Translations under genes and position numbers: made by a program | NCBI GenBank assembly: GCA_019694755.1 | Contig: JAIBBI010000001.1 | Location: 1-64,000 of the forward strand | Length of the DNA: 64,000 nt | Reading direction: 5' to 3' | Source of the DNA: Gemmataceae bacterium | Lineage (GTDB): Bacteria > Planctomycetota > Planctomycetia > Gemmatales > Gemmataceae | In this document: piece after piece, positions 1 through 64,000 of the stretch | Numbering within the stretch: position 1 is the first letter of the stretch | Layout: each line of letters starts with the position of its first letter | Notes under the pieces: model-generated | The model's input: the letters and a program-made list of their open reading frames with translations, nothing else | The model's database searches: none | Told to the model about the DNA's origin: nothing

Positions 1-1
1 C

Positions 2-223
2 GACGGCGCGCGGCTGGACGTGCTGCCTCCGGTGGATGCCGATTCCAAGTGGATCGCCTTGGATGAGTGGTGGTTCTGCCTGCCCGGATCCCGCTACGTC
101 GGTGTCGGCGGCGGAGGGCGGCTGGTCGAGGGGCACACTGATCGGCCCATCAATAGCGAACATGCTAAACCGCCCTCCCTGCCCGCCGAAACAAGCGACG
201 ATGACGCACCGCGAGCGAAGTAG
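2..223 (+). CDS. 3' end of a gene cut by the window edge, unknown product
   Basis: An open frame runs in from the left edge and stops at TAG 221-223. About 73 residues are visible. They include a Trp-rich stretch (DEWWFCLPGSRYVG) and a polar, acidic tail ending APRAK. Third codon positions are rich in G and C, as in the real genes nearby, and no in-frame stop occurs before 221. I do not recognise a family. An overlapping frame beginning at 36 runs through this stretch but gives low-complexity, unlikely protein before 390. The call depends on sequence outside the window, so confidence is moderate at best. Confidence 0.4.
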   Translation, partial: DGARLDVLPPVDADSKWIALDEWWFCLPGSRYVGVGGGGRLVEGHTDRPINSEHAKPPSLPAETSDDDAPRAK

Positions 224-389
224 GTTGTCGGCCGGCGCGAGGGTTGCGATAGGCGATGACTGCGACTGGCAGCAGACACTCGACCGGAACCCGGGCGGGC
301 GATTCAGTTGTCACTCGTTTGACTTGGCCGTGACTGACCGGTACCATCGGAATCGGAAATCGGAGAAACGACCATTCGGTGAAGAAGAC

Positions 390-917
390 GTGACCGAAAC
401 AAAGGATGCCGCAGGTCGCTTGTGCATCCAAATGGGTGATGGGGAGGACTGCTTCCTCACCTTGGCCAAGCGAATTGAAACTGTTTGCAAGGGCAAATGT
501 CTCCAACGACTCGACGGTATCGATCAGCGGTATTGGGACTTTGAGGTCGACGGTGCCACAGTAGTATTGCACTCGGACGTTTTCGCAGGCATTTCGCTTC
601 ACATCGAGGACGGTTCGCGGGATGATCTGCTGAGGCGAGTAGCCGCGAGCATCACCGGTCCGGCCTCGCCCAAATCGCTACCTTACCTCTGGCTTTTTCT
701 GGGTCTTTGGCTGGCGATCTTGCTGGTCGTCTGGTTGACAGGAGACTGGACCGCCTACTACGACCGTGGCAACGGCCCCGAGATCAAGTTTCGCCTCTCG
801 TCGGGCGAACAGATTGCAGTCAGCGCGGTCATCGGATTGATCGTCTCGGCATTTACCACGTTGCTGGCCCGATGGACGCGCCTGTGGTCAGCTAGCAAGC
901 CCGTACCCATGGGCTAA
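390..917 (+). CDS. small two-helix membrane protein with DUF3630-like N-terminus
   Basis: About 175 residues from GTG 390. The frame stays open back to 36, but the residues before 390 look like noise, and a purine-rich GAAGAAG lies just upstream of the GTG. The N-terminal ~90 residues are a soluble alpha/beta unit (GEDCFLTLAKRIE, then RYWDFEVDGATVVLHSD and GISLHI), which reminds me of the DUF3630 family; that match is from memory. Two hydrophobic helices follow: PYLWLFLGLWLAILLVVWL, and a segment starting AVSAVIGLIVSAFTTLLARW, separated by about 30 polar residues. The protein is probably anchored in the cytoplasmic membrane with its N-domain inside. Function unknown. Confidence 0.6.
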   Translation: MTETKDAAGRLCIQMGDGEDCFLTLAKRIETVCKGKCLQRLDGIDQRYWDFEVDGATVVLHSDVFAGISLHIEDGSRDDLLRRVAASITGPASPKSLPYLWLFLGLWLAILLVVWLTGDWTAYYDRGNGPEIKFRLSSGEQIAVSAVIGLIVSAFTTLLARWTRLWSASKPVPMG

Positions 918-1014
918 CGGTTCTCATCGCCCACCGAATCAAGGAACGCTGACGCCCCACCGGCGGATTCCTCGTCCACCTGACGCTACACCCGGCACCG
1001 TCACAACCAACTGC

Positions 1015-2043
1015 TTACCGCCCCTGCGCCGCCACCAGTTGCTGCGACAGGCAGTGCAGTGTGCCCAGGCCCCAGACCAGGTCCACCGAGTGGATGCCGA
1101 CCACGCGCCGGCCGGGGAAGACGTCCGCGATGATGCCCAGGGCGTGGCGGTCGTTCGGGTCGTTGAAGGTCGGCACCAGCACCACCTCGTTGCCGATGTA
1201 GAAGTTGGCGTAGCTGGCCGGGAGCCGCTGCTTGCGGAACACCACGGGGGCCGGCATTGGCAGATCGACCACTGTGATCCCCGGCTCCGCCATCAGCCGT
1301 TCCCGATTCTCCCGCAGCAATTCGTAGTTCTCGTCAGCCCCGTCAGCCTCCGCGGCGAGCAGCACCGTCGATTCGTTGACGAATCGCGCCAGATCGTCGA
1401 CGTGGCCGTGGGTGTCGTCGCCGACGATCCCCTTGTGGAGCCAGATCGTCCGCTCGATGCCCAGGTACTTGCGAAACACCGCCTCGTAGTCGCCGCGGGA
1501 CATCGCTGGGTTCCGGCACTGCACGTCCGAGAGCAGGCATTCCTCGGTGGTCAGCAGGATTCCCGCACCATTCACGTCGATCGAGCCGCCCTCGAGGACG
1601 ACCCGCCGGCCGTTGTGCTCGGGTTGCACGCGCGGCTGACCGTTCACCGTCGCCACGATTTCCGGCACGCGGTCGTCGGCCTGCCAGTTGTCGTACTTGG
1701 CCCAGGCGTTGAACTGCCAGTCGAGCAGCGTCGGGCCGTCGGGGCCGAGGACGCCGATCGGCCCCGAGTCCCGCATCCACACGCGATCAGTCGGGGCGGG
1801 TACGAGCGTGACCCGCTTCAGATCCGTGCCCACTTTCCGCAGGATTCCCTGCACCCGCTTCTCCGCGCCGGGCGGCACGAGCAGCAGCACGGGCTCACTG
1901 GGCACCAGCAGTCGGACGATCTCCGCGTACACCCACGGGATCGGGGCGAACTTACCCGGCCAGTCTTCGGTCTGGTGCGGCCAGGCAAGCAGCGTCCCGG
2001 CGTGGGGGGCCCACTCGGCCGGCATTCGATAGTGCGGGGTCAT
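1015..2043 (-). CDS. aguA: agmatine deiminase (peptidyl-arginine deiminase family)
   Basis: 342 residues from ATG 2043; the frame is open further upstream but that part is low-complexity and overlaps the divergent neighbour. Agmatine deiminases hydrolyse agmatine to N-carbamoylputrescine and ammonia in polyamine synthesis or arginine use. Family landmarks are present: MPAEWAPHAGTLLAWP at the N-terminus, WMRDSGP, LEGGSIDVNG, the DDTHGHVDD block with catalytic His and Asp, and the C-terminal catalytic Cys in GLGTLHC. Length fits the usual 340-370 residues. It is divergent from the response regulator at 2150, so both promoters lie in about 100 bp. A neighbouring N-carbamoylputrescine amidohydrolase is not seen, so the rest of the pathway must be elsewhere. 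Confidence 0.9.
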   Translation of the reverse strand: MTPHYRMPAEWAPHAGTLLAWPHQTEDWPGKFAPIPWVYAEIVRLLVPSEPVLLLVPPGAEKRVQGILRKVGTDLKRVTLVPAPTDRVWMRDSGPIGVLGPDGPTLLDWQFNAWAKYDNWQADDRVPEIVATVNGQPRVQPEHNGRRVVLEGGSIDVNGAGILLTTEECLLSDVQCRNPAMSRGDYEAVFRKYLGIERTIWLHKGIVGDDTHGHVDDLARFVNESTVLLAAEADGADENYELLRENRERLMAEPGITVVDLPMPAPVVFRKQRLPASYANFYIGNEVVLVPTFNDPNDRHALGIIADVFPGRRVVGIHSVDLVWGLGTLHCLSQQLVAAQGR

Positions 2044-2149
2044 GGCGTGTGCTTGTTTCCGCTTCGCGCCCAGCGTAGGATTGTGGGCAGGATTACCGTC
2101 CGTTTTCCGCGTTCTTCCCCCACCGCGCGGGCGACACCGAGGTAGCGGC

Positions 2150-2566
2150 TTGGCCGAGGCGCCGACCATTCTCGTGCTCGACGACGCGGCCGACACCCGC
2201 GCCCTCATTGAAACCTGCTTGCGCAGCCAGGGCTATCGCGTACTGTCCGCCAGCGACGGCGTCACCGGCGTCGAGTTGGCCGAGCGGCACCGCCCCGACC
2301 TCGTCCTCACCGACATGCTGATGCCCGGCATGAGCGGCTTCCGCGTCATCGACCGGCTCCGCAATGAGCCCGATTACCACCCGCGGATCATCATGATGTC
2401 GGGCATCGACGCCCCGCTCCAGCGGGCTTACGCCCAGGCGCTCGGGGCCGACGATTACATCATCAAGCCGTTCGTCCTCAAGCAACTCATCGACAGTGTA
2501 CGGCAGCTCTGCCCCATGACGAGCGCGGCCGACCGCGGGCTCGACGGCAAGTTCGTCCGGGCATGA
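2150..2566 (+). CDS. single-domain response regulator (CheY-like receiver)
   Basis: 138 residues starting at TTG 2150, preceded by GAGGTAG at a good distance; the longer open frame back to 2042 lies over the aguA promoter and has no homology-like features. It is a lone receiver domain with no output domain. The acidic pocket is LVLDDA (D11, D12), the phospho-acceptor Asp is in LVLTDMLMP (about D55), then the Ser of MMSG (S84) and the Lys of YIIKPF (K106). A short tail of about 20 residues follows. Its stop overlaps the start of the next gene by 4 bases (ATGA), so it is translationally coupled to the YheT-like hydrolase. The partner kinase is not in the neighbourhood. Confidence 0.88.
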   Translation: MAEAPTILVLDDAADTRALIETCLRSQGYRVLSASDGVTGVELAERHRPDLVLTDMLMPGMSGFRVIDRLRNEPDYHPRIIMMSGIDAPLQRAYAQALGADDYIIKPFVLKQLIDSVRQLCPMTSAADRGLDGKFVRA

Positions 2567-3513
2567 CCGCCGATTTCCGAGCCGCGCCACTTCTCGGCAA
2601 CGCCCACGTTCAGACTCTGCTCGGGCTCTGGCTGAAGCGCGGCCGACTGCCGGGTCGGACGCGCCGCTGGTTAGCCCCGCTGCCCGACGGCGACACGCTC
2701 GCACTCCACGACAACACCCCTTCGACCTGGAAGCCCGGCGACCCCGTCACCGTCGTCGTCCACGGGCTGACCGGCAGTCACCGCTCGGCCGGTGTCGTCA
2801 TGCTCGCCGACCGCGTCGCCCGGCGCGGGGCGCGTACCTTCCGCGTCGACCTCCGCGGCGCGGGCGCGAGCTTCGCCCTGTGCCGGAAGCTGTACACGGC
2901 CGGCTGCTCGGCAGACCTGCGTGTTGCATTGACCCGAGTCCATGAGATCGCGCCCGGCTCACCGATCTGGCTCGTGGGCACGTCGCTCGGCGGAAACGTC
3001 GCGCTCAAGCTGGCCGGGGAGTCAGCCACGCAACCCGTGCCCGGCCTCGCGGCCGTCGCGGTGCTCAACCCGCCGGTCGATCTCGCCGCCTGCACCGCCC
3101 TGATCGCCCACAAGCGGAATCGGCTCTACGAGAAGCACTTCGTCGCCGAACTGGTCCGCGACGTGTGCCGGTCGGCCCGACACTGGGGCGAGCCGTTGCC
3201 GGCCGTCGACGCCCGGATGTCGCTCAAGGGGTTCGACGACGCCTACACCGCCCCGCGCAACGGCTACCACGACGCGGACCATTACTACGCCATGAACTCG
3301 TCGCACGAGTTGGCCGGCCACTCGCCCGTGCCGACCCTGATCCTGACGGCCCGCGACGACCCGTTCGTCGACTGGCGACCGATCGAATCGCTGCGGGGCC
3401 GCCTGGATGTCCGCATTACGGAGCGCGGCGGCCACACCGGCTTCGTCGGCTGGACAACGTGGTGGGCCGAGGAGCAGATCGCGGCGTGGCTGGCGACTTC
3501 GCACATCGCATAA
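2563..3513 (+). CDS. YheT-type alpha/beta hydrolase
   Basis: 316 residues. An alpha/beta-hydrolase of the YheT (EMB8/ABHD1-3) group, probably a cytoplasmic or membrane-associated esterase or lipase; the substrate is not known. N-terminal LLGNAHVQTLLG is typical of the group. The oxyanion region is VVVHGLTGSHRSA, the nucleophile elbow is GTSLGGN (Ser about 141), the acid is in LTARDDPFVD and the catalytic His in ERGGHTGFVGW. The start codon overlaps the stop of the response regulator by 4 bases, which supports this start and an operon. It ends at 3513, just before the hairpin repeats that separate it from the convergent M28 peptidase. Confidence 0.88.
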   Translation: MTADFRAAPLLGNAHVQTLLGLWLKRGRLPGRTRRWLAPLPDGDTLALHDNTPSTWKPGDPVTVVVHGLTGSHRSAGVVMLADRVARRGARTFRVDLRGAGASFALCRKLYTAGCSADLRVALTRVHEIAPGSPIWLVGTSLGGNVALKLAGESATQPVPGLAAVAVLNPPVDLAACTALIAHKRNRLYEKHFVAELVRDVCRSARHWGEPLPAVDARMSLKGFDDAYTAPRNGYHDADHYYAMNSSHELAGHSPVPTLILTARDDPFVDWRPIESLRGRLDVRITERGGHTGFVGWTTWWAEEQIAAWLATSHIA

Positions 3514-3530
3514 CGCCTATTCGCGCATCC

Positions 3531-3765
3531 CGTAGCCGTATTCGCCAGAATACGGACTTAGGGTTCCAGCCTGCGCTCGCTCCGTCGGCATTCTGGCGAA
3601 TGCCGCTACGGCACCTCTTGGACTACCGGTTCCAGCCTGCGCTCGCTCCGTCGGCATTCTGGCGAATGCCGCTACGGCCCCTCTCGTAGCCGTATTCGCC
3701 AGAATATGGCCTGCGGGTTCCAGCCAGCGCTCGCTCCATCGGCATTCTGGCGAATGCCGCTACGG
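3531..3765. repeat. cluster of hairpin (REP/BIME-like) repeats between convergent genes
   Basis: Two repeat types alternate. Type 1 (about 25 bp) is at 3531-3555 and 3685-3709; its core CCGTATTCGCCAGAATACGG is a 7-bp stem with loop CGCCAG. Type 2 (50 bp) is at 3562-3611, 3628-3677 and 3716-3765; it begins GGTTCCAGCC and ends in CGGCATTCTGGCGAATGCCG plus CTACGG, again a 7-bp stem. The 3' half of type 2 is close to the reverse complement of type 1, so the units can also pair with each other. The first two type 2 copies are identical; the third differs at about two positions. The site between the ends of two convergent genes suits a transcription end point or mRNA stabiliser. Confidence 0.9.
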
Positions 3766-3770
3766 GGAAG

Positions 3771-5381
3771 TTAGTTCCCCTTCTTCTCCGCCGCCTTGTC
3801 CTTGCCCTCACCTTCGTCCACCTTTTTCTCGCGGGGCAGCATCTCTTCGCGGTTGGCCAACCGTAGCGCGAGGATCGACATGACCTGTGCGCCCTGCACC
3901 AGGTCCGGTTCGCGGGCTTTGTCGAGCGTGTCGGATTGCGAGTGGTGCGTGAGCCGGTATTCGGCCGGGTCCTGCCGGAACATGAAGCCGGGGACGCCCT
4001 TGGCCTCGAAACTCTGGTGATCGCTGCCGCCCATCGTCCGGGCGTTGATTTCGGTGACGCCCAACTCCTTGAGGCACGCCAACTCGGAGTTCATCACCGG
4101 CACAAGCGCGTCGCGACCCATGAGCGACAGGCCGACGATCCTGCCCGTGCCGGTGTCGTGGACGACGGCCGCACTGGTTTTCGCCAGGTCGGCCTCGTGG
4201 CGTTGCACATACGCCTTCGAGCCGTGTAGGCCCTGCTCCTCGCCGGAGAACAGCACGAACCGGATCGTCCGCTTCGGCTTGGTCGGCGACTTGGCGAGCA
4301 GGCGGGCCGCCTCGAGGACCACGCTTGTACCGGTGCCGTTGTCGGTGGTGCCCTGGCCCAGGTCCCAACTGTCGATGTGTGCCCCGACGATCACGAACTC
4401 GTCGGGCTTCTCACTCCCGCGAATCTCGCCGACGTTGTTGTAGACGGGTAGCGGGCCCGGGATCATCGTGTTGGTGATTTCCACTTCCATCTTCGTGACC
4501 GCCGGATCGGGGCGGGTCGCCAGGCGGTACAGCATGGCATATTGCTCGTGGGCTACGAACAGCGTCGGCAACGGTTGAGGGCCGCTCACGCGGTCCGGGC
4601 CGCCCCAGCTTCCGGTCATGTTCATCAGCCCGTGCGGCTTCGCCGAATCATTGAGCAGCACGGCCACGCCTTCCTTCCGCAGGTACTCGCCCATCTCGCG
4701 CCGGTTCCGCATCGATTCGCCGCGGTCGCGGTTGTTGAATCGCCCGGCGCCCGGGCCGGCCTTCTCACCGGCTTTGCCTTCCGCTTTGGGCTCGGCCTTG
4801 TCCTTGGATTTGGGTGCGCCGGCCTTGCCCTCCATCCGGCCCTGCGGCCCGAAGAAGGCGTCGCGGGTGTCGTTGATCGGGGCGACGTCGGCCGGCTTGC
4901 CGCGAAGCACGATCGCATCCTTCAGCTTTCCGGCATACTTCTCCTGCAGCTCTTTCTGGTCCTTGGCGTCGATCACGATGACGTTGCCCGTGACCTTGCC
5001 GCTGGTGCCCGGCGTCCAGCCCATGGCCGCCACGGTGAGCGACACGCCGGTGTTCGGCTCCACGATGCGGGCGGTGGCCGTGCCGCGCTGCCAGCCGACG
5101 GGAAGCTCCCACGGCTCGAGCGCGACGTTTTCGAGACCGTACTCCTTCATCTTCGCCGCCGCCCAGTCGTTGGCCCGCTTGAGGTTGTCGGAGCCGGTGA
5201 GGCGCGGCCCGATCACGTCGCTGAGGTAGGTCAGGTTGGTCATGATCTCGGACCGGCTCTTGGCCTCCTCGATCAGCCACTGGTCCGTCGACGTGAAGCC
5301 GGGCGTCGGATCGCGGCCGACCGCACCCCAGCTCATCGCGGCCACGAGCGTCAAAGCCACCAGACAGCGAATCGAGCGCAT
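3771..5381 (-). CDS. secreted M28 family zinc aminopeptidase with PA domain
   Basis: 536 residues from ATG 5381, chosen because GGAGGT sits just upstream and a signal peptide follows (basic MRSIR, then hydrophobic CLVALTLVAAMSW). The extra open frame up to 5501 lacks these. A PA-type domain (about residues 120-330) contains a lysine/glutamate/alanine-rich insertion near residue 205. The M28 catalytic domain carries the usual metal ligands and base: VGAHIDSWD, TTDNGTG, SGEEQG, VHDTG and a final His in GGSDHQSF. Such enzymes remove N-terminal residues from peptides outside the cytoplasm. The C-terminus is a charged Lys/Glu tail. It converges with the YheT gene across the hairpin repeats. Confidence 0.9.
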   Translation of the reverse strand: MRSIRCLVALTLVAAMSWGAVGRDPTPGFTSTDQWLIEEAKSRSEIMTNLTYLSDVIGPRLTGSDNLKRANDWAAAKMKEYGLENVALEPWELPVGWQRGTATARIVEPNTGVSLTVAAMGWTPGTSGKVTGNVIVIDAKDQKELQEKYAGKLKDAIVLRGKPADVAPINDTRDAFFGPQGRMEGKAGAPKSKDKAEPKAEGKAGEKAGPGAGRFNNRDRGESMRNRREMGEYLRKEGVAVLLNDSAKPHGLMNMTGSWGGPDRVSGPQPLPTLFVAHEQYAMLYRLATRPDPAVTKMEVEITNTMIPGPLPVYNNVGEIRGSEKPDEFVIVGAHIDSWDLGQGTTDNGTGTSVVLEAARLLAKSPTKPKRTIRFVLFSGEEQGLHGSKAYVQRHEADLAKTSAAVVHDTGTGRIVGLSLMGRDALVPVMNSELACLKELGVTEINARTMGGSDHQSFEAKGVPGFMFRQDPAEYRLTHHSQSDTLDKAREPDLVQGAQVMSILALRLANREEMLPREKKVDEGEGKDKAAEKKGN

Positions 5382-5528
5382 GCCAACCTCCGGGAAAAGC
5401 CTGAATACGTTGTAATCGGAGGGCGGCGGGAAGCGAGAAGAAAAAAGCGATTGGCGACACGTTTCACCATGATTGCCTCCCCCGTCACTGAGTAAAATCA
5501 CGACTCTCCATCAGGAACTCGCTCCGCC

Positions 5529-6944
5529 ATGCGTCCCACACCTTCCGATTCCAATCCATTGGCACACCTCCGGGCGAACCCGAAGGACCGGTTCGAGGCC
5601 GGCCGGGCGCGGCGCGAGACCGTTCCCCTCGAGTCGCACGCGGAAACGCCTGTCGGACCGGATCGGGCCGACGCTCTGACCATCCTCGAAAATCAGAACG
5701 TGGAGCAGCACCGCCTCCCGGAACTCATCCCGCTGCGGTTCGGGCGGATGAGCTATAGCCCGTTTACCTACCTGCGCGGGGCGGCTGCTGTGCAGGCCGG
5801 CGACCTGGCCGCGGGGCCGAGCACCGATCTCTGGGTCGAACTGTGCGGCGACGCCCACCTCGGCAACTTCCGCTGGTTCAACTGCCCGGACCGCAAGCCG
5901 GTCTTCGACCTCAACGACTTCGACGAAACCCTCCCCGGCCCGTTCGAGTGGGATGTCAAACGGCTGGCGGCGAGCGTGACCGTCGCGGCCCGCGTCAACG
6001 GCTTCTCGCCCAAAAAGTGCCGGGCGGCCACGCGGTCAGCCATGCGGGCGTATCGGGAGTCCACGTTTGCCGCGTCCGAGATGAATCCGCTCGACCTCTT
6101 CTATTACCGCTTCCGGGCAGACAACGCCCTGAAGCGAATCGGGCGGCACGGCAGCAGCCACCGCAAGTGGAAGGAAAGCGTGCTCGCCAAGGCCGCTCGC
6201 AAGTGCAGCATGCGGGCCCTGAAGGAACTCACGGCCGTCGTCGACGGTCGCCGGCTCATCGCCTCCGACCCGCCGCGGACCGTCCGCCTGGAAGACGAAC
6301 TCGCGAGCCGAAGCTTGTGCGAAATCACGGAACTGTTCGAGTCGTACAAGGAAAGCCTGCCCCTCGATCGCCGGGTGCTGGTGGACCAGTTTTCCGTCGT
6401 CGACGTGGCCCGGAAGGTGGTCGGCGTGGGGAGCGTCGGCACGCGGTGCCTCGTGGTCTTCCTCGAAGCCGGCGACGGCACGCCGCTATTCCTCCAATTC
6501 AAGCAGGCGACCCGATCCGTGCTCGAGAAGTATCTCCCCGAAAGCGAGTTCGACCATCCGGGCCAACGCGTCGTCGAGGGCCAGCGGCTCATGCAGGCGA
6601 CGAGCGACATGTTCCTCGGTTGGTCGCAATGGAAGGACGAGGCCGGCAACAAGTTTGATTTCTACTTCCGCCAACTGTGGGACGGCAAGGGAAAGATGTG
6701 CGCCGAGGAGATGAGCCCGTCGCGCCTGGCCGTCTTCGCGGAGTTGTGCGGTAAAACCCTGGCTTTCGCCCACGCCCGCTCCGGCGACCCCCACATGATC
6801 GCCGGCTACATCGGCGACGACAACGAGTTCGACGACATCTTCGTCGAATACGCCGACAAATATGCCGACCGCACCGTGGCAGATCACGCCCAACTCGAGT
6901 CGGCAATCAACGACGGCCAGGTGGAGGTGGTTCGGGACTTGTGA
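5529..6944 (+). CDS. DUF2252 family protein
   Basis: 471 residues, the usual length of DUF2252 proteins. Recognisable blocks are RFGRMSYSPFTYLRGAA, LCGDAHLGNF, FDLNDFDETLPGP and EWDVKRLAAS; later come VGVGSVGTR and LFLQFKQA. DUF2252 proteins resemble aminoglycoside phosphotransferase or kinase-like folds (GDAHLGNF recalls the HGDxxxxN catalytic loop, and DLNDFDE the metal-binding Asp), but no activity is established. It is divergent from the M28 gene, with about 150 bp between their starts. No signal peptide or membrane helix is visible, so it should be cytoplasmic. Confidence 0.88.
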   Translation: MRPTPSDSNPLAHLRANPKDRFEAGRARRETVPLESHAETPVGPDRADALTILENQNVEQHRLPELIPLRFGRMSYSPFTYLRGAAAVQAGDLAAGPSTDLWVELCGDAHLGNFRWFNCPDRKPVFDLNDFDETLPGPFEWDVKRLAASVTVAARVNGFSPKKCRAATRSAMRAYRESTFAASEMNPLDLFYYRFRADNALKRIGRHGSSHRKWKESVLAKAARKCSMRALKELTAVVDGRRLIASDPPRTVRLEDELASRSLCEITELFESYKESLPLDRRVLVDQFSVVDVARKVVGVGSVGTRCLVVFLEAGDGTPLFLQFKQATRSVLEKYLPESEFDHPGQRVVEGQRLMQATSDMFLGWSQWKDEAGNKFDFYFRQLWDGKGKMCAEEMSPSRLAVFAELCGKTLAFAHARSGDPHMIAGYIGDDNEFDDIFVEYADKYADRTVADHAQLESAINDGQVEVVRDL

Positions 6945-7285
6945 CGGAGATCGGCGAGCCCTCGCAAAGCCGAAAACACGATACCCGTTATCATCCTGAC
7001 ATTCAAAAACCGGTAACGGCCATGTCAGACCTCTGCCCCCCCCTGCCAGATTGGCAGTGCTCCCGATTCCCGTTTCGCGACTCCCGACCCTCGTTGTCCT
7101 CGTAACTGCTTACCAATCAGTACCTTAAGAACCCGCGACAGACCGTGATCCACCCCGTGAAACGAAACGGGTGTGTGTGAAATGAAATGAAATGAAATCA
7201 ATTCGGCCGGGGCGGAGTTGAACTAGCCCGGGCTGCGCATCTTTGGTATCCCGCCGATAATTCTTCTCCGCACGGAGGCGGGGCC
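6945..7285. other. 341-bp intergenic region without a gene
   Basis: No convincing coding frame. It holds a perfect palindrome at 7043-7057 (CTGCCA-GAT-TGGCAG) and a short pentanucleotide tract of four GAAAT units at 7179-7198, preceded by GT repeats. The region separates DUF2252 from the DUF457 gene and probably carries the latter's promoter, but I cannot place clear -35 and -10 boxes. Confidence 0.5.
7043..7057. promoter_or_regulatory. perfect 15-bp palindrome, possible operator
   Basis: CTGCCA and TGGCAG flank the trinucleotide GAT. A perfect 6+6 dyad with a short odd spacer fits a dimeric repressor site better than a terminator, and no T-run follows. It lies about 230 bp upstream of the DUF457 gene. 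The regulator is unknown. Confidence 0.35.
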
Positions 7286-8122
7286 ATGGCGAGTTGGCGC
7301 GGGCATCTCACGTTTTCCACCGGGCTGGGGGTTGCGTTCACGGCTCTCTCGTGGTGGCAGTTCCACGTCGATTGGCCGGTCGCCGCGGTGGGAGGACTTC
7401 TGACCGCGCTCGGCGGCCTGCTGCCGGACCTCGATAGCGATTCCGGCGTGCCGATGCGCGAACTGACGCATCTCTCCGCCACCGTCGTCCCGATCATCCT
7501 CCTCCGCCGGATCGCGTCGTTCGGGCTCTCGCCGGAGCAGGCGTTGCTGGCCGTCGCAGGATGTTATCTGTTCGTCCGATACGTGCTGACCGCGATCTTC
7601 AACAAAGTGACCGTTCACCGCGGCATGTTTCACAGCGTGCCCGCGATGCTCATTGCCGGGTTGCTGGTCTTCCTGGGGCTCGATCACCCCACGCTGGAAT
7701 CCCGGTTGTTCTTCTCCGTCGGCGTGATGCTCGGATTCCTGTCGCACCTGGTGCTCGACGAGATCTGCAGCGTCGACATCAACGGCGTCGTGCCGCAATT
7801 GAAGAGCTCGGCCGGCACGGCCGTGAAGTTCTGGTCGCCCTCGCTGCCCGCCACCGCGTTCACCTACATCATTCTCGCCGGCCTCGGCTACGAAGCGTAC
7901 CGGGAGACGCAGGGCATGGAGTCGGTCAAGTGGCCGACGGCCGTCGCGTCGGGCACGCCGGACAAGACCGGCCCCGCCTCGCCGACCGCCCTGCCGCCCG
8001 AGACGAAAAAGACCCTGGGCTTCCCCGAGCGGCCGATGTTCAAGGGCCGGCTGTTCGAGCGATCGAAAGACGGCAAGAAGTCCGAGGGAATGACGTTATC
8101 GATCCCGGGCTTCAACAACTGA
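7286..8122 (+). CDS. DUF457/YdjM-type membrane-bound metal-dependent hydrolase
   Basis: 278 residues with several hydrophobic segments, 4-5 helices within the first 200 residues. Conserved polar motifs of the YdjM/DUF457 family are present: His in GHLTFS near the N-terminus, LLPDLDSD (about residue 48), VTVHRGMFHS (about 110) and SHLVLDE (about 152). These are the presumed metal ligands at the membrane face. In E. coli YdjM is induced by DNA damage; nothing here shows such control. The C-terminal ~80 residues are a soluble, Pro/Lys-rich tail without family features. Upstream GGAGGCGGGG gives a strong ribosome site. It converges on the LEDR-type repeat protein with a 10-bp gap. Confidence 0.85.
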   Translation: MASWRGHLTFSTGLGVAFTALSWWQFHVDWPVAAVGGLLTALGGLLPDLDSDSGVPMRELTHLSATVVPIILLRRIASFGLSPEQALLAVAGCYLFVRYVLTAIFNKVTVHRGMFHSVPAMLIAGLLVFLGLDHPTLESRLFFSVGVMLGFLSHLVLDEICSVDINGVVPQLKSSAGTAVKFWSPSLPATAFTYIILAGLGYEAYRETQGMESVKWPTAVASGTPDKTGPASPTALPPETKKTLGFPERPMFKGRLFERSKDGKKSEGMTLSIPGFNN

Positions 8123-8132
8123 CCCCGGCCGA

Positions 8133-9494
8133 TCAGCCGAACTTGATCGTCACGTCGGTCAGAGTCGGCGGGATCGTAATGGTGTCGGTGTTGTCGTCGA
8201 AGTGGACATACAAGCTGTCCATCCCGGCCACCGGACCAACGTACAGCGTGTCGTCGCCCGTGCCCATCTCCAGGCGGAAGTCGCCGGGGTAGGCGTCGAG
8301 AATCTCGACCTCGTCCCTGCCGCCGCCCGACCGCCAGTCGACATCGCCGTAAATGCTGCCGCAGAAGGTGATGGAGTTGTCGCCGTTGCCCACGGCGAAT
8401 GAAGCGTTCGCGCCGATCTTGGTGCTGAACTGCCCGATATTATCGTTACCCGTCCCGGCCGTGAGGCGGAACGAGCCGCCGACTTCCGGATTCATGTCGT
8501 TGAAGCTGTACTGATTCGCGCCATCGCCGACGTACAGGTTGGCATTACCTCCGACGAACGAGAAGCCGGAGAAGTTGACGGAGTCCGCGCCCGCCCCGGC
8601 CGTAACAGTCAACTCGCTGTAGACCGCGGCATTTCCGCCGATCTGGAAATAGTTGTTGCCGGCCCCGAGCAGAACCGCCGCGTTGCCGAGCACCTTGGCC
8701 GAGCCGTTGATGCAGGCGATATCGTTGCCCGCGCCGGTCATGACGGTGACGCTGCCGCCGACCTCGCCGCCGACGACGACGGTGTTATTGCCCTGCCCGA
8801 GGTTGGTGATGAGGCTGCCGGTGAGCTTGCCGAAAAACCAGAGGTAGTCATTTCCGCCGGTGCCGGTAACGGTGAGATTCCCCTCCAGTATTGAGGTCAT
8901 GCCGAACGTCAGGTTGATCGGGCCGCCGTCACCCGAGTAGGTGAAGCCGCCGACGGCCCCGTTGAGCGTCATGTCATTGACGCCGGCCAGCGCGAGGGTG
9001 CCGACGATACTGGAGGTGGGAGTCAGCAGGAAGTTATCGGCTCCGCTTCCCAAGTTGATGGCAGCATTGCCGCCGACCTTGAATGATCCGCCGACTCCGA
9101 CAAACACCTGGTCCGCCCCGCCGGCCGTCGTCACGGCCAGCTTGCCTGCGACGCCGCCGTTGGCGAGGGTCACGAAGTCGCTCTTCGCGGAGGTGGCCGG
9201 GCCGGTGCCGATCGACAGGTTGCCTGGCAACGTTCCGCCGCCCAGGTCCACGGTCACAGTGTCCGAAGCAGTCCCCAGATTGACCGTAAGGTTCCCTGTG
9301 ACGTTGAACGTCCCGACGTTGACGGAGTTGGCCATCACGTTGACGGCGTTCGGCAGGGTCAGGTTGATGGACACGTTGTTAGGCGTGTTGTCGCCCGTGA
9401 GCGTGAGGTTGCCCGCGGCAAACTGCGCCACCACGGCCGGCGCGAGACGGTCTTCCAGATTCAACAATCGCAACGGTCGACGGAAACGGGACAT
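8133..9494 (-). CDS. secreted RTX-like repeat protein with N-terminal LEDR motif
   Basis: 453 residues from ATG 9494 (the open frame reaches 9530). The first residues are basic and then read LLNLEDRLAPA (LEDR at about 13-16), the same kind of opening as in the two giant beta-helix proteins and the subtilase of this window; there is no standard hydrophobic signal core. The rest consists of about ten imperfect units in which a Gly/Asp/Asn turn of the type GAGADSVNF, GTGNDNI, GTGDDTLYVG alternates with short beta-strands and recurring GGNA blocks. This resembles hemolysin-type (RTX) calcium-binding nonapeptides forming a beta-roll. It lacks the C-terminal Ig/dockerin-like module of the other three. 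Probably extracellular and calcium-stabilised; role unknown. Confidence 0.75.
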   Translation of the reverse strand: MSRFRRPLRLLNLEDRLAPAVVAQFAAGNLTLTGDNTPNNVSINLTLPNAVNVMANSVNVGTFNVTGNLTVNLGTASDTVTVDLGGGTLPGNLSIGTGPATSAKSDFVTLANGGVAGKLAVTTAGGADQVFVGVGGSFKVGGNAAINLGSGADNFLLTPTSSIVGTLALAGVNDMTLNGAVGGFTYSGDGGPINLTFGMTSILEGNLTVTGTGGNDYLWFFGKLTGSLITNLGQGNNTVVVGGEVGGSVTVMTGAGNDIACINGSAKVLGNAAVLLGAGNNYFQIGGNAAVYSELTVTAGAGADSVNFSGFSFVGGNANLYVGDGANQYSFNDMNPEVGGSFRLTAGTGNDNIGQFSTKIGANASFAVGNGDNSITFCGSIYGDVDWRSGGGRDEVEILDAYPGDFRLEMGTGDDTLYVGPVAGMDSLYVHFDDNTDTITIPPTLTDVTIKFG

Positions 9495-9644
9495 TGTGGT
9501 GACACCGGAGAGTGGCGGGCAGTCAATCATTCCCGCGCCGCCGGCGCCCTCACAAATCAGCCAGACCCCGCGGACTCACATTCGCGCGGAAGCTGTAGCA
9601 TCCGCGCAGACCGGCGCGGTTGTGACGCGACCGGAGATATCGAT

Positions 9645-12368
9645 TCACCTCTTTCCATCAAGTTCGGCCGCGAACTGGCGGAACGCGGCCAATCGCTTCT
9701 CGTACTTCGGCTGGTCGCGGTACTTCTCCGCGAGCCGGGCCTGGATCGCCATCGCCTCGGCCAGGCCGGCCTTCGCCTGCGCCGCGCTGCCGACGCCGGC
9801 GTGCAGTTTAGCCAGTTCGGCGAGGTTCAGCGCCAATTGCTCCTGATACACCGGGTTTTCCGGGATCTCGGAGACGAGCCCGCGCCCGAGGCCGACGGCG
9901 CGGTCGAGGAATTTCTCCCGCTCGGCCGTCGGCAGGTGCGGCTGTTCCTTCAGGTCGTAATCCTTGCCGAGGTTGTGGCACACCGAGAGCAGATCATTGC
10001 GATAGTCCGGCACCAGCGGATAGTCGCGTGCCAGGGCGTCGAACCCCTCAGCCGCCTGCCGGTAGACCGCCACCATCTCGGGCCACTGCTTCAACTGCCG
10101 GCTGACGAGCCCGAGTTGATTACGGCACTGCGCGAGCGCGAGGCGATTGTGCCTCGGTGCCGCCCGGTCGGCCCCGATCTCCTCGAGTAAGGATACCGCC
10201 GCGAGCAGGTTCTTCCGCGCTTCGGCCTGATCCGCGGGCGTCGCGCCCGGCTTGCGGAACTGATTCGTGGCCAAGCTCTTGTACGCATCAGCCAGTTGTC
10301 GGACGATCGCGCTGTTCTTCGCATCGGTCTGCCGCAACCGGGTCAGCCCGGCGATCGCGTCGGCAAACTGCTGGTTGGCCTCGGCCGTTCGCCCCGACGC
10401 GTAGTGCAGTTGCCCGAGCCGGGTCCTCGCGTCGGCCAGTTCCTTCTGTGCCAGGGAGTCGCTGGCCGGGAGCTTCGCCAACAGATCGATGCCGGCCTGC
10501 AAGTCGGATTCGGCCTGCTTCGGCTCCGAACTGAGCCGCAGTTGACCGAGCATGACCCGGCACTTGGCCCGCCGCCGGGCCACGCCCGGGTCATCCGGCA
10601 ACGCTGCGAACAATGGCTCAGCGGCCGCGTACGCAGTCTTCGCCTCGGCAAACTGCCCGAGCACATGACGCAGGTACGCGAGGTTGAGCGTGGCGTCGGC
10701 CTCGGTGCGCTTACCGGCCGGATCATCGCCGGCTGCCAGTTCGCGGTAGAAGCCGAGGGTGTTACCAAGAAACGCCCGCTGCTCACCCGTAAGACTTTCC
10801 TGCAGAGCCAACTGCTCGACCAACTCCGGGGCGATCATGGCATTCACGGCATCGAGCGTCTTGCGCCGCTGCTCGTCGGTCTTCTTCTGCTCCGCCACAA
10901 CCGCTTGCCGGGCGCGGTCCTGCTGCCAGCCGAAGAGCAACCCCCCGGCCGTACATGCGAGCAGAAGTAATGCCGCGATCGCCGACGCGGTCCGGTGCTT
11001 GCGCACCCACCGGCGAGCTGCGTCCAGCGCGGGCTCGCGGTACGCCGAGACCGGCTCGTCGCCGAGCCATCGCTCCACGTCGGCGGAGAGGTCGAGCGCG
11101 GTCGGATACCGGTCGGCCGGCTTCAGCGACATCGCACGGAGGCAGATCGCTTCGAGGGCCGGCGGAACTCCGGGGCTCGCTGAGCGGGGCGCGCCGAACT
11201 CACCGCGTTGCACCCGGACCAAGGTGTCGGCCACCGACGTGCCCTCGAACGGATTTTTGCCGACGAGCAACTCGAAGAGCGTCGCCCCGAGGCTGTAGAT
11301 GTCGGTCGCGGGGCCGAGTTCATCGAGTCGCCCGGCCGCCTGTTCCGGCGACATGTACGACGGGGTGCCGAGCGCCTGACCGGCCACGGTGGCTGAACTC
11401 TCGCCACCCGAACGCGGTTGCAGCGTGATCTCGGGGTCGGTGAGTGCAGGCAGTTTCTCGCCGGCCTTACCCGTGACCTTCGCCAGCCCCCAATCGACCA
11501 CCAGCGTCTCGCCGTACTGTCCGAGCATGATATTGCCGGGCTTCAGGTCGCGATGCAGCACGCCCCGCGCGTGCGCGTAGGCGATGGCGTTGCAGACGTC
11601 GACGAACCGGCGAAGGAGTTGGCGGAACTCGAGGTCGTCGTAGCGAGGCGTGGTCCGGTCGTGAAATCGGCGGATGGCCGAGCGCAGGTTGTCGCCGCGG
11701 ATGAAGCGCATCGCATAGTACGGCCTGCCGTCGGCATAGGACCCCAGGCCGTAGACCGGGACAACGCCGGGATGCTCCAATCCGCCGGTGATCTCCGCCT
11801 CGACGACGAACCTTGTCCGACTCACTGTACTGTCGGCATACCGCTCCTGAATCTCCTTGAGGGCGACCTCCCGGCCCAGCTCGATGTCCTCGGCTACGAA
11901 CACTTCGCCGAGGCCGCCCTTGGCGTGGGGCCGGAGGATTCGGTATCGGACGCCCGGCGTCGCCTCCCGCGCCGTCGAGTCGGACACGCTCCAAGTCGGG
12001 GGCGGTGCGCCCATCTGCGTCTTTGTCGGATCAGGGACGGAAGTCTTTAAATGGATGAGACTCTCCCGGACCTGCTCGTCGGAAAACTGAGCCAGTTCCG
12101 CCCGCACGGCGGGATCGACAGACGACAGCGCGGCCAGACTCTGGCCCGGATCGCCGTTGTGCTTCTTGAGATGCTCTGCGACCAGGGCGTCGAGCAATTG
12201 ACGGCCGTCGGCCGCGAGCGTCCCCTGGCCGACGAGAATGGCCCCGAGCGATTGTTCCTTGTTTCGGGTCCACACCCGAATAGCTGCGATCAACTGCTCC
12301 CGGCGAATGAAGTCGAGTTGGAGCGCGAGGATACCAAAAAGGAGATTCCGGTCGGCGGAAGGAGACAT
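9645..12368 (-). CDS. membrane Ser/Thr protein kinase with TPR-like C-terminal region
   Basis: 907 residues; GGAG lies 8 bases before ATG 12368. An N-terminal helical region of ~140 residues precedes the kinase. Kinase landmarks are the Gly-rich loop AKGGLGEVF (150-157), Lys171 in VALKEI, LHRDLKPGN (271-279, catalytic Asp274), DWG (292-294) in place of DFG, and GTPSYMSPEQ (334-343). One membrane helix (about 461-480) separates the cytoplasmic kinase from ~420 residues of helical, Ala/Leu-rich repeats of TPR type (about 560-900). This is the Pkn architecture common in planctomycetes: an outside sensor arm linked to an inside kinase. It is divergent from the ABC ATPase at 12483, with 114 bp between them for both promoters. 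Confidence 0.93.
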   Translation of the reverse strand: MSPSADRNLLFGILALQLDFIRREQLIAAIRVWTRNKEQSLGAILVGQGTLAADGRQLLDALVAEHLKKHNGDPGQSLAALSSVDPAVRAELAQFSDEQVRESLIHLKTSVPDPTKTQMGAPPPTWSVSDSTAREATPGVRYRILRPHAKGGLGEVFVAEDIELGREVALKEIQERYADSTVSRTRFVVEAEITGGLEHPGVVPVYGLGSYADGRPYYAMRFIRGDNLRSAIRRFHDRTTPRYDDLEFRQLLRRFVDVCNAIAYAHARGVLHRDLKPGNIMLGQYGETLVVDWGLAKVTGKAGEKLPALTDPEITLQPRSGGESSATVAGQALGTPSYMSPEQAAGRLDELGPATDIYSLGATLFELLVGKNPFEGTSVADTLVRVQRGEFGAPRSASPGVPPALEAICLRAMSLKPADRYPTALDLSADVERWLGDEPVSAYREPALDAARRWVRKHRTASAIAALLLLACTAGGLLFGWQQDRARQAVVAEQKKTDEQRRKTLDAVNAMIAPELVEQLALQESLTGEQRAFLGNTLGFYRELAAGDDPAGKRTEADATLNLAYLRHVLGQFAEAKTAYAAAEPLFAALPDDPGVARRRAKCRVMLGQLRLSSEPKQAESDLQAGIDLLAKLPASDSLAQKELADARTRLGQLHYASGRTAEANQQFADAIAGLTRLRQTDAKNSAIVRQLADAYKSLATNQFRKPGATPADQAEARKNLLAAVSLLEEIGADRAAPRHNRLALAQCRNQLGLVSRQLKQWPEMVAVYRQAAEGFDALARDYPLVPDYRNDLLSVCHNLGKDYDLKEQPHLPTAEREKFLDRAVGLGRGLVSEIPENPVYQEQLALNLAELAKLHAGVGSAAQAKAGLAEAMAIQARLAEKYRDQPKYEKRLAAFRQFAAELDGKR

Positions 12369-12482
12369 GATCTGGCTCCGGGATTTGCGCTATCCTACCA
12401 AATCGGTGCGGCAGTCGAACCGCCGGGCCGATACCCGGCGGCGCGGTAGAATCGATCAACGACCGCCGCACAGGAACGCGCC

Positions 12483-13511
12483 GTGATCGAGCTCTCCGGA
12501 TTGACCCGAGTATTCCCGACTGGCGGCGGCGTGCGCGATGTGTCCTTCCGCATTGAGTTGGGCGAGCACGTGACACTGGCCGGCCCGAGCGGTGCGGGGA
12601 AAACCACACTTCTGCGATTGATCGCCGGGCTTGAACGCGCCGACAAGGGAACCGTCCGGATTGGTGAACGGGATGTGACGCAGACGGAGCCTCACGAACG
12701 GCACGTATCGTTCATCGGTCAGCGGCCGGCCCTTTACCCGCACCTTAATGTGCTGCGTAACCTGACCATCGGAGTCGAACTCCGCGACGGTTGGCGTCGC
12801 CCGAACGCGGGTTTGATTTCACGGGCCGAGGACGCGGCCGACAAACTCGGAATCCGCGAGTTGTTATCGAGGACGGTCCACGACCTTTCCGGGGGCGAGC
12901 AGCAGCGTGTTGCGCTCGGCCGGGCGATCGTCTCGGGGCATCCCGTGTGGCTATGGGATGAACCGTTTGCGCATCTCGACCCGTTGACGCGGCAGGGTTT
13001 GCGCGAGCAATTGCACTTGATCCGGGCCGGGCAGGGTCCCACAATACTTGAAGTGACCCACGATCCGGGTGATGCCTGCTCCGGTCAGCGAGTAATCGTG
13101 CTGACGGGCGGCAGTGTTGCTCAGGTCGGTCCCCCCGCCGAGGTGTCCGCCAGGCCGAACAGCCGTGGCGTGGCCACCTCCCTCGGCTGGCCCCCGATGA
13201 ATATCATCGACGGCCCGGCGGCCCCAGCAGCGGGGGCACCGGGGTTGCCGTGCCCCTGGGGCATCCTGCCCCGCGATATCGGGCTTGGTCCCGCGCCGGT
13301 CGGTGCGGTGGATCTCGGCGAATGGGAGTTATCCCGCGTCGAGCACCCCGGGCCCCGGCCGCTGTGGTTTTTGGTCCGCGCCGGCTGCCGACTTTATCGG
13401 TGGGCCGACCCGAGCGATGCCACAGCGCTGCGAGTCCGACTGCACGCCCTGCGGTGGACGCGGTTCGACGCACGCACCGGACAACGCATTCCCGACGGCC
13501 CGGAAGGATGA
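12483..13511 (+). CDS. ABC transporter ATP-binding protein (MalK/UgpC-like)
   Basis: 342 residues from GTG 12483 with AGGAA upstream. A complete nucleotide-binding domain: Walker A GPSGAGKTT (34-42), Q-loop Gln80 in FIGQRPALYPHL, signature LSGGEQQ (135-141), Walker B VWLWDEP with Glu160, D-loop and switch His193 in VTHD. The Q-loop tail and LDPLTRQ resemble importer ATPases of the sugar/iron type. The C-terminal ~120 residues are Pro/Gly-rich and may be a degenerate TOBE-like regulatory domain. No permease or binding protein lies next to it; instead nusA follows after only 4 bases, so the two are cotranscribed. Partners must be encoded elsewhere. Confidence 0.88.
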   Translation: MIELSGLTRVFPTGGGVRDVSFRIELGEHVTLAGPSGAGKTTLLRLIAGLERADKGTVRIGERDVTQTEPHERHVSFIGQRPALYPHLNVLRNLTIGVELRDGWRRPNAGLISRAEDAADKLGIRELLSRTVHDLSGGEQQRVALGRAIVSGHPVWLWDEPFAHLDPLTRQGLREQLHLIRAGQGPTILEVTHDPGDACSGQRVIVLTGGSVAQVGPPAEVSARPNSRGVATSLGWPPMNIIDGPAAPAAGAPGLPCPWGILPRDIGLGPAPVGAVDLGEWELSRVEHPGPRPLWFLVRAGCRLYRWADPSDATALRVRLHALRWTRFDARTGQRIPDGPEG

Positions 13512-13515
13512 CGCG

Positions 13516-14928
13516 ATGAATTCGAGCGAACTGATCCGCATCGTCGACGCGATGCAACGAGACAAGAACATCTCGAAGGACATCATCTTCGAAGGCATCG
13601 AGCAGGCCATTCAACTCGCGGCCGAGCGCCACTTCGGCGAAGAAAACGATATCCCCGTCGAAGTCTCCATCGACCGCATGACCGGCACCATCACCGCCAA
13701 ACACGGCGAGGAGAACATCGACCCGGGTCTGCTCGGCCGGATCGCGGCCCAGTCGGCCAAGCAGCTTATGATCCAGCGCATCCGTGAAGCGGAATGCACC
13801 ACCGTCTACGACAAGTTTGACAAGCAGCGCGGCGAAATCGCCCGTGGCACCGTTCAGCGGGTCGAGGCCGGTACGGCGATCCTGACCGTCGACAAGCACG
13901 AGGCCATCCTCCCCCGCAGCGAACAGATTCCGGGAGAGAGCTTCCAGGTCGGCGAGACCGTGAAGACCGTGGTGCTCGAAGTCCGGCGGGCCGGCCAGCG
14001 CGTGAAGGTCGTCCTCAGCCGATGTCACCCGGACTTCGTCCGCTGTCTGTTTGAAGAAGAAATCCCGGAGATCAAGGACCGGGTCATCGAGATCAAGGCC
14101 ATCGCCCGCGAGGCCGGTCACCGCACGAAGATCGCCGTGAGCAGCATCGACATGAAGGTCGATTGCGTCGGCGCGTGCGTCGGCATCCGAGGTAGCCGGA
14201 TCAAAAACGTGATCGAGGAGCTGAACGGCGAGCGTATCGACGTGATCCGGTGGAACGACTCGCTGCAGGTGATGATCCCGAACGCGCTGTCGCCGGCCCA
14301 GATCGAGGAAGTGTTTCTTTACGGCCGGCTCGGGCGGGCAATCGTGCTGGTGCAGGAAGATCAGCTTTCGCTGGCGATCGGCCGGCGCGGGCAGAACGTT
14401 CGCCTGGCGTCCAAGCTCGTGGGCTGGGACATCGAGATCATGACCCACGACGAGTACAACGACGGCATCGATCGCGCGGAACGCTGGTTCCGGCAACTCC
14501 CGGGCATCACCGACGAGGCCGTGGAGCAACTCATCGTCGAAGGCTTCCTGAGCTACACGGACCTGACATTCCTCGATGGCCCCGGTTTGCAGGAGTTGAT
14601 CGGCTGCGAAGAAGATGTCGCCGAGGAAATGATCGCCTGTGCCGAGGAATGGGCCGACGCCGCCGACGAAGAAGCCCGTCGCGAGCAGCAGGAACTCCAG
14701 GCCCAGCGCGAGGCCGCCCGGCAGCAGGCCCGTATGACGATGGCGGGCGAGAGCGCGGACGCAAAGGCAACCTTCGACAGCATGTTCAAGGACGCGGACG
14801 AGTCGGCCACGCCCCCGGCCGGCGACGAAACCCTGGCTGAAGAGCCTGCCGTTTCGGAAGCCGCGGAAGCGGCCGTGGAAGGTGAAGTCGCACCGGAAGC
14901 CGTCCCGGCCGAGCAGACGCCGGCCTGA
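13516..14928 (+). CDS. nusA: transcription termination/antitermination factor NusA
   Basis: 470 residues from ATG 13516; GGAAGGAT precedes it and the protein opens MNSSELIRIVDAMQRDKNIS as expected, although the frame is open back to 13285. Domains in order: N-terminal RNA-polymerase-binding domain (1-110), S1 domain (RGTVQRVEAGTAILTVDKHEA, about 112-180), KH1 (ending near VDCVGACVGIRGSRIKNV) and KH2 (QLSLAIGRRGQNVRLA), then a helix-hairpin-helix region (GITDEAVEQLIVEGFLSYTD) and an acidic Ala/Glu-rich tail of ~80 residues. NusA binds elongating RNA polymerase and modulates pausing and termination. The usual neighbours rimP and infB are absent; it sits between an ABC ATPase and a 41-aa membrane protein. 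Confidence 0.96.
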   Translation: MNSSELIRIVDAMQRDKNISKDIIFEGIEQAIQLAAERHFGEENDIPVEVSIDRMTGTITAKHGEENIDPGLLGRIAAQSAKQLMIQRIREAECTTVYDKFDKQRGEIARGTVQRVEAGTAILTVDKHEAILPRSEQIPGESFQVGETVKTVVLEVRRAGQRVKVVLSRCHPDFVRCLFEEEIPEIKDRVIEIKAIAREAGHRTKIAVSSIDMKVDCVGACVGIRGSRIKNVIEELNGERIDVIRWNDSLQVMIPNALSPAQIEEVFLYGRLGRAIVLVQEDQLSLAIGRRGQNVRLASKLVGWDIEIMTHDEYNDGIDRAERWFRQLPGITDEAVEQLIVEGFLSYTDLTFLDGPGLQELIGCEEDVAEEMIACAEEWADAADEEARREQQELQAQREAARQQARMTMAGESADAKATFDSMFKDADESATPPAGDETLAEEPAVSEAAEAAVEGEVAPEAVPAEQTPA

Positions 14929-14948
14929 CCCGGCAAGGTGATCTCTCC

Positions 14949-15074
14949 ATGTTTGCGCCGGAGTTCGGCGAGCGCATGATGTTCGTGTTGGGGGGCATTC
15001 TGGCCCTCCTCGTACTCGTTGTAATTTTCTTCTTCCTGAACGGTCCACCGGCGGGTGGTCCGAAAGACCGATAG
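14949..15074 (+). CDS. 41-aa single-helix membrane protein after nusA
   Basis: ATG 14949 to TAG 15074. AAGGTGATC lies 7-8 bases before the ATG, and the gene starts 20 bases after the nusA stop, so it should be in the same transcript. The peptide opens MFAPEFGERM and has one long hydrophobic helix (from MFVLGGILALLVLVVIFFFL onward, about residues 11-30), then a short Gly/Pro/Lys tail ending PKDR. The positive tail suggests N-out, C-in topology. I know no family. It is below common size cut-offs and easily missed. The clear ribosome site, one clean helix and the operon position make it more likely real than not. Confidence 0.65.
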   Translation: MFAPEFGERMMFVLGGILALLVLVVIFFFLNGPPAGGPKDR

Positions 15075-15135
15075 TCGGCTCGCTGGTCAACTTTCGTCCA
15101 TTCTGGCTGGTTTTTGTTTCGTCCTAAGAAACTAG

Positions 15136-15163
15136 TTGACGGTTTGGAGAGCTCTGCTAAACT
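15136..15163 (+). promoter_or_regulatory. candidate sigma-70 type promoter of the 1700-aa surface protein
   Basis: TTGACG at 15136-15141, a 16-base spacer, and TAAACT at 15158-15163. This matches five of six and four of six consensus positions. It lies about 70 bases before the ATG at 15234, which has GAGGT at a suitable distance. Not tested; planctomycete promoters are poorly defined. Confidence 0.4.
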
Positions 15164-15233
15164 GCGAAGCACTTGGTGATTTGCCCTTTCCCGGTCGCCT
15201 TCGAGTCACGCTTTTCACAACCGAGGTAACCTC

Positions 15234-18200
15234 ATGTCACTCCGCACACGTCGTGGTTCGCTCGCCTCCCGGAATCTCCGCTCGAAACTGTTCGTCCGCG
15301 CGCTGGAAGACCGGTCGGTCCCGGCGGCATTCGTGGTCAATGCGAGTACCGACACCAACACCGCAGACCCGATGGACCCGCTCAAGGGCGACTTGCGCTA
15401 CTGCATCGACCAGGCCAACCTCAACCCCGGCCCGGACACGATTACGTTCGACGCGAGCGTGACCTCGATCGCGATGACCAACGGAACCGTTCTTACAATT
15501 ACCGATGACCTGAAGATCACGGGCAGCGGGTCGGGGATCCTTACGCTCGACGCTCTGAACGCAACTCGTCACTTCTTGATCGACAACGCGGCTGCCGGCC
15601 CCATTCATGTCGACATTTCCGGGATGAAGCTCATCAACGGCCGAAAGACCGGCACCCTGACCACCGACCGTGGTGGATCGATCTTCATCAACGACGAGTC
15701 GGTCACTCTGAATGACATGGTGCTCCAGAACAACACAGCCGACGGCCGAGGCGGCGCACTCAACATACAGGCCGCGCCTGGCACGCTCCTCGTGACAAAC
15801 TCCAAGTTTATCAACAATTCGGCGGCCTTGGCAGGCGGTGCGATTAACCTGCCGGCCGGTTCACTGACAGTTGAGAACTGCACGATCAGCGGCAATACGG
15901 CTCAGGGTCGAGCGGGCGGCATCTACAACACCGGCGGACTTCTCGTCGTCCGGTCGTCCAGTTTCGACGCCAGTGCGGGTTCCGGAAACCGCTCCAACAC
16001 GAGTTCCGGCGGAGCAATTAATGCGATCGGCGGATCGACCACAATCATCGACACCACGATCTCCGGCAGCACTGCCGCGACCCGTGGTGGCGGTCTCTAC
16101 ACCAGCAATACCAACCTGCTCGTTGACCGCTGCCTGTTCCAGAGCAACACGTCGCTCAGCGCATCTGGTGCGTCCGGCGGTGGCGCGTGTATTGCGCCAT
16201 TTCTCAATGTCGTCAACACGACCATTCGTAACAGCACATTTACCGGCAACACGGCATTGACCGGTGGAGGTCTCCAGTTCTATCTCGCTTATGGCATTCA
16301 GCGACTTTCCAATTGCACCATCGTCGGCAACACGGCGACAAGTACCGCTGCGGGAGCCGGCGGCGGCGGTCTCGCGCGGATAGCGTTCGGCACCGGCGCG
16401 CTGTTCATGGACAGCAACATCATCGCCAACAATACCAACACAGTCGCTCCGGATTTTCAGGGCGGCGGCGCAGTGGCCGGCTCCAATTTTGCCAACAACA
16501 ACTTCATCAAGGCTTCCACCGGGCAGGGCATTCTGACCGGCACAGGAAACGTCACCTCCACGGACCCGGACCTTGGGCCGCTCGCCAACAACGGCGGGGC
16601 GACCCTGTCCTTCAAGCCGAACCCGACCAGCCCCGTCATTAACGCGGGACTCAACCCGTTCGATGCTTCCGGGAAGGATCAGACGGGCAACACCCGGACG
16701 TTCGGTAATGCAGACGTCGGTGCCGTTGAGGTCATTACGGCAGGCACGCCGACAGCGTCGGCGACACTCGCCGGCATCTACTCCACCGGTGGCACGAACT
16801 ACTCCTTCTCTGTCCTGTACCAGGGGACGGCCAACATCGACGCTTCGACGCTCGGCAACACGGACATTCGCGTGACCGGGCCGAACGGCTTTAACCAGCT
16901 TGCCACTCTCCGGTCGGTTACTGGGTCGGGTGCAACGGTGACAGCTACCTATCAGGTAACGGCCCCTGGTGGCACGTGGGACGGAAGTGACGTTGGCCAG
17001 TACTCCGTCGCGGTCGAAGCGAGCCAGGTCGCCGACGTTGGTGCGGTCTTCGTCCCTGCGGGTTCGCTCGGTAATTTTGCGGTCGACGTCGGGCGGACCT
17101 TCGTCGTTACGAGTGGCGCGGATTCCGGTGCGGGCACACTTCGGCAAGCCGTACTGGACGCGGCCACGACGCTCGCACTCGACACGATCACTTTCGATCC
17201 CCTGCTGAACGGGACGACGATCACAGTCACCACGCCGATCGCTGTCAATAATCCGGTGTCCATCAACGGCCCGGGTGCCGACCTCCTGGCCATCAGCGGC
17301 GGGGGCACCAGCCGGATATTTACAGTCAACGGGCCGTTCAAAGTCGTTGCCAACTTCAACGATCTGAAACTGATGAATGGTCGATCGACCGGCGGCGCGG
17401 CGACGGACCGCGGTGCGGCGATTCAGATCGGCGAGGAAATCGTCAATGTGAATAACGTCATCTTCCAGGGCAATACCGTCTCGGGCACTCGCGGTGGTGC
17501 GATCGCGATTCAGGGGCAGAATACAAGCGTTGGCATCCTCAACGTGTCCAATTCGACTCTTACCGGCAACTCGGCGAATACGGCCGGAGGAGCGATGTTC
17601 ATCACCAATGGTCAGGTGACGATCACCGATTCGACTCTTTCCGGCAACACGAGCGCAGGCGCGGGCGGAGCGATTTCGTTCTACGCCCCTTCCAACACCG
17701 GAGCGTTTCTGACAATTGATCGATCGACGTTGAGCGCAAACACGGCCGGCACGGGCGGCGCGATTGCCGACCAGTCGGCTACATCCACGACGGTCACGAC
17801 CAACGTCTCGGCCGTTGCTCTCAACATCCGCAACAGCACGATCTCCGGAAACACGGCCACGGCCGTCAACGGCGGTGGCGGTGTCATTCTGACCGCATTC
17901 GGCCACACGATGCGAATTCAGAACAGCACTCTCGCCTTCAATACCGCTTCCAACGCGACAGGCTCCGGTGGCGGATTGCACTGGTTCAGTTCGAATTCCT
18001 CGACGACGCCGGGCACGGTAACGATCGACTCGTCCGTCATTTCCAAAAACGTCGCGACGAATGGCCCTGAAATTCGCACCACGGCCGGATCGCTCACGGC
18101 CAACAACTCAAACATCTTCGACACCACCGGCCAGACAATTACGGAAAACAGCCCGGTTGTCGGCGATCCGTTGCTGGCGCCGCTCGCCGACAATGGCGGC

Positions 18201-20336
18201 AAGACCAAGACGCATGCATTCCTGGCCGGCAGCCCGCTCCTGGACGCCGGGGCCAACCCCTTGGGCCTGACAGTGGACCAGCGCGGATTGCCACGCGTCA
18301 GTGGCGGCCTGATCGACGTGGGTGCGTTCGAGTTGTCGCCGCCCGTCGTGGTCCTGCCGACTAATGTCACGACGACTGGCGGCTCAACTGGGACATTCTC
18401 GGTGCAGTTCTTCAGCGCGGATGGCATCGACGCAACGACCATCGATGCCGGCGACTTTACCGTTACGACTCCGGGCCTGACCACTTTGCCGGTCACTCTC
18501 GTCAGCGTTACGCCGGCCGGCAATGGTAATTTCCGAACAGCGACCTTCACTTTCACCGCCCCGGGCGGGACATGGGACGCTTCCGACACCGGCGATTACA
18601 CAGTCGCCTTCACCGGCTCCGTCTCCACGACGCTCGCCGCCGCCCTTCCGACCGGAGCTTCGGGCACGCTGAAGGCGGCATTCGGCCAGACGCTGACGGT
18701 GACCGACCTTGGCGATTCGGGCCCCGGCACCTTGCGCGACTTGCTCGCAACTGCGGCCAGCCACAGCCCGGCAGTCGACACGATTAGCTTCGGCGTTACC
18801 GGCACGATTACCCTGACGGGTGGCGAGTTGCTGATCACACGCTCGGTGGTCATCAACGGGCCGGGCGCGGGATCGGTCACCATCAACGGTAACGGCTTGG
18901 GCCGGGTCTTCAACATCGATGACAGCGACAGCTCGTCGGTGCTTCTGGTCACCATCAAGGGTGTGACGATCTCCGGCGGAAGTTCGACGGCTGACGGCGG
19001 TGGAATTTTCGTGCAAAATGAAAACCTGACGCTCGACAGCGTGGTCGTCTCGGGCAACTTTTCAGATACGGAAGGCGGCGGCGTCGCACTGGGCACGAGT
19101 GGCGTGCTCACGCTCCGCAATTCCACGCTTTCCGGCAATACGGCCAAGAGCATGGGTGGCGGTGTGTACTTCCTGAACAACGGCGACCTCACGGTCGAGG
19201 GCAGTACTGTTGTCGGCAATGTCTCCGGCAGACAGGGTGGCGGCCTCTACTTCTTCGGCACAGCCGCCGACGGCACCCTGAATATCCGCAATTCGACGAT
19301 TTCCGGCAACAAATCTGCGTGGGACGGCGGTGGCGTCATCGCCCGGTCGTTCACCGGCAACCTGCTGATCGAGAACAGCACGATCGCGTATAACACCGCG
19401 TCCAGCGGCCGGGGTGGCGGCGTAACGACTTTCAACACCGGAACCGCGGGCACGGTTACTCTGCTCAGTTCCATTGTTTCGAACAATGTCAATTCGTTCG
19501 CGCCTGAACTGGGCGCGCCTGCGAAGATCAATTTCAGCCTGATCGGCAACTCAACTGGACTCGCCTTTAATACCGGCGGTTCCAACCGGCTCGATGTTGA
19601 TCCGCTGCTGCTCCCGCTCGCCAACAACGGCGGCACGACGCAGACGCACCGGCTGCCGGCCAACAGCCCGGCCGTCAACTTCGGTTCCAACACAGGTGGC
19701 CTGACGACTGACCAGCGCGGCGGCCCCCGCACCGTCGGCATCACCGATATCGGGGCTTACGAGACCAACCCGGTTTCCGTGACCTCGGTTGTGATCAACA
19801 ACGGGGCGACTCAGCGGTCCCGCGTGACCACCCTGCGGGTCAACCTCAGCACCGCCACCACGTTCGCAAACCTCTCCAACGCGTTTACGTTGACCCGCGT
19901 CAGCGACAGTGCGACTGTGACGCTGAATGCCGTGCTCGACGGATCGGGCACTTTCGTAACACTCACCTTCACCGGTGGGGCTGTCGATGGGGCCCCGGGG
20001 AACCTGTCACTTCAGGACGGCCGGTACACGCTGACGATGCTCGGCGCTGAAGTGACCAACGTCGATGGCTTTGACGGGAACGGCGACGGCATTGCCGGCG
20101 GCGACTTCACGTTCGGCTCGACACCCTATGTGAGCGGAGCCCAGCCTGCGACTGGCATCTTCCGCCTGTTCGGCGACGCGTCGGGCAACGGGAAGGTCGA
20201 ATCCGACGACTTCCTTGCGTTCCGTCTGGCGTTCCTGTCGAGCAGCGACACGTTCGATTTCAACGGCAACGGTTCAGTCGACAGCTCGACCGACCTTCTC
20301 CAGTTCCGTCTCAATTTCCTGAAGCAGATCCTGTGA
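15234..20336 (+). CDS. giant three-module beta-helix surface protein
   Basis: 1700 residues. The N-terminus is basic and carries VRALEDRSVPA (LEDR at 24-27) with no hydrophobic signal core. Three right-handed parallel beta-helix modules follow (about 32-500, 615-1030, 1148-1510). Each begins with a CSLREA-like strip (GDLRYCIDQAN, GAGTLRQAVLDAA, GPGTLRDLLATAA), contains many NSTISGNTA-type coils and ends in a choice-of-anchor-Q-like block (PLANNGG...TDQRG). Beta-sandwich linkers (about 505-610, 1036-1140; VTAPGGTWDGSD) separate the modules. The end has an Ig-like domain (about 1515-1625) and a double EF-hand/dockerin-like unit (1644-1700; DASGNGKVESDDF, DFNGNGSVD). Probably a cell-surface or matrix protein. 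It shares architecture and nearly the same C-terminus with 37338-44102. Confidence 0.85.
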   Translation: MSLRTRRGSLASRNLRSKLFVRALEDRSVPAAFVVNASTDTNTADPMDPLKGDLRYCIDQANLNPGPDTITFDASVTSIAMTNGTVLTITDDLKITGSGSGILTLDALNATRHFLIDNAAAGPIHVDISGMKLINGRKTGTLTTDRGGSIFINDESVTLNDMVLQNNTADGRGGALNIQAAPGTLLVTNSKFINNSAALAGGAINLPAGSLTVENCTISGNTAQGRAGGIYNTGGLLVVRSSSFDASAGSGNRSNTSSGGAINAIGGSTTIIDTTISGSTAATRGGGLYTSNTNLLVDRCLFQSNTSLSASGASGGGACIAPFLNVVNTTIRNSTFTGNTALTGGGLQFYLAYGIQRLSNCTIVGNTATSTAAGAGGGGLARIAFGTGALFMDSNIIANNTNTVAPDFQGGGAVAGSNFANNNFIKASTGQGILTGTGNVTSTDPDLGPLANNGGATLSFKPNPTSPVINAGLNPFDASGKDQTGNTRTFGNADVGAVEVITAGTPTASATLAGIYSTGGTNYSFSVLYQGTANIDASTLGNTDIRVTGPNGFNQLATLRSVTGSGATVTATYQVTAPGGTWDGSDVGQYSVAVEASQVADVGAVFVPAGSLGNFAVDVGRTFVVTSGADSGAGTLRQAVLDAATTLALDTITFDPLLNGTTITVTTPIAVNNPVSINGPGADLLAISGGGTSRIFTVNGPFKVVANFNDLKLMNGRSTGGAATDRGAAIQIGEEIVNVNNVIFQGNTVSGTRGGAIAIQGQNTSVGILNVSNSTLTGNSANTAGGAMFITNGQVTITDSTLSGNTSAGAGGAISFYAPSNTGAFLTIDRSTLSANTAGTGGAIADQSATSTTVTTNVSAVALNIRNSTISGNTATAVNGGGGVILTAFGHTMRIQNSTLAFNTASNATGSGGGLHWFSSNSSTTPGTVTIDSSVISKNVATNGPEIRTTAGSLTANNSNIFDTTGQTITENSPVVGDPLLAPLADNGGKTKTHAFLAGSPLLDAGANPLGLTVDQRGLPRVSGGLIDVGAFELSPPVVVLPTNVTTTGGSTGTFSVQFFSADGIDATTIDAGDFTVTTPGLTTLPVTLVSVTPAGNGNFRTATFTFTAPGGTWDASDTGDYTVAFTGSVSTTLAAALPTGASGTLKAAFGQTLTVTDLGDSGPGTLRDLLATAASHSPAVDTISFGVTGTITLTGGELLITRSVVINGPGAGSVTINGNGLGRVFNIDDSDSSSVLLVTIKGVTISGGSSTADGGGIFVQNENLTLDSVVVSGNFSDTEGGGVALGTSGVLTLRNSTLSGNTAKSMGGGVYFLNNGDLTVEGSTVVGNVSGRQGGGLYFFGTAADGTLNIRNSTISGNKSAWDGGGVIARSFTGNLLIENSTIAYNTASSGRGGGVTTFNTGTAGTVTLLSSIVSNNVNSFAPELGAPAKINFSLIGNSTGLAFNTGGSNRLDVDPLLLPLANNGGTTQTHRLPANSPAVNFGSNTGGLTTDQRGGPRTVGITDIGAYETNPVSVTSVVINNGATQRSRVTTLRVNLSTATTFANLSNAFTLTRVSDSATVTLNAVLDGSGTFVTLTFTGGAVDGAPGNLSLQDGRYTLTMLGAEVTNVDGFDGNGDGIAGGDFTFGSTPYVSGAQPATGIFRLFGDASGNGKVESDDFLAFRLAFLSSSDTFDFNGNGSVDSSTDLLQFRLNFLKQIL

Positions 20337-20364
20337 CGGATCGCGAAACCACTGACAACAGAAG

Positions 20365-20396
20365 GAGCGGGGCCGGACCGGCCCCGCTCGTTTTTT
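20365..20396 (+). terminator. Rho-independent terminator of the 1700-aa protein gene
   Basis: An 11-bp perfect stem (GAGCGGGGCCG / CGGCCCCGCTC) with a 3-base loop GAC, then G and six T residues at 20391-20396. It starts 28 bases after the stop. The opposite strand has no T-run after the stem, so it acts on the plus strand. Confidence 0.92.
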
Positions 20397-20408
20397 GCCA
20401 CATCATCG

Positions 20409-23342
20409 CTACTCCGCGCGATCCAGCAACTTGTGATAAAGGGAGATGACATCCCTGCCCGGGCCTGCCGGAATCTGCAACGCCTCGGCAAACGAGCGAC
20501 GAGCCACGCGTGTGTCGCCGGCTTGGAGTGCCAGTAAACCGCGCCAGGCCAGCATTTCAAACTGTTGGGCCGATGCGTTGGCAGCAGTAGCGGCTGCCTC
20601 GACGCTCCGCGTCCAGATTGGCGAAACGAACCCGCGGGTGATGACCGGTTGCCCGACCGGATCGAGGCCGATGGCCAGGCTGGCGACGGCGATGGTGGCG
20701 AACTTCCGCGACTCCTGCTCATCGGCGCGCGAAAGTTCGTTGACCGCGGCGATCTCGTCGGCCGCCCGGGCGTCGTCGCCGCAGGCGGCCGCCGCGTACA
20801 GTTGCAACCGGCGAACGACCGGGCGCTTTTCCGGATCGACCGCCGTGATCGGCTCGAATGCCTGCGAACGGAGAATCTTCCTCGCCTCCTCCGCCTGACC
20901 GACCTGCAGCATGAGGTCAAGTGCCACAAGCGGATCAAGTTCTTTGGCGGTGTCCGCTGCGCCTGCCGCCTTCTGCATCTCTGCCAGCGCCAGTCCCGGC
21001 AACTCGAGACGAATGGCAATGTAGACACGGTTCATGAGCGGCTGATTGGCGGCCCGTCGGTCGTATTCGTCCCTTCGAGCATTGACTTCCTTGTCGAGCT
21101 GTTCGAGTTGTTTGGTCGCTTGCTTCCAGCTTTCCGCGTTGAATTTCGATGCAACCTCGGGCAGTTGCATCAGGCGCATCGCGTCTTTGACCTGATCGAG
21201 CCCGAGGTCGCGGTGGTTGCGGGACAAGTGCCAGCCGGCCGCCAACTCGGCCAACGCAAAAGCCAGAGGGGCTTCATCGCGACCCCAGGCGACGCCTACA
21301 GGCAATCGGGCCCGTGCCTGATTGATGGCCGAGATGAACTGCAAGGACGAAAGGGACTCTAATCCGGCGAACTTCTGCAAGGCGAGCGCAAGTCGGTAAC
21401 TCGACTCTGCTTCATCGGGCCGTTCGGAGCGGGCCTGGCGAGCCCGGCGGACCGCGAGGACACCGGCCGCGAGCCGATCACCCGGGGGAGTCGACCGGGG
21501 CGACGCCAGCACGCTGATCGGGAATCGGAGCAGGGTTGGAGCCTGCCCGGCAGAGGCGGCCATGCCTGCGAGTTGCGCGACCTGTAGGCCGGTCGTGAGA
21601 CGCGTTTCGACGGCCGACGCATAGTCGATCCATGTGCCGGACTCATCGAGTTCGGGCAGGCGAATCGGCGGCCCGGACTCGTACTTTTCCCATTCCGTCG
21701 GCACCTTCAGATCTTCGAGGGGCAACGGCGCGAGGGGACGGGCTGCCTGAGGCGCAAATGCCAGTGCGAGCGGATCAATTGCTGCCGATCCGGGCTTGGC
21801 ACGGAATGCGGTTGCCCGTCCGGCAACGGCCACGAGCGGAAAAGTCTCCGGCGACAGGAACAGGGCTCGGGCGGCAGCGCTTCCAGATCGTTCGGACCCA
21901 ACGAGGACCAGTGAATTCACGCCGGCATCCCGAAAGATCTTTTCAGTGGCTGTCGAGTCGGCCGACGATCCCTGATCGAGCGCCTGGAACGGTGACCGGG
22001 CCGCGATGAAGTCGGCGATCCGGGGCGTGTGCAACCGCCACCGCGTATCGACGTAGGTTTTCACGCCCGGTGCGAACCACGAGATGATGGCGGCAGCTTC
22101 GGGAGACGCCGCGAAACATCGCTGAGCATCGGGGACCTTGGCGAGTTCGCCGGCCACTGAAACAACCCCGGGATCGACCTCCATCCGCAGTCCGACTCGG
22201 GCAGCGCGTGTGGGATCCGACGGGCGAGGGCCCAACCAGCCGGGCCAGGCCATTGCGGCGAGGCCGAGGACGGCGAGCGAGGCTCCGGCGCGGGCGAACA
22301 ACCCGACCTGCCGACGGTTTGGCGTGTGCGGGGTCACAGCCCAAGTATCCTGAAAGTTGAGCACCATGAGCGGCGTCGCCCCGGCCGCAAAAAATGGCAC
22401 GAGTCGGGACCGCCAGATCGCGAGGCCGGCAAGCAATACCCACAGCGTCAGGCGACTCCACCGGATCTCCCGGAAACTCGCGGAAAAGGAGATGATGCCC
22501 AGTACGAGAAGTGAGTAAAAGGCCCATGCCGGCGCGTACCCGGAACGAGTCGAGTAGCTTCCGTCCAACGGGCTTGCGAAATACGGTTCGAACATCCTGT
22601 CGATCCGCGCAGCCGGGTCGAAAAACATGGGCGCAAGTTCGTCGGGGACAGTCCACGCCCGGATGTGCCAGGGATTGCAAATCGTGCCCGCCAATGCGGC
22701 GAGGATCAGAAGCAACCATCGGCCCGCCGAGCCGCGGGATTCAACAACTGACCCGACCGCCAGGGCGAACACGGCGACTGGTCCAAGGATGAACCAGGCA
22801 TCATGGTTGACCCAATGCGCATGGATCAGGAACACTCCGGTCGCACTCACCCAGACCGGCCAACTCTCGCTTCGGAGCAGCCACGCAACGAGTACGGCCA
22901 TCAGTGCGTAGGAAACCAGGGCCGGCTGAAAGAAAGGAAGTCGAGCGTTTACAGCGATCACGGCAACAGCAGCAGCTGTGGCCGGGAGCGCCAACCCCGA
23001 TCCTTTGCGACCGGCCAGCATGATCGCGAACGCGAAGACCAGTGCGATGGTTGCCCGGGTCAGAACGATCCCGGAGGCACCCGTGCGATCGAAGATGAAA
23101 AACGTGCCGAGGTCGAATCCCCAGGCGTGGTTGACCCACGTCTGGTCGGCTGTGGTGAAGCAATAGGGATCGCTTCCGAATGCGAGTTCACCCTGTGAGA
23201 TGAGTCGGCCCGTGGCGAGATGTTGCCAGACATCGGCATTGCGAACGACCGCTGAGCCGAGCAGTCCCGCGAGCAGCAATGCAGCCAGGGCGACGACTCC
23301 ATCGAGCCAGGAAGTCGCTGCGGGATCAGGGTGTTGTTCCAT
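20409..23342 (-). CDS. large polytopic membrane protein with C-terminal helical domain
   Basis: 977 residues from ATG 23342. The first ~375 residues hold about ten hydrophobic helices (first at about 14-33). After the first is an outer loop ADVWQHLATGRLI (36-48), a D-x-W-x-H-L-x-x-G pattern I associate with GT-C/PMT-like membrane proteins of unknown activity. Residues ~380-540 are a soluble alpha/beta region (CFAASPEAAAIISWFAPGVK, YVDTRWRLHTPR) and ~600-977 is Ala/Leu/Glu-rich and helical, TPR-like. It ends 12 bases from the plus-strand terminator of the convergent gene. A sugar or lipid-linked transferase role is only an inference; no exosortase motifs are seen. Confidence 0.72.
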   Translation of the reverse strand: MEQHPDPAATSWLDGVVALAALLLAGLLGSAVVRNADVWQHLATGRLISQGELAFGSDPYCFTTADQTWVNHAWGFDLGTFFIFDRTGASGIVLTRATIALVFAFAIMLAGRKGSGLALPATAAAVAVIAVNARLPFFQPALVSYALMAVLVAWLLRSESWPVWVSATGVFLIHAHWVNHDAWFILGPVAVFALAVGSVVESRGSAGRWLLLILAALAGTICNPWHIRAWTVPDELAPMFFDPAARIDRMFEPYFASPLDGSYSTRSGYAPAWAFYSLLVLGIISFSASFREIRWSRLTLWVLLAGLAIWRSRLVPFFAAGATPLMVLNFQDTWAVTPHTPNRRQVGLFARAGASLAVLGLAAMAWPGWLGPRPSDPTRAARVGLRMEVDPGVVSVAGELAKVPDAQRCFAASPEAAAIISWFAPGVKTYVDTRWRLHTPRIADFIAARSPFQALDQGSSADSTATEKIFRDAGVNSLVLVGSERSGSAAARALFLSPETFPLVAVAGRATAFRAKPGSAAIDPLALAFAPQAARPLAPLPLEDLKVPTEWEKYESGPPIRLPELDESGTWIDYASAVETRLTTGLQVAQLAGMAASAGQAPTLLRFPISVLASPRSTPPGDRLAAGVLAVRRARQARSERPDEAESSYRLALALQKFAGLESLSSLQFISAINQARARLPVGVAWGRDEAPLAFALAELAAGWHLSRNHRDLGLDQVKDAMRLMQLPEVASKFNAESWKQATKQLEQLDKEVNARRDEYDRRAANQPLMNRVYIAIRLELPGLALAEMQKAAGAADTAKELDPLVALDLMLQVGQAEEARKILRSQAFEPITAVDPEKRPVVRRLQLYAAAACGDDARAADEIAAVNELSRADEQESRKFATIAVASLAIGLDPVGQPVITRGFVSPIWTRSVEAAATAANASAQQFEMLAWRGLLALQAGDTRVARRSFAEALQIPAGPGRDVISLYHKLLDRAE

Positions 23343-23389
23343 GGCGGATCTCGGGAGCAGAAAGTTCGTCCCGGTATCCTATGCGCAAC

Positions 23390-23422
23390 AAAAAGGCCGA
23401 CGCACTCGAAGGTGCGTCGGCC
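23390..23422 (-). terminator. Rho-independent terminator of the PEP-CTERM gene
   Basis: On the minus strand an 11-bp perfect stem (GGCCGACGCAC / GTGCGTCGGCC, 23412-23422 with 23395-23405, 6-base loop) is followed by TTTTT (complement of 23390-23394). It lies 28 bases after the stop at 23450 and just upstream of the start of the 977-aa gene, so that gene should have its own promoter or rely on read-through. Confidence 0.92.
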
Positions 23423-23449
23423 GGAGTTGTTCAGGAAAATCAACCGCGA

Positions 23450-24268
23450 TTAGGCGGTAACTTTCTTGCGACGAAGCTTGCGATAGCCCATGCCCGCGAA
23501 AGCAAGGCCCGCGAGGGCCATGCTCGACGGTTCCGGAACCACCGTGACCGGCAGGCTGAAGTTGCCGCCGGCGAACACTTCGGCGTCCATCGACTGGGTG
23601 GCGACCGAGTCAGTGATCGTCCACACCTGCTGCTGGACCGCACCGCCGGAGCCCGGAGGGCCGCCGAGGGTCATACGGCTGAGGGTGAAGTTGGTCACGC
23701 CAGGAGCGGTGGCGACAATCTTGAAGGCCGCGATCGGAATCTCGGCCAGATTGTTCGCACCGTCCGTCTGGAGGCCACCAAGGCTGGTGCCAACGATGTT
23801 CCGCCAGCCGGCCGAGAACGGGTCACCCGGGAGGGCGTTGCCGTAGGCCTGGCCGGCCGTCTGGATACGCAGGTTGGAGTTGTTTTCGTTCAGCGTCGCG
23901 CCCGAAGTAGGCAGCGGAATGTACGGGTTGTCGGCCACGGCCGGGTTGAACGTGAGGCTCATGCCGAACACGGCCAACTGGTTGAGATCACCCGTCTGGC
24001 TGCTGATCGAGTTCCAGAAGTTCTGGACCGGACCGGCGTTGGTCGGGGTGGCCCGGACGGTGACCGCGACGTAGCGGACGTCACCCGGGTTCATCGTCAA
24101 GCCGCTGGTGGCCGTGGTGTTGGCCATGGACAGGCCCGACGAAATCGGCAGCGTCGGGTTCGCCGGCGGCGCGTTCAGCGTGCGGAATCCGAGGAGGATG
24201 TCCGCCCGCGCTGGGAGGGTAATGGCCAACGCAGCCATTGCCGCCAGCACAAAGTTCTTCAGTCTCAT
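23450..24268 (-). CDS. PEP-CTERM exported protein
   Basis: 272 residues from ATG 24268; GAGGAGA precedes it and a signal peptide follows at once (MRLKNFVLAAMAALAITL, cut probably after PARA). The mature part is a beta-rich, Thr/Asn/Pro-rich domain of unknown role. The C-terminus is a textbook PEP-CTERM tail: VPEPSSMALAGLAFAGMGY followed by a basic end RKLRRKK. Such tails are recognised and cut by an exosortase in the membrane, usually in bacteria that make extracellular polysaccharide. No exosortase gene lies in this window. The gene has its own terminator directly downstream and a long 5' leader. Confidence 0.9.
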   Translation of the reverse strand: MRLKNFVLAAMAALAITLPARADILLGFRTLNAPPANPTLPISSGLSMANTTATSGLTMNPGDVRYVAVTVRATPTNAGPVQNFWNSISSQTGDLNQLAVFGMSLTFNPAVADNPYIPLPTSGATLNENNSNLRIQTAGQAYGNALPGDPFSAGWRNIVGTSLGGLQTDGANNLAEIPIAAFKIVATAPGVTNFTLSRMTLGGPPGSGGAVQQQVWTITDSVATQSMDAEVFAGGNFSLPVTVVPEPSSMALAGLAFAGMGYRKLRRKKVTA

Positions 24269-24666
24269 CGAAGAGGTCTCCTCGAGGTTCCGCGGGAGTT
24301 TGATCCCGCACGCCGGTCCGCGGTTCGGCGGCGCGCATCGCGATGACATTGCCTAAAACTGCCGGACACCATGTCCGGGTTGGCGTCGTGTTATTCGGCC
24401 GGGAGCGAGTCCCCGACACGGATCACGAGTCGATATAAATCGACCACGTCCGCCGGGTCCATCCGGTCGTTCCCTTACACATTAACCGACCGCAATACCG
24501 GTTGCCAGTGTTTTTTGGGAAGCTGGGGGAATTTTTTCCAAATTTTCGCACACCAGGCAGTGAACTAGCGTTCATGTCTCTGGTTATTCTATTCCCCATA
24601 CATTTCTAACCGGCCATCAAGCCGATAGTTTCGGGTTGAAGTTGTCGAGAATGCGATGTTTGGCGG
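24269..24666. other. 398-bp intergenic region: leader of PEP-CTERM gene and possible leader peptide
   Basis: Between the minus-strand PEP-CTERM gene and the minus-strand VOC gene. Its distal part (about 24490-24620) is much more AT-rich than its surroundings and has oligo-T and oligo-A runs with a GGAATTTTTTCC near-palindrome around 24530. This suits a promoter region for the PEP-CTERM gene. A 23-codon frame with a ribosome site lies inside at 24391-24462. No larger gene is visible. Confidence 0.5.
24391..24462 (-). CDS. possible 23-aa leader peptide upstream of the PEP-CTERM gene
   Basis: ATG 24462 to TAA 24391 on the minus strand, preceded by AAGGGA with an 8-base gap. The peptide begins MDPADVVDLYRLVIRVGDSL. 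It ends about 120 bases before the PEP-CTERM start. It has no runs of one amino acid that would suggest classical attenuation. It may be chance; a conserved peptide in relatives would settle it. Confidence 0.25.
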   Translation of the reverse strand: MDPADVVDLYRLVIRVGDSLPAE

Positions 24667-25053
24667 TTACGCAACTGAAACCGGCCCCACCAAGGCACAG
24701 ATCGCACCGGCCGGGTCGCGGATCACCGCCATGAAGCCGTACCTCCCGATCGCAACCGGCTCGCGAACTACTGATCCGCCCCGCGCGATACACTCGGCTA
24801 CGCTGTTAGTGAGATCAGCCACCTGAAAGTAGACCAACCAGATCGGTGGAATTCCGGTATTCGCTCCGCGTGCGTGACATACTCCCGCGAACGGCTCCCC
24901 ACCTTCCGCCGGGAGCAGGCAATAGTCGGAATAGTCACCCATCGGCACGTCGCTCGTCGTCGCTCCGGTGACATGCCGGTAGAAGTCACGAACGGCTGTC
25001 GCATCCGTGACTGTCAGGTCGACCCAACCAATCGCCCCATTCTTAGCACTCAT
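24667..25053 (-). CDS. VOC (glyoxalase/bleomycin-resistance) superfamily protein
   Basis: 128 residues from ATG 25053, which has AAAGGTG 7 bases upstream; a GTG start 9 bases earlier would overlap that site. Two beta-alpha-beta-beta-beta units of the VOC fold are visible: GAIGWVDLTVTDATAVRDFY at the start, and IWLVYFQVADLTNSVAECIA with GGSVVREPVAIG in the second half, ending in MAVIRDPAGAICALVGP. This second block is typical of small glyoxalase-like proteins related to bacterial 27-kDa antigen CFP30B-type members. The substrate cannot be told. Cytoplasmic. It is divergent from the subtilase gene, with about 50 bp between starts. Confidence 0.85.
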   Translation of the reverse strand: MSAKNGAIGWVDLTVTDATAVRDFYRHVTGATTSDVPMGDYSDYCLLPAEGGEPFAGVCHARGANTGIPPIWLVYFQVADLTNSVAECIARGGSVVREPVAIGRYGFMAVIRDPAGAICALVGPVSVA

Positions 25054-25104
25054 CGACGGCACCTTTACGAGTTATGATGATCGTCACTATTGCGGGGCGC
25101 ACCA

Positions 25105-28100
25105 ATGCGTTGGAAACGACTCGACCGTTTGGAAGATCGCATTGCCCCGGCCGCCATCGTCCGGCCATACCAGCCATTCACCGATTCGGAGGTTCTGGCC
25201 TACGTCACCGGGCGCGACCTCCTTGGCGGCAGCCCGCTCATCACGGAACCCGGTGGCGTGCTTGTGCGGATTCCACTCGGTCACGGCGCAGATCCCCAAG
25301 TCGTCGTCGACCAACTAGCCGCGAGGGCAGATGTCGCGTGGGCGTCCCCCAATTACGTCTATGCCGTCGGGCCGGGGGAGTTCATCCCCAACGATCCGCT
25401 GTTTTCCCAGCAGTATCATCTGAGCAAGATTCAGTCCCCGGCCGCCTGGGATGTGACCACCGGTTCTTCGAATGTTATCGTCGCTGTTGCCGACGACGGA
25501 TTGGCCATCTCACACCCCGATATCGCACCCAACGTCTGGTCCAACACCAAAGAAACGCCCGGCAACGGCATCGACGATGACGCCAACGGCTTCATCGATG
25601 ATGTCAACGGCTGGGACTTCGAGGGCGACGATAACAACGTCAATCCCGAGAACGGCGACACACACGGGACGCACGTCGCGGGCATCATCGGTGCCCGCAC
25701 CAACAATGCAGCCGGTGTGGCGGGCGTAGCCGGAGGTGGCGTCAGGATCATGCCTATCCGATGGGTCGGCAACGGCGTCGGCACCGGCACCTCGGCCGAC
25801 TGCGTTTCCGCCCTCACATATGCTGCCGACAACGGCGCCAAGATCGTCAACATGAGCCATACGTTTGATGGCTTCGTCGGCGATGCCGCAGTAACGACTG
25901 CCGTCAACTACGCTTACGGTAAGGGGTTACTGCTGATCAACTCCGCCGGGAACAATGACCAGGCCGATCCTTCCCGCGGTGCGTTCACTCAGATACTGTT
26001 CACGGCGGCCACGGACTCCAACGACCAACGCACGGCGTTCAGCAACTACGGAAAGTACATCGACGTATCCGCGCCCGGCATGAACGTGCTGTCCACCACG
26101 ATCGATAGCGGTGTGTTCAGCTATCGCATGATCAGCGGGACCAGCATGGCCTCCCCAAATGCGGCCGGCGTCGCCGCCTTGATCTGGTCCGCCCATCCTG
26201 CCTGGACTCGCGATCAGGTGGCCGCGCAACTCATCGGCTCGGCCGACCGAATCGATGAACTGAACCCGGGCTTCGAGGGCCAGTTGGGAAACGGCCGGGT
26301 GAATGCGGCCCGAGGTGTCTCGAGTACGATTCAGCCGCCACGGGTGATTCTTGAGGGAGGCCTCCCAGCTGAGGGGGGCTTTACAACTACCCGAAACTTC
26401 ACGATCGGCTTTGACACACCCCTCCGATTCGATCCGGCCACGGTCAGCGCGTCGAGCTTTGAACTGCGGGGTGACGGCGCTGACAACACGTTTGGGACGG
26501 CCGACGATACTCTGAAGACGCTCGTGATCAACGGTGGCGCGACCTACCGCATGGGAACGGACGGGTTCGCGATCACCTTTACCGGCAACCTCGCATACGA
26601 CCGTTACCGGTTCACTGCGAAGGCTGCGGTTTTGAAGGATCCTTTCGGACAGTCGCTCGATGGCGACTCCGATGGCGCGGCCGGAGGCGACTTCACCCGC
26701 ACGTTTCGCGTGTCCGTCAGCTCGATTCAGGGTCGGGTCTACGAGGACCTGGACAACAGCCTGCTCTTTGGCACGACATTCGACGCCCCGCTACCGGGCT
26801 GGACTGCTTTCATTGATTCCAACGGTAATGGCCAACTCGATAACGGCGAGCCGGTTGCCGTAACTGACGGAGTGGGAACGTACTCCTTCTTAGATCTGTC
26901 ACCGGGGACATACACTGTCCGACGCGTGACCTCGGCAGGGTGGACTGATAACCGCCCTTCCTCGGGTTTCTACTCAGTCACGCTCGCAAGCTCTACGTCG
27001 ACGAGTACCGCTAATCACTTCGGGCAGCAAAGGACCAACGCGGCTTACGGCAGGACGCACGAGGACCTCGATGGAAGCGGTGCCCGCGAATCGGCCGACC
27101 CCAATCTTGCGGGCGTCACTGTGTTTCTCGACTCCAACAACAACGGAGTCGCGGACACCACGCAGGCAATTCGAAGTTCGGTCGACGTGCCCAAGTCGCT
27201 GACGTTCGGAACGGTCACATCCGTGCTGACAGTCTCGGGCGTTTCCGGGCCGATCACCGATCTGGATGTGAACCTCTCCATTCAGCATACGTCAATTGTC
27301 GACCTGTCTCTCACGCTTATTGCTCCCGGCGGACGGCGCGTATTGCTTATGGCCGGGACGGGTGGCGAGACGGACAACCTCTCCGGGACAGTATTCGACG
27401 ACGAGGCGACCCTATCCGTCTCATCGGGCGTAGCCCCATTTTCGGGACGATTCCGCCCGGCTTCCCGGCTCGTCGATTTCGACGGGATGGATCCGAACGG
27501 CACCTGGGCTCTGGAGGTAGTCGACGATTCCGGGATCGGGCAGGCCGGAAGCCTGACCAGCTGGTCCCTCACGATTGGAGGCGGAGAGTCGATCACCAAC
27601 AGCGACTCGAACGGGCTGATACTGCTTACGGCCGTGCCAAATGGAACTGGTATCGTCCGGGCGCAGCCGCTGAGCGGCTGGCGACCGGCCAGCCCGGCAT
27701 CGGGTGCGGCGACCGTTTCTGTCGGGCCGGGGCCCGCGCTTGCCATTCATTTTGGGCAATGGCGTCAGAATGCGGCCTACGGGAGATTCTTCAACGATGC
27801 CAATGGAAACGCGGCGGCAGACTCCGGCGAGACGGCCTTGTCGAACTGGCGGGCATACGCCGACCGGAATGGTAACGGTGCTTTCGACGCCCCGGTCGTG
27901 AATAAGGCCTCGACCAACGTTCCCCGCACAATCGCCAACATGGCGACCACGACATCGTCCATGACTGTTGCCGGCATCCCCGACCCGATTACCGACATCG
28001 ATGTCAACCTCTCGATCAACCATGCTCACACTGTCGACATCATCGTTACGTTAATCGCGCCGGACGGTCGGCGAGTTCTACTCTGGGATCGCGTTGGTAC

Positions 28101-29013
28101 CGACTTCGACGACTTCACAGGTACGATTCTGGATGACGAGGCTTCCACCGCGATTGATGCCGGCACGGCGCCATATACCGGGAGATTCCGTCCTCAGGAA
28201 CCACTGAGCCTGTTGGATGGCAGCATCGCAAATGGGGTCTGGCGACTCGAAGTCATCGATACGTTTGCTTCCTACTCGGGGACAATCGACAGTTGGTCCC
28301 TGGATTTTGAGACAGCTGAGCCGTCGGCGATCTCGGCCTCTCACGGCGGCTACGCCATCGCCAATCTGACAGGTCCAACGACCATCCGCAGAGTCTTGCA
28401 GCCTGGCTGGGGCGGAACGCAACCGGCAGCCGACTCTTATCCGCTTTCCTTCACTGCCGGGGACACCGTGACGGGTCTTGCGTTCGGCCAACGGCAGGTC
28501 CCTCCGCGGGTCGCATCGATTATCATCAACGACGGCTCGGCCCAGCGGTCTCGGGTAACTTCCCTCACGATCGCATTCGATCGTGCGGTGACATTCTCAA
28601 ACGGCCTCACCCAGGCATTTCAGTTGACGCGGACCGGCCCCGGATCGCCGACGGGCGCGATCAGTTTTATCGCCGACTCGGCCGCCAGCACTTCGAGCCG
28701 AACTGTCGTTACCCTCAGCTTTCCGCCTCTGTCGGACGGGAACTATCAACTTTCAGTGATCGCGATCCAAGTCCTCGAGAATGGAATCGCCCTTGATGGT
28801 GACGGGAATGGCTCGGCCGGAGGGAACGCAAGCTTCACCTTCCACCGGCTATTCGGCGATAGTGACGGAGACCGGACGATCACCGCGGCGGACTTTCTCG
28901 CGTTTCGGCTCATGTTTCTGTCGAACAACCCCGTCTTCGACTTCGACGGCGACGGCCAGGTCGGGCCCGGAGACTTTCTCCAATTCCGGCTTCGTTTCCT
29001 CACGACCATTTGA
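25105..29013 (+). CDS. surface subtilisin-like (S8) protease with P-domains and dockerin-like end
   Basis: 1302 residues from ATG 25105 (an upstream TTG at 25090 is less likely). Opens RWKRLDRLEDRIAPA (LEDR at 9-12), then a propeptide (about 25-88). The S8 domain (about 100-410) has Asp130 in VAVADDG, His187 in THGTHVAG, Asn283 in NSAGNN and Ser347 in SGTSMASP. An Ig-like unit (about 412-535) and three SdrD/Cna-like units follow (from about 540, 645 and 890). The second and third are each interrupted by a proprotein-convertase P-domain (about 690-825, 932-1068). The end is an Ig-like domain (about 1132-1245) and a double EF-hand/dockerin-like unit (DSDGDRTITAADF, DFDGDGQVGPGDF). Probably a surface-anchored protease. 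Confidence 0.93.
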   Translation: MRWKRLDRLEDRIAPAAIVRPYQPFTDSEVLAYVTGRDLLGGSPLITEPGGVLVRIPLGHGADPQVVVDQLAARADVAWASPNYVYAVGPGEFIPNDPLFSQQYHLSKIQSPAAWDVTTGSSNVIVAVADDGLAISHPDIAPNVWSNTKETPGNGIDDDANGFIDDVNGWDFEGDDNNVNPENGDTHGTHVAGIIGARTNNAAGVAGVAGGGVRIMPIRWVGNGVGTGTSADCVSALTYAADNGAKIVNMSHTFDGFVGDAAVTTAVNYAYGKGLLLINSAGNNDQADPSRGAFTQILFTAATDSNDQRTAFSNYGKYIDVSAPGMNVLSTTIDSGVFSYRMISGTSMASPNAAGVAALIWSAHPAWTRDQVAAQLIGSADRIDELNPGFEGQLGNGRVNAARGVSSTIQPPRVILEGGLPAEGGFTTTRNFTIGFDTPLRFDPATVSASSFELRGDGADNTFGTADDTLKTLVINGGATYRMGTDGFAITFTGNLAYDRYRFTAKAAVLKDPFGQSLDGDSDGAAGGDFTRTFRVSVSSIQGRVYEDLDNSLLFGTTFDAPLPGWTAFIDSNGNGQLDNGEPVAVTDGVGTYSFLDLSPGTYTVRRVTSAGWTDNRPSSGFYSVTLASSTSTSTANHFGQQRTNAAYGRTHEDLDGSGARESADPNLAGVTVFLDSNNNGVADTTQAIRSSVDVPKSLTFGTVTSVLTVSGVSGPITDLDVNLSIQHTSIVDLSLTLIAPGGRRVLLMAGTGGETDNLSGTVFDDEATLSVSSGVAPFSGRFRPASRLVDFDGMDPNGTWALEVVDDSGIGQAGSLTSWSLTIGGGESITNSDSNGLILLTAVPNGTGIVRAQPLSGWRPASPASGAATVSVGPGPALAIHFGQWRQNAAYGRFFNDANGNAAADSGETALSNWRAYADRNGNGAFDAPVVNKASTNVPRTIANMATTTSSMTVAGIPDPITDIDVNLSINHAHTVDIIVTLIAPDGRRVLLWDRVGTDFDDFTGTILDDEASTAIDAGTAPYTGRFRPQEPLSLLDGSIANGVWRLEVIDTFASYSGTIDSWSLDFETAEPSAISASHGGYAIANLTGPTTIRRVLQPGWGGTQPAADSYPLSFTAGDTVTGLAFGQRQVPPRVASIIINDGSAQRSRVTSLTIAFDRAVTFSNGLTQAFQLTRTGPGSPTGAISFIADSAASTSSRTVVTLSFPPLSDGNYQLSVIAIQVLENGIALDGDGNGSAGGNASFTFHRLFGDSDGDRTITAADFLAFRLMFLSNNPVFDFDGDGQVGPGDFLQFRLRFLTTI

Positions 29014-29068
29014 CAATTGGCCGCTCGGATCGCTAACCGATTCCGGACGGCGTTTGTATCCTGACGGC

Positions 29069-30097
29069 ATGTCCGATTCCGTGAACGACAGGGTATCTCC
29101 CCGGCCGATCTGCCGAGCCGTGCCCGGCGTGCGCATTCTGGCGACCGGCAGCTATGTTCCGGACATCGTGGTCGATAATCAGCAACTCTTCGAGCGGTTC
29201 GGCTTCGACAGCGATTGGATCGTCAAGAGGACGGGAATCCTCGAGCGCCGGCACGCCCAACCGCATCAGGCAACCAGTGATCTGGCCTTCGAGGCGGCGA
29301 GCCGTTGCATTGAGCGGGCGGGGATCAGCCCCCGCGAAATCGACCTGTGTATCATCGGTACATTCACGCCCGACTACTCGTTTCCGTCGACGGCCTGCCT
29401 GCTGCAAGACCGGATGAAGCTGGTATGCCCGGCCATCGACATGCAGGCCGCCTGCGCGGGATTCATGTACGCGTACATCACCGGTGCGGCCTACGTCAAA
29501 GCCGGCCTGAGCAAGTGCGCTCTGATCATCGGGGCGGACTGCAACTCCCGCATCCTCAATCCGGACGACATCAAGACGTACCCGCTCTTCGGCGACGGCG
29601 CGGGCGCCGTGCTTCTGGCACCGGGCGATTCGGAAACCGGTATCCTCGCATACAGCATGGGGGCTGACGGCTCGGGTGGATCGCTACTCGACCGCAAAGC
29701 GTGCGGCTCGCGTCGACCACCGACTGCCGAGTTGATCGCGGAGGGTCTGCATTACATGTACATGGACGGCCGGGCGGTATTCCGTTGGGCCGTGTCGATT
29801 CTTTGCGATACGATTCAGGACGTATTGGCCAGCGCGGGATTCACGCCGGACGATGTCGACCTCTATGTGCCGCACCAGGCGAACATCCGCATCATTAACG
29901 CGGCATGCGACGTGCTGAAGATTCCGCGGTCGAAGGTCTTTGCCAACCTCGACAAATACGGAAACACTTCGGCCGGCTCGATCCCGCTGGCCCTCGACGA
30001 GGCAATTGAGCAGGGCATGCTGAAGCCCGGCCAGTTGGCCGTGCTGAGTGGTTTTGGCGCCGGCCTCGCCTGGGGCACCGCGCTGGTCCGATGGTAG
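29069..30097 (+). CDS. fabH: 3-oxoacyl-ACP synthase III
   Basis: 342 residues from ATG 29069; the frame is open back into the subtilase but that part is antisense-like noise. FabH condenses acetyl-CoA with malonyl-ACP to start fatty acid synthesis. The catalytic triad is visible: Cys129 in MQAACAGF, His269 in YVPHQANIR and Asn299 in KYGNTSAGS. The Gly-rich FGDGAGAVLL and the C-terminal SGFGAGLAWGTALVRW are also typical. The N-terminal ~18 residues are an extension before the usual start (GVRILATGSYVPD). It overlaps carA by 7 bases, so the two are cotranscribed. plsX and fabD, common fabH neighbours, are absent, so it may be a specialised paralogue. Confidence 0.93.
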   Translation: MSDSVNDRVSPRPICRAVPGVRILATGSYVPDIVVDNQQLFERFGFDSDWIVKRTGILERRHAQPHQATSDLAFEAASRCIERAGISPREIDLCIIGTFTPDYSFPSTACLLQDRMKLVCPAIDMQAACAGFMYAYITGAAYVKAGLSKCALIIGADCNSRILNPDDIKTYPLFGDGAGAVLLAPGDSETGILAYSMGADGSGGSLLDRKACGSRRPPTAELIAEGLHYMYMDGRAVFRWAVSILCDTIQDVLASAGFTPDDVDLYVPHQANIRIINAACDVLKIPRSKVFANLDKYGNTSAGSIPLALDEAIEQGMLKPGQLAVLSGFGAGLAWGTALVRW

Positions 30098-31230
30098 AGG
30101 AGAAGATCACCGAGGTGATTGACATAGCCAAGCTGGCCCTCGAAGACGGGACCGTCTACACGGGCACCGCGTTCGGCGCGCGGACCACGACTGCAGGTGA
30201 GGCCGTTTTCAATACCTCCATGGCCGGCTATCAGGAAGTGCTCACCGACCCGTCATACACGGGCCAAATCGTCTGCATGACCTATCCGCACATCGGCAAC
30301 TACGGCATCAATGATGCTGACCGCGAATCGGGCCACCCGCGCGTCGAGGGATTTGTCGTCCGCAGCTTGTCTCGGACGCCCAGCAACTACAGATCAACTC
30401 AATCAATCAACGATTACCTAGTCGCCACGGGTGTACCCGGAATCGAGGGTATCGACACACGCTCGCTCGTCCGCCGACTCCGCGTTCGCGGCGCGATGCG
30501 GGCGGTGATTTCCACGGAAATACTCGACGATTCCGAGCTCATTAGGCGGGCCCGGGCCGCACGCGACATGTCAGGGCTTGATCTTGTTCGCGAGGTGGTA
30601 CCATCCCAATCGTCTCAATGGCGTGAAGGGTTGGACGCACCGCTGACGGCACACATTTTCAAGCCAGTGCTCCCACGGAAGCGTGTCGTTGCGCTGGACT
30701 ACGGACTGAAGTGGAACATCCTCCGGTGTCTGACGGCAGTAGGCTGCGATGTCACGGTTGTCCCCGGAACCGCGACTGCGGCTGATGTCCTCTCGCTCGA
30801 ACCTGACGGAGTGTTCTTGTCCAACGGGCCGGGCGACCCGGAACCGCTCGATTACGCCGTTGAGACCATTCGGGAGTTGATCGACCGGAAGCCGGTCTTC
30901 GGTATCTGCCTGGGGCTCCAACTGCTCGGGCTGGCATTCGGTGCCAAGACCTTCAAACTCAAGTTCGGGCATCGTGGCGTGAATCAACCGGTGCTCAATA
31001 AACGCACCGGGCGTGTCGAGATCACGTCGCAGAATCACGGCTTCGCAGTGGATGCCGATACACTCCCGGGCAACGTGGAACTCACCCACGTCAATCTGAA
31101 TGACGGGACACTCGAGGGGCTTCGGCACAGAACCAAGCCAGTCTTCGGCGTCCAGTATCATCCGGAGTCTTCGGCCGGGCCGCACGACAGCACCTACTTG
31201 TTCGAGGAGTTTCGGCAGGTGATGGGCTGA
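30091..31230 (+). CDS. carA: carbamoyl-phosphate synthase small (glutaminase) subunit
   Basis: 379 residues. CarA hydrolyses glutamine and passes ammonia to CarB for carbamoyl phosphate, used in arginine and pyrimidine synthesis. The N-terminal CPSase small-chain domain (AKLALEDGTVYTGTAFGA, FNTSMAGYQEVLTDPSY) is followed by a class I amidotransferase domain with Cys273 in GICLGLQ and His357/Glu359 in YHPESSAGPHD; LSNGPGDP is also characteristic. The ATG lies inside the fabH end (ATGG then TAG). There is an 11-residue N-terminal extension before IAKLALED. carB is not adjacent; argG, which feeds on the same pathway, is 30 kb away on the same strand. Confidence 0.96.
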   Translation: MVEEKITEVIDIAKLALEDGTVYTGTAFGARTTTAGEAVFNTSMAGYQEVLTDPSYTGQIVCMTYPHIGNYGINDADRESGHPRVEGFVVRSLSRTPSNYRSTQSINDYLVATGVPGIEGIDTRSLVRRLRVRGAMRAVISTEILDDSELIRRARAARDMSGLDLVREVVPSQSSQWREGLDAPLTAHIFKPVLPRKRVVALDYGLKWNILRCLTAVGCDVTVVPGTATAADVLSLEPDGVFLSNGPGDPEPLDYAVETIRELIDRKPVFGICLGLQLLGLAFGAKTFKLKFGHRGVNQPVLNKRTGRVEITSQNHGFAVDADTLPGNVELTHVNLNDGTLEGLRHRTKPVFGVQYHPESSAGPHDSTYLFEEFRQVMG

Positions 31231-31319
31231 GAGGAGTCGGGCTGTTCGCCGGGGCGTGATACGTACACTGAATCGGATCGCTCTACTTTCCGTTTACGGA
31301 ACCACCCCACCAGTCCTCT

Positions 31320-32720
31320 ATGGTCTTTTCGTCGACCATCTTTCTGTTCGGGTTCCTCCCGCTCGTTCTGCTCTTGTACCACCTGTCTCCGCGGGTGGCA
31401 CGGAACACGCTGCTTTTGTTCGCCAGCCTCTTCTTCTACTACTGGGGCGAGAAGGGCTATTCCGTCATCCTCATGGCCTCGATTCTGGGCAACTACGCGG
31501 CCGGGGTGCTTCTCGCCAGATCGAAGTCCCCCTGGCTTCTGGCCGCGGCGGTGGCAGGCAATCTGCTCGTCCTGATCGGCTTCAAGTACTCGAATTTCAT
31601 CGCCGACAACATCAATTTCTGGGTCGGATCGCAGATCGTCCCGCTGACGAAGCGGGTACATCTTCCGATCGGCGTCTCGTTCTTCACGTTTCAGGGAATT
31701 GCGTACGTCGTTGACGTGTACACTCGCGTCGTGCCGCCCGCGCCCAACCCAGTACGTTACGCACTTTATGCCGCGCTTTTTCCACACCTGGTGGCGGGGC
31801 CGATCGTCCGTTATCGCGATATCGTGGACCAACTCGGAGACCGCCCGACCCGCCTCGAAGAACTGTCGACCGGCGTCCGTCGTCTTACGGTTGGCTTGGC
31901 GAAGAAGCTCATCATCGCCAACACGCTTGGCCAATACGCCGACATCGTGTTTCGATTGCCTGCGTCAGAGCTTTCGGCAGGTCTCGGCTGGCTCGGGCTC
32001 GTCTGTTATTCACTGCAGATCTATTTCGATTTCTCCGGCTACTCCGACATGGCGATCGGCCTGGGCAAGATGTTCGGGTTCACGTTTCTGGAGAACTTCA
32101 ATTACCCCTACATTGCCCGCTCCGTCACCGAATTCTGGCGGCGCTGGCATATCTCGCTTTCGAGTTGGCTCCGCGACTATGTCTACATTCCGCTCGGCGG
32201 CAATCGCGTGTCGCCATTCCGGACATACATGCACCTGTTGCTCGTTTTCGTCTTGTGCGGGTTCTGGCACGGCGCCAGTTGGAACTTTCTGATCTGGGGA
32301 GTCTGGCACGGCGTCTTCCTGGTGATTGAACGACTCGGCCTCGGCAGAATCCTCGATCGCCTTCCCGGCGGATTGGGGTGGGCTTACACAATCGTGACCG
32401 TCATGATTGGCTGGGTTTTCTTCCGTGCCGACACGCTGCCGCAGGCGACGCAGTTCATTGCGGCCCTGACTGGTCAGGGATCCGGGCTGTTCGATTTCGG
32501 GGACGTGTGGAATCGGGAGATTGTTTTGGCGCTCGTGCTGGCGATCCCGGCATGTACTCCGGTCGTGCCGTGGCTGGCAAGTCGGATACGCGAGGGCGGT
32601 CAATGGGCAACCGCAGGCTGGGAACTCTCGGCCGTGGCGGTCTGTTCTCTGCTGTGGCTCATCCTGCTTCCGTGCCTGTGCGCGGGGGCGTACAACCCCT
32701 TTCTTTACTTCCGCTTCTAG
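31320..32720 (+). CDS. MBOAT family O-acyltransferase (AlgI-like)
   Basis: 466 residues, about 11-12 membrane helices. Opens MVFSSTIFLFGFLPLVLLLY, the standard start of AlgI/DltB-type proteins. Other family blocks: FRGIAYVVDVY-like (FFTFQGIAYVVDVYTR), FPHLVAGPIVRY, the SFYLRDYVYIPLGG-like SSWLRDYVYIPLGGNR, and the active-site His in GFWHGASWNFLIWG. These proteins move acyl groups, usually acetyl, across the membrane for transfer to polysaccharides such as alginate. Its gene is followed after 8 bases by an AlgX/AlgJ-like SGNH protein, the usual partner, so the pair probably acetylates an extracellular polymer. No ribosome site is clear before the ATG. Confidence 0.93.
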   Translation: MVFSSTIFLFGFLPLVLLLYHLSPRVARNTLLLFASLFFYYWGEKGYSVILMASILGNYAAGVLLARSKSPWLLAAAVAGNLLVLIGFKYSNFIADNINFWVGSQIVPLTKRVHLPIGVSFFTFQGIAYVVDVYTRVVPPAPNPVRYALYAALFPHLVAGPIVRYRDIVDQLGDRPTRLEELSTGVRRLTVGLAKKLIIANTLGQYADIVFRLPASELSAGLGWLGLVCYSLQIYFDFSGYSDMAIGLGKMFGFTFLENFNYPYIARSVTEFWRRWHISLSSWLRDYVYIPLGGNRVSPFRTYMHLLLVFVLCGFWHGASWNFLIWGVWHGVFLVIERLGLGRILDRLPGGLGWAYTIVTVMIGWVFFRADTLPQATQFIAALTGQGSGLFDFGDVWNREIVLALVLAIPACTPVVPWLASRIREGGQWATAGWELSAVAVCSLLWLILLPCLCAGAYNPFLYFRF

Positions 32721-32728
32721 GAGGTCCT

Positions 32729-33892
32729 GTGCTTGCGATTGCCGGCTGGCTGATCTGGCTCTCCCGCGCTGCCCTGGTGGCCGCGTTTGCCGGCATGATC
32801 GGCTGGATCGGCTACCGGACCGCCTGGCACATTCGGGAGGACCTTGCTTCAGACAACAAGCCAGACCTCCGCGACCTGCGGGCCTTCCACCCGACATCGT
32901 GGCGCAGTTGGCGAGAGTTGCCGGGTGATCTGGAGACGGCATTCGTCCCGCGAGTGGAGGGGCGAGACATATTCGTCCGTCGATTCAGCAGGTTCAAGGT
33001 GAGCCGGCTGGAGGTATCGCCAACGCCGCGCGTTCTGATTGGAGACGACGGCTGGCTGTATTACAACCACGAGGCGGAGCCGCAGACGTATTACCTGCAA
33101 TCCGATCCCAGGCTCGCCGACAGGCTCGCCGAATGGAAGCGGGCCATGCCCGAGTGGCAGACGTGGCTGGCCCAGCGCAACATCAAGCTGGTCATCCTCG
33201 TCGCACCAAACAAACAGTCCGTATACCCCGAACACTTGCCGCCCCTGGAAAGGAAGCGAACGAGTGCGACTCCGCGGGACGAATTGCTGGCGTACTTCAA
33301 GTCAGCGGGGCTGACGGCATGTGATTTCCGCGACGCGCTCATCCCTGCGAAATCGACGGGTGCGTTGTACTTCCGCACCGATACGCATTGGATGCCGGCC
33401 GGCGTGAAAGTCGGGTACGCGGCATCGGCCCGGACATTGGGCTGGGAACCGATGGGACCCGAGCGGTTTCGTGGCGGACCCGGACCCACCAAAGTCGGCG
33501 ACTTGCAGCACTTGCTCGGATGGTGGAGTGGTGATCCAGAGCCGTTCGATCACATAGAAGTAGTTGATCCCAAGTCGAAGGCCATCCGACTTGATCAAGT
33601 CGGCGATGATACCGCACGGCTCGACTATCTCGACGCGCGTGCCTACGAACGACCGCAGTTTGTCGGCCCGCGGGTGTTGTTGTTTCATGACTCGTTTGGA
33701 GATGGGCTCTTTGCGGAGATGTTGGCCGAACATGCGGCCCGACTCGTGGCAATCCCGAGCAATCACCTCGACCCGGCGGTCATCGAGCGAGAAAAACCGG
33801 ACATCGTGATTTTGGAGATCGTCGAACGATTGTTTCAGGGCATTGGAGCCCGCCGCCCCACGGATCCACCGCGACGATCGATGGTCCGTTAG
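32729..33892 (+). CDS. AlgX/AlgJ-like SGNH polysaccharide O-acetyltransferase
   Basis: 387 residues from GTG 32729, with AGGAGGT immediately upstream overlapping the MBOAT stop; the longer frame back to 32378 lies inside the MBOAT gene. An N-terminal membrane helix (LVAAFAGMIGWIGY, about 15-30) anchors a periplasmic domain. The AlgX/AlgJ features are VLIGDDGWLYYN (103-113), Asp218-x-His220 in RTDTHWMP, and a nucleophile Ser322 in FHDSFGDG. In known systems this protein accepts acetyl groups from the MBOAT partner and transfers them to the polymer. No glycosyltransferases or polymer synthesis genes adjoin, so the polymer is unknown. Confidence 0.88.
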   Translation: MLAIAGWLIWLSRAALVAAFAGMIGWIGYRTAWHIREDLASDNKPDLRDLRAFHPTSWRSWRELPGDLETAFVPRVEGRDIFVRRFSRFKVSRLEVSPTPRVLIGDDGWLYYNHEAEPQTYYLQSDPRLADRLAEWKRAMPEWQTWLAQRNIKLVILVAPNKQSVYPEHLPPLERKRTSATPRDELLAYFKSAGLTACDFRDALIPAKSTGALYFRTDTHWMPAGVKVGYAASARTLGWEPMGPERFRGGPGPTKVGDLQHLLGWWSGDPEPFDHIEVVDPKSKAIRLDQVGDDTARLDYLDARAYERPQFVGPRVLLFHDSFGDGLFAEMLAEHAARLVAIPSNHLDPAVIEREKPDIVILEIVERLFQGIGARRPTDPPRRSMVR

Positions 33893-33898
33893 TTTGGC

Positions 33899-34417
33899 TC
33901 ATCCGAACAACAACAAGACCTCCCACGAAGGCTCGCTCGTGAACTGGCAGCCCAACTCCCACGCCTGCTCTCCCGGTTGAGCGTTGCGAACTTCAACCGC
34001 CTGCCAGGGAATGTTGTCTGAAACGCTCGAGGGACGTATCTGCAGGACCGTGCCGTTGGCGACCTTTTCAGCCAGTGACAGGCGTACGCCAAGCCGGGAA
34101 CGGTCCACGACCCAACCACGGACCGGCGGCGATTTGAACTCCAGGTCGCAGACCAGAACTTCCACCGGGTTTCCCACGCGACGAAAACCGACACGCCGCT
34201 CTGTCGCCCGGTTGAAAGGTGCGAGAGGCATTGGGGCTACGGCAAGTGGCGGCGGTGGTGGTGGCTCTGAGGCCGGGGGTATACTTGAAGGTGGCTGTGA
34301 AATTGCGATTTGACGCGGTTTCCGCCACGCAAAAACGATGAGACCCAGAGCTGCGCTCGCCAGCGCGAGCGAAGTCCAGATCATCCACGTCGGAAAGTCG
34401 GCCGATTCAGGGGGCAT
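33899..34417 (-). CDS. membrane-anchored PilZ-domain protein
   Basis: 172 residues from ATG 34417 (the open frame reaches 34468). One membrane helix near the N-terminus (MIWTSLALASAALGLIVFAW), a Pro-rich linker, then a PilZ-like domain: RATERRVGFRRVGNPVEVLV, a DRSRLGVRLSL strip matching the D/NxSxxG motif, GTVLQIRP and a closing GCQFT. The RxxxR part is RRVGFRR. PilZ domains bind cyclic-di-GMP; whether this copy does depends on the RxxxR and D/N-x-S-x-x-G residues, which appear to be present. It converges on the AlgX-like gene with only 6 bases between, so it may be linked to matrix control, but that is inference. Confidence 0.75.
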   Translation of the reverse strand: MPPESADFPTWMIWTSLALASAALGLIVFAWRKPRQIAISQPPSSIPPASEPPPPPPLAVAPMPLAPFNRATERRVGFRRVGNPVEVLVCDLEFKSPPVRGWVVDRSRLGVRLSLAEKVANGTVLQIRPSSVSDNIPWQAVEVRNAQPGEQAWELGCQFTSEPSWEVLLLFG

Positions 34418-34657
34418 CGTAAAGACTGTAGCCCGTCGTCGACTCGGTCGCAAGACGTGCGGGAGCATCGGCCCGCTTGGCGGTTGTCACCGCAACGACC
34501 CCGCGGGTCGTACCGGTTACTCCAGCCGGATCGGTCGCCCGTTCGAGTCGGCCCGTCATCGGTCGCGGGCAGCGCTACGGTCCGCGGCCAGTGCCGACAT
34601 CGATTCCCCGCGACGATAACATAGTGTGATGGCCGTCGCCAACCGGATAGACTGGGA

Positions 34658-35545
34658 ATGAACTCCGCACGCCGGAACTTGCTGTTCCCCTTTTGCCGGC
34701 TCCAGCGGCCCGGCGTCGCGCTATCAAGGCCTCGATTCGATGCGCATCTCGACCGGACGTGGTCGCTCTATCGTGCCAAAGACCCGGGCGCGAATGAAGA
34801 CACGTACCTCGACGGCCTTTACGCACTCGATTGGTTCGTTGCCTGTGCCTGCCTGGACAAGGATAACGGCGCCTGGGAGGCGTTGTTTGCCAGTCGGACC
34901 GGCCGGGCCGACTGCCTCCTCGTCGATGCATTGCGGGCGCGAGCTGCGAGGCTCTACCCGCGGGACGAGGAGCGGCAGGAACATGCGGTGGCCGAGTTCT
35001 GGGGCCAGCTATTGGTCGCCGAACACGGGTTGGCGACGCTGGCACGTTACGACGGCCAGCGGCCGCTTGTCCCCTGGCTGATCCGAGTGTTTCAGAACGC
35101 CCATGTGTCTCGCTTACGGGCATCATCCGGAATCAAGTCGCTACCCGACGACGATGTTGTACTTCCCCTGCCGGAAGCCGAGCCCAGCGAGGCACGATGG
35201 CACGACGAATTCGTCACGGCGGCAAGGGACAGCCTGAACGATCTGTCGGATGCCGATCTGCTGCTCCTCGGCCTGAGGCTGCGGTACCGACTGAGCCAGC
35301 GCGAGGCGGCACAACTCCTGGGTGTCCACGAAGGGACCGTTTCCCGTCAGACCGACAAACTCCGCGATCGCACGCTCGAGTCGATTCGGAGCCGGTTGGC
35401 CGACCGAGGCTGGACCGGCGACGACTTGCACGGACTGGTATTGAAAGAGATGGCCGGGGTATTGCTCGACGACCCGCGACTGGGCGCGGATCACCTCCGG
35501 GCCCTGCTGGCGGCCCGAGGCAAGGCGCTCCCGTCGGGCGAGTAA
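34658..35545 (+). CDS. sigma-70 family RNA polymerase sigma factor (ECF-like)
   Basis: 295 residues from ATG 34658. A region-2-like part is in the middle (AEFWGQLLVAEHGLATLARY, then RPLVPWLIRVFQNAHVSRLR) and a clear region 4 helix-turn-helix follows: LSDADLLLLGLRLRYRLSQ, REAAQLLGVHEGTVSRQTDK. There is an N-terminal extension of ~40 residues and a C-terminal tail of ~55 residues, longer than a minimal ECF factor. An anti-sigma gene is not adjacent, so regulation may work through the extra domains. It directly precedes ndk on the same strand. Confidence 0.82.
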   Translation: MNSARRNLLFPFCRLQRPGVALSRPRFDAHLDRTWSLYRAKDPGANEDTYLDGLYALDWFVACACLDKDNGAWEALFASRTGRADCLLVDALRARAARLYPRDEERQEHAVAEFWGQLLVAEHGLATLARYDGQRPLVPWLIRVFQNAHVSRLRASSGIKSLPDDDVVLPLPEAEPSEARWHDEFVTAARDSLNDLSDADLLLLGLRLRYRLSQREAAQLLGVHEGTVSRQTDKLRDRTLESIRSRLADRGWTGDDLHGLVLKEMAGVLLDDPRLGADHLRALLAARGKALPSGE

Positions 35546-35613
35546 CTCGCCAAAGCACCTGGTTCTGTCTATAAAAACAGGGTATTCCAAGTTTCCATAT
35601 CGAGACGTACCCC

Positions 35614-36060
35614 ATGCAGCAGACTTTGGTCCTTATCAAGCCCGATGGCGTTCAGCGTCGGTTGTGCGGCGAAATCATCGGGCGATTCGAAAAGAAGGGC
35701 CTGCGGCTGGTCGCCGCAAAGCTCGTCCGACCGGCCCGCGAACTGGCCGCAAAGCACTATGCCGTCCATGCCGGTAAGCCCTTCTACGATTCCTTGCTGC
35801 AGTTCCTGACAGGCGGTCCGACCTTCGCAATCGTTCTCGAAGGCAGGGAGGCCGTCGCCGTCGTCCGAAACATGATGGGGTCCACCGACGGCGCGAAAGC
35901 GCCGCCGGGCACCGTACGGGGCGACTTCGGCATCAGTGTTCAAAACAACCTCGTCCACGGTTCCGACAGCCCGGAAAACGCGGACCTGGAAATCGGCCTG
36001 TGGTTCCAGCCCGACGAACTTGTGAGCTGGACGGTTGCCGACCAGTCCTGGATCGGGTGA
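35614..36060 (+). CDS. ndk: nucleoside diphosphate kinase
   Basis: 148 residues. Transfers the gamma phosphate of ATP to nucleoside diphosphates via a phospho-histidine. Family blocks: TLVLIKPDGVQRRLCGEII at the start, AKHYAVHAGKPFYDSLLQFL, AVAVVRNMMGSTDGAKAPPG, and catalytic His115 in NNLVHGSDSPENA. Length is that of the short family form. It stands alone, with a sigma factor before and a small membrane frame overlapping its end. Confidence 0.97.
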   Translation: MQQTLVLIKPDGVQRRLCGEIIGRFEKKGLRLVAAKLVRPARELAAKHYAVHAGKPFYDSLLQFLTGGPTFAIVLEGREAVAVVRNMMGSTDGAKAPPGTVRGDFGISVQNNLVHGSDSPENADLEIGLWFQPDELVSWTVADQSWIG

Positions 36061-36259
36061 CACCATTTTTCGGCACAAGCGGGGCGCGGCCATCGCCGAC
36101 TTTGTCGATGCCCTTCTGGAGGGCGATCCGGTCGCGCTCGGCTTTGTCGGATTTTTCTTGGTGGTCGGCATCGGAATGGCATTTTTCGTTCTCAAAGTGA
36201 GGCGCGATCTGCGCCGTGAAGACAAAGATCGCGACCGAAGGTATGGCCGGAAGAAGTAG
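36035..36259 (+). CDS. small single-helix membrane protein overlapping ndk
   Basis: Up to 74 residues, first possible start TTG 36035 inside the 3' end of ndk, stop TAG 36259. A good membrane helix (VALGFVGFFLVVGIGMAFFV) is followed by a strongly basic/charged cytoplasmic tail ending in RRYGRKK (from KVRRDLRREDKDRDRR). The region has no other gene, and codon third positions are GC-rich. No ATG or GTG occurs before the helix, and the ribosome site for TTG is unclear, so the exact start is uncertain. Function unknown. Confidence 0.5.
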   Translation: MPTSPGSGDTIFRHKRGAAIADFVDALLEGDPVALGFVGFFLVVGIGMAFFVLKVRRDLRREDKDRDRRYGRKK

Positions 36260-36324
36260 TCGGCTCGTTTTCGAGCCCAATTGCACCGTACAATGATCCG
36301 ACGATTTCCGTCCGGAGCATTGCA

Positions 36325-37260
36325 ATGCGTGTGTTTCTGCTGGTGGTACTTACTTTCGCCGTCTCGTCCCGCTCGGCATTGGCCTGGAACAAGGCCGGTC
36401 ACATGGTTACCGCGGCCATCGCCTATGCCGTGCTCAAGGAGGAGAAGCCTGAGGCGATCCCCAGGATCATTGCCATATTGAAAGAACACCCTCAGTACGA
36501 ATCGCTCTGGGCCCCGCGTCTGGCTGCCCTACCACGTGCGACCGAAGATGAGAAAGACATGTACCTCTTCATGCAGGCGGCCCGTTGGCCCGACGACGCC
36601 CGGAGCGATGAAGAGTTTCACCGGTCGACCTGGCACTATATCAATCTTCCGTTCAAGCCGGCCAAGGAGCCGGCCAGTGTCCGGCCGCTCCCACCGGACC
36701 CCGACAATATTGTGCGCGCCTATGAATTGAACTTGGGCAAGGCGAAAGACCGGAAGGAAGAGGGAGACGACCGGGCCGTGTCGATATGCTGGGTGTTTCA
36801 CCTCATCGGCGACGCGCATCAGCCGTTGCACACCTCATCGCTCTACACGACAGTCTATCCTCGGGGCGACAAGGGAGGCAACAAGTTCTATATCCGCGCC
36901 AAACCGGGTGCGTCGGGAATTACGCTCCATCAGTATTGGGACGACATGATCATTGGCAGCGAGCGATTTCAGTCGGTCCGCAATCGGGCTACCGAACTTC
37001 GCCTCCGCCCGGAGTTCGCCAAGGAGAAACTCCCGGAGTTGAAGGAACTATCGTTTGAAAAGTGGGTCTCAGCCGAGAGTTTTCCGCTCGTTGTCTCGGC
37101 CGTTTACCGCAACGGATTGCTGGCGGGCGGTGTGGATGCACCGTCGGCTGTCGCTTTGCCGGATGATTACTCTAAGGTCTGCAAGCCGATTGCCGAGAAG
37201 ATGGCGGTCCTGGCCGGCCGGCGAATGGCTGCCGCTTGCAGGCTGATTGTTGCCGAGTGA
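36325..37260 (+). CDS. secreted S1/P1 family nuclease
   Basis: 311 residues. The signal peptide MRVFLLVVLTFAVSSRSALA should be cut before Trp21. That Trp would then be the free N-terminus, as in P1/S1 nucleases where its amino group and carbonyl bind zinc (WNKAGHMV, with the next His ligand). Other ligand blocks are WHYINLPF, the helix CWVFHLIGDAHQPLHTSS with His-Asp-His, and TLHQYWDDMI. These zinc-dependent enzymes cut single-stranded DNA and RNA and have 3'-nucleotidase activity; outside the cell this could supply phosphate or nucleosides. A strong shared terminator follows. Confidence 0.92.
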   Translation: MRVFLLVVLTFAVSSRSALAWNKAGHMVTAAIAYAVLKEEKPEAIPRIIAILKEHPQYESLWAPRLAALPRATEDEKDMYLFMQAARWPDDARSDEEFHRSTWHYINLPFKPAKEPASVRPLPPDPDNIVRAYELNLGKAKDRKEEGDDRAVSICWVFHLIGDAHQPLHTSSLYTTVYPRGDKGGNKFYIRAKPGASGITLHQYWDDMIIGSERFQSVRNRATELRLRPEFAKEKLPELKELSFEKWVSAESFPLVVSAVYRNGLLAGGVDAPSAVALPDDYSKVCKPIAEKMAVLAGRRMAAACRLIVAE

Positions 37261-37274
37261 CAGTTTCTGGTAAT

Positions 37275-37313
37275 AAAAGGCGACGCCCGCGGGGGTTATC
37301 CCGCGGGCGTCGC
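37275..37313. terminator. bidirectional Rho-independent terminator
   Basis: A 14-bp perfect stem, GCGACGCCCGCGGG at 37280-37293 and its complement at 37300-37313, with loop GGTTAT. On the minus strand it is followed by CTTTTATTA (complement of 37271-37279), a good T-run for the giant gene ending at 37338. On the plus strand it is followed by TTCTCTT, weaker, 20 bases after the nuclease stop. Confidence 0.88.
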
Positions 37314-37337
37314 TTCTCTTGCATTCCGTTTCTGCGA

Positions 37338-40300
37338 TCAAACCACCTGCTTCAGGAAATTCAAACGGAACGAGAGGAAGTCCGGCGAAGCAACCTGTCC
37401 GTTACCGTCGAAGTCAAACGCGTCGTTCGATGACAGGAATGCCAGGCGGAAGGCCAGGAAGTCATCGGACTCGACCTTGCCGTTGCCGGAAGCGTCGCCG
37501 AACAAACGGAAGATTCCCGTGGCCGGCGTCGTTCCGTTAACGTACGGGGTCGAGTTGTAATTGTTCCCCGTCAGCACGCCTGAGTTGCCATCGACGCCCG
37601 CCCCGCCGAATTCGGCAGGGACGATCGTCAACGTATACCGACCGTCCTGAATCGAGTAATTGCCGGGCGCTCCGTCGACCAGACCGCCGGTGAAGGTGAT
37701 CGTCGCAAACAAGCCCGAACCGTCCAAAACGGTGTTGAGCGTCACCGAACCGGCCGACGGCGTCACGCGGTTAAGCGTGAACGCATTGGCCGGGTTGGCG
37801 ATTGTCACGGCCGAGTCGAAGTTCACCTTGAGCGTGGTCACCCGCGACCGCTGCGCCGCCCCGTTGTTGATGACAATAGAAGTAACCTTGGCGGCCGACG
37901 CGGCCTGAGCCTCGTATGCCCCGATGTCGGTGCCATCTCCACCCGGCGCATTGGTAATCAGTGGGTTGTCATAGGTTCGGTTTTGGCCTCGCTGATCGAA
38001 GGCGACGGCGAGGGAGTTCAAGCCGCCGTCAAGTGCCGGACTCCCAGCCTTGAGCGACTGGGTCATCGTCGGTCCGCCGTTGTCCGCCAGCGGGTTCAAG
38101 AGCGGGTCAACGCCGACCTTGAGTTCCGTTCCCGTGGTCAAGGTCATACCTGCACCGTTGGCGACGATGGTGTAGTCGGCGGTGACGGCGACAGCGTCGC
38201 TGATGTCAGGTCCGCCACCCGGTGCGATGTTACTCGCGAAAATCGAGTTGGAGATGGTGGCGAATCCGGCGATCTGTCGCAGGCCACCACCAAAGCCACC
38301 ACCGTTGATGACGCGGTTGTTAGTGACGGTCGTGAAATGCATGTTGAGCGTGCCGCCATTATTGGAGATGGCACCGCCGCCCGCGCTGCCGGTGTTACCC
38401 GTCAATGTCGAGTTAATAATGTTTACGGTGCCGATGCCCGGGATTCGTATTGCGCCTCCCGATCCACCCGAATAGTTGTTGAAGAAGAGGCTATCGGTGA
38501 AATTGGCCACCGTGGCGGCGTTGTTGTAATTGAATACGCCGCCGTTGGTGCCCGAGTAGTTGTTGATGAACGCGATCCGGCTAAAGTTCAGCGTCTCGTC
38601 TTGGCTGAATATAGAACCGCCGATATCGCCATTCGCGTTGGTTCCCGTGATCTTTCCATCAGCCATCGTGAGGTCAGTGACCGTCACTGTCGCCTGGCCG
38701 GGCGAGTAAATCAGGAAGTGACGATTGCGGCCGCCGGTGGAAATGGTCAGATTCTTGGTGCCTGTGCCCTGAATGGCAACGGAGTCGGCGATGTTGACTT
38801 CGCCGGTGTTCAACGTGATTGTCTGGGCCGTACCAAACACGCCCGGGCTGAATGAGATCGTATCAACCGCGCCCGATGGATCCTGAATCTGGTTGCTGTC
38901 GAGAATGGCTTGACGAAGACTTCCAGCGCCGGCATTGTTGGTGGTCGTCACCACGTAATTGCGAGCCAGTTGCACCTTAAACGCGCCGAGGTTGGCGGCC
39001 GCGACGGATTGCAACGTCGAGTCCGTCACTTTGCCCGCCTGAAGGGCGATTGAATACACGCCGCCGTCCGCATTGTCCCATGTGCCGCCCGGAGCGCTGA
39101 AAGTATACGTGGCTTCTGTGCCACCCGCGACAGGAGCCGTGACGACCCCGGCGAAAGCTAGCGTTCCGGCAGGGCCGGTGACAACGAGATCGTCGGAATC
39201 GATGCTCCCGACGTTCAGGTCGGTGTCGTAGTAGGTGACCTTTACTTGGACGTTCGTTCCACCCACGGTCGTGATATCCGCGGTCGGAGTGAGGATGCCA
39301 ACGGGAGTCGTTCCGTCGGATTCGACAGCCCCGATATCAACAGCAGCGCCGATGGGGCGGGTGACGCCCCTCTGATCGATCGTTGGAGCGATGTATGCAC
39401 CCGTCGTTGCATTACGGAGAACGCTGCCGGGGGCCGGAAGGTGAGTCTGGTTAGGCCCGCCGTTGCTTGCCAGCGGCCCGAGCAGGATGACGCCGCCGTT
39501 AAGCGAAAACCCGGTGAGGGCGCCAGCAGTGAAGCCAACCGAATCAGAGACCGCGCTGTCGGTGAGGTTGACGGCGCCGGGGTTGCCGCTGTCATCGATA
39601 CGTATGTCGTTGCCGATACCGCCATTGAGGGCCAGGTTATTGGCGACGACCGATCCATTCAGATCGACATTCGTGGTTCCAAGTGGCGAGCGGAAAATGC
39701 CCCCACCGCCGAGAACAACGCTGCCCGAGTGATTCCGGGCTACGTTGTTCGCCACGGTCGAGTTGTTGAGCGTAAGCGTTCCGTTCCGATATCGGATACC
39801 GCCACCCGATTCTCCGGCTATGTTGCTGGAAACAGTGGAGTTCGTGAGAGTCGCGTTGGTAAGCGTGCCGAAGTAAAGGCCGCCTCCGTACGCCGTGGCA
39901 GCCGCGCCTGTCGAGTTGCCGGACACCGTGCAACTGTCGAGCGTGACGGTGCTGCTGGTGACGGCGTAAACGCCGCCGCCGCCGTCAATAGCCGAGTTGC
40001 CAGAGATAGTACACCGGATCATCGAGATGTCGGCAGTAGTGGCAAAAAGGAATCCACCATCGCTGAGAGGTCCGACCGCGCTGTTGCCGCTGGCGGTGCC
40101 GTCAGTCCAGGTGAACTTACCTCCCGACAATGCGATCGCACCACCGTCGCCGCTACCAGTGTTGTTCAGGATGTTCACGTTGGTGAACACGAGATTCTCG
40201 CCAACGCTGAGCACCGCCGCGCCGTTGTCATCCGTATTCCATGTCCGGGCGTCGCGGAGGGTCACACCGGTGACGTTGAAAGTCATGGTGTTGGCGGAAT

Positions 40301-43300
40301 CGTTGTCATTGACAAAGAAGATTCGATTCGCCCCGTTGCCACTGATGGCGACGTTGCCGGGACCGTTCACTGTGACTCCGGACGGGTTGCTTACGACAAT
40401 CTGCCCTGTGGTCAGCGTGATTGTCTGCGGCGTGGCAAACACCGCAGGATCGAACGTGATTGTGGTGGCGCCGGCGACCTTGTTGGCGTCGCTGAACACC
40501 TGCCGAAGGCTGCCAACGCCGCTGTCGGCCGTGGTCGTGACCTTTAGCGCGGGCGGCACGAAGATCGTAAACGTACCGAAGACGGTTTGCGGTACGGCTG
40601 CCGCGCCAGTATCGGTGGCCTTTCCGCCGAGCAGCGTCACGGTATAGTCGCCGTTTTCACCAACGTCCCAGAAGCCGCCCGGCGCATTGACCTTGTAGAC
40701 CTGGTCGTACTTGGTCGTGCCCGAGCCGACTCCGACCAACGAGGCCAACTGGCTGAAACCGCCAGGACCAGTCACGAGGATTTCATCACCGTCGATTGAG
40801 CTGGCCTGGATTCCAGTCTCATCGTAGTAGCTGACAGTGAATTGATAGTCAGGATCAGGTGCAGAAATCGTCCCAAACGTGGAGACAGTGGCGACCGGTG
40901 TGCCGAGTGCGAACTCGAGTGCACCCATGTCCGTTGTTCCGACGACACGCGGGTAGCCCGTACCGCGCTGGTCAAATGTCAAGCCGGTGAAGTATCCCTT
41001 GTCGCGGGCGACGTTGGGCGTGCCAAGTGTGTAGTCGGGGATGGTGGCGATACCGAGTCGTCCGCCACCGAAGTCGTATAGCGGGGTCGTCAATATCGGG
41101 TTGGGAGCACCAATGATCGAACTGCCCGGCGTACCGAGTTCCGTCACGACGGATGCAGCGGAGTTCGCAACTGCGCTGTTCAGGAAATTCACAACGCCGT
41201 TCAAGTCAGGCGCAGTCGGAAACGGTTGACCGTCGGTGTTGTTGGCGATAAGGCTGCTGACGACAGTGACCACGCCGTTCGGCCCTGTACGTACGATGCC
41301 GGCAGTTTTTCCGGAGGCCGCGGTGTTGCCCACGATGGTCGAACTGGTGATTGTCGCGAATCCACCGAAGCCACTTGAAGATGCACCACCCGTAATCAAT
41401 ACACCTGCCCCGCTGGCACTCGCATTGGTCGTACGGTTATTAGCTATTGTCGAGTTGACGATGGAAAAAGTACGAGAAACGCCATATGTCATGACACCGC
41501 CGCCGCCGGATGATCCCGCTGCGAGATTGCCAGAGATTTGACAGTTCTCGATCGCGAAACCGGCATTGAGGCCGTAGATCGCGCCGCCTTTGCCGCCCGC
41601 CGTGTTTCCAGTCAGAACACAGTCCTTGAACATCGCCAAGTTGTTGAGCGAATTACTCGCCCCTGTACTGTACGCACCGCCGTGCGCGTTGGTCGGCGTC
41701 GGGATTACCAAGCCCGCAGTGTTTTTCGACAATTCGGAGTTGAAGACGAGGACCTTGCTGCCCTGAGCCCCTGACCCGGTCGCAATTGTCGCTATTGCTC
41801 CTCCGTGAGTAGTGGACGTGTTGTTGGTGATTCGCATGTCCCGGATGGTGAGATATTCGGTACTGATTTGGATCGCACCGCCTGAACCGCTGGAGGGGGC
41901 ACCATCGCGAAGCGTCATGCCCGACATGACAATGTTGCTGTACTTGGTCGTGCTACCATCGCTGATGAGGAAGAGCCGATCCGTACCCGCCTGTCGGACC
42001 GTAAGCAGGTCTCGGCCGGGGCCTTCGATCACCAGATTGTCGGTGATAGCGAGGGCCGCCGAAAGCGTAATGGTCTGCGCCGACGCGAAGACAGTGGGAT
42101 CGAAACGGATCAGATCCGCTAGACCCACTGTACCCGCCTGTGCATCGGTGACGGCTTTGGCGAGACTGCCGGCCCCAGAGGCCGCGGTGTTGGTCACTGT
42201 GAAAATGTCGCCAACTTGCACGCTGAGGGTGCCGATGGTCGCCCCAGCAATCTTTGTACCACCAGAATTCTCTACGTTATTGGCCAGTGCGATCGTGAAA
42301 TTGCCATTGTCGGACTTGTCCCACGACCCGCCGGGCGGCGTAATCGTGTAAGTCACGGTAATCGTCTTGGCGTCGACGCCCGACGAGGCCGAGAAACTGG
42401 AGACGGTCGCCCCGCCGGTCACAGTGATATTCGACGTGCCGATTGAAGCCACTTTGACATTGACCGCGTCGTAATAGGTCAAGGTCACACTGTAACTGGT
42501 CGCGCCGGGTCGGTCTACAAGGGCCAATGGAGCGGCTAGGACGGCAACGGGTTCGGTTCCGCTGTTCTCGGCCGCTCCGACGTCAGGAGCCGACCCAGCG
42601 GTGCGGGGGTTACCCCGCTGATCGGTCGTGATCGTCGTGGCCGACCCGACGTTTGACAAAATTCCAAACGGGGCCGGCAGCATTGTAAGGGTCGGGCCAC
42701 CGTTGTTCGAGAGTATTCCGAGCGGGATAAACGAACCGGGCGTTGCTACCAGGCCGGTCCCGGCCGTGATCACCAGACCATTGGAATTGCCAACCACGGA
42801 GTTGTTGACAGTGACGCCGGTGCCGACGGGCAGAATGATGTCCGGGTAGGCCAGTGATGTATTGTTTGCGACGATTGTGTTTTCGATCGTGACGTTCGTC
42901 GTCCCCGCGTTAACTCCGGACCGGTTGATTCCGCCACCGTTGATTTCCGCGATGTTGTTGGCGATAGTTGAAAAGGAGATGGTCACATTGCCCGCGTAGC
43001 TGGCGCCGAGCGAGAACCCGCCGCCGTATTCTCCTGCGCTGTTTCCAGCGATCGTTGTGTTTTCGACTCGAACTGTGCCGGCCGCGCTATTCGCCCCATT
43101 GAACCGGAGCCCACCACCATCGGAGCCGAGGCCGGTCGCACGATTGTTGGCAACCAGACAGCCAGAAATGACGACGGTCCCGGGGTTGTCGAAACTGTAA
43201 AGTGCGCCACCTATGGTCGCGGCGGTATTACCAGTAATCGACGTATTCGAGATGCTCGCGTTCACAGGGGCGCCCGATCCGCCGGTCAAGCGGACACCGG

Positions 43301-44102
43301 CACCGGAAGTATTTGTTCGGTTGTTTGAGATCGTGGAATTGCCGAGCGTAATCGACGCCGAGCGATATGCATAGATGCCGCCGCCCGTAGCTCCGGCGGC
43401 GTTGCCAGTTACGAGAGAGTTGGTGATCGTACCAGTATTGTTCGTCGTGAATCGGACACCACCGGTGTTGCCCGCGGCAGAGTTGTTCGTGACCGACGAA
43501 TTCGTGATCTTGAGAACGGTCAGTGCGGACGACTCGTAACAGGCGATACCGCCGCCAGCCCCGGTGGTCATCGTATTTGCGTTGATCACACAATTGGTGA
43601 TGGTGACGTCCTCGGAGCCTACGCCGATTCCCGCACCACGATCGGAGACAGTTGTAGTCGTGACATTGCCGCCGGTAAAAGTAAGACCGTTGATCGTGTA
43701 GGTGTCGGCCGTGCCCGTATTGCCGTTGTCGATCTTCAGGACGCGCGAATTTGCCGTCGTCTGCTTGATGGTCAGAAGGCTTGCGCCCGGACCGTTAATC
43801 GTCACGCCTCCCAGGCCGGCGACTAGTTGACCGTTGGTTAGTGTGATGGTGGTTGCCGCGCCGAACGTCGTCGTGTCGAAATTGATCGTGTGGGGGACGG
43901 CTCCGTCGATGGCGGCAGCGTTGAGGGCATCACGGAGGCTGACGAGGCCGACACCAATGCCGTCATTCTCGTCGACGGCAGTATTGACCGTGAAAACCGT
44001 CGGGACGACTTTTTCTTCGAGGCTGAGCAGCCGGAGGCGGGGGTTGCGGATCTTGTGGGTACGGGTGGGACGAGCGAAAAGACGACGCATCCAACGCGAC
44101 AT
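37338..44102 (-). CDS. giant four-module beta-helix surface protein
   Basis: 2254 residues from ATG 44102. The basic N-terminus carries RLLSLEEKVVPT (28-34), a variant of the LEDRxxPA motif, with no signal core. Four beta-helix modules each open with a CSLREA-like strip (LVSLRDALNAA, GAGSLAKAVTDAQ, GVGSLRQVFSDAN, GAGSLRQAILDSN), contain many NSTIANN/SGNTA coils and end in a choice-of-anchor-Q-like block. Three beta-sandwich linkers join the modules (YSVTLTYYDAVNVKVASI, YQFTVSYYDETGIQASSI, VQVKVTYYDTDLNVGSI). The end is an Ig-like domain (INNGAAQRSRVTTLKVNF) and a double EF-hand/dockerin-like unit (DASGNGKVESDDFLAFR, DFDGNGQVASPDFLSFR). It is a paralogue of 15234-20336 with one more module. 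Its terminator is shared with the nuclease gene. Confidence 0.85.
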   Translation of the reverse strand: MSRWMRRLFARPTRTHKIRNPRLRLLSLEEKVVPTVFTVNTAVDENDGIGVGLVSLRDALNAAAIDGAVPHTINFDTTTFGAATTITLTNGQLVAGLGGVTINGPGASLLTIKQTTANSRVLKIDNGNTGTADTYTINGLTFTGGNVTTTTVSDRGAGIGVGSEDVTITNCVINANTMTTGAGGGIACYESSALTVLKITNSSVTNNSAAGNTGGVRFTTNNTGTITNSLVTGNAAGATGGGIYAYRSASITLGNSTISNNRTNTSGAGVRLTGGSGAPVNASISNTSITGNTAATIGGALYSFDNPGTVVISGCLVANNRATGLGSDGGGLRFNGANSAAGTVRVENTTIAGNSAGEYGGGFSLGASYAGNVTISFSTIANNIAEINGGGINRSGVNAGTTNVTIENTIVANNTSLAYPDIILPVGTGVTVNNSVVGNSNGLVITAGTGLVATPGSFIPLGILSNNGGPTLTMLPAPFGILSNVGSATTITTDQRGNPRTAGSAPDVGAAENSGTEPVAVLAAPLALVDRPGATSYSVTLTYYDAVNVKVASIGTSNITVTGGATVSSFSASSGVDAKTITVTYTITPPGGSWDKSDNGNFTIALANNVENSGGTKIAGATIGTLSVQVGDIFTVTNTAASGAGSLAKAVTDAQAGTVGLADLIRFDPTVFASAQTITLSAALAITDNLVIEGPGRDLLTVRQAGTDRLFLISDGSTTKYSNIVMSGMTLRDGAPSSGSGGAIQISTEYLTIRDMRITNNTSTTHGGAIATIATGSGAQGSKVLVFNSELSKNTAGLVIPTPTNAHGGAYSTGASNSLNNLAMFKDCVLTGNTAGGKGGAIYGLNAGFAIENCQISGNLAAGSSGGGGVMTYGVSRTFSIVNSTIANNRTTNASASGAGVLITGGASSSGFGGFATITSSTIVGNTAASGKTAGIVRTGPNGVVTVVSSLIANNTDGQPFPTAPDLNGVVNFLNSAVANSAASVVTELGTPGSSIIGAPNPILTTPLYDFGGGRLGIATIPDYTLGTPNVARDKGYFTGLTFDQRGTGYPRVVGTTDMGALEFALGTPVATVSTFGTISAPDPDYQFTVSYYDETGIQASSIDGDEILVTGPGGFSQLASLVGVGSGTTKYDQVYKVNAPGGFWDVGENGDYTVTLLGGKATDTGAAAVPQTVFGTFTIFVPPALKVTTTADSGVGSLRQVFSDANKVAGATTITFDPAVFATPQTITLTTGQIVVSNPSGVTVNGPGNVAISGNGANRIFFVNDNDSANTMTFNVTGVTLRDARTWNTDDNGAAVLSVGENLVFTNVNILNNTGSGDGGAIALSGGKFTWTDGTASGNSAVGPLSDGGFLFATTADISMIRCTISGNSAIDGGGGVYAVTSSTVTLDSCTVSGNSTGAAATAYGGGLYFGTLTNATLTNSTVSSNIAGESGGGIRYRNGTLTLNNSTVANNVARNHSGSVVLGGGGIFRSPLGTTNVDLNGSVVANNLALNGGIGNDIRIDDSGNPGAVNLTDSAVSDSVGFTAGALTGFSLNGGVILLGPLASNGGPNQTHLPAPGSVLRNATTGAYIAPTIDQRGVTRPIGAAVDIGAVESDGTTPVGILTPTADITTVGGTNVQVKVTYYDTDLNVGSIDSDDLVVTGPAGTLAFAGVVTAPVAGGTEATYTFSAPGGTWDNADGGVYSIALQAGKVTDSTLQSVAAANLGAFKVQLARNYVVTTTNNAGAGSLRQAILDSNQIQDPSGAVDTISFSPGVFGTAQTITLNTGEVNIADSVAIQGTGTKNLTISTGGRNRHFLIYSPGQATVTVTDLTMADGKITGTNANGDIGGSIFSQDETLNFSRIAFINNYSGTNGGVFNYNNAATVANFTDSLFFNNYSGGSGGAIRIPGIGTVNIINSTLTGNTGSAGGGAISNNGGTLNMHFTTVTNNRVINGGGFGGGLRQIAGFATISNSIFASNIAPGGGPDISDAVAVTADYTIVANGAGMTLTTGTELKVGVDPLLNPLADNGGPTMTQSLKAGSPALDGGLNSLAVAFDQRGQNRTYDNPLITNAPGGDGTDIGAYEAQAASAAKVTSIVINNGAAQRSRVTTLKVNFDSAVTIANPANAFTLNRVTPSAGSVTLNTVLDGSGLFATITFTGGLVDGAPGNYSIQDGRYTLTIVPAEFGGAGVDGNSGVLTGNNYNSTPYVNGTTPATGIFRLFGDASGNGKVESDDFLAFRLAFLSSNDAFDFDGNGQVASPDFLSFRLNFLKQVV

Positions 44103-44257
44103 AGTGGTGCAACTCCGGTGAGGCGACTGGTGACCAGTTCGAGGGAATCATCGCGCCAGTCAATGGCCCGACGATGGCTGTCACCTTACACCTGTTTCAC
44201 CGCGTTAGCAACTGTTGCGATGGTTTTTTTTGCCCTTGGGGAGAGTCGTGACCTTTG

Positions 44258-44638
44258 TCAGACTTCGCCGGAGATCGCGTCGGCGGCAATACGGTCAAGC
44301 TGGCGGTAGATGGCGAGCAACTCGCGCGTGCGATCCCTGCCGTCGCGGCGCGGGAACTCGGGCAGATCGAGTACGAGCTTTGCCAGGCGCGTCTCGACCG
44401 ACTCGCAGGGACCAACAGCGACTGGCGGATTCTCAATCACCGGAGTAGCGACCGGTTTTGCTACGACCGTGGGCGAGTCCTCACCGAGGTCCAGGAAAGC
44501 AGGATCGTTGTCGGCAAAGAACGGTGGCGGCAATTCGTCGTCTTCAATCGCGGGCGGATTCGGAGCCTTGACCGGGGCCATGGCGGGCTTGGCCGCGCGG
44601 GCCGGCTTACGGCGGTTCTTATTCATCCACGTCATCAT
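44258..44638 (-). CDS. hypothetical protein, disordered with C-terminal helix
   Basis: 126 residues from ATG 44638; GGAGA lies 8 bases upstream, while the longer frame to 44695 overlaps the space after mutL without a ribosome site. The N-terminus is basic (MMTWMNKNRRKPARAAKPA), the middle is Pro/Ala/Asp-rich and probably disordered, and the last ~45 residues look helical (VETRLAKLVLDLPEF, RTRELLAIYRQLDRIAADAI). No signal or membrane helix. It follows mutL by 63 bases on the same strand and may be cotranscribed with it. No family recognised. Confidence 0.6.
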   Translation of the reverse strand: MMTWMNKNRRKPARAAKPAMAPVKAPNPPAIEDDELPPPFFADNDPAFLDLGEDSPTVVAKPVATPVIENPPVAVGPCESVETRLAKLVLDLPEFPRRDGRDRTRELLAIYRQLDRIAADAISGEV

Positions 44639-44701
44639 GTGACCGGTCTCCGTGCGATCGCGCCCGAGTGTAAACCGGCCGGGAAAACCGCACAACCCGA
44701 G

Positions 44702-46522
44702 TCACGTCCGCCGAAACTGCTTGTCCAGTTCCCGCCGGGTGAACACGAGCGAGGTCGGCCTGCCGTGCGGGCAGTGGTGCGAATTGTCGGCCAGGTCACG
44801 CTGGGCGATCAGTTCTGCAATTTCCTCGGGCGTCAGGCGGTCGCCGGCCTTGACAGCCGCTTTGCATGCCATGGTTGCGAGCAAATGCTCCAGGAGTTGA
44901 TCTTTCGTCGGGGGCCGATCTTTGGCCGTGAGGCGGTCGACGACTTCCTTGAAGATGTCGGCCGGGCTGATCCGGCCGAGAATCGCCGGATAGGCGGTGA
45001 GTAGTACCGTGCCGCCGCCGAAGTCCTCGACTTCGACGCCGAGCTGGCCGAGTTCTTCGCGCGAAGCCAGGACCTGAGCCGCCTGCTCCGTCGAAAGTTC
45101 GATCGGTTCCGGGATCAGAAGCCGCTGGCGCTCGAGTTGGCCGGCCTCGATCCGTCGACGAAGCTGTTCAAACAGTATCCGCTCGTGCAGCGCATGTTGA
45201 TCGATGACGAGCATTCCTTCGTCCGTCTCGACAACGAGGTAGGCATCGTAAAGCTGAATCGCCTTGGTCCCGAAACCGATGGGCGGCAGCAGAAATCCAC
45301 TCGGGAATTCCGGTGAAGCGGGTAGTGTCTCGGCCGGTGTTCCTCCGGTGACCGGTGGCGGCGTGGAGTACGGCGCGGCCGGCAGCGTAACCGCCGGAGG
45401 GGTGGATTGTTGGTAACCGACGGAAGGGGGAGCCGGCAACGGCATCCAGTCGGGCCGGGGCGTGGCCATACCGGGGTAGCCGGGCGGCGCGAGACGCGCG
45501 CCCTCGGGAGGGGCAACCAGCCGGGGCGTCAGGTTGGCGCGCCGAAGCCGATCGCGAATCGATGCCAGGACTAGATGGTAAAGCGCGTTTCCGGTTGTGA
45601 ACCGGACCTCGGCCTTCGTGGGGTGAACGTTGACATCGACCTGCTCGGGCGGCATGTCGAGGAACAGAAACGCCCCGGCGTATCGACCTGTAAGAAGCAG
45701 GCCGCGATACCCTTCCTGAATGGCGTGCCCGAGGCTGCGGTCGCGGAACCATCGGCCATTCACGAACAGGTATTGCAGCCGAGCATTGCCGCGGTCGCAT
45801 GCCGGGTCGACGATGTAACCACGGAGCCGAACAGGTCCCTGTTCGGCATTCAACTCGTACATCTGATCGGAGACTTCGGCCCCGAAGTAAAGGCGAATAC
45901 GGTCGCGGAGCGTGGCCGAGCCGGGGATCTCGATGACTTTCTTGTTGTTGTGGCGGAGCGTAAGGTGTAAGCCCTCACGGGCCAGCGCGAGCCGGGTGAG
46001 TTGCTCACCGATATGACCGACTTCCGTCGGAATCGCCTTGAGAAATTTCTTGCGGACAGGGGTATTGTAGAACAGGTGCCGGGCTTCGATGCGAGTGCCC
46101 GGACTGCCGTTCCAAGGCGTTACGGCCGAGAGTTGCCCTCCGACGCTTTCTATCTGCGCACCGACATCGTGGCCGACCGCCCGCGACTGGACGCAGACGT
46201 GGGCGACACCACTTATGGAAGCCAGCGCCTCACCGCGGAAACCCAGCGAGCCGATCCGGAACAGGTCGTCGGCGTTTTTCAGCTTGCTGGTGGCATGGCT
46301 GGCGAGCGCGAGCGCGAGATCCTCGGGTTCGATCCCGTGGCCATCGTCGACGACGCGAATGAGTTCCGCGCCGCCGGCCTCGATCTCAACATCGATCCGG
46401 GTCGCGCCAGCGTCGATGGCGTTTTCAACGAGTTCCTTGACGACGCTACCCGGTCGCTCGATGACCTCGCCCGCCGCGATTTTCGTGACGACGTCGGGAG
46501 GTAGCTGCAGAATTCGCGGCAC
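44702..46522 (-). CDS. mutL: DNA mismatch repair protein MutL (endonuclease type)
   Basis: 606 residues from GTG 46522, which gives the typical opening VPRILQLPPDVVTKIAAGEV; the frame is open to 46624 without better starts and no clear ribosome site is seen. The GHKL ATPase domain has VKELVENAIDAGAT, VDDGHGIEPEDL, LFRIGSLGFRGEALASIS and FYNTPVRKKFL. A Pro-rich linker of ~100 residues (about 365-430) leads to the dimerisation domain with the metal-binding DQHALHERILFE, matching DQHAxxExxxxE. Further motifs are ACKAAVKAG and CPHGRPT. These motifs mark MutL proteins that nick DNA themselves. mutS is not adjacent. It follows rpmA on the same strand behind a terminator. Confidence 0.94.
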   Translation of the reverse strand: MPRILQLPPDVVTKIAAGEVIERPGSVVKELVENAIDAGATRIDVEIEAGGAELIRVVDDGHGIEPEDLALALASHATSKLKNADDLFRIGSLGFRGEALASISGVAHVCVQSRAVGHDVGAQIESVGGQLSAVTPWNGSPGTRIEARHLFYNTPVRKKFLKAIPTEVGHIGEQLTRLALAREGLHLTLRHNNKKVIEIPGSATLRDRIRLYFGAEVSDQMYELNAEQGPVRLRGYIVDPACDRGNARLQYLFVNGRWFRDRSLGHAIQEGYRGLLLTGRYAGAFLFLDMPPEQVDVNVHPTKAEVRFTTGNALYHLVLASIRDRLRRANLTPRLVAPPEGARLAPPGYPGMATPRPDWMPLPAPPSVGYQQSTPPAVTLPAAPYSTPPPVTGGTPAETLPASPEFPSGFLLPPIGFGTKAIQLYDAYLVVETDEGMLVIDQHALHERILFEQLRRRIEAGQLERQRLLIPEPIELSTEQAAQVLASREELGQLGVEVEDFGGGTVLLTAYPAILGRISPADIFKEVVDRLTAKDRPPTKDQLLEHLLATMACKAAVKAGDRLTPEEIAELIAQRDLADNSHHCPHGRPTSLVFTRRELDKQFRRT

Positions 46523-46578
46523 GGAGGAATCGACTTGTGAGAGCGGGCTATTGCTTAGAGTAGGACGGCAAACGAAAC

Positions 46579-46612
46579 CGGGCGGCGACCTTCCGCAGAA
46601 GGACGCCGCCCG
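46579..46612 (-). terminator. terminator after rpmA
   Basis: On the minus strand CGGGCGGCG (46612-46604) pairs with CGCCGCCCG (46587-46579), and inner bases can extend the stem. GTTTCGTTTG follows, an interrupted T-rich tract. It lies 25 bases after the rpmA stop. mutL starts about 60 bases further on, so it either has its own promoter or depends on read-through. Confidence 0.7.
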
Positions 46613-46636
46613 ATGGTGTTTCAAATCGAATTCCGA

Positions 46637-46885
46637 TCAGCCGGCCGCGACGATGTTGATCCGGCGGCCGCCCTGATCGAACATAACCGAGCCGGCCACC
46701 AAGGCGAAAAGCGTGTCGTCCTTGGCCCGCTTGACGTTCTTGCCCGGGTGCCAACGAGTGCCACGTTGCCGGATCAGAATGCTCCCGGCCGTCACGGTTT
46801 CGCCCGCATAATGCTTGATACCGAGCCGCTGCGAATTCGAGTCGCGCCCGTTCTTGACCGAGCCCTGACCCTTTTTATGTGCCAT
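46637..46885 (-). CDS. rpmA: 50S ribosomal protein bL27
   Basis: 82 residues. Opens [20 protein letters not shown] and continues [20 protein letters not shown], then [20 protein letters not shown]; all are standard for bL27, which stabilises tRNA at the peptidyl-transferase centre. The N-terminus begins directly with the MAHKKG form, without the short cleaved leader of some Firmicutes. GGGAG precedes the ATG. The usual partner rplU (bL21) is not next to it; the upstream gene on this strand encodes a secreted protein. Confidence 0.97.
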
Positions 46886-46953
46886 GACACCGCTCCCACT
46901 GTCGAAACCCGCAAACCGGGCGGCTACCGCCGGTTAGGTAGTTTATCGGCCGA

Positions 46954-47670
46954 TCAGGGGTTGTCAACCGGGGCGACCGGCTTCGGCTTTGCCGGGGCGG
47001 CTACCGACGTGCTGCGGTACACAAACTCCGTCGGGGTAACGAATTGGACATCGGACCCGTCCTGGTGAGCAGCGTCCGTTAGTCGACGGAAGTTCAGTTG
47101 GAGTGTCTTCCGGCGGACGGTGCCGGCATCGTCAACTGTCCAGCCGTTCGACAGGCCGCTCACAAAAATGCTGAATCGGGTCGTGTCGCCGGCCCGGCGC
47201 ACCACGTCCGGAAAGATCGCGACGCCGTAGACAGGGCGGGGGGCCGCGTCGGGCAGCGACGGCGGAATCGGCTCCTTGCCAATGGTCACAGAGTTCTTGA
47301 TCTTGAGAAACCCGGTCGGGTCTTCCAGTTTGCTGATAGCCTCCTGGACGGTCGGCAGCACTTCGTCGACATGCACGGTGTTGCGGTCCAGGGTGACGAG
47401 TTCAAAAGACGGGTGGAAAAAACGCGGGGCACCGGTCCTGTTGATCACCTCGTACCAGAGATACCAGCAGGTCGTTTTACCGCGGCCCGGGATGTCAACG
47501 ACAATGGTCCGCGGGTCCTTGAACTTGAAATCGAGCAGCCAGATGTCTTCCTTATCCTGCGGATTCAGTCGGGGTGGCGCGACCCGTTCATTCGGGTTCA
47601 CGACCGACTGCCCAGACGCGGCCGTCGCTAGCCCCATCACCGCAAGCACTGCAATCAGGCCACGTGGCAT
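46954..47670 (-). CDS. secreted hypothetical protein
   Basis: 238 residues from ATG 47670, chosen because GAGG lies at the right distance and a signal peptide follows directly (MPRGLIAVLAVMGLATAASG, cut before Q). An ATG at 47682 is an alternative. The mature protein is beta-rich with blocks IWLLDFKFKDPRTIVVDIPG, CWYLWYEVINRTGAPRFFHP and FELVTLDRNTVHVDEVLP, ending with a Pro/Ala/Lys tail. I recall similar sequences only as planctomycete-specific hypotheticals, and assign no function. Divergent from the FMN-barrel gene, with ~240 bp between that holds nothing I can name. Confidence 0.72.
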   Translation of the reverse strand: MPRGLIAVLAVMGLATAASGQSVVNPNERVAPPRLNPQDKEDIWLLDFKFKDPRTIVVDIPGRGKTTCWYLWYEVINRTGAPRFFHPSFELVTLDRNTVHVDEVLPTVQEAISKLEDPTGFLKIKNSVTIGKEPIPPSLPDAAPRPVYGVAIFPDVVRRAGDTTRFSIFVSGLSNGWTVDDAGTVRRKTLQLNFRRLTDAAHQDGSDVQFVTPTEFVYRSTSVAAPAKPKPVAPVDNP

Positions 47671-47906
47671 TGCCCACCTCATCGGAACGGACGACGAACG
47701 CATCGGCACCGGGCCGTATGTGTACCTTACCCGCGCCGACCAGACCCGGACAAGGAGAACTCATTAGCAACCGGGGACATGCCTCGCCACTACCGGTAAA
47801 AGCCGCGACGCCGGTCCTTGCGCCCGCATTGCCCTCTTCAATTCGAAGGATACTTTGGACTATGAGATTGCCGGCAATTCCCGGTTGATCGGCTGACGGC
47901 AAACCT

Positions 47907-48503
47907 ATGCTTACACCCGGCACATTTGCCGACTCGGCTGCCCTTTATGCCGCGGTGCAGCGGATGTTGGGGCAGGGCGTGGCGAGTGGACATCACTCCT
48001 GCCACATGGCGGTTGCCGCAACGGTAGGGTTGGACGGCGGCCCCAAGGCGCGGATCATCGTCATCCGCCAGTTTCTTTCCGAATCCCGCAGGATCGAGTT
48101 TCATACCGACGTTCGCAGCCCGAAAGTCACGGAACTGCGGCGCGACCCGCGGATCGCCCTCAACTTTTACGACGCGGAATCGCGGTCTCAGATGAGGCTC
48201 GCGGCCCGGGCGACGATAAATGCTGGAAACGACCGGGCACGAGAGTCATGGCAACTGGTGCCTGCCGTGAACCGAGCGCTTTTCATGTCGCCATTTCAGC
48301 CTTCGGGCGAACTGACCGAAGGCGTCGTGCTTGACGACATGCCAATCCCGGACCAGACCGACGAATCGGGTTTCGCCCATTTCGCCGCGGTGGTTTGCGA
48401 GTTCGACGAGGTAGACGTGCTCTGGCTGAGGGCGGAAGGGCACCTGAGGTCGAGGCTGGCCTGGTCGCCCGACGGCTGGCGATTGTTTCGACTGTGCCCG
48501 TAA
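47907..48503 (+). CDS. pyridoxamine 5'-phosphate oxidase-like FMN-binding protein
   Basis: 198 residues. Split-barrel flavin fold: CHMAVAATVGLDGGPKARII, VIRQFLSESRRIEFHTDVRS and KVTELRRDPRIALNFYDAES form the FMN-binding strands; the C-terminal CEFDEVDVLWLRAEGHLRS and WSPDGWRLFRLCP close the barrel. The layout is like the Alr4036-type branch of the PNPOx family more than true PdxH, because the C-terminal substrate motif of PdxH is not evident. Probably a cytoplasmic flavoprotein; substrate unknown. Confidence 0.8.
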   Translation: MLTPGTFADSAALYAAVQRMLGQGVASGHHSCHMAVAATVGLDGGPKARIIVIRQFLSESRRIEFHTDVRSPKVTELRRDPRIALNFYDAESRSQMRLAARATINAGNDRARESWQLVPAVNRALFMSPFQPSGELTEGVVLDDMPIPDQTDESGFAHFAAVVCEFDEVDVLWLRAEGHLRSRLAWSPDGWRLFRLCP

Positions 48504-48554
48504 AGATCCATCGCCTTGCTCTTTGCAGTCGAGTCGGCTAACATCCATGCAGAT

Positions 48555-48791
48555 ATGGACCTGATGGGACCACCCCCGGGATCGATGTTGTTAGCCGTTG
48601 AGGATCGCGGTCCGGACCGTTTGCGCCTCCGGCTGAAGCAACTTTCCTGGTCGGCCGTCACTGTAGTCGTGACGGCTTGGCTGTGTACATTCGGCCCGAT
48701 CCCGGCAATTCTGTCGCTCGCGGTGGCCAAGCACATTCTGGTAGCGATTATTGTCATGGGTGTCGGCCTGGATACGGCCGCTGATTCGTAG
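48555..48791 (+). CDS. small two-helix membrane protein, hypothetical
   Basis: 78 residues from ATG 48555 (a TTG at 48516 would add 13 unlikely residues). A polar N-terminus with DRGPDRLRLRLKQL precedes two hydrophobic segments, WSAVTVVVTAWLCTFGPI and AVAKHILVAIIVMGVGL, with a Pro turn between. It sits between the FMN-barrel gene and pstS on the same strand. It may be a real membrane peptide, but no ribosome site is strong and no family is recognised. Confidence 0.5.
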   Translation: MDLMGPPPGSMLLAVEDRGPDRLRLRLKQLSWSAVTVVVTAWLCTFGPIPAILSLAVAKHILVAIIVMGVGLDTAADS

Positions 48792-48891
48792 CAACAATCT
48801 TCCGCCAATCTTCATTCTTCCGTTCTGACCGCCCCTACGCGGTTCTCTAAGATATTCTTTGCACGCGACTCGCGCTGCCCGGAGTGTCAGG

Positions 48892-49929
48892 TTGCGCCGT
48901 CTCGCTTTCTTCCTGGTTCTGGTCACCTTCACCGGGTGCGGCCGTCCTATCGACCGCATCAACGGTGGCGGGTCGTCGTTCGTGTATCCCGTCATGCTGA
49001 AGTGGTCGAGAGCCTATGCCGCCGACCGGACAGTTCAGGTGGATTATCAGTCGACGGGGTCAGGCAACGGCATTCAACAGGTGACCGTCGGTACCATCGA
49101 CTTCGGCTGCACCGACGCGCCCTTGAATGCGGAGCAGCGTGCGAAAGCGAAATCGATTCATGGCGATGTCATTCACATCCCTATGGTCATGGGCGGCGTT
49201 GTACCTGTCTACAACCTTCCCGGTCTCCCGGATGCCGCGGGGATCCGATTCGACAGCGAGACATTGGGCGGCATTTTTCTCGGCACAATTGAGCGTTGGA
49301 ACGACCCAGCATTGAAGGCGCTGAATCCAGGCGCGAACCTGCCGGACCAGCGGATTCTCGTCGTGACACGTTCGGACCCCAGCGGCACGACAGCCATTTT
49401 CGCTGATTATGTTTCGAAGGTCTGCCCCAAGCTGTGGACCGACAAGAGCATGGGCAAGCCAGGTACGGCTGTTCGCTGGCCGACCGGCGAGGCACAGAAA
49501 GGCAACGAGGGTGTTGCGGGCCTGATTGCACGAGTTCCCGGTTCCATCGGATATGTCGAGTTGAAGTATGCCGAAGATGTGGGGCTCGCGTTCGGCAGCG
49601 TCCGGAACAAATCAGGTGCGTTCGTCAAAGCTTCGCCCAAAAGCGTTCAGGCCGCGGCTGCCGCAGCATTAGTGAAGATCCCCGACGACATGTGTTTTTC
49701 TCTGACTAACCCGCCGGGTGCGGACTCCTACCCGATCAGCGGGACCGTTTGGGCTGTCTTCTACCGAGACTTACCCGATGACCGTCGGCGAATGCTGACG
49801 CCGTTCTTGCGCTGGGCAATCGGCCCCGGGCAGGAACACGCTTTGAAACTGGGTTACGCCCCCCTTCCCCAGGCGCTCGTTGCACGCGTGGCTGCCGAGC
49901 TCGACTCGCTCGAGGGGAAGCCAAGATGA
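48892..49929 (+). CDS. pstS: phosphate ABC transporter substrate-binding lipoprotein
   Basis: 345 residues from TTG 48892, which has GGAG 7 bases upstream; an alternative TTG at 48859 lacks a ribosome site. A lipoprotein signal (LAFFLVLVTFTGCG) places it on the outer face of the cytoplasmic membrane or in the periplasm. Phosphate-binding loops typical of PstS are present: GGGSSFVYPVMLKWS, STGSGNGIQQV, FGCTDAPLN, and TRSDPSGTTAIFADYV with the Ser-Gly-Thr that grips phosphate. It overlaps the fused permease by 4 bases (ATGA). Position next to PhoR suggests induction by phosphate limitation. Confidence 0.93.
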   Translation: MRRLAFFLVLVTFTGCGRPIDRINGGGSSFVYPVMLKWSRAYAADRTVQVDYQSTGSGNGIQQVTVGTIDFGCTDAPLNAEQRAKAKSIHGDVIHIPMVMGGVVPVYNLPGLPDAAGIRFDSETLGGIFLGTIERWNDPALKALNPGANLPDQRILVVTRSDPSGTTAIFADYVSKVCPKLWTDKSMGKPGTAVRWPTGEAQKGNEGVAGLIARVPGSIGYVELKYAEDVGLAFGSVRNKSGAFVKASPKSVQAAAAAALVKIPDDMCFSLTNPPGADSYPISGTVWAVFYRDLPDDRRRMLTPFLRWAIGPGQEHALKLGYAPLPQALVARVAAELDSLEGKPR

Positions 49930-51770
49930 CGACCGAACCAAAGCGCCCGGGGAACTGGATGTACGCCCGCGGCGACAAGGTCTTTCGCGCAATCTGTCTG
50001 ACCGCAGCGGCGGCAGTACTGGCCGTTGTGGTCGGGCTGGTCGCGGTGTTAGTCGTCGAATCGTGGCCTTTCTGGCGACAGTTCGGATCGGCCGCGATTC
50101 GGGGGACGGAGTGGAACGCCGGCCGCGGACAGTTTGGGGTGTGGGCTCTGGTGTACGGAACGCTGATCACTTCAGCGATTGCGATGGTTCTGGCCGTCCC
50201 ACTTGGTGTGGGTACAGCCGCTTACCTTTCAGAAATTGCGAGCGGTTCAGTCCGGCGGGCCGGGTCGTTTCTGGTCGAACTACTGGCGGCCATCCCCAGC
50301 GTCGTTTACGGATTCTGGGGCCTGCTCTTTCTGACTCCCCTGGTCCGGCAGTTGTTTTCGCTGACAGGCCGGCCGTACTCGTCCGGGTCGGGACTCCTGG
50401 CGGCCGGCTTGATCCTCGCCATCATGATCCTGCCATATGTGACTGCAATCTCTTTCGATGTCTGTCGGGCCGTACCGCGGTCGCAGCGCGAGGGTGCGTT
50501 GGCTCTGGGAGCGACCCGTTGGCAGATCATCCGCGGCATAGTTTTGCCCTACGCCCGTCCGGGGATCTTCGCCGCATGCTTTCTCGCGCTGGGGCGGGCC
50601 TTGGGCGAGACTATGGCCGTCACCATGCTCATCGGGAATGTCGCCCGAATCGACCTCTCCGTGTACGGTCTTGGCGATTCCATCGCGAGTAAGATCGCCA
50701 ACGAATTAAATGAGGCGTCCGGCGATTTGCATCGCAGCGCCCTTGTCGGACTCGGGCTTCTTCTCTTCATTGTTACGGCGGCGGTCAACGTGGCGGCCCG
50801 ATGGCTCATTGCTCGAGCGAGTTCAGCCAAACGCCGTCGCGGGCTCTTCGAACGGCTTTTTCACTCTCGAGGCCACCTCACGCACATCGAAGGAGTTGCC
50901 CGGCATCCCAGCCTTCCGCCGCCGTCCATCTGGAATCAGCGGATCAACTCGATCATGACGTGGGTCCTGGCAAGTTGTCTATTCGTCACAATCTTGCCTC
51001 TGTTTCTGATCCTGGGTTACATCGCCGTTCGCGGGACGATGGCGCTCAATTGGGACTTCTTTACAAAGCTGCCCGCGCCGCCCGGCGAATCGGGAGGCGG
51101 CCTGGCACACGCACTGGGCGGGAGTGCGCTGCTGGTCTCGCTCGCGACTGTAGCGGCCGTGCCCGTGGGCATCCTGGCGGCAGTTTTCCTTTCGGAGTAT
51201 CGAACAAGCCGACTTGCCCCCGCGGTGCGATTTCTCGGCGAGTTGCTCGGTGGGGTACCGTCGATCATCCTCGGGATTTTCGCTTACACCCTGCTCGTCG
51301 GCCCGACGCGCAGTTTCTCGGCCTGGGCCGGCGCTTTTGCTTTGGCTGTCATGATGATCCCAATCGTTCTGAGGGCAACCGAGGAGTCGCTGCGACTCGT
51401 ACCGCAGGCACTTCGGAATGCCAGCTTTGCGCTAGGGGCTACCCAATGGCAGACGGCCGTAAAAGTGACCATTCCGGCCGCCATGCCGGCAATCATCACC
51501 GGCGTCTTCCTCGCAATCGCACGCATTGCGGGAGAAACAGCTCCACTGCTCCTGACGGCGTACGGCTCCAACTTTTGGCCCCGCAGCCCCAACGACCGCA
51601 CGCCATTCCTGGCCAAATACATCTTTGATTACTCGCGAAGCGGCTACCCTGACTGGGAACGTCAGGCATGGGCTGGCGCGCTGGTGTTGCTCGCTGTCGT
51701 CATGTTCCTGAATGTCGGTATCCGCCTTGCGACGGGCAAACGGGTGATTTCGGCGACCCGGGCGGATTAA
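49926..51770 (+). CDS. fused phosphate ABC permease PstC-PstA
   Basis: 614 residues, two complete permease units in one chain with no frameshift between. The PstC half (about 1-300) has SIPSVVYGFWGL-like AIPSVVYGFWGL and the ATPase-docking EAA loop REGALALGATRWQIIRGI. A linker of ~40 polar residues (about 301-335) leads to the PstA half (about 340-614) with GGVPSIILGIFAYTLL and a second EAA loop NASFALGATQWQTAVKV. In most bacteria these are two genes. The ATPase PstB and regulator PhoU are not adjacent; the kinase phoR follows after 8 bases. Confidence 0.92.
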   Translation: MTTEPKRPGNWMYARGDKVFRAICLTAAAAVLAVVVGLVAVLVVESWPFWRQFGSAAIRGTEWNAGRGQFGVWALVYGTLITSAIAMVLAVPLGVGTAAYLSEIASGSVRRAGSFLVELLAAIPSVVYGFWGLLFLTPLVRQLFSLTGRPYSSGSGLLAAGLILAIMILPYVTAISFDVCRAVPRSQREGALALGATRWQIIRGIVLPYARPGIFAACFLALGRALGETMAVTMLIGNVARIDLSVYGLGDSIASKIANELNEASGDLHRSALVGLGLLLFIVTAAVNVAARWLIARASSAKRRRGLFERLFHSRGHLTHIEGVARHPSLPPPSIWNQRINSIMTWVLASCLFVTILPLFLILGYIAVRGTMALNWDFFTKLPAPPGESGGGLAHALGGSALLVSLATVAAVPVGILAAVFLSEYRTSRLAPAVRFLGELLGGVPSIILGIFAYTLLVGPTRSFSAWAGAFALAVMMIPIVLRATEESLRLVPQALRNASFALGATQWQTAVKVTIPAAMPAIITGVFLAIARIAGETAPLLLTAYGSNFWPRSPNDRTPFLAKYIFDYSRSGYPDWERQAWAGALVLLAVVMFLNVGIRLATGKRVISATRAD

Positions 51771-51778
51771 AAGCGGTC

Positions 51779-53131
51779 ATGCCTCGGCGAATTCTCCTTG
51801 GCCAATCCCTGATTGCAGCAACGTGCGTCGCAGGTGTGTCCCTCTTCGCGACTCCGGGTGCGTATCTCACGGCCGGGTTGCTGGGTCTGTCGGCCGCCGT
51901 CGCGGTCGCTGTCCCGACAATTCTGGCAGTCCGGGCCTCGTCGGATGCGATTCGCCGGCTCACGTTTCGCGTCGATCAATTGGCCGCGGGCGAGTTCAGC
52001 GGAAAGGTGTATGTCGGAGTCGGCGGTGAACTACGGGCACTGGCGCAATCAGTAAACGCGTTGAGCGAAGCCACGGCCGGAAGACTCGATCAACTCGAGC
52101 GGGATCGCCGGCGGTTGGCCGGGATTCTGAGTGGGCTAGTCGAGGGCGTGGTCGCGCTCGATGCCGAGGATCGAATCGTCTTCGCCAACGCAAGGGCCGG
52201 ATCGCTCCTGGAATTCCCGCCAGACAGGGCCGTGGGAAGAAAGTTCTGGGAAGTAGTACGTCAGCGGACAGTTGACGAATTGGTCCGCGATGCGTCGATG
52301 GCCCAGGAACCCCGGCGTGCCGACATCGATTGGCAAAGCGCCTCACCCCGGAGCCTAGCTGTCTATGCCGCTCCGCTGGCTGGCGACGCAACGGGAATGA
52401 TCGTCGTGATTCACGACATGACGGACTTGCGTCGCCTAGAGAAACTTCGCCAGGAATTCGTTGCCAACGTTTCGCACGAGTTGAAGACGCCCCTTGCGGT
52501 GATCAAGGCGAGCGCCGAGACTCTGATCGACGGAGCGGTGGAGGATGTAGCGTACCGGCGGAAATTCCTGGACCAGATTGCCGAGCAGTCGGACAGGCTT
52601 CACGCACTGATACTCGACCTGCTCGCATTGGCCCGGATCGAGGGCAATGCCGTCCCGGCCGAGCCGGCCGCGGTGTCTGTGGATGAGCACGTCGGAGCCG
52701 CTGTCGAAAGACATCGAATTCGGGCGGAAGCGAAGCAAATCGAGCTTTACCAAATCGCAGGGCCGGCCGTGACGGCATGGGCAGAGGAGGAGGCCGTCGA
52801 AGTCATGCTCGACAATCTCATCGACAATGCCATCAAGTACACGCCGGAGAAAGGCAGGATCACCGTGAAATGGGGCGATCAGGCCGGCTGCACGTGGTTG
52901 GAAGTCAGCGACTCGGGAGTCGGAATACCGGAAGCGGACCTACCGCGGATCTTCGAGAGATTCTACCGCGTCGACAAAGCGCGATCACGCGAATTGGGCG
53001 GGACGGGCCTCGGTCTGGCCATTGTGAAGCACCTCGCTCAGACAAACGGCGGATCGGTGTCTGCCCGTAGCGCAGTCGGGAAGGGAAGTACGTTTACGAT
53101 CAAGCTTCCGGCCATGCCGCCCGGGCGATAG
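51779..53131 (+). CDS. phoR: PhoR-like sensor histidine kinase
   Basis: 450 residues from ATG 51779, 8 bases after the permease. Two N-terminal membrane helices (about 6-22 and 29-51) almost without a periplasmic loop, as in PhoR, then a HAMP-like region, a PAS domain (about 108-215; ILSGLVEGVVALDAEDRIVF), the HisKA helix with His233 in FVANVSHELKTPLAVIKAS, and a HATPase domain with DNLIDNAIKYTP (N-box), DSGVGIPEADLPRIFERFYR and GGTGLGLAIVKHL. With no large sensor loop, it probably reads phosphate through contact with the transporter. The cognate regulator phoB is not in the window. Confidence 0.9.
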   Translation: MPRRILLGQSLIAATCVAGVSLFATPGAYLTAGLLGLSAAVAVAVPTILAVRASSDAIRRLTFRVDQLAAGEFSGKVYVGVGGELRALAQSVNALSEATAGRLDQLERDRRRLAGILSGLVEGVVALDAEDRIVFANARAGSLLEFPPDRAVGRKFWEVVRQRTVDELVRDASMAQEPRRADIDWQSASPRSLAVYAAPLAGDATGMIVVIHDMTDLRRLEKLRQEFVANVSHELKTPLAVIKASAETLIDGAVEDVAYRRKFLDQIAEQSDRLHALILDLLALARIEGNAVPAEPAAVSVDEHVGAAVERHRIRAEAKQIELYQIAGPAVTAWAEEEAVEVMLDNLIDNAIKYTPEKGRITVKWGDQAGCTWLEVSDSGVGIPEADLPRIFERFYRVDKARSRELGGTGLGLAIVKHLAQTNGGSVSARSAVGKGSTFTIKLPAMPPGR

Positions 53132-53133
53132 TT

Positions 53134-54342
53134 TCAGCGGCCTAGGCGTGGCTCGAAAAGAAATCCGTTCTGGTCGGCCCGGAAGCGGAGCCCGTAGTTC
53201 GGGAATGGAATCGGGCCAATCATCGCATCATCAACTCGGCCATCGCCCGAACCTGTCAGGATCGGGATGCGATCGATGATCCGGACGTTGAGGGTCATTG
53301 TGCCGCTCAGTTTGCCACCAAGGCGAGGCGGCAACTTCCATTTCGCGGGCAGCGATTGCAGTATCAACCGGGTCGCGTCAAATTCGAACTTCATGTTGCT
53401 GCCGTTGGACGGGCGGAAGTCCAGAACCGCGCCGGAAACGTGCAACTCTCCCTCGGCCACTTTGCCACGCACGTCGCGAAGCAGCACGACGCCGTCCTCG
53501 ACCAGCACCTGCCCCGCGGCCGTCGCGGCCCGCAGATCAATCGAAGGGACGTACACTGAAGTATTTGCCGGGGTCAGCGCGACGCGATATCGCGTCTTGG
53601 CCGGGGCCGGCGGGATCTGAAGTTGCAGGTCCACCGGGGTCTGGCCTGCCAACTCGACGTGAGACCAGACAGACACCGGGACGTACGGCACGCGCCGGAG
53701 CATTTCCTGCGTTACGCTAACACCTGGCGACTTAAGATGGAGTGCAACCACGCCGCCCGCCTTGGGTGCCGCCCCTGCCACGGCCCATTTCCCGCCCCAG
53801 GCAGGATCGACAATGGTGCCCTGCATCGCGACCTGGCCCGACGCTTCGTTGACTTCACCATCCAGCCCGCGGAAGGACACATCGGGTTCGCCGTCCTTCT
53901 TGATCGTCACGCCGGCCCGGGTGAGCCGGATCGTGGGCAGTGGGCGGTCCGCGCCGGCCGGCTGCGGCGTCTTCGTGAGAAGATGCCCTTCGCGGTCGTG
54001 TCGGACGACGACGTGCAAATCGATTAGTGAAACCCGGGACGGATCATTGGACCCGGAAACGAGGTCTGTCAGCCCGACATCAGTCTCAACCCTGCCAATG
54101 GTAACGAACGGTTGCTGGCCCGTCGTCGCGTCCAACTCGTAGACCGCGACATCGGTGAGGATGGACCCGTCAAGGCCGACCTGCAGACCGCCCACGGTCA
54201 CCTTTGTCCCGAGAGCGGCAGAGATGCGTGAGGCGACACGGTTGGCCGCCATGTCCGACTGCATGACCGCGCGGGCGGCGAACCAGCCGCAGGTCAGGAG
54301 GCCCGACAAAACGAGTACCGATTTGATGAGGAATCGCATCAT
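53134..54342 (-). CDS. AsmA-like membrane-anchored protein
   Basis: 402 residues. One N-terminal membrane helix (FLIKSVLVLSGLLTCGWFAA), then a long beta-rich periplasmic part. The layout resembles AsmA/TamB/YhdP-type proteins: an early KVTVGGLQVGLDGSILTDVAV strip and late RLGGKLSGTMTLNVRIID and GSGDGRVDDAMIG blocks. Such proteins are thought to bridge inner and outer membranes and move lipids. Its ATG overlaps the stop of the M14-S9 gene by 4 bases, so the two are coupled, but a link in function is not obvious. It converges on phoR with 2 bases between stops. Confidence 0.7.
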   Translation of the reverse strand: MMRFLIKSVLVLSGLLTCGWFAARAVMQSDMAANRVASRISAALGTKVTVGGLQVGLDGSILTDVAVYELDATTGQQPFVTIGRVETDVGLTDLVSGSNDPSRVSLIDLHVVVRHDREGHLLTKTPQPAGADRPLPTIRLTRAGVTIKKDGEPDVSFRGLDGEVNEASGQVAMQGTIVDPAWGGKWAVAGAAPKAGGVVALHLKSPGVSVTQEMLRRVPYVPVSVWSHVELAGQTPVDLQLQIPPAPAKTRYRVALTPANTSVYVPSIDLRAATAAGQVLVEDGVVLLRDVRGKVAEGELHVSGAVLDFRPSNGSNMKFEFDATRLILQSLPAKWKLPPRLGGKLSGTMTLNVRIIDRIPILTGSGDGRVDDAMIGPIPFPNYGLRFRADQNGFLFEPRLGR

Positions 54343-57300
54343 GAACCGTCCGTGGAACCGCGTTCGGGAGCGCGGGCATCGACTCCGAGGCTCCGGCAGA
54401 TGAAATTAAACACCTGCCGCTGATAGTGCCGGCCGAAGATCCCGTGCCGGGAGGTCGGATAGACCATGACCTCGAAATCCTTGTCCGCCCGCTGAAGCGC
54501 CTGGATCAATTGCGCGGAATTCTGCACGTGAACGTTGTCATCCATCATACCGTGAATGAGCAGCAGTTTGCCGTGCAGTTGCCCGGCCGCCTTAACAACC
54601 GATGAGACATCGTACCCCTTCGCGTTGTCAGCGGGCAACCCCATGTAGCGTTCCGTGTAGATGGAGTCGTACAACCGCCAGTCGGTGACCGGAGCGCCCG
54701 AGACGCCGGCACAAAAAACCTTGGAGTGGGTCAGGGCGTAGGCCGTGATGTACCCGCCGAAACTGTGGCCCGACAAACCGATGCGTTTGCTGTCGACCCA
54801 AGGGTTCTTACCCAGCCATGCCACCGCGGTTTCAAGATCTCTCAATTCCTGGACTCCCAGTTGACGGTAGGATGTCCAGGACGACTGAGCTCCCCGGCCG
54901 CTGGCGCCCCGCGGATCGACCTTGAACACGATGATGCCGAGAGCTGCCAGCAAATGGTCGTCGAGTCGGACCGCGCCGACACTATCCGAAACCGTAGGCA
55001 TGTGCGGACCGGCATACGTTTTGACCCAGACGGGGTACTTTCGAGTCGGGTCGAAGTCCGGCGGATAGACAACGATTCCCTGCGTGGTGAAGTCATCAAG
55101 CGGCACCTCAACGGCCTCGACCTTGCCGAGCCTGTACTCCTCGCGCACGTAAGTCGGGTTGGAATCGAGCACGCGTACGAGTGTGCCGTCGGCCGCCCGA
55201 AGTCGGACCTGCCCCGCCGACTCTAATGCACTGACCGTGTCGATGAACATCGTTCCCGTGGCATTGAAACTCGCGGAGTGCGAGCCGGTTTCGGGCGTCA
55301 GCCGCTCGATGGCGGAGCCGTCGAGTTTGGCGCGATAAACGTTGGTGCCGATCGGCGAGTCTTTCGTTGCCAGAAGATAGACCCATCCGCCGGCAGCATC
55401 CACCTGAAGAATCTTGCGGGCCTCCCAGTCACCCGCCGTGACCGCGTTTCGCAGGAGGCCGTCTTTTCCGTAGCGGTAGGCATGCCGCCAGCCGGTGCGG
55501 TCGGAGAGAAACAAGAAGTCGCCGCCGGGAAGCGTGTGGAGCGGCCCGGTGTTGTCGACCCAGGCTTTTGTCGTTTCCCGGAAAAGTACCCGGGGCGACT
55601 CGCCGGTCTGCGGAATCGCAACGATGTCGTACCAGGTCTGGATTCGATTGCTGATATAGGCGTAGGCCATTTCGGCATCGAGCCAGCCGACCCGCTGGAT
55701 GATCATGTCGCCCGGGTCGTACCCGGGGAGCGACACCCAGCGAACTGTCGGCTCGACCGTGTCGGGGCGAGCCAGCGATTTGTCCGAGACATCGGGAATT
55801 TGCGCAATCCCGAGGCGGACGGTCGGGTTGGGATCGCCGGCCTTGGGATAAGGGTACTTCTCGACATCGAGCCGGGTCGGAATGTGATTGACCACGGAAT
55901 AGGTGTGAACCGGCGAGTCATCAAAGCGAATGAACGCCAGCCGGCGCGCGTCCGGAGACCACCAGAAGGCCGGCCCGGCCCGGTCGAAGACTTCTTCTTC
56001 GTAAACCCAGTCGGCCCGGCCATTGAGAACTGCCAGGCCGCCGTCGTTTGTCAGTCGACGGTCCTCCAATGCCGGCGACGAGACGAAAAGGTTACCGTTC
56101 AGCGTCCGCGCCACCGACCGCGAGCGCGGGCCGAGCGTCGCAAACTCACCAGCCGTCTGATCGCGAGTCAGTCGAACTGCGGGCGAACCATCGAAGAAGC
56201 CCAGATACAGATCCTTCTTGTGATTAAACAGGGCGGCCGATCGGGCCGAGTCCATTTGCAGCGACGGTCGACGGCTTAGTTCGTCGGCCGACTCAGCAAT
56301 GTCCGCATTGGCCCGCAGAGACTTCGAAAGGAGTTTGCGGTCAATGAACGGGCTCGATTTTCCGGTGCGGGCATGGACCTTGAGAAGTTGGGCGTCCTTG
56401 GTCTGGAGGAAATGCTCGCCGTCTTCCAGCCAGTCGAAATCGCGGGCGGGATTGCCCCCAAAGCTCACCGGCCGATTGCCGAACACGAGTGGAATATCCA
56501 CGGGCCGGTTCATCACCCGGTCTTCGGGCAAAGGCCTGACTCCGCCAGTGAGCGCTGGCGGCATCGCAGCCAAGCGTATCACGGGGTAATCCGAGCCGTC
56601 CTTCAGGCCGGCATCGAAGAAGTTCCAGGCGGCGAGACCGTCTTCGCTTTGAGGCTCGAGCAGCAGACCCGCAAGCATGCCGAGCGGTTGCCTGGTTTTC
56701 ACAACAACGGAGCCGGCGGGAACCTTCGTCGACTCTGTGCGAGGCGCGACTTCGAGACGGCGAAGCGTGTGCCCCTGAAAGGCCCGTGGGGCCGACTCGA
56801 TCCGGTTGACACGATACAACTCGGCATCGAGAACAAGATCCTCGCGGAGTTGGGTGAGTTCGATTCCGTGCCGTTGAAGACACTCGATGGCTTTGTCGAA
56901 TCCTGGTTGGATGACGTAGATGGGTGCAAGTGGGACTTCGAGCGTCGGCTCGACGCGTGAGACAACCGTGACCGGGTATTCTTTGGTCTGTGCCGTCGGT
57001 TTGCCATTCACCTCGACGAAGCCCAGCACCGATGCCTTTTCGCCAGTAGGCGTCGCCCGAGTGCGAAGTGCGAGGCGTTCATCGCCGGTGCGGGCGGGGA
57101 GTTTCTTTAACTCTTCCACATGCGCGGCGGCCTCCTGGCAGATGCCGCGCGAAAACTCGAGGCTGGCTTTCACCCGATCCGCGAACGGGGCATATGAATA
57201 CGATTCGCTGAGGACGCCGACCTTGCCGCGGATTCCGACATATTGAACACCGTAGCGCGGAGTAGCGGGATAAGTTTCCCAGCGAGTCCGGTCGGCCGAA

Positions 57301-58064
57301 AAATTGCCGTAGCGGAACGGCACGAAGCCCGTCGCCGCCTTCATCCGCTCGGCTGCGGCCGGGACCAGTATTGCCGCGATCTCCCCGGCCTTGCCCGCGT
57401 TCGGATGCCTCGAGGCGTCGTAGGTCATCGTGTGCCGGTGATAAGAACCGTTGGTAGTGTGCAGGTCGGCTACGACGGCCGGGTCCCATTCACGGAGACA
57501 CTTGACGAGGGCGCGGACTTCCGGCGTTTCCAGTTTCACGAAGTCGCGATTGAGGTCGAAACCGCCGGAGTTTTCGCGGTCGCCGACAGCGTCGGGTCCG
57601 CCCTGCTCCGCTCGTTTTCCTTGAGCGACCTTCTCATTGCCATCGGCATTGAAATTGGGCACCATCAGCACGACGATCTGCTTCAGCAAATCCCTGTCGC
57701 CACCAGTTGCCAGGTCCCGGCTCAGGGCGAGTAAAGCCTCCTTGCCGTCAACTTCTCCGGCATGGATGTTGCCGATCATCAGAACGACCGGTTTGCCCGA
57801 CTTGCGGGCCGCGACGGCATTGGTCACCGGCGGTTCGGCAATTACCCAGAGGGGAATTTCCCGCCCCTCTCCGCTTTTTCCGAGAGACAGGGGCACAAAC
57901 GATGGTGCCTGAGCAGCCATCGCCTTGCCGAACGCAAGTACTTCGGCATGGCGAGTCGTCGCCTTGTAGCCTGAGGATTCGGCCGTGGAGCGGGGCAGGT
58001 CGGCCGGGGCCGAAGTCGCGCAAGCGAGAAGCACGACTGCTGCGGGAATCCATCGCGCGAACAT
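54339..58064 (-). CDS. secreted fusion of M14 carboxypeptidase and S9 prolyl oligopeptidase
   Basis: 1241 residues with a signal peptide (MFARWIPAAVVLLACATSAP). The N-terminal third is an M14 zinc carboxypeptidase: His101 and Glu104 in GNIHAGEVDG, Asn172-Arg173 in DLNRDF, His202 in DLHTTNG and catalytic Glu287 in VLSESYSYAPF. The C-terminal ~700 residues are an S9 peptidase of the dipeptidyl-peptidase IV type: a beta-propeller (about 530-960; FWWSPDARRLAFIRFDDS) and a hydrolase domain with Ser1101 in SGHSFGGY, Asp1175/1176 in HGMMDDN and His1207 in SRHGIF. All key residues of both enzymes are kept and the frame is unbroken. One half trims from the C-terminus, the other removes N-terminal dipeptides. 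It overlaps the AsmA-like gene by 4 bases. Confidence 0.93.
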   Translation of the reverse strand: MFARWIPAAVVLLACATSAPADLPRSTAESSGYKATTRHAEVLAFGKAMAAQAPSFVPLSLGKSGEGREIPLWVIAEPPVTNAVAARKSGKPVVLMIGNIHAGEVDGKEALLALSRDLATGGDRDLLKQIVVLMVPNFNADGNEKVAQGKRAEQGGPDAVGDRENSGGFDLNRDFVKLETPEVRALVKCLREWDPAVVADLHTTNGSYHRHTMTYDASRHPNAGKAGEIAAILVPAAAERMKAATGFVPFRYGNFSADRTRWETYPATPRYGVQYVGIRGKVGVLSESYSYAPFADRVKASLEFSRGICQEAAAHVEELKKLPARTGDERLALRTRATPTGEKASVLGFVEVNGKPTAQTKEYPVTVVSRVEPTLEVPLAPIYVIQPGFDKAIECLQRHGIELTQLREDLVLDAELYRVNRIESAPRAFQGHTLRRLEVAPRTESTKVPAGSVVVKTRQPLGMLAGLLLEPQSEDGLAAWNFFDAGLKDGSDYPVIRLAAMPPALTGGVRPLPEDRVMNRPVDIPLVFGNRPVSFGGNPARDFDWLEDGEHFLQTKDAQLLKVHARTGKSSPFIDRKLLSKSLRANADIAESADELSRRPSLQMDSARSAALFNHKKDLYLGFFDGSPAVRLTRDQTAGEFATLGPRSRSVARTLNGNLFVSSPALEDRRLTNDGGLAVLNGRADWVYEEEVFDRAGPAFWWSPDARRLAFIRFDDSPVHTYSVVNHIPTRLDVEKYPYPKAGDPNPTVRLGIAQIPDVSDKSLARPDTVEPTVRWVSLPGYDPGDMIIQRVGWLDAEMAYAYISNRIQTWYDIVAIPQTGESPRVLFRETTKAWVDNTGPLHTLPGGDFLFLSDRTGWRHAYRYGKDGLLRNAVTAGDWEARKILQVDAAGGWVYLLATKDSPIGTNVYRAKLDGSAIERLTPETGSHSASFNATGTMFIDTVSALESAGQVRLRAADGTLVRVLDSNPTYVREEYRLGKVEAVEVPLDDFTTQGIVVYPPDFDPTRKYPVWVKTYAGPHMPTVSDSVGAVRLDDHLLAALGIIVFKVDPRGASGRGAQSSWTSYRQLGVQELRDLETAVAWLGKNPWVDSKRIGLSGHSFGGYITAYALTHSKVFCAGVSGAPVTDWRLYDSIYTERYMGLPADNAKGYDVSSVVKAAGQLHGKLLLIHGMMDDNVHVQNSAQLIQALQRADKDFEVMVYPTSRHGIFGRHYQRQVFNFICRSLGVDARAPERGSTDGS

Positions 58065-58128
58065 TGCGTATCCCTTCCGAGGAGTTTTCGCTCATTATGC
58101 TTGGCAAGGGTCGCCGAGGACAACCCCG

Positions 58129-58929
58129 TCAACTGCTCGCGCTGCGGTAACTCTGCATCGCCCGGCGGAATACTCGCCGGCTGACAAACAACAGTATGAC
58201 GGCCGACGCCACTAGATACGCGATCATTTGCGAATCGAGCAACTTGACGACCGAAGCGGCCGGCACGTTGACAGCCAGAAGTACGGGAATGATGAAGGTA
58301 AAAAACCACCCGATGGCATTTGTGTAGGGAGCGTTGAATATCTCTTTGGGGTATCGCATGAGACTCATGAACAGCCACCAGAGTTCGTAAAGGCTCTGAT
58401 TCCGAACGAGCCAAACGGCAGTGGCAGAAAGCATGAGCAGAAAGCTATATGCCATTGCGACGGCACACGTGAGGCCGACAGCGAAGGCGACATACGCCAT
58501 TGCAGGCGGAGGGACATCGAGTTGCAGTATTGACCGGGTCATCAGGATGAGGCCGAATACCGCGCTGGGCAGCGTCGACCACTCCACATGGCGGAATGAG
58601 ATCAGGAACTGCTCATCCACAGGTTTGAGCAGTACCAGATCGAGGTTTCCCGTACGCACCAGTTCGGAGAATTCACCGAAATTGGACAGAAAGAACGTCT
58701 CGATCAGGCTTTCCATCAGGTAGTAGGTACCGAGGAAGAAAAAGTACTGCGGCCGGCTCCAGCCTGCGACGGCAGCAGTGAAGTCGAACAGCCGATCGTA
58801 GAAGAACACCATCAGCCCGAGCCAGAGCAATTCAACGACCACCTTGATCAGGAAATTGCCGCGGAAAGCCATGTCTCCGAGAAGGCTGACGCGAGCGAAA
58901 GCGCGAAACAGTCGCACGTACCTCATCAT
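58129..58929 (-). CDS. ABC-2 type transporter permease
   Basis: 266 residues from ATG 58929 (or the adjacent ATG 58926), a few bases after the stop of the upstream permease gene. Six hydrophobic segments, cytoplasmic N-terminus (MMRYVRLFRAFARVSLLGDM). The loop with ELVRTGNLDLVLLKPVDEQF is typical of the ABC-2 permease group once called DUF990 (ABC2_membrane_6). It is the third gene of an ATPase-permease-permease operon, probably an exporter with one ATPase dimer and a permease heterodimer. Substrate not evident. Confidence 0.87.
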   Translation of the reverse strand: MMRYVRLFRAFARVSLLGDMAFRGNFLIKVVVELLWLGLMVFFYDRLFDFTAAVAGWSRPQYFFFLGTYYLMESLIETFFLSNFGEFSELVRTGNLDLVLLKPVDEQFLISFRHVEWSTLPSAVFGLILMTRSILQLDVPPPAMAYVAFAVGLTCAVAMAYSFLLMLSATAVWLVRNQSLYELWWLFMSLMRYPKEIFNAPYTNAIGWFFTFIIPVLLAVNVPAASVVKLLDSQMIAYLVASAVILLFVSRRVFRRAMQSYRSASS

Positions 58930-58933
58930 CGGT

Positions 58934-59785
58934 TCAGCCCCCGTACGCACTGTAACGCCGGAGGCCCGTGCGGTAAAGCACCCGGGCCAACAAGAGCAGG
59001 ACGACGGCCCAGATCGCTTCGATGATCAGCCCGTGGGTGAGATCCAAACCGGTTGTCTTGCCAAGAAAGACAGTCGCAGGGAAGTACGCGAGATATTGGG
59101 TGGGCAGCAGTTTCAGAAACGTGGCCCACGGCTCGCCCAGGACGTCGATGGGGAACATGTGCCCTGAGACGAAGTAATTAAGCGTCATGATGATGTAAAG
59201 CACGGAGCTGACTTCCAGTAGCCAGAAGCCGATCATGCCGACGCAAGCCTCGAATGCGAATCCGACGACGAACGCCAGAAGCAGCGATATGAGGTAAGCG
59301 ACCAGTGTGATAGCGTCGGGCCAGTGGTCGAAGAACCTGTAGCAGATTCCGAAGATCACGGCATAAGGCAGGGCCGAAGTCACGATGTAAGCGGCCTTAT
59401 GGGCCGCCCGATACGAGATGAGATATCCGATCAGGTCGAGCGGCTGAACGAGGTACTTCTTCAAGCTGCCGTCCCGGATATCGCGGGCGATGCCCGAGGC
59501 AAGCCCGGGCATCGACGAGAACATCCGGCTGATGTGGACGAGCAGCAGATACGCGATCATCTCGCGATACCGGTAGCCGCCCAGTTCCTCCCGGCCGGAC
59601 TCTTTCGCCCCGTCGAATACAGCGGTCCAGAGTAGGATCGTGGTCAACATCGGCAGGAAGCGCAGGAACGTGCCGAGAAAAAAATCGCCGCGGTATGCGA
59701 ACCGTTCCGTGAGCGAAACGCGAAAGATTCGGAGGTATTTCCGGAAGGCCGCGAGGATGCCGGGGGTTGCGGATAGGGTGTTCAC
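58934..59785 (-). CDS. ABC-2 type transporter permease
   Basis: 283 residues, six hydrophobic segments. The N-terminus RKYLRIFRVSLTERFAYRGD and the loop DIRDGSLKKYLVQPLDLIGY mirror the neighbouring permease, so the two are paralogous halves of one channel. Its start overlaps the ATPase stop by 4 bases (ATGA) and its stop lies 4 bases before the next permease. The arrangement fits the daunorubicin-resistance-like or DUF990-type exporters. Substrate unknown. Confidence 0.87.
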   Translation of the reverse strand: MNTLSATPGILAAFRKYLRIFRVSLTERFAYRGDFFLGTFLRFLPMLTTILLWTAVFDGAKESGREELGGYRYREMIAYLLLVHISRMFSSMPGLASGIARDIRDGSLKKYLVQPLDLIGYLISYRAAHKAAYIVTSALPYAVIFGICYRFFDHWPDAITLVAYLISLLLAFVVGFAFEACVGMIGFWLLEVSSVLYIIMTLNYFVSGHMFPIDVLGEPWATFLKLLPTQYLAYFPATVFLGKTTGLDLTHGLIIEAIWAVVLLLLARVLYRTGLRRYSAYGG

Positions 59786-60780
59786 GAGGCGATTGCCGCC
59801 TCCACCGGTGTCGCGGATTGTTCGAAGATTCGAGCGATCGCGTCTTCAAGTGGCGGATCTTCTACGCTCAGATCTGTCACCGTGTGTTGTGAGAGAAGGT
59901 CTGACAGGATGCTGCTGGCTTTGGAGCGATCGATCTGTAGCGTCGCGGCCCGGTCGACCGCCTGCGTAACTGTGCCATACCGGGAAAGATCGGGGGCCGG
60001 CCCGGCGAACTGCAGCCGCAGGAGTTTGACCCGGCCAAACTGGTCGGTGATTCCCTCGAGCGCTCCGTCATAGACCAGTCGCCCGTGATTGATCACGAGG
60101 ACCCGCCGGCAGAGCGCCTCGACGTCTCGCATGTAGTGACTGGTCAGCAGCATCGTGATGCCGCGAGTGGCGTTGTACTCGCGCAGACAGTTCTGGATGA
60201 TGCCCTGACCCACCACATCGAGACCGATCGTCGGTTCGTCGAGCAGGAGCAGTTCGGGTCGATGAAGCAGCGCTGCGATGAGTTCCATCCGCATCCGCTC
60301 GCCAAGAGAGAGTTCGCGGACCGGTTGCTTCGCCAACTTTTCAACCCGGAACAGCTCGGTAAGTTCTCCCAGAGTCCGGTCGAATTGGTCCTGCGGCAGG
60401 TTGTAGATTTCTCGGTGGAGGCGGAAACTGTCGGCAGCCGGGAGATCCCACCAGAGTTGGTTCTTCTGCCCCATGATGAGGCTGAAACGCCGGCGGAAGG
60501 CGTCGGCCCGGTCCGACGGCGTAAACCCGAGTACCTCGCAGGATCCGTTCGAAGGATAGATCAGGCCGGCGAGCATTTTCAGCGTCGTGGTCTTGCCCGC
60601 GCCGTTGGGGCCCAGAAAGGCCACCATCTCTCCCGGCTCGATCTCGAAGCTGACGCCGTCGACCGCACGTACGATCTTGTACTTGCGTGCGAACAGGTGC
60701 CGCATGGCTCCCCGGAGCCCCGGCTGTTTTTCGGCGACGCGGTAGTTCTTGCCCAAATCACGGGCGATTACGATCGGCAT
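59782..60780 (-). CDS. ABC-2 type transporter ATP-binding protein
   Basis: 332 residues from ATG 60780, with GAGG 6 bases upstream; the frame continues to 60804 without a ribosome site. ATPase motifs: Walker A FLGPNGAGKTTTLKML, Q-loop IMGQKNQLWWDLP, signature ELSLGERMRME (LSLGE instead of LSGGQ, usual in this branch), Walker B LLLLDEPTIGLD and switch His in TSHYMRD. An N-terminal extension with RGAMRHLFARKYKIVRAVDG and a ~90-residue C-terminal domain flank it. It heads the operon of two ABC-2 permeases. Divergent from argG with ~120 bp between. Confidence 0.91.
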   Translation of the reverse strand: MPIVIARDLGKNYRVAEKQPGLRGAMRHLFARKYKIVRAVDGVSFEIEPGEMVAFLGPNGAGKTTTLKMLAGLIYPSNGSCEVLGFTPSDRADAFRRRFSLIMGQKNQLWWDLPAADSFRLHREIYNLPQDQFDRTLGELTELFRVEKLAKQPVRELSLGERMRMELIAALLHRPELLLLDEPTIGLDVVGQGIIQNCLREYNATRGITMLLTSHYMRDVEALCRRVLVINHGRLVYDGALEGITDQFGRVKLLRLQFAGPAPDLSRYGTVTQAVDRAATLQIDRSKASSILSDLLSQHTVTDLSVEDPPLEDAIARIFEQSATPVEAAIAS

Positions 60781-60829
60781 TCCGGACCTCGAATTCACTC
60801 CCACATTGTAGCTACGAAATCGTGATGCG

Positions 60830-60857
60830 TTGACGTTGCCGTCGATTCACCGATAAC
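60830..60857 (+). promoter_or_regulatory. candidate promoter of argG
   Basis: TTGACG at 60830-60835, a 16-base gap, and GATAAC at 60852-60857. It lies about 45 bases before the argG ATG. The -35 box is good, the -10 box is moderate. Not tested, and no ARG-box-like operator is evident. Confidence 0.35.
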
Positions 60858-60899
60858 GACAGAACGCTTCCGCGCCCGGACAATCCCGAGAGGATTCTG

Positions 60900-62144
60900 A
60901 TGGCAGACCGTGTGATTCTGGCTTATTCTGGTGGACTGGACACCTCGGTGATGGTGCCCTGGATCAAGGACAAGTACAACCTTGATGTCGTCACTTTTAC
61001 GGCGGATCTGGGTCAGGGTGAAGACATCGAGGCGATCCGCCAGAAGGCCTTGAAAACCGGTGCCGTCGAAGCTGTTGCGGTCGACGCTCGCAATCTATTC
61101 GTGGATTGTTTCGTGTTCCCGGCTTTGATGGCCGGAGCCTTATACGAAGGCCGGTATCCCCTGGCGACCGCGCTCGGCCGGCCGTTAATCGCGAAACTCA
61201 TGGTCGATGCCGCCCGAGAATTCAAGGCCAGTGCAGTCGCTCACGGCTGCACCGGCAAAGGAAACGATCAGGTCCGCTTCGACGTGACGTTTCAGACGCT
61301 CGCGCCGGACTTGCGCATCATCGCCCCTGTCCGCGAGTGGACCATGTCCCGGCCGGACGCACTAGCGTTCGCGAAGAAGCACAATATCCCCGTCGATGCC
61401 AAGCCCGAAAGTCCTTTCAGTGTAGACCAGAATCTCTGGGGCCGAAGCTGCGAGGCGGGGGTGCTCGAAGATCCCTGGCACGAGCCACCCGAGGCGGCAT
61501 ACGCGTGGACCACAAATCCCGCGAAGGCTCCGGACGCGGCCGAGGAACTCGAGATCGAGTTCGAGCACGGCAAGCCGACCGCGCTGGACGGGCAGGTTCT
61601 CGACGGTGCTGCCCTGATCGAACAACTCAATCAGGTAGGGGGCCGGCATGGAATCGGGCGAATCGATCACGTCGAAAATCGACTGGTCGGTATCAAGTCG
61701 AGGGAACTCTACGAAGCGCCGGCCGCGAGCATCCTTCACACAGCCCATCGCTCACTCGAATCGCTGTGCCTCACAAAACAGGCTGCCCGGTTCAAGACGA
61801 TGATCTCCCAGGAATATGCCGACCTGATCTACAACGGGCTTTGGTTCAGCGCATTTCATCAGGACCTTTTTGCCTTCGTGGCTTCGAATCAGCGATACGT
61901 CGGTGGCACGGTGCGCGTGCGCTGCTACAAGGGGGCGGTCACTGTGATCGGAAGGAAGAGCGAGCATTCCCTCTATTCCAAGGGGCTCGCCACTTACGAC
62001 GGCCAGGCTGGCGGTGACCAGTTCGATCAGGCCGCGGCTCAGGGGTTCATCCGCCTTTGGGGCCTCGGGCAGCAGACACAGGCCCGCCAACAACTGCTCA
62101 AAGGCGGGCGCGGGTTTGAGTTGCCCGGTCTTTCGCAGGGGTGA
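60900..62144 (+). CDS. argG: argininosuccinate synthase
   Basis: 414 residues; GAGAGG precedes the ATG at the right spacing. Joins citrulline and aspartate with ATP in arginine synthesis. The ATP-binding P-loop ILAYSGGLDTSVMVPW opens the protein, DVVTFTADLGQGED follows, and VAHGCTGKGNDQVRF and FSVDQNLWGRSCEAGVLEDP are standard substrate-binding blocks. The usual length is about 400, so it is complete. No other arginine genes adjoin it, apart from carA 30 kb away. Converges on truD with 7 bases between stops. Confidence 0.97.
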   Translation: MADRVILAYSGGLDTSVMVPWIKDKYNLDVVTFTADLGQGEDIEAIRQKALKTGAVEAVAVDARNLFVDCFVFPALMAGALYEGRYPLATALGRPLIAKLMVDAAREFKASAVAHGCTGKGNDQVRFDVTFQTLAPDLRIIAPVREWTMSRPDALAFAKKHNIPVDAKPESPFSVDQNLWGRSCEAGVLEDPWHEPPEAAYAWTTNPAKAPDAAEELEIEFEHGKPTALDGQVLDGAALIEQLNQVGGRHGIGRIDHVENRLVGIKSRELYEAPAASILHTAHRSLESLCLTKQAARFKTMISQEYADLIYNGLWFSAFHQDLFAFVASNQRYVGGTVRVRCYKGAVTVIGRKSEHSLYSKGLATYDGQAGGDQFDQAAAQGFIRLWGLGQQTQARQQLLKGGRGFELPGLSQG

Positions 62145-62151
62145 CTGGTCG

Positions 62152-63189
62152 TTAAGCCTCGTCCGGCTCCGCGTCCCACTTCATCACTTCGCGGAGCAGG
62201 ACGGTGGCGTAACACCCGGAAGGCAGGGAGAAACTGAGTCGTAACCCCGTATCTTCGCTGGCGACTTCGAGGTCGTTGATGTAGACGAGGTTGTGCCGGC
62301 GGGTGCCGTCGAGGAGTTGGCCGAACCCCCGGAATGAATCGGGCGTGAGTTGTCGGTCTCTCAACAGCGCAGCCTCGCGCTCGGCCGGTATGCCGCCGGC
62401 CGGGAACATCTTCCTGCCAAACATCGGGCCCGTCGAAACGACTTCGCGGGCATCGAACCGCGGCTGATCGACCGTCGCGTCCATGCAGGTGAACATTCCG
62501 CCGGCCGGCCATTTCCCGAGCACATCGCCGACCATGACGGTCCGCAAAAGCCCATCAGTCAGTCGTCGGCTGAGGTAATCGTTGAAAAGGTCGGATTGGG
62601 CGGCTGAGAGTGACAGCTTGCGAAGAAATGGACTCAATCGTCGGTCGGGTCCTTCGCGCAATTGTCTGAAACCCAGTGTGGCCGTCTCGCCATTTCGGCC
62701 GAACCGCTGCGATCCGTAGTAGTTGGGCAGTCCGTGCGTCCGGATCCGCCCGAGGATGGACTCGCATCGGGCCAGCCCGTCGGTCCCGACGTCCCGGATC
62801 AGGATGCGAAAGCGATTGCCACGCAGATGGCCGGGTTTGAGTTTGTTGCCGTGTCGGGTCGTCTTGAGCATGCGGATGCCATCGCCGTCCAGTGAACCGA
62901 GTCTTGGCTCAGTTTCTGCGGGCACACTGACCCATTGACGCGTGACGGCTCTGCGGTCTTTAATCCCGGCGGTGCCCACATCCCCCGGCCGGATGCCGAG
63001 CCGTTGTGCAACCTGCCGGAGGAAAAACTCGCCACCCAGATCCCGCTTCTCGATCCAGAGGTAAAGATGGGGGCCATCTCCGCTCGGCTCGTAAGCGGGA
63101 ATCTCTTCGACTTCGAAGTCGTCGAGTTCGGCTTTGAGTCGGCCACCGGTCCCGGGAAGATCGGCCGTAAGGAGCGGAGTCGGGGTCAT
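62152..63189 (-). CDS. truD: tRNA pseudouridine(13) synthase
   Basis: 345 residues. TruD converts U13 of some tRNAs to pseudouridine. Catalytic Asp78 is in the family motif GTAGIKDRRAVTRQW, and LDDFEVEEIPAYEPSGDGPH and LPNYYGSQRFGRNGET are also diagnostic. Near the C-terminus LRLSFSLPSGCYATVLLREV matches the end of the catalytic fold. The TRUD insertion domain lies between. Divergent from the aldehyde dehydrogenase, with only 17 bp between the two starts, so their promoters must overlap the coding starts. Confidence 0.95.
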   Translation of the reverse strand: MTPTPLLTADLPGTGGRLKAELDDFEVEEIPAYEPSGDGPHLYLWIEKRDLGGEFFLRQVAQRLGIRPGDVGTAGIKDRRAVTRQWVSVPAETEPRLGSLDGDGIRMLKTTRHGNKLKPGHLRGNRFRILIRDVGTDGLARCESILGRIRTHGLPNYYGSQRFGRNGETATLGFRQLREGPDRRLSPFLRKLSLSAAQSDLFNDYLSRRLTDGLLRTVMVGDVLGKWPAGGMFTCMDATVDQPRFDAREVVSTGPMFGRKMFPAGGIPAEREAALLRDRQLTPDSFRGFGQLLDGTRRHNLVYINDLEVASEDTGLRLSFSLPSGCYATVLLREVMKWDAEPDEA

Positions 63190-63206
63190 GCGAATATCCT
63201 AGGAGA

Positions 63207-64000
63207 ATGACGCCACAACCATTTATCGATGAATCCGTCCGCTGCCGCACCGCGCAGAAAGCGTGGGCGCAACTATCCGTCCGGCAGCGACTCCGATGTG
63301 TTCAGGAGTTTCGCCATCAACTCGTCGAGTCGGCCGATGAGCTGACGGCGGCAGTCGAGAAAGACGTCCACCGGCCGCCTGTCGAAGTCATGGGCTCGGA
63401 CGTGCTGCCACTGGCGGCAGCCGCGAAGTTCCTCCAGCGATCGGCAGGACGACTCCTCGCACCGCGGGCCGTTGCGGAGCCTCCGGTATGGTTGTTCGGC
63501 CAGCGCGATGAGGTTCATCGTCGACCACTTGGAGTTGTCGGAATCATTGGCACTTGGAACTACCCGATCTTCCTGAACGGCGTGCAGATCCTTCAGGCGC
63601 TGACGGCTGGCAACGGAGTGCTGTGGAAGCCGTCGGAATTCGGTCCGACAAGTGCGGCGGTTTTGCACCGATTGCTCATCAATTCCGCATTCCCGGCTGA
63701 CCTGATTCAGGTACTCCCGTCAGTCCGCGATGCCGGGCCGCGCCTCGTTGAATCGGATATCGATCATCTCGTGTTCACCGGCTCATCGGCTGTCGGGAAG
63801 AGAATTGCCGTTCGACTGGCCGAACGGCTGATTCCATCGACGCTGGAGTTGAGCGGCGTCGACGCGATGTTCGTACTGAAAGATGCCGACATTGGCCTTG
63901 CAGCTCGAGCCGCCTGTTTCGGCGTGTCGCTCAACCGCGGGCAGACATGCCTGGCTGTCCGACGGATTTTTATAGATCGACAAGTGCTCGATGCCTGGGT
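63207..64000 (+). CDS. aldehyde dehydrogenase, cut by the window edge
   Basis: The first 264 residues are visible from ATG 63207; the frame is open to the right edge. NAD(P)-dependent aldehyde dehydrogenase. Seen are GVVGIIGTWNYP with Asn118, VLWKPSEFGP with the cofactor Lys141, the nucleotide loop HLVFTGSSAVGKRIA, the general base Glu214 in LELSGVDAMF and catalytic Cys248 in NRGQTCLAVRR. The N-terminal arm is short, as in the ALDH3-like or coniferyl aldehyde dehydrogenase branches, but the class cannot be fixed from this part. AGGAG lies very close to the ATG. Confidence 0.93.
   Translation, partial: MTPQPFIDESVRCRTAQKAWAQLSVRQRLRCVQEFRHQLVESADELTAAVEKDVHRPPVEVMGSDVLPLAAAAKFLQRSAGRLLAPRAVAEPPVWLFGQRDEVHRRPLGVVGIIGTWNYPIFLNGVQILQALTAGNGVLWKPSEFGPTSAAVLHRLLINSAFPADLIQVLPSVRDAGPRLVESDIDHLVFTGSSAVGKRIAVRLAERLIPSTLELSGVDAMFVLKDADIGLAARAACFGVSLNRGQTCLAVRRIFIDRQVLDAW

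Follow-up and report, generated by a model that had tools for sequence, protein, structure and literature searches.

Three large proteins encoded in the window, i.e., the whole stretch of 64,000 nucleotides analyzed here, end in the same two-domain tail, which raises the question of what this tail is, how widely it is used within the genome, and by what it might be read. A preliminary description had claimed a common C-terminal tail on three unrelated cores. Translation bore out the tail in all three proteins, each time as an Ig-like unit followed by a two-F-hand module. The cores are indeed unlike, but represent two types rather than three, with choice-of-anchor-Q beta-helices in proteins 1 and 3 and a subtilase with P-domains in protein 2. 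The tail assigned to the gene at 37338-44102 exists as well; this gene lies on the minus strand, however, so that its tail occupies 37341-37886 (-). The features are as follows.

15234..20336, plus strand: protein 1 (1700 aa), three choice-of-anchor-Q beta-helix units and the C-terminal tail (translation, domain search)
15303..15326, plus strand: protein 1, N-terminal LEDRSVPA, a LExRxxP surface-export motif (sequence; motif as in PMC8567305)
19785..20162, plus strand: protein 1, Ig-like (Big_5-like) unit of the tail with the QRSRV motif
20163..20333, plus strand: protein 1, 57-residue dockerin-like module, ending at the stop
20175-20210, plus strand: protein 1, calcium loop 1
20211-20237, plus strand: protein 1, helix FLAFRLAFL
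20256-20294, plus strand: protein 1, calcium loop 2, one residue above the family-norm length
20295-20321, plus strand: protein 1, helix LLQFRLNFL
25105..29013, plus strand: protein 2 (1302 aa), subtilase, P-domains, SdrD_B-like units, and the C-terminal tail
25129..25152, plus strand: protein 2, N-terminal LEDRIAPA motif
28510..28845, plus strand: protein 2, Ig-like unit (INDGSAQRSRVTSL; Big_5 match)
28846..29010, plus strand: protein 2, dockerin-like module, period 27
37338..44102, minus strand: protein 3 (2254 aa), four choice-of-anchor-Q beta-helix units and the C-terminal tail
43998..44021, minus strand: protein 3, N-terminal LEEKVVPT, a variant of LExRxxP
37509..37886, minus strand: protein 3, Ig-like unit
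37341..37508, minus strand: protein 3, dockerin-like module, period 27; first sequence of AlphaFold2 model ma1abf75f2728

The tails of proteins 2 and 3 share 72% and 48% identity with that of protein 1, respectively. In all three window proteins the Ig-like unit carries the signature I-N-[ND]-G-x-x-Q-R-S-R-V-T and precedes a module of 55-57 residues, in agreement with the previously noted unit of ~57 residues with two calcium-loop-like strips. Each of the two calcium-loop motifs is in turn followed by a helix of the type F-L-x-F-R-L-x-F-L.

This arrangement resembles a type I dockerin, in that both loops present the ligand positions 1, 3, 5, 9, and 12 in the sequence and a helix follows each, with two helices also being present in the structural model. 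The calcium-ligand positions are kept among the copies (D1 100%, D/N3 ~90-98%, D/N/S5 ~98%, D12 99/93% in hands 1/2), and of 102 copies scored, 95 have a loop-to-loop distance of 27 residues. The Pfam model Dockerin_1 (PF00404; gathering cut-off 22.9 bits) matched 34 out of 34 members of a diverse sample, while a Big_5 match in the Ig-like unit was obtained for 8 of 34 family members. Within the genome carrying the window, PF00404 gave 58 matches (60 scored), most above the cut-off (>40 copies) and reaching up to ~36 bits for genuine tails; two window copies among the matches listed fell below it, with 13.9 and 16.3 bits. Solved dockerins ranked among the top PDB profile matches but needed 5-7 more residues between the loops, a normal dockerin linker corresponding to a period of about 32-34 compared with 27 in the tail. 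Since many copies pass the PF00404 cut-off and the GC-type dockerins discussed below are a close analogue, the idea of a unit related to but separate from type I dockerins holds with respect to the relationship, whereas the tail is better described as a short-linker dockerin than as a separate kind. Judged by its sequence, the tail falls among the type I dockerins as a divergent member, departing in linker length and in the cognate cohesin, and it is predicted to work like a dockerin.

In cellulosomal dockerins, the cohesin-recognition residues are located at positions 10, 11, 17, 18, and 22, and similarity between both hands accompanies dual binding (PMC6780208). Among these symmetric positions, the tail has the pair Arg17-Leu18 nearly fixed in either hand (Arg17 100/96%, Leu18 89/89% in hands 1/2). 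The strongest features outside the loops, Leu14, Phe16, Arg17, Leu18, Phe20, and Leu21, are the same in both hands, and the two hands of a protein are 60% identical to each other, as expected for dual binding. Conservation of the Phe/Leu helices could in part reflect fold packing rather than an interface.

Structure prediction had been proposed as a check for an EF-hand-like fold. The AlphaFold2 model computed from 46 rows is of moderate quality and contains the two expected helices (140-151 and 167-181) at a mean pLDDT of 69, with 70-83 in the dockerin part; an earlier model from three sequences only was poor (pLDDT 51). A Foldseek search with the 46-row model, on the other hand, returned no match at E ≤ 0.001 and none for the dockerin part, and the Ig-like unit gave weak matches to S-layer Ig-like domains only (SbsC, Sap). 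The helices are thus in place, but the fold search adds no significant match.

Extension of the search to the whole genome, a draft with 335 contigs totaling 5.64 Mb (97% complete), showed that the tail is not limited to the three proteins of the window. Using the 180-residue tail as query, 123 matches were found with E-values reaching 1e-75. This count is used here since all candidates were scored in that search; in-genome searches with some other models scored a part of the candidates. From 117 retrieved tail places we obtained 106 distinct ORFs reaching a stop, and in 106 out of 106 the tail ends 0-5 residues ahead of it, confirming the strictly C-terminal position claimed before. Rather than being mostly internal or part of cytoplasmic proteins, the unit is terminal and located on extracellular cores. 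One protein (L062) bears an extra tail copy directly ahead of the terminal one. Altogether, the tail ORFs comprise 107,643 residues or 323 kb, equal to ~5.7% of the genome.

Among the copies, identity at 4-fold synonymous sites is 44%, where saturation would give 38%, compared with 68% and 74% at codon positions 1 and 2, respectively. The combination of nearly saturated synonymous sites and conserved codon positions 1 and 2 is a strong indication of old, sustained purifying selection and not of recent copying. In conjunction with the identities of 72% and 48% between the window tails and with the E-values mentioned above, it also excludes chance resemblance. The same codon pattern bears on a passive spread, in which the tail would have hitch-hiked via recombination or insertion elements at the 3' ends of genes while having little function. 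Such a process might leave behind what is seen downstream of some copies, namely decayed fragments of IS21-like elements and gene pairs converging tail to tail; yet IS-like fragments adjoin a minority of copies, and practically every copy retains its stop position and the two hands, rendering this explanation extremely unlikely. A mobile-cassette origin was considered separately and rejected, as the DNA shared downstream, present at a minority of copies, proved to be either remnants of IS21 istA-like sequence or the convergent gene on the other side, and as the copies are too diverged for a recent spread.

The proteins carrying the tail are diverse. A set of 71 tail-free bodies matched 44 Pfam families, so that the cargo spans at least this number, with beta-helices, subtilases, a chitinase, and metalloproteases among it; the families include beta-helix, S8, GH18, GH43, GH44, M60, reprolysin, lysyl oxidase, Calx-beta, and Sortilin/BNR. 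Choice-of-anchor Q was found on 22 tail-free bodies; its NCBI name alludes to varied anchors after the domain.

At the opposite end of these proteins we found an export motif, the pairing of which with the tail had been overlooked in the preliminary description. Of the tail ORFs, 69 have a closed 5' end; 61 of these carry LExRxxP near the N-terminus, behind an Arg-rich stretch, and one carries LExKxxP. All three window proteins carry a motif of the LxLExLExRxxP type, one of them as LEEKVVP. For comparison, the surface motif of R. baltica was reported as LExRxLLA, and LxLExLExRxxP was described for 52 proteins of Tuwongella immobilis, 20 of which were detected, 8 of those exclusively in the SDS fraction (PMC8567305). 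No Sec-like hydrophobic core was present in any of 61 tail proteins tested (best 12-residue hydropathy: median 0.44, none above 1.8; Sec control 2.84), and Pfam PF07595 gave no match at E ≤ 1 in the window proteins. Genome-wide, LExRxxP was found at 130 good places, 77 of them on tail ORFs. Reading of 40 non-tail places revealed 28 proteins with a complete 3' end and without the tail, the remaining 12 running off the contig. Consequently, export via the LExRxxP route appears not to need the tail.

This finding weighs on the possibility that the tail serves as a signal for secretion or processing at the C-terminus, perhaps cleaved, and is recognized by an export or sorting machine much as the T9SS C-terminal domain and PEP-CTERM or T1SS signals are. 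Its strictly terminal position, its universal presence on diverse exported cargo, and the lack of a Sec-like N-terminus would be compatible with such a role. Besides the 28 complete tail-less LExRxxP proteins of this genome and further ones in relatives, however, the absence of a hydrophobic segment, a basic end, or a sortase-like motif after the tail argues against it, and two full calcium-loop hands exceed the needs of a peptide signal. We therefore regard a secretion signal as quite unlikely.

Taxonomic comparison revealed a pronounced lineage restriction. At E ≤ 1e-10, the tail was detected in 14 of 102 genomes of the order, all but the genome studied here carrying 1-3 copies; it alone among the 102 exceeds three. 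Phylum-wide, 14 of 392 genomes have a tail match, and a tail profile compared with GTDB 220 matched no named relative. PF00404 as such follows the same trend, with 0-5 matches per genome in 94 relatives versus the 58 reported above. The tails of the relatives have the Ig-like unit in common, generally possess a longer linker, and vary at residues 17-18. LExRxxP proteins read in three relatives lacked the tail in 20 out of 20 cases (Fisher p 2e-10).

The usual partner of dockerin tags is a cohesin. The genome does not contain a Pfam cohesin (PF00963) at E ≤ 1, and a profile built from nine cohesins of relatives reached a best E-value of 0.6, in a frame with a stop. The previously suggested cohesin-like partner was not found by either model, and a cohesin-bearing scaffold, as in cellulosomes or the planctosome, was not detected in this genome. 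Neither did a co-occurring gene come to light, as the neighbors in the window do not recur next to other tails within the retrieved flanks, and blastp revealed no internal repeats among the tail-less LExRxxP proteins that would point to a repeat-module scaffold. With a genome fragmented into 335 contigs and 97% complete, a gene for the receptor may have escaped assembly. Cohesins do occur in 8 of 95 genomes of the family: in three of them (G395, G481, G482) the cohesin is part of the same polypeptide as an Ig-like and dockerin tail, and in a fourth (G432) it matches on the same contig close to such a tail. Given this linkage, the ancestral setting may have been a cohesin-dockerin system.

A classical cohesin-dockerin assembly could thus still operate here, with a cohesin scaffold too divergent for the models or encoded in the unassembled part of the genome. 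The dockerin-like module itself, the linked cohesins of the four relatives, and the planctosome proposed in freshwater Planctomycetes (PMC6461901) are in line with this explanation. The negative results of both cohesin searches, a tail linker 5-7 residues below that of solved dockerins, and the likewise cohesin-free GC-type genomes with at least 150 dockerins are not, and in sum we consider it unlikely. A common anchoring or assembly route with a different receptor, as put forward initially, agrees with the terminal position, the many unrelated extracellular cores, the dockerin-like character, and the lack of a detectable cohesin, although the receptor itself was not found.

The tail might also manage without any separate receptor, its modules dimerizing with each other or closing the ends of beta-rich proteins as a structural cap. 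Strong internal two-fold symmetry, hydrophobic helices, the lack of a receptor candidate, and the frequent position behind long beta-helices could be read in this way. From general knowledge of these families, however, a cap should be needless for enzymes such as GH18, GH44, M60, and S8, and residues 17-18 are fixed on all cargo but differ from one lineage to the other, consistent with a code specific to the partner. Self-assembly or capping is thus decidedly unlikely.

Considering terminal position, cargo diversity, LExRxxP pairing, fixed contact positions, old selection, and lineage restriction, the best fit is a dockerin-like, cohesin-independent C-terminal surface-docking tag. This is probably what the tail represents, a role in which it would bind calcium, be read by a single receptor, and attach its cargo to the surface. 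The Ig-like unit would serve as a spacer carrying the short-linker two-F-hand module, the two near-identical hands of which would each offer the same contact strip (Leu14, Arg17, Leu18, Leu21). Approximately 105 exported proteins would leave the cell via the planctomycete LExRxxP route, without an evident Sec signal, and gather on one common partner, other than a recognizable cohesin, located on the cell surface or within the extracellular matrix. The tag would descend from the rare longer-linker Ig-like and dockerin tail present in 1-3 copies in relatives; in the lineage studied here, the linker would have been shortened and the contact code fixed, with the tag coming to cover most of a large secretome, an order of steps that we infer.

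The ~105 otherwise unrelated proteins with the tail at one end and, in nearly all cases, the export motif at the other point to a large surface-display system. If the docking-tag reading is true, ~5.7% of the DNA of a single genome (323 kb) is given to proteins with the same tag pair, and the receptor of cohesin-free dockerins becomes a concrete, searchable target. In addition, a defined C-terminal module would be tied to the question of how LExRxxP proteins of planctomycetes arrive at the surface and are retained there, providing a rule for the prediction of surface proteins in these bacteria as well as new orthogonal docking tags.

Compared with known systems, the tail shares with type I dockerins (PF00404) the C-terminal position and two symmetric hands of calcium loop and helix, whereas its linker is 5-7 residues shorter, no cohesin was detected in its genome, and position 18 is occupied by the hydrophobic Leu instead of the Arg reported for Clostridium dockerins (PMC6780208). 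The hypothetical cohesin/dockerin planctosome of freshwater Planctomycetes (Andrei et al. 2019; PMC6461901) likewise is a non-cellulosomal, dockerin-based assembly in Planctomycetes with protease cargo, but that model rests on cohesins and few proteins, in contrast to ~105 tails and no cohesin here. Among open-access papers it was the sole published planctomycete precedent found, and those on dockerins in Gemmata or in taxa with names beginning with Phycisphaer yielded nothing on such tags. PEP-CTERM, LPXTG, and similar sorting tags (PMC1569441) are comparable as short C-terminal homologies on many unrelated exported proteins per genome; they are peptide signals, whereas the tail is a folded calcium-loop module and, lacking a PEP motif, a terminal membrane helix, and a basic end, has a FRLRFLQSV-like amphipathic helix right at the stop. 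The N-terminal Arg-rich stretch and motif on large surface proteins correspond to the planctomycete LExRxxL/P motif (Studholme 2004; PMC8567305); in the literature covered here the N-terminal signal alone is described, and PMC8567305 mentions neither a C-terminal tag nor its pairing with the motif.

A close counterpart is found in the GC-type dockerins (NF041540), which amount to at least 150 per genome in another class (Phycisphaeraceae/Phycisphaerae MAGs). They too are C-terminal two-F-hand modules with F-L-x-F-x-x-x-F helices, present in many copies on varied proteins; all of 100 distinct copies share the period of 27 with the tail, and a Pfam cohesin was detected in 0 of 4 GC-type genomes. 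They differ in having Cys at both ends, ending in or near Gly-Cys where the tails end in Val/Ile, in their Thr9-Ile10-Phe11 loops, and in the pair Gln17 (98-100%) and Asn18 (95-96%). Furthermore, some Sec-like N-termini are visible, and no conserved preceding Ig-like unit was seen. The three window proteins reached 12.5, 16.2, and 15.0 bits against NF041540, below its cut-off of 29 bits. Both data sets combined thus depict two lineages with very many short-linker dockerins, in which residues 17-18 are fixed as a pair particular to each lineage and for which no cohesin was detected; from the absence in other sampled families, rather than from a tree, we infer that the two expansions were independent. 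We put forward tentatively, at somewhat less than even chances, that on at least two occasions within Planctomycetota period-27 dockerins turned into cohesin-free tags for general surface sorting, once with Arg17-Leu18 and once with Gln17-Asn18 in Phycisphaeraceae, each being read by a putative receptor displaying more than 100 proteins.

Directly past the stop codon of several genes whose products carry the C-terminal Ig-like plus dockerin-like tail, decayed IS21 istA-like fragments were found (fetched loci L027, L030, L037, L038, L054, L057, L078, and L097), as if insertions had frequently landed or recombined just after the stops of tail genes. Several pairs of tail genes in the assembly of the window (G000) are arranged convergently, tail to tail, with a spacing of a few hundred bases:

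Convergent tail-gene pairs in G000 (contig, position and strand of each gene)
C44: 26046 (+) and 26958 (-)
C160: 18550 (+) and 19379 (-)
C35: 34325 (+) and 34970 (-)
C36: 1705 (+) and 2231 (-)

Among the tail-less proteins bearing the N-terminal LExRxxP export motif, a paralogous family of nine members (440-500 aa) is characterized by RTX-like repeats, with a single member in the window and the others at L198, L199, L207, L208, L209, L211, L221, and L233. Tail-less LExRxxP proteins with FG-GAP-like ends recurrently terminate with F(x)GGVFVG, which lies directly at the stop or close to it, both in the own genome (L212, L213, L215, L217, L218, L235) and in relatives (L254, L261, L262, L263, L268). 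This ending may represent another C-terminal signature, or it may just be the final propeller blade. The window additionally encodes a peptidase fusion in a single 1241-aa ORF. The coordinates of the family member and of the fusion are:

8133-9530 (-), member of the RTX-like LExRxxP family
54339-58064 (-), zinc carboxypeptidase (M14) domain fused to a complete DPP IV/S9 peptidase

One contig of the own assembly, C78 (L240), carries a GC-type-like dockerin gene, its product ending in CA, as well as a gene whose product has a Sec signal and a PEP-CTERM-like C-terminus. Both are unlike the remainder of the genome, and the contig is probably a contaminant.

In three relatives (G395, G481, G482), large proteins (L178, L179, L180) combine cohesin domains and the C-terminal Ig-like plus dockerin tail within one polypeptide, with an internal dockerin-like stretch behind a cohesin; these proteins are potentially self-complementary and polymer-forming. 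Cohesin was not found in the Phycisphaeraceae-type genomes G002, G034, and G095, each of which contains at least 150 GC-type C-terminal dockerins (NF041540). These genomes are small (3.3-3.6 Mb), and one tag is present in them at very high density.

Follow-up and report, generated by a model that had tools for sequence, protein, structure and literature searches.

A conserved fusion of an M14 carboxypeptidase with a DPP4-type S9B peptidase in Planctomycetota

The fusion gene and its surroundings

The window, by which we mean the whole stretch of DNA that was analysed, comprises 64,000 nucleotides from a Gemmataceae bacterium. Its minus strand carries a gene that joins an M14 and an S9B peptidase, located between an AsmA-like gene and an exporter. 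The following features were assigned.

53134..54342, minus strand: 402-aa neighbour with a weak AsmA/YhdP-like match; 4-bp overlap (ATGA) with the fusion gene
54339..58064, minus strand: M14-S9B fusion gene, 1241 aa; ATG at 58064, stop at 54339, from ORF reading
57999..58064, minus strand: putative signal peptide, residues 1 to ~22 MFARWIPAAVVLLACATSAPAD, Sec/SPase I type as judged from the sequence and the homologue leaders
57105..57992, minus strand: M14 zinc carboxypeptidase catalytic domain, residues ~25-320; zinc ligands H101/E104/H202, general base E287, carboxylate anchors R163/N172/R173
56535..57104, minus strand: beta-rich C-terminal domain of the M14 unit, residues ~321-510; present in stand-alone M14 relatives too
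56430..56585, minus strand: junction, residues 494-545; 46-59 aa in 46 fusions, modelled as folded
54957..56432, minus strand: DPP4-type beta-propeller region, residues ~545-1036; contains E690/E691
54387..54956, minus strand: S9 alpha/beta-hydrolase domain, residues ~1037-1226; S1101, D1175, H1207
58129..60804, minus strand: ABC-2 type exporter upstream of the fusion gene; ATPase 59782-60804, permeases 58934-59785 and 58129-58950

An earlier note on this DNA had described a single uninterrupted chain of 1241 residues. This was borne out by a minus-strand ORF without stop or frameshift. If 54339-58064 is read in the frame set by these positions, the plus strand is broken by stops; the minus strand is open throughout, and the SD-like ggaaggga lies just 5' of the ATG at 58064. 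Three Pfam families were matched, all of them far over the cut-off: Peptidase_M14 (PF00246) at residues 44-205 (1.2e-19), DPPIV_N (PF00930) at 630-946 (2.4e-70) and Peptidase_S9 (PF00326) at 1037-1226 (1.4e-47). A complete DPP4-type S9B peptidase spans residues ~520-1230. Within the source genome the fusion protein is the sole match to PF00246 and, by a wide margin, the top match to DPPIV_N.

The protein begins with a hydrophobic leader whose final residues are APA. Homologue leaders are likewise hydrophobic, many with AxA at the end, and share no lipobox Cys. Because of these leaders, export via Sec is likely, and the secretion claimed earlier is kept as a probable export. A lipoprotein was rejected: C15 makes a poor lipobox, and the homologues have no conserved Cys.

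Conservation of the two active sites

To assess residue conservation, 46 fused proteins from Planctomycetota were aligned. In the M14 half, H101, E104, H202 and E287 are invariant (46/46), so that the intact M14 peptidase of the earlier note was confirmed. The same holds for R151, R163, N172 and R173. R163, N172 and R173 occupy what we take to be the positions that grip the free C-terminal carboxylate of the substrate in metallocarboxypeptidases. R163 sits nine residues before the Asn and aligns with the Arg of 1h8l/1qmu (duck CPD domain II).

The S9 half has retained the triad S1101, D1175 and H1207 in all 46 fusions. The intact S9 peptidase with its propeller had been proposed with the Asp given as 1175/1176; the Ser and His stood, and the triad Asp is D1175 and not D1176, since D1175 is invariant (46/46) and one relative has DFN there. 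Equally invariant are the Glu-Glu motif of the propeller (DW.YEEE; E690/E691), the pair that binds the free N-terminus in DPP4, and residues Y1017, Y1132, Y1136, R1139 and N1177. Among the latter, Y1017, Y1132, Y1136 and N1177 presumably correspond, by motif, to human DPP4 Y547, Y662, Y666 and N710 (S1/oxyanion).

All these residues are retained even in divergent members with 35-52% identity to the window protein. Selection for catalysis appears to act on both units, as indicated by the invariance of active-site and anchor residues in the 46 fusions. Conserved anchors for free C- and N-termini are the traits that separate exopeptidases of opposite polarity from endopeptidases. The previous suggestion that the halves act on opposite peptide ends by different chemistry agrees with this pattern, R163/N172/R173 and E690/E691 being the putative anchors for the two ends.

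Predicted structure and the junction

An AlphaFold2 model was obtained for residues 25-1224 with 48 sequences. The model is compact, with a pLDDT of 92.9 and a pTM of 0.88. In structure comparison, the S9 half aligned with P. gingivalis DPP4 (5olj) over 671 residues (Z 43.7, 2.2 A) and with S. maltophilia DPP4 (2ecf) with Z 41.8 and 33% identity. The M14 unit was also modelled separately (pLDDT 88.8). Here, a structure search returned carboxypeptidases A, B, D and M (Z 25-28, ~250 residues). Nearly all of these matches are limited to residues ~25-320 and leave 321-510 uncovered. The latter region is beta-rich in the model, with two very long strands at residues ~330-378, and the search with the M14-unit model gave no identification of its fold. 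Residues 321-510 belong to the M14 unit, because stand-alone M14 relatives finish at the end of this domain.

By sequence, the nearest solved M14 enzymes are CPD, CPN and CPM, and also CPB. This bears on the substrate. Instead of ordinary peptides, the M14 unit might have peptidoglycan or some other non-protein peptide as its substrate, and some bacterial M14 enzymes do cleave cell-wall peptides. Proximity to the CPD/CPN/CPM type, the conserved C-terminal-carboxylate anchors and the DPP4 partner, for which we know of no role in peptidoglycan, make such an activity very unlikely. None of the present tests points to the peptidoglycan- or collagen-like substrate that had been suggested before.

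The junction between the units has a near-constant length of 46-59 aa in the 46 fusions and lacks low-complexity sequence, and its pLDDT blocks lie at 82-95. Its residues are among the less conserved of the protein (mean column identity 0.40-0.51), as might be expected if the chain were cut here after export. Two ordinary free enzymes would result, and the fusion would be a co-export device only. We think this improbable in view of the confident modelling, the conserved length and the missing low-complexity linker. The near-constant, folded junction, together with a pTM that suggests a fixed arrangement, would also suit a coupled machine, in which the two sites share a chamber or path and a trimmed peptide is handed to the other head. 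Such channelling is doubtful, however, given the history of the gene described below.

Distribution of the fusion in Planctomycetota

The source genome (5.6 Mb) is in 335 contigs, and the agreement of relatives was therefore checked. The M14-S9 fusion recurs in no fewer than 46 proteins of Planctomycetota (Gemmatales, Isosphaerales, Pirellulales and Phycisphaerae). A search of 59 relatives gave matches that span the full length in a single frame, both within the family and in further families of the class, and ORF reading in relatives confirmed the fusions as single ORFs. In a scan of named genomes, the matches listed included ones from Gemmata, an Isosphaeraceae bacterium, Pirellula, Mariniblastus and Phycisphaerales, among others. 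When 393 genomes of the phylum were surveyed, 113 had an M14 match, and for some 30 of these it falls in an open frame of more than 1100 aa. About 25 of the long frames were read, and the S9 half was present in those. The fusion is also found on large single contigs (G031:C1, G314:C1, G369:C1, G412:C1 and G057:C1), and several of the fusions lie on single-contig chromosomes.

An assembly or annotation artefact has next to no probability, as the fusion recurs in 46 proteins of independent genomes, these large contigs included. The fear of a lone assembly fault is thus dispelled, and a frameshift artefact was rejected on the same ground. In one genome (G035, locus L034:5319-9037) the fusion is split around residue 1028-1050 by what looks like a frameshift, either an error or decay.

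Viral contigs yielded no relatives of the fusion. No plasmid record covered 80% of the query, and among the plasmid matches listed only the S9 half was found. Outside Planctomycetota, the fusion occurred among the matches listed in one MAG labelled Verrucomicrobia (L052). As this sequence falls inside a planctomycete clade in the trees, mis-binning or mislabelling is likely.

Lone halves and the history of the fusion

Trees of the M14 and S9 halves agree in two fusion groups, one of Gemmatales, Isosphaerales and Phycisphaerae and one of Pirellulales. As to one or two origins of the fusion, a single clade of fused S9 halves was neither rejected (p-AU 0.448) nor shown. Outside the fusion groups are S9B proteins that stand alone, from Acidobacteriota and Planctomycetota. 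Lone M14 genes are nested among the Gemmatales fusions in the M14 tree; the S9 genes of G032, G007 and L056 are nested among fused ones and retain no more of the M14 unit than its tail. Based on this nesting, the fusion is old, yet seems to have been repeatedly split or truncated.

Three S9 proteins nested among the fusions have lost the M14 catalytic domain (L035:6546-9176, L039:6265-9309 and L056:6978-9542). A new leader precedes what is left of the M14 unit, the tail of the C-terminal domain. These proteins seem to be natural truncations of the fusion.

In two MAGs, one labelled Kuenenia and one of Acidobacteria, both halves are present as unlinked genes. Separate neighbouring genes had been named as a finding that would speak against a true fusion. 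Lone halves do exist, and none of the lone M14 or S9 copies were neighbours in flanks of up to 6 kb or in the two genomes covered whole. Physical linkage of the halves is not obligatory, since relatives have either half alone and some have an S9 protein without the M14 catalytic domain.

These observations weigh against the coupled machine. In several lineages the fusion has apparently been split or truncated, and lone copies without linkage are frequent, which speaks against handing over between the heads. An essential channel is disfavoured because the fusion seems to have been split repeatedly. Strict processivity is in any case not expected of two exopeptidases with opposite polarity. The processive breakdown proposed earlier was accordingly not upheld, there being no sign of channelling, often separate halves, and some S9-only relatives without an M14 catalytic domain.

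Comparison with known peptidases

With DPP4 (S9B; P. gingivalis 5olj, S. maltophilia 2ecf, P. mexicana WO24 5yp1) the fusion protein shares the full-length propeller and hydrolase fold, the S-D-H triad, the Glu-Glu motif and the S1/S2 residues, with up to 33% identity over ~670 residues. It differs by the complete M14 carboxypeptidase in front. In addition, the nucleophile motif is GHSFGG or GHSYGG in most fusions, in contrast to the usual GWSYGG of DPP4. The M14B enzymes (CPD/CPN/CPM) have the same zinc ligands, Glu base and Asn-Arg motif, and duck CPD domain II also has the Arg nine residues before the Asn. Unlike in these, a DPP4 is attached. The beta-rich domain 321-510 was not matched here to the M14B transthyretin-like domain. 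Closest to the M14 half are stand-alone planctomycete M14 proteins of 525-640 aa (~44-50%), and closest to the S9 half stand-alone S9B proteins of Acidobacteriota and Planctomycetota (up to 46%), in each case encoded by a separate gene. Carboxypeptidase D and other multi-peptidase chains also contain more than one peptidase unit. To our knowledge, however, the known compound peptidases repeat one family, whereas here two unrelated families and catalytic types are combined.

NCBIfam has no equivalog for the whole fusion chain, and its matches were far under the cut-off. In a full-text search of open-licence papers, no work came up that describes a fusion of M14 with S9 or of a carboxypeptidase with DPP4. 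A 2014 survey of prolyl oligopeptidase architectures counted 105 bacterial ones and mentions S41-PDZ-DPP combinations (PMC4522959); its main text is without the terms M14, carboxypeptidase and zinc. Both enzyme types are known singly, and the conserved combination appears to be undescribed. The literature searched agrees with the earlier note, whose author knew of no described enzyme of this kind, though the fusion itself is widespread in genomes of the phylum.

A further cross-family peptidase fusion is a 1872-aa ORF of an Acidobacteriota MAG (L103:2194-7809, plus strand), with an M16-type peptidase region (PF05193) and a DPP4-type S9 peptidase.

Proposed function of the fusion protein

The product is probably a two-headed exopeptidase that is exported and breaks peptides down from either end. 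Underlying this are the single ORF, the conservation of the fusion, the invariant active sites and anchors, and the predicted folds. The protein would be exported to the periplasm or outside the cell. There, the N-terminal M14 unit would act as a zinc carboxypeptidase and take residues off the C-terminus. Its partner in the C-terminal half, a DPP4-type (S9B) serine dipeptidyl aminopeptidase, would remove N-terminal dipeptides of the X-Pro/X-Ala type. Both heads probably work on opposite ends of a common pool of short peptides, and the products would be dipeptides and amino acids for uptake. The benefit of the fusion may lie in co-export and 1:1 co-localisation and not in channelled processive digestion.

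A true bidirectional machine would go beyond this two-headed exopeptidase. It would hold a metallo-carboxypeptidase and a serine dipeptidyl aminopeptidase, of unrelated families, in a fixed arrangement for coordinated digestion from two ends, and would be an undescribed type of compound exopeptidase that is conserved in one phylum. We judge this unlikely.

The fusion unites two unrelated families that are opposite in polarity and differ in their catalytic chemistry, and it is conserved in one phylum. Planctomycetota are debated for unusual uptake of macromolecules. With the split and truncated versions as natural controls, the effect of fusing exopeptidases on peptide turnover is directly testable.

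Gene neighbourhood

In relatives, no synteny at the fusion was conserved, and neither the AsmA-like gene nor the ABC-2 exporter is kept. No conserved neighbourhood that would hint at a peptide-uptake pathway was found beside the fusion in relatives either. Both genes were left out of the mechanism because they are not conserved near the fusion; they are probably not part of its system.

Other reading frames of the window were recorded. Two long ORFs, of 1700 aa (15234-20336, plus strand) and 977 aa (20409-23342, minus strand), had no Pfam match at 1e-5. A 614-aa ORF at 49926-51770 (plus strand) is above the cut-off for both PstC (TIGR02138) and PstA (TIGR00974), i.e. both phosphate permease subunits in one chain, and is followed by a PhoR/PnpS-like kinase at 51668-53131. 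Finally, a 1307-aa ORF at 25090-29013 (plus strand) combines a subtilase (S8) with a proprotein-convertase P-domain.
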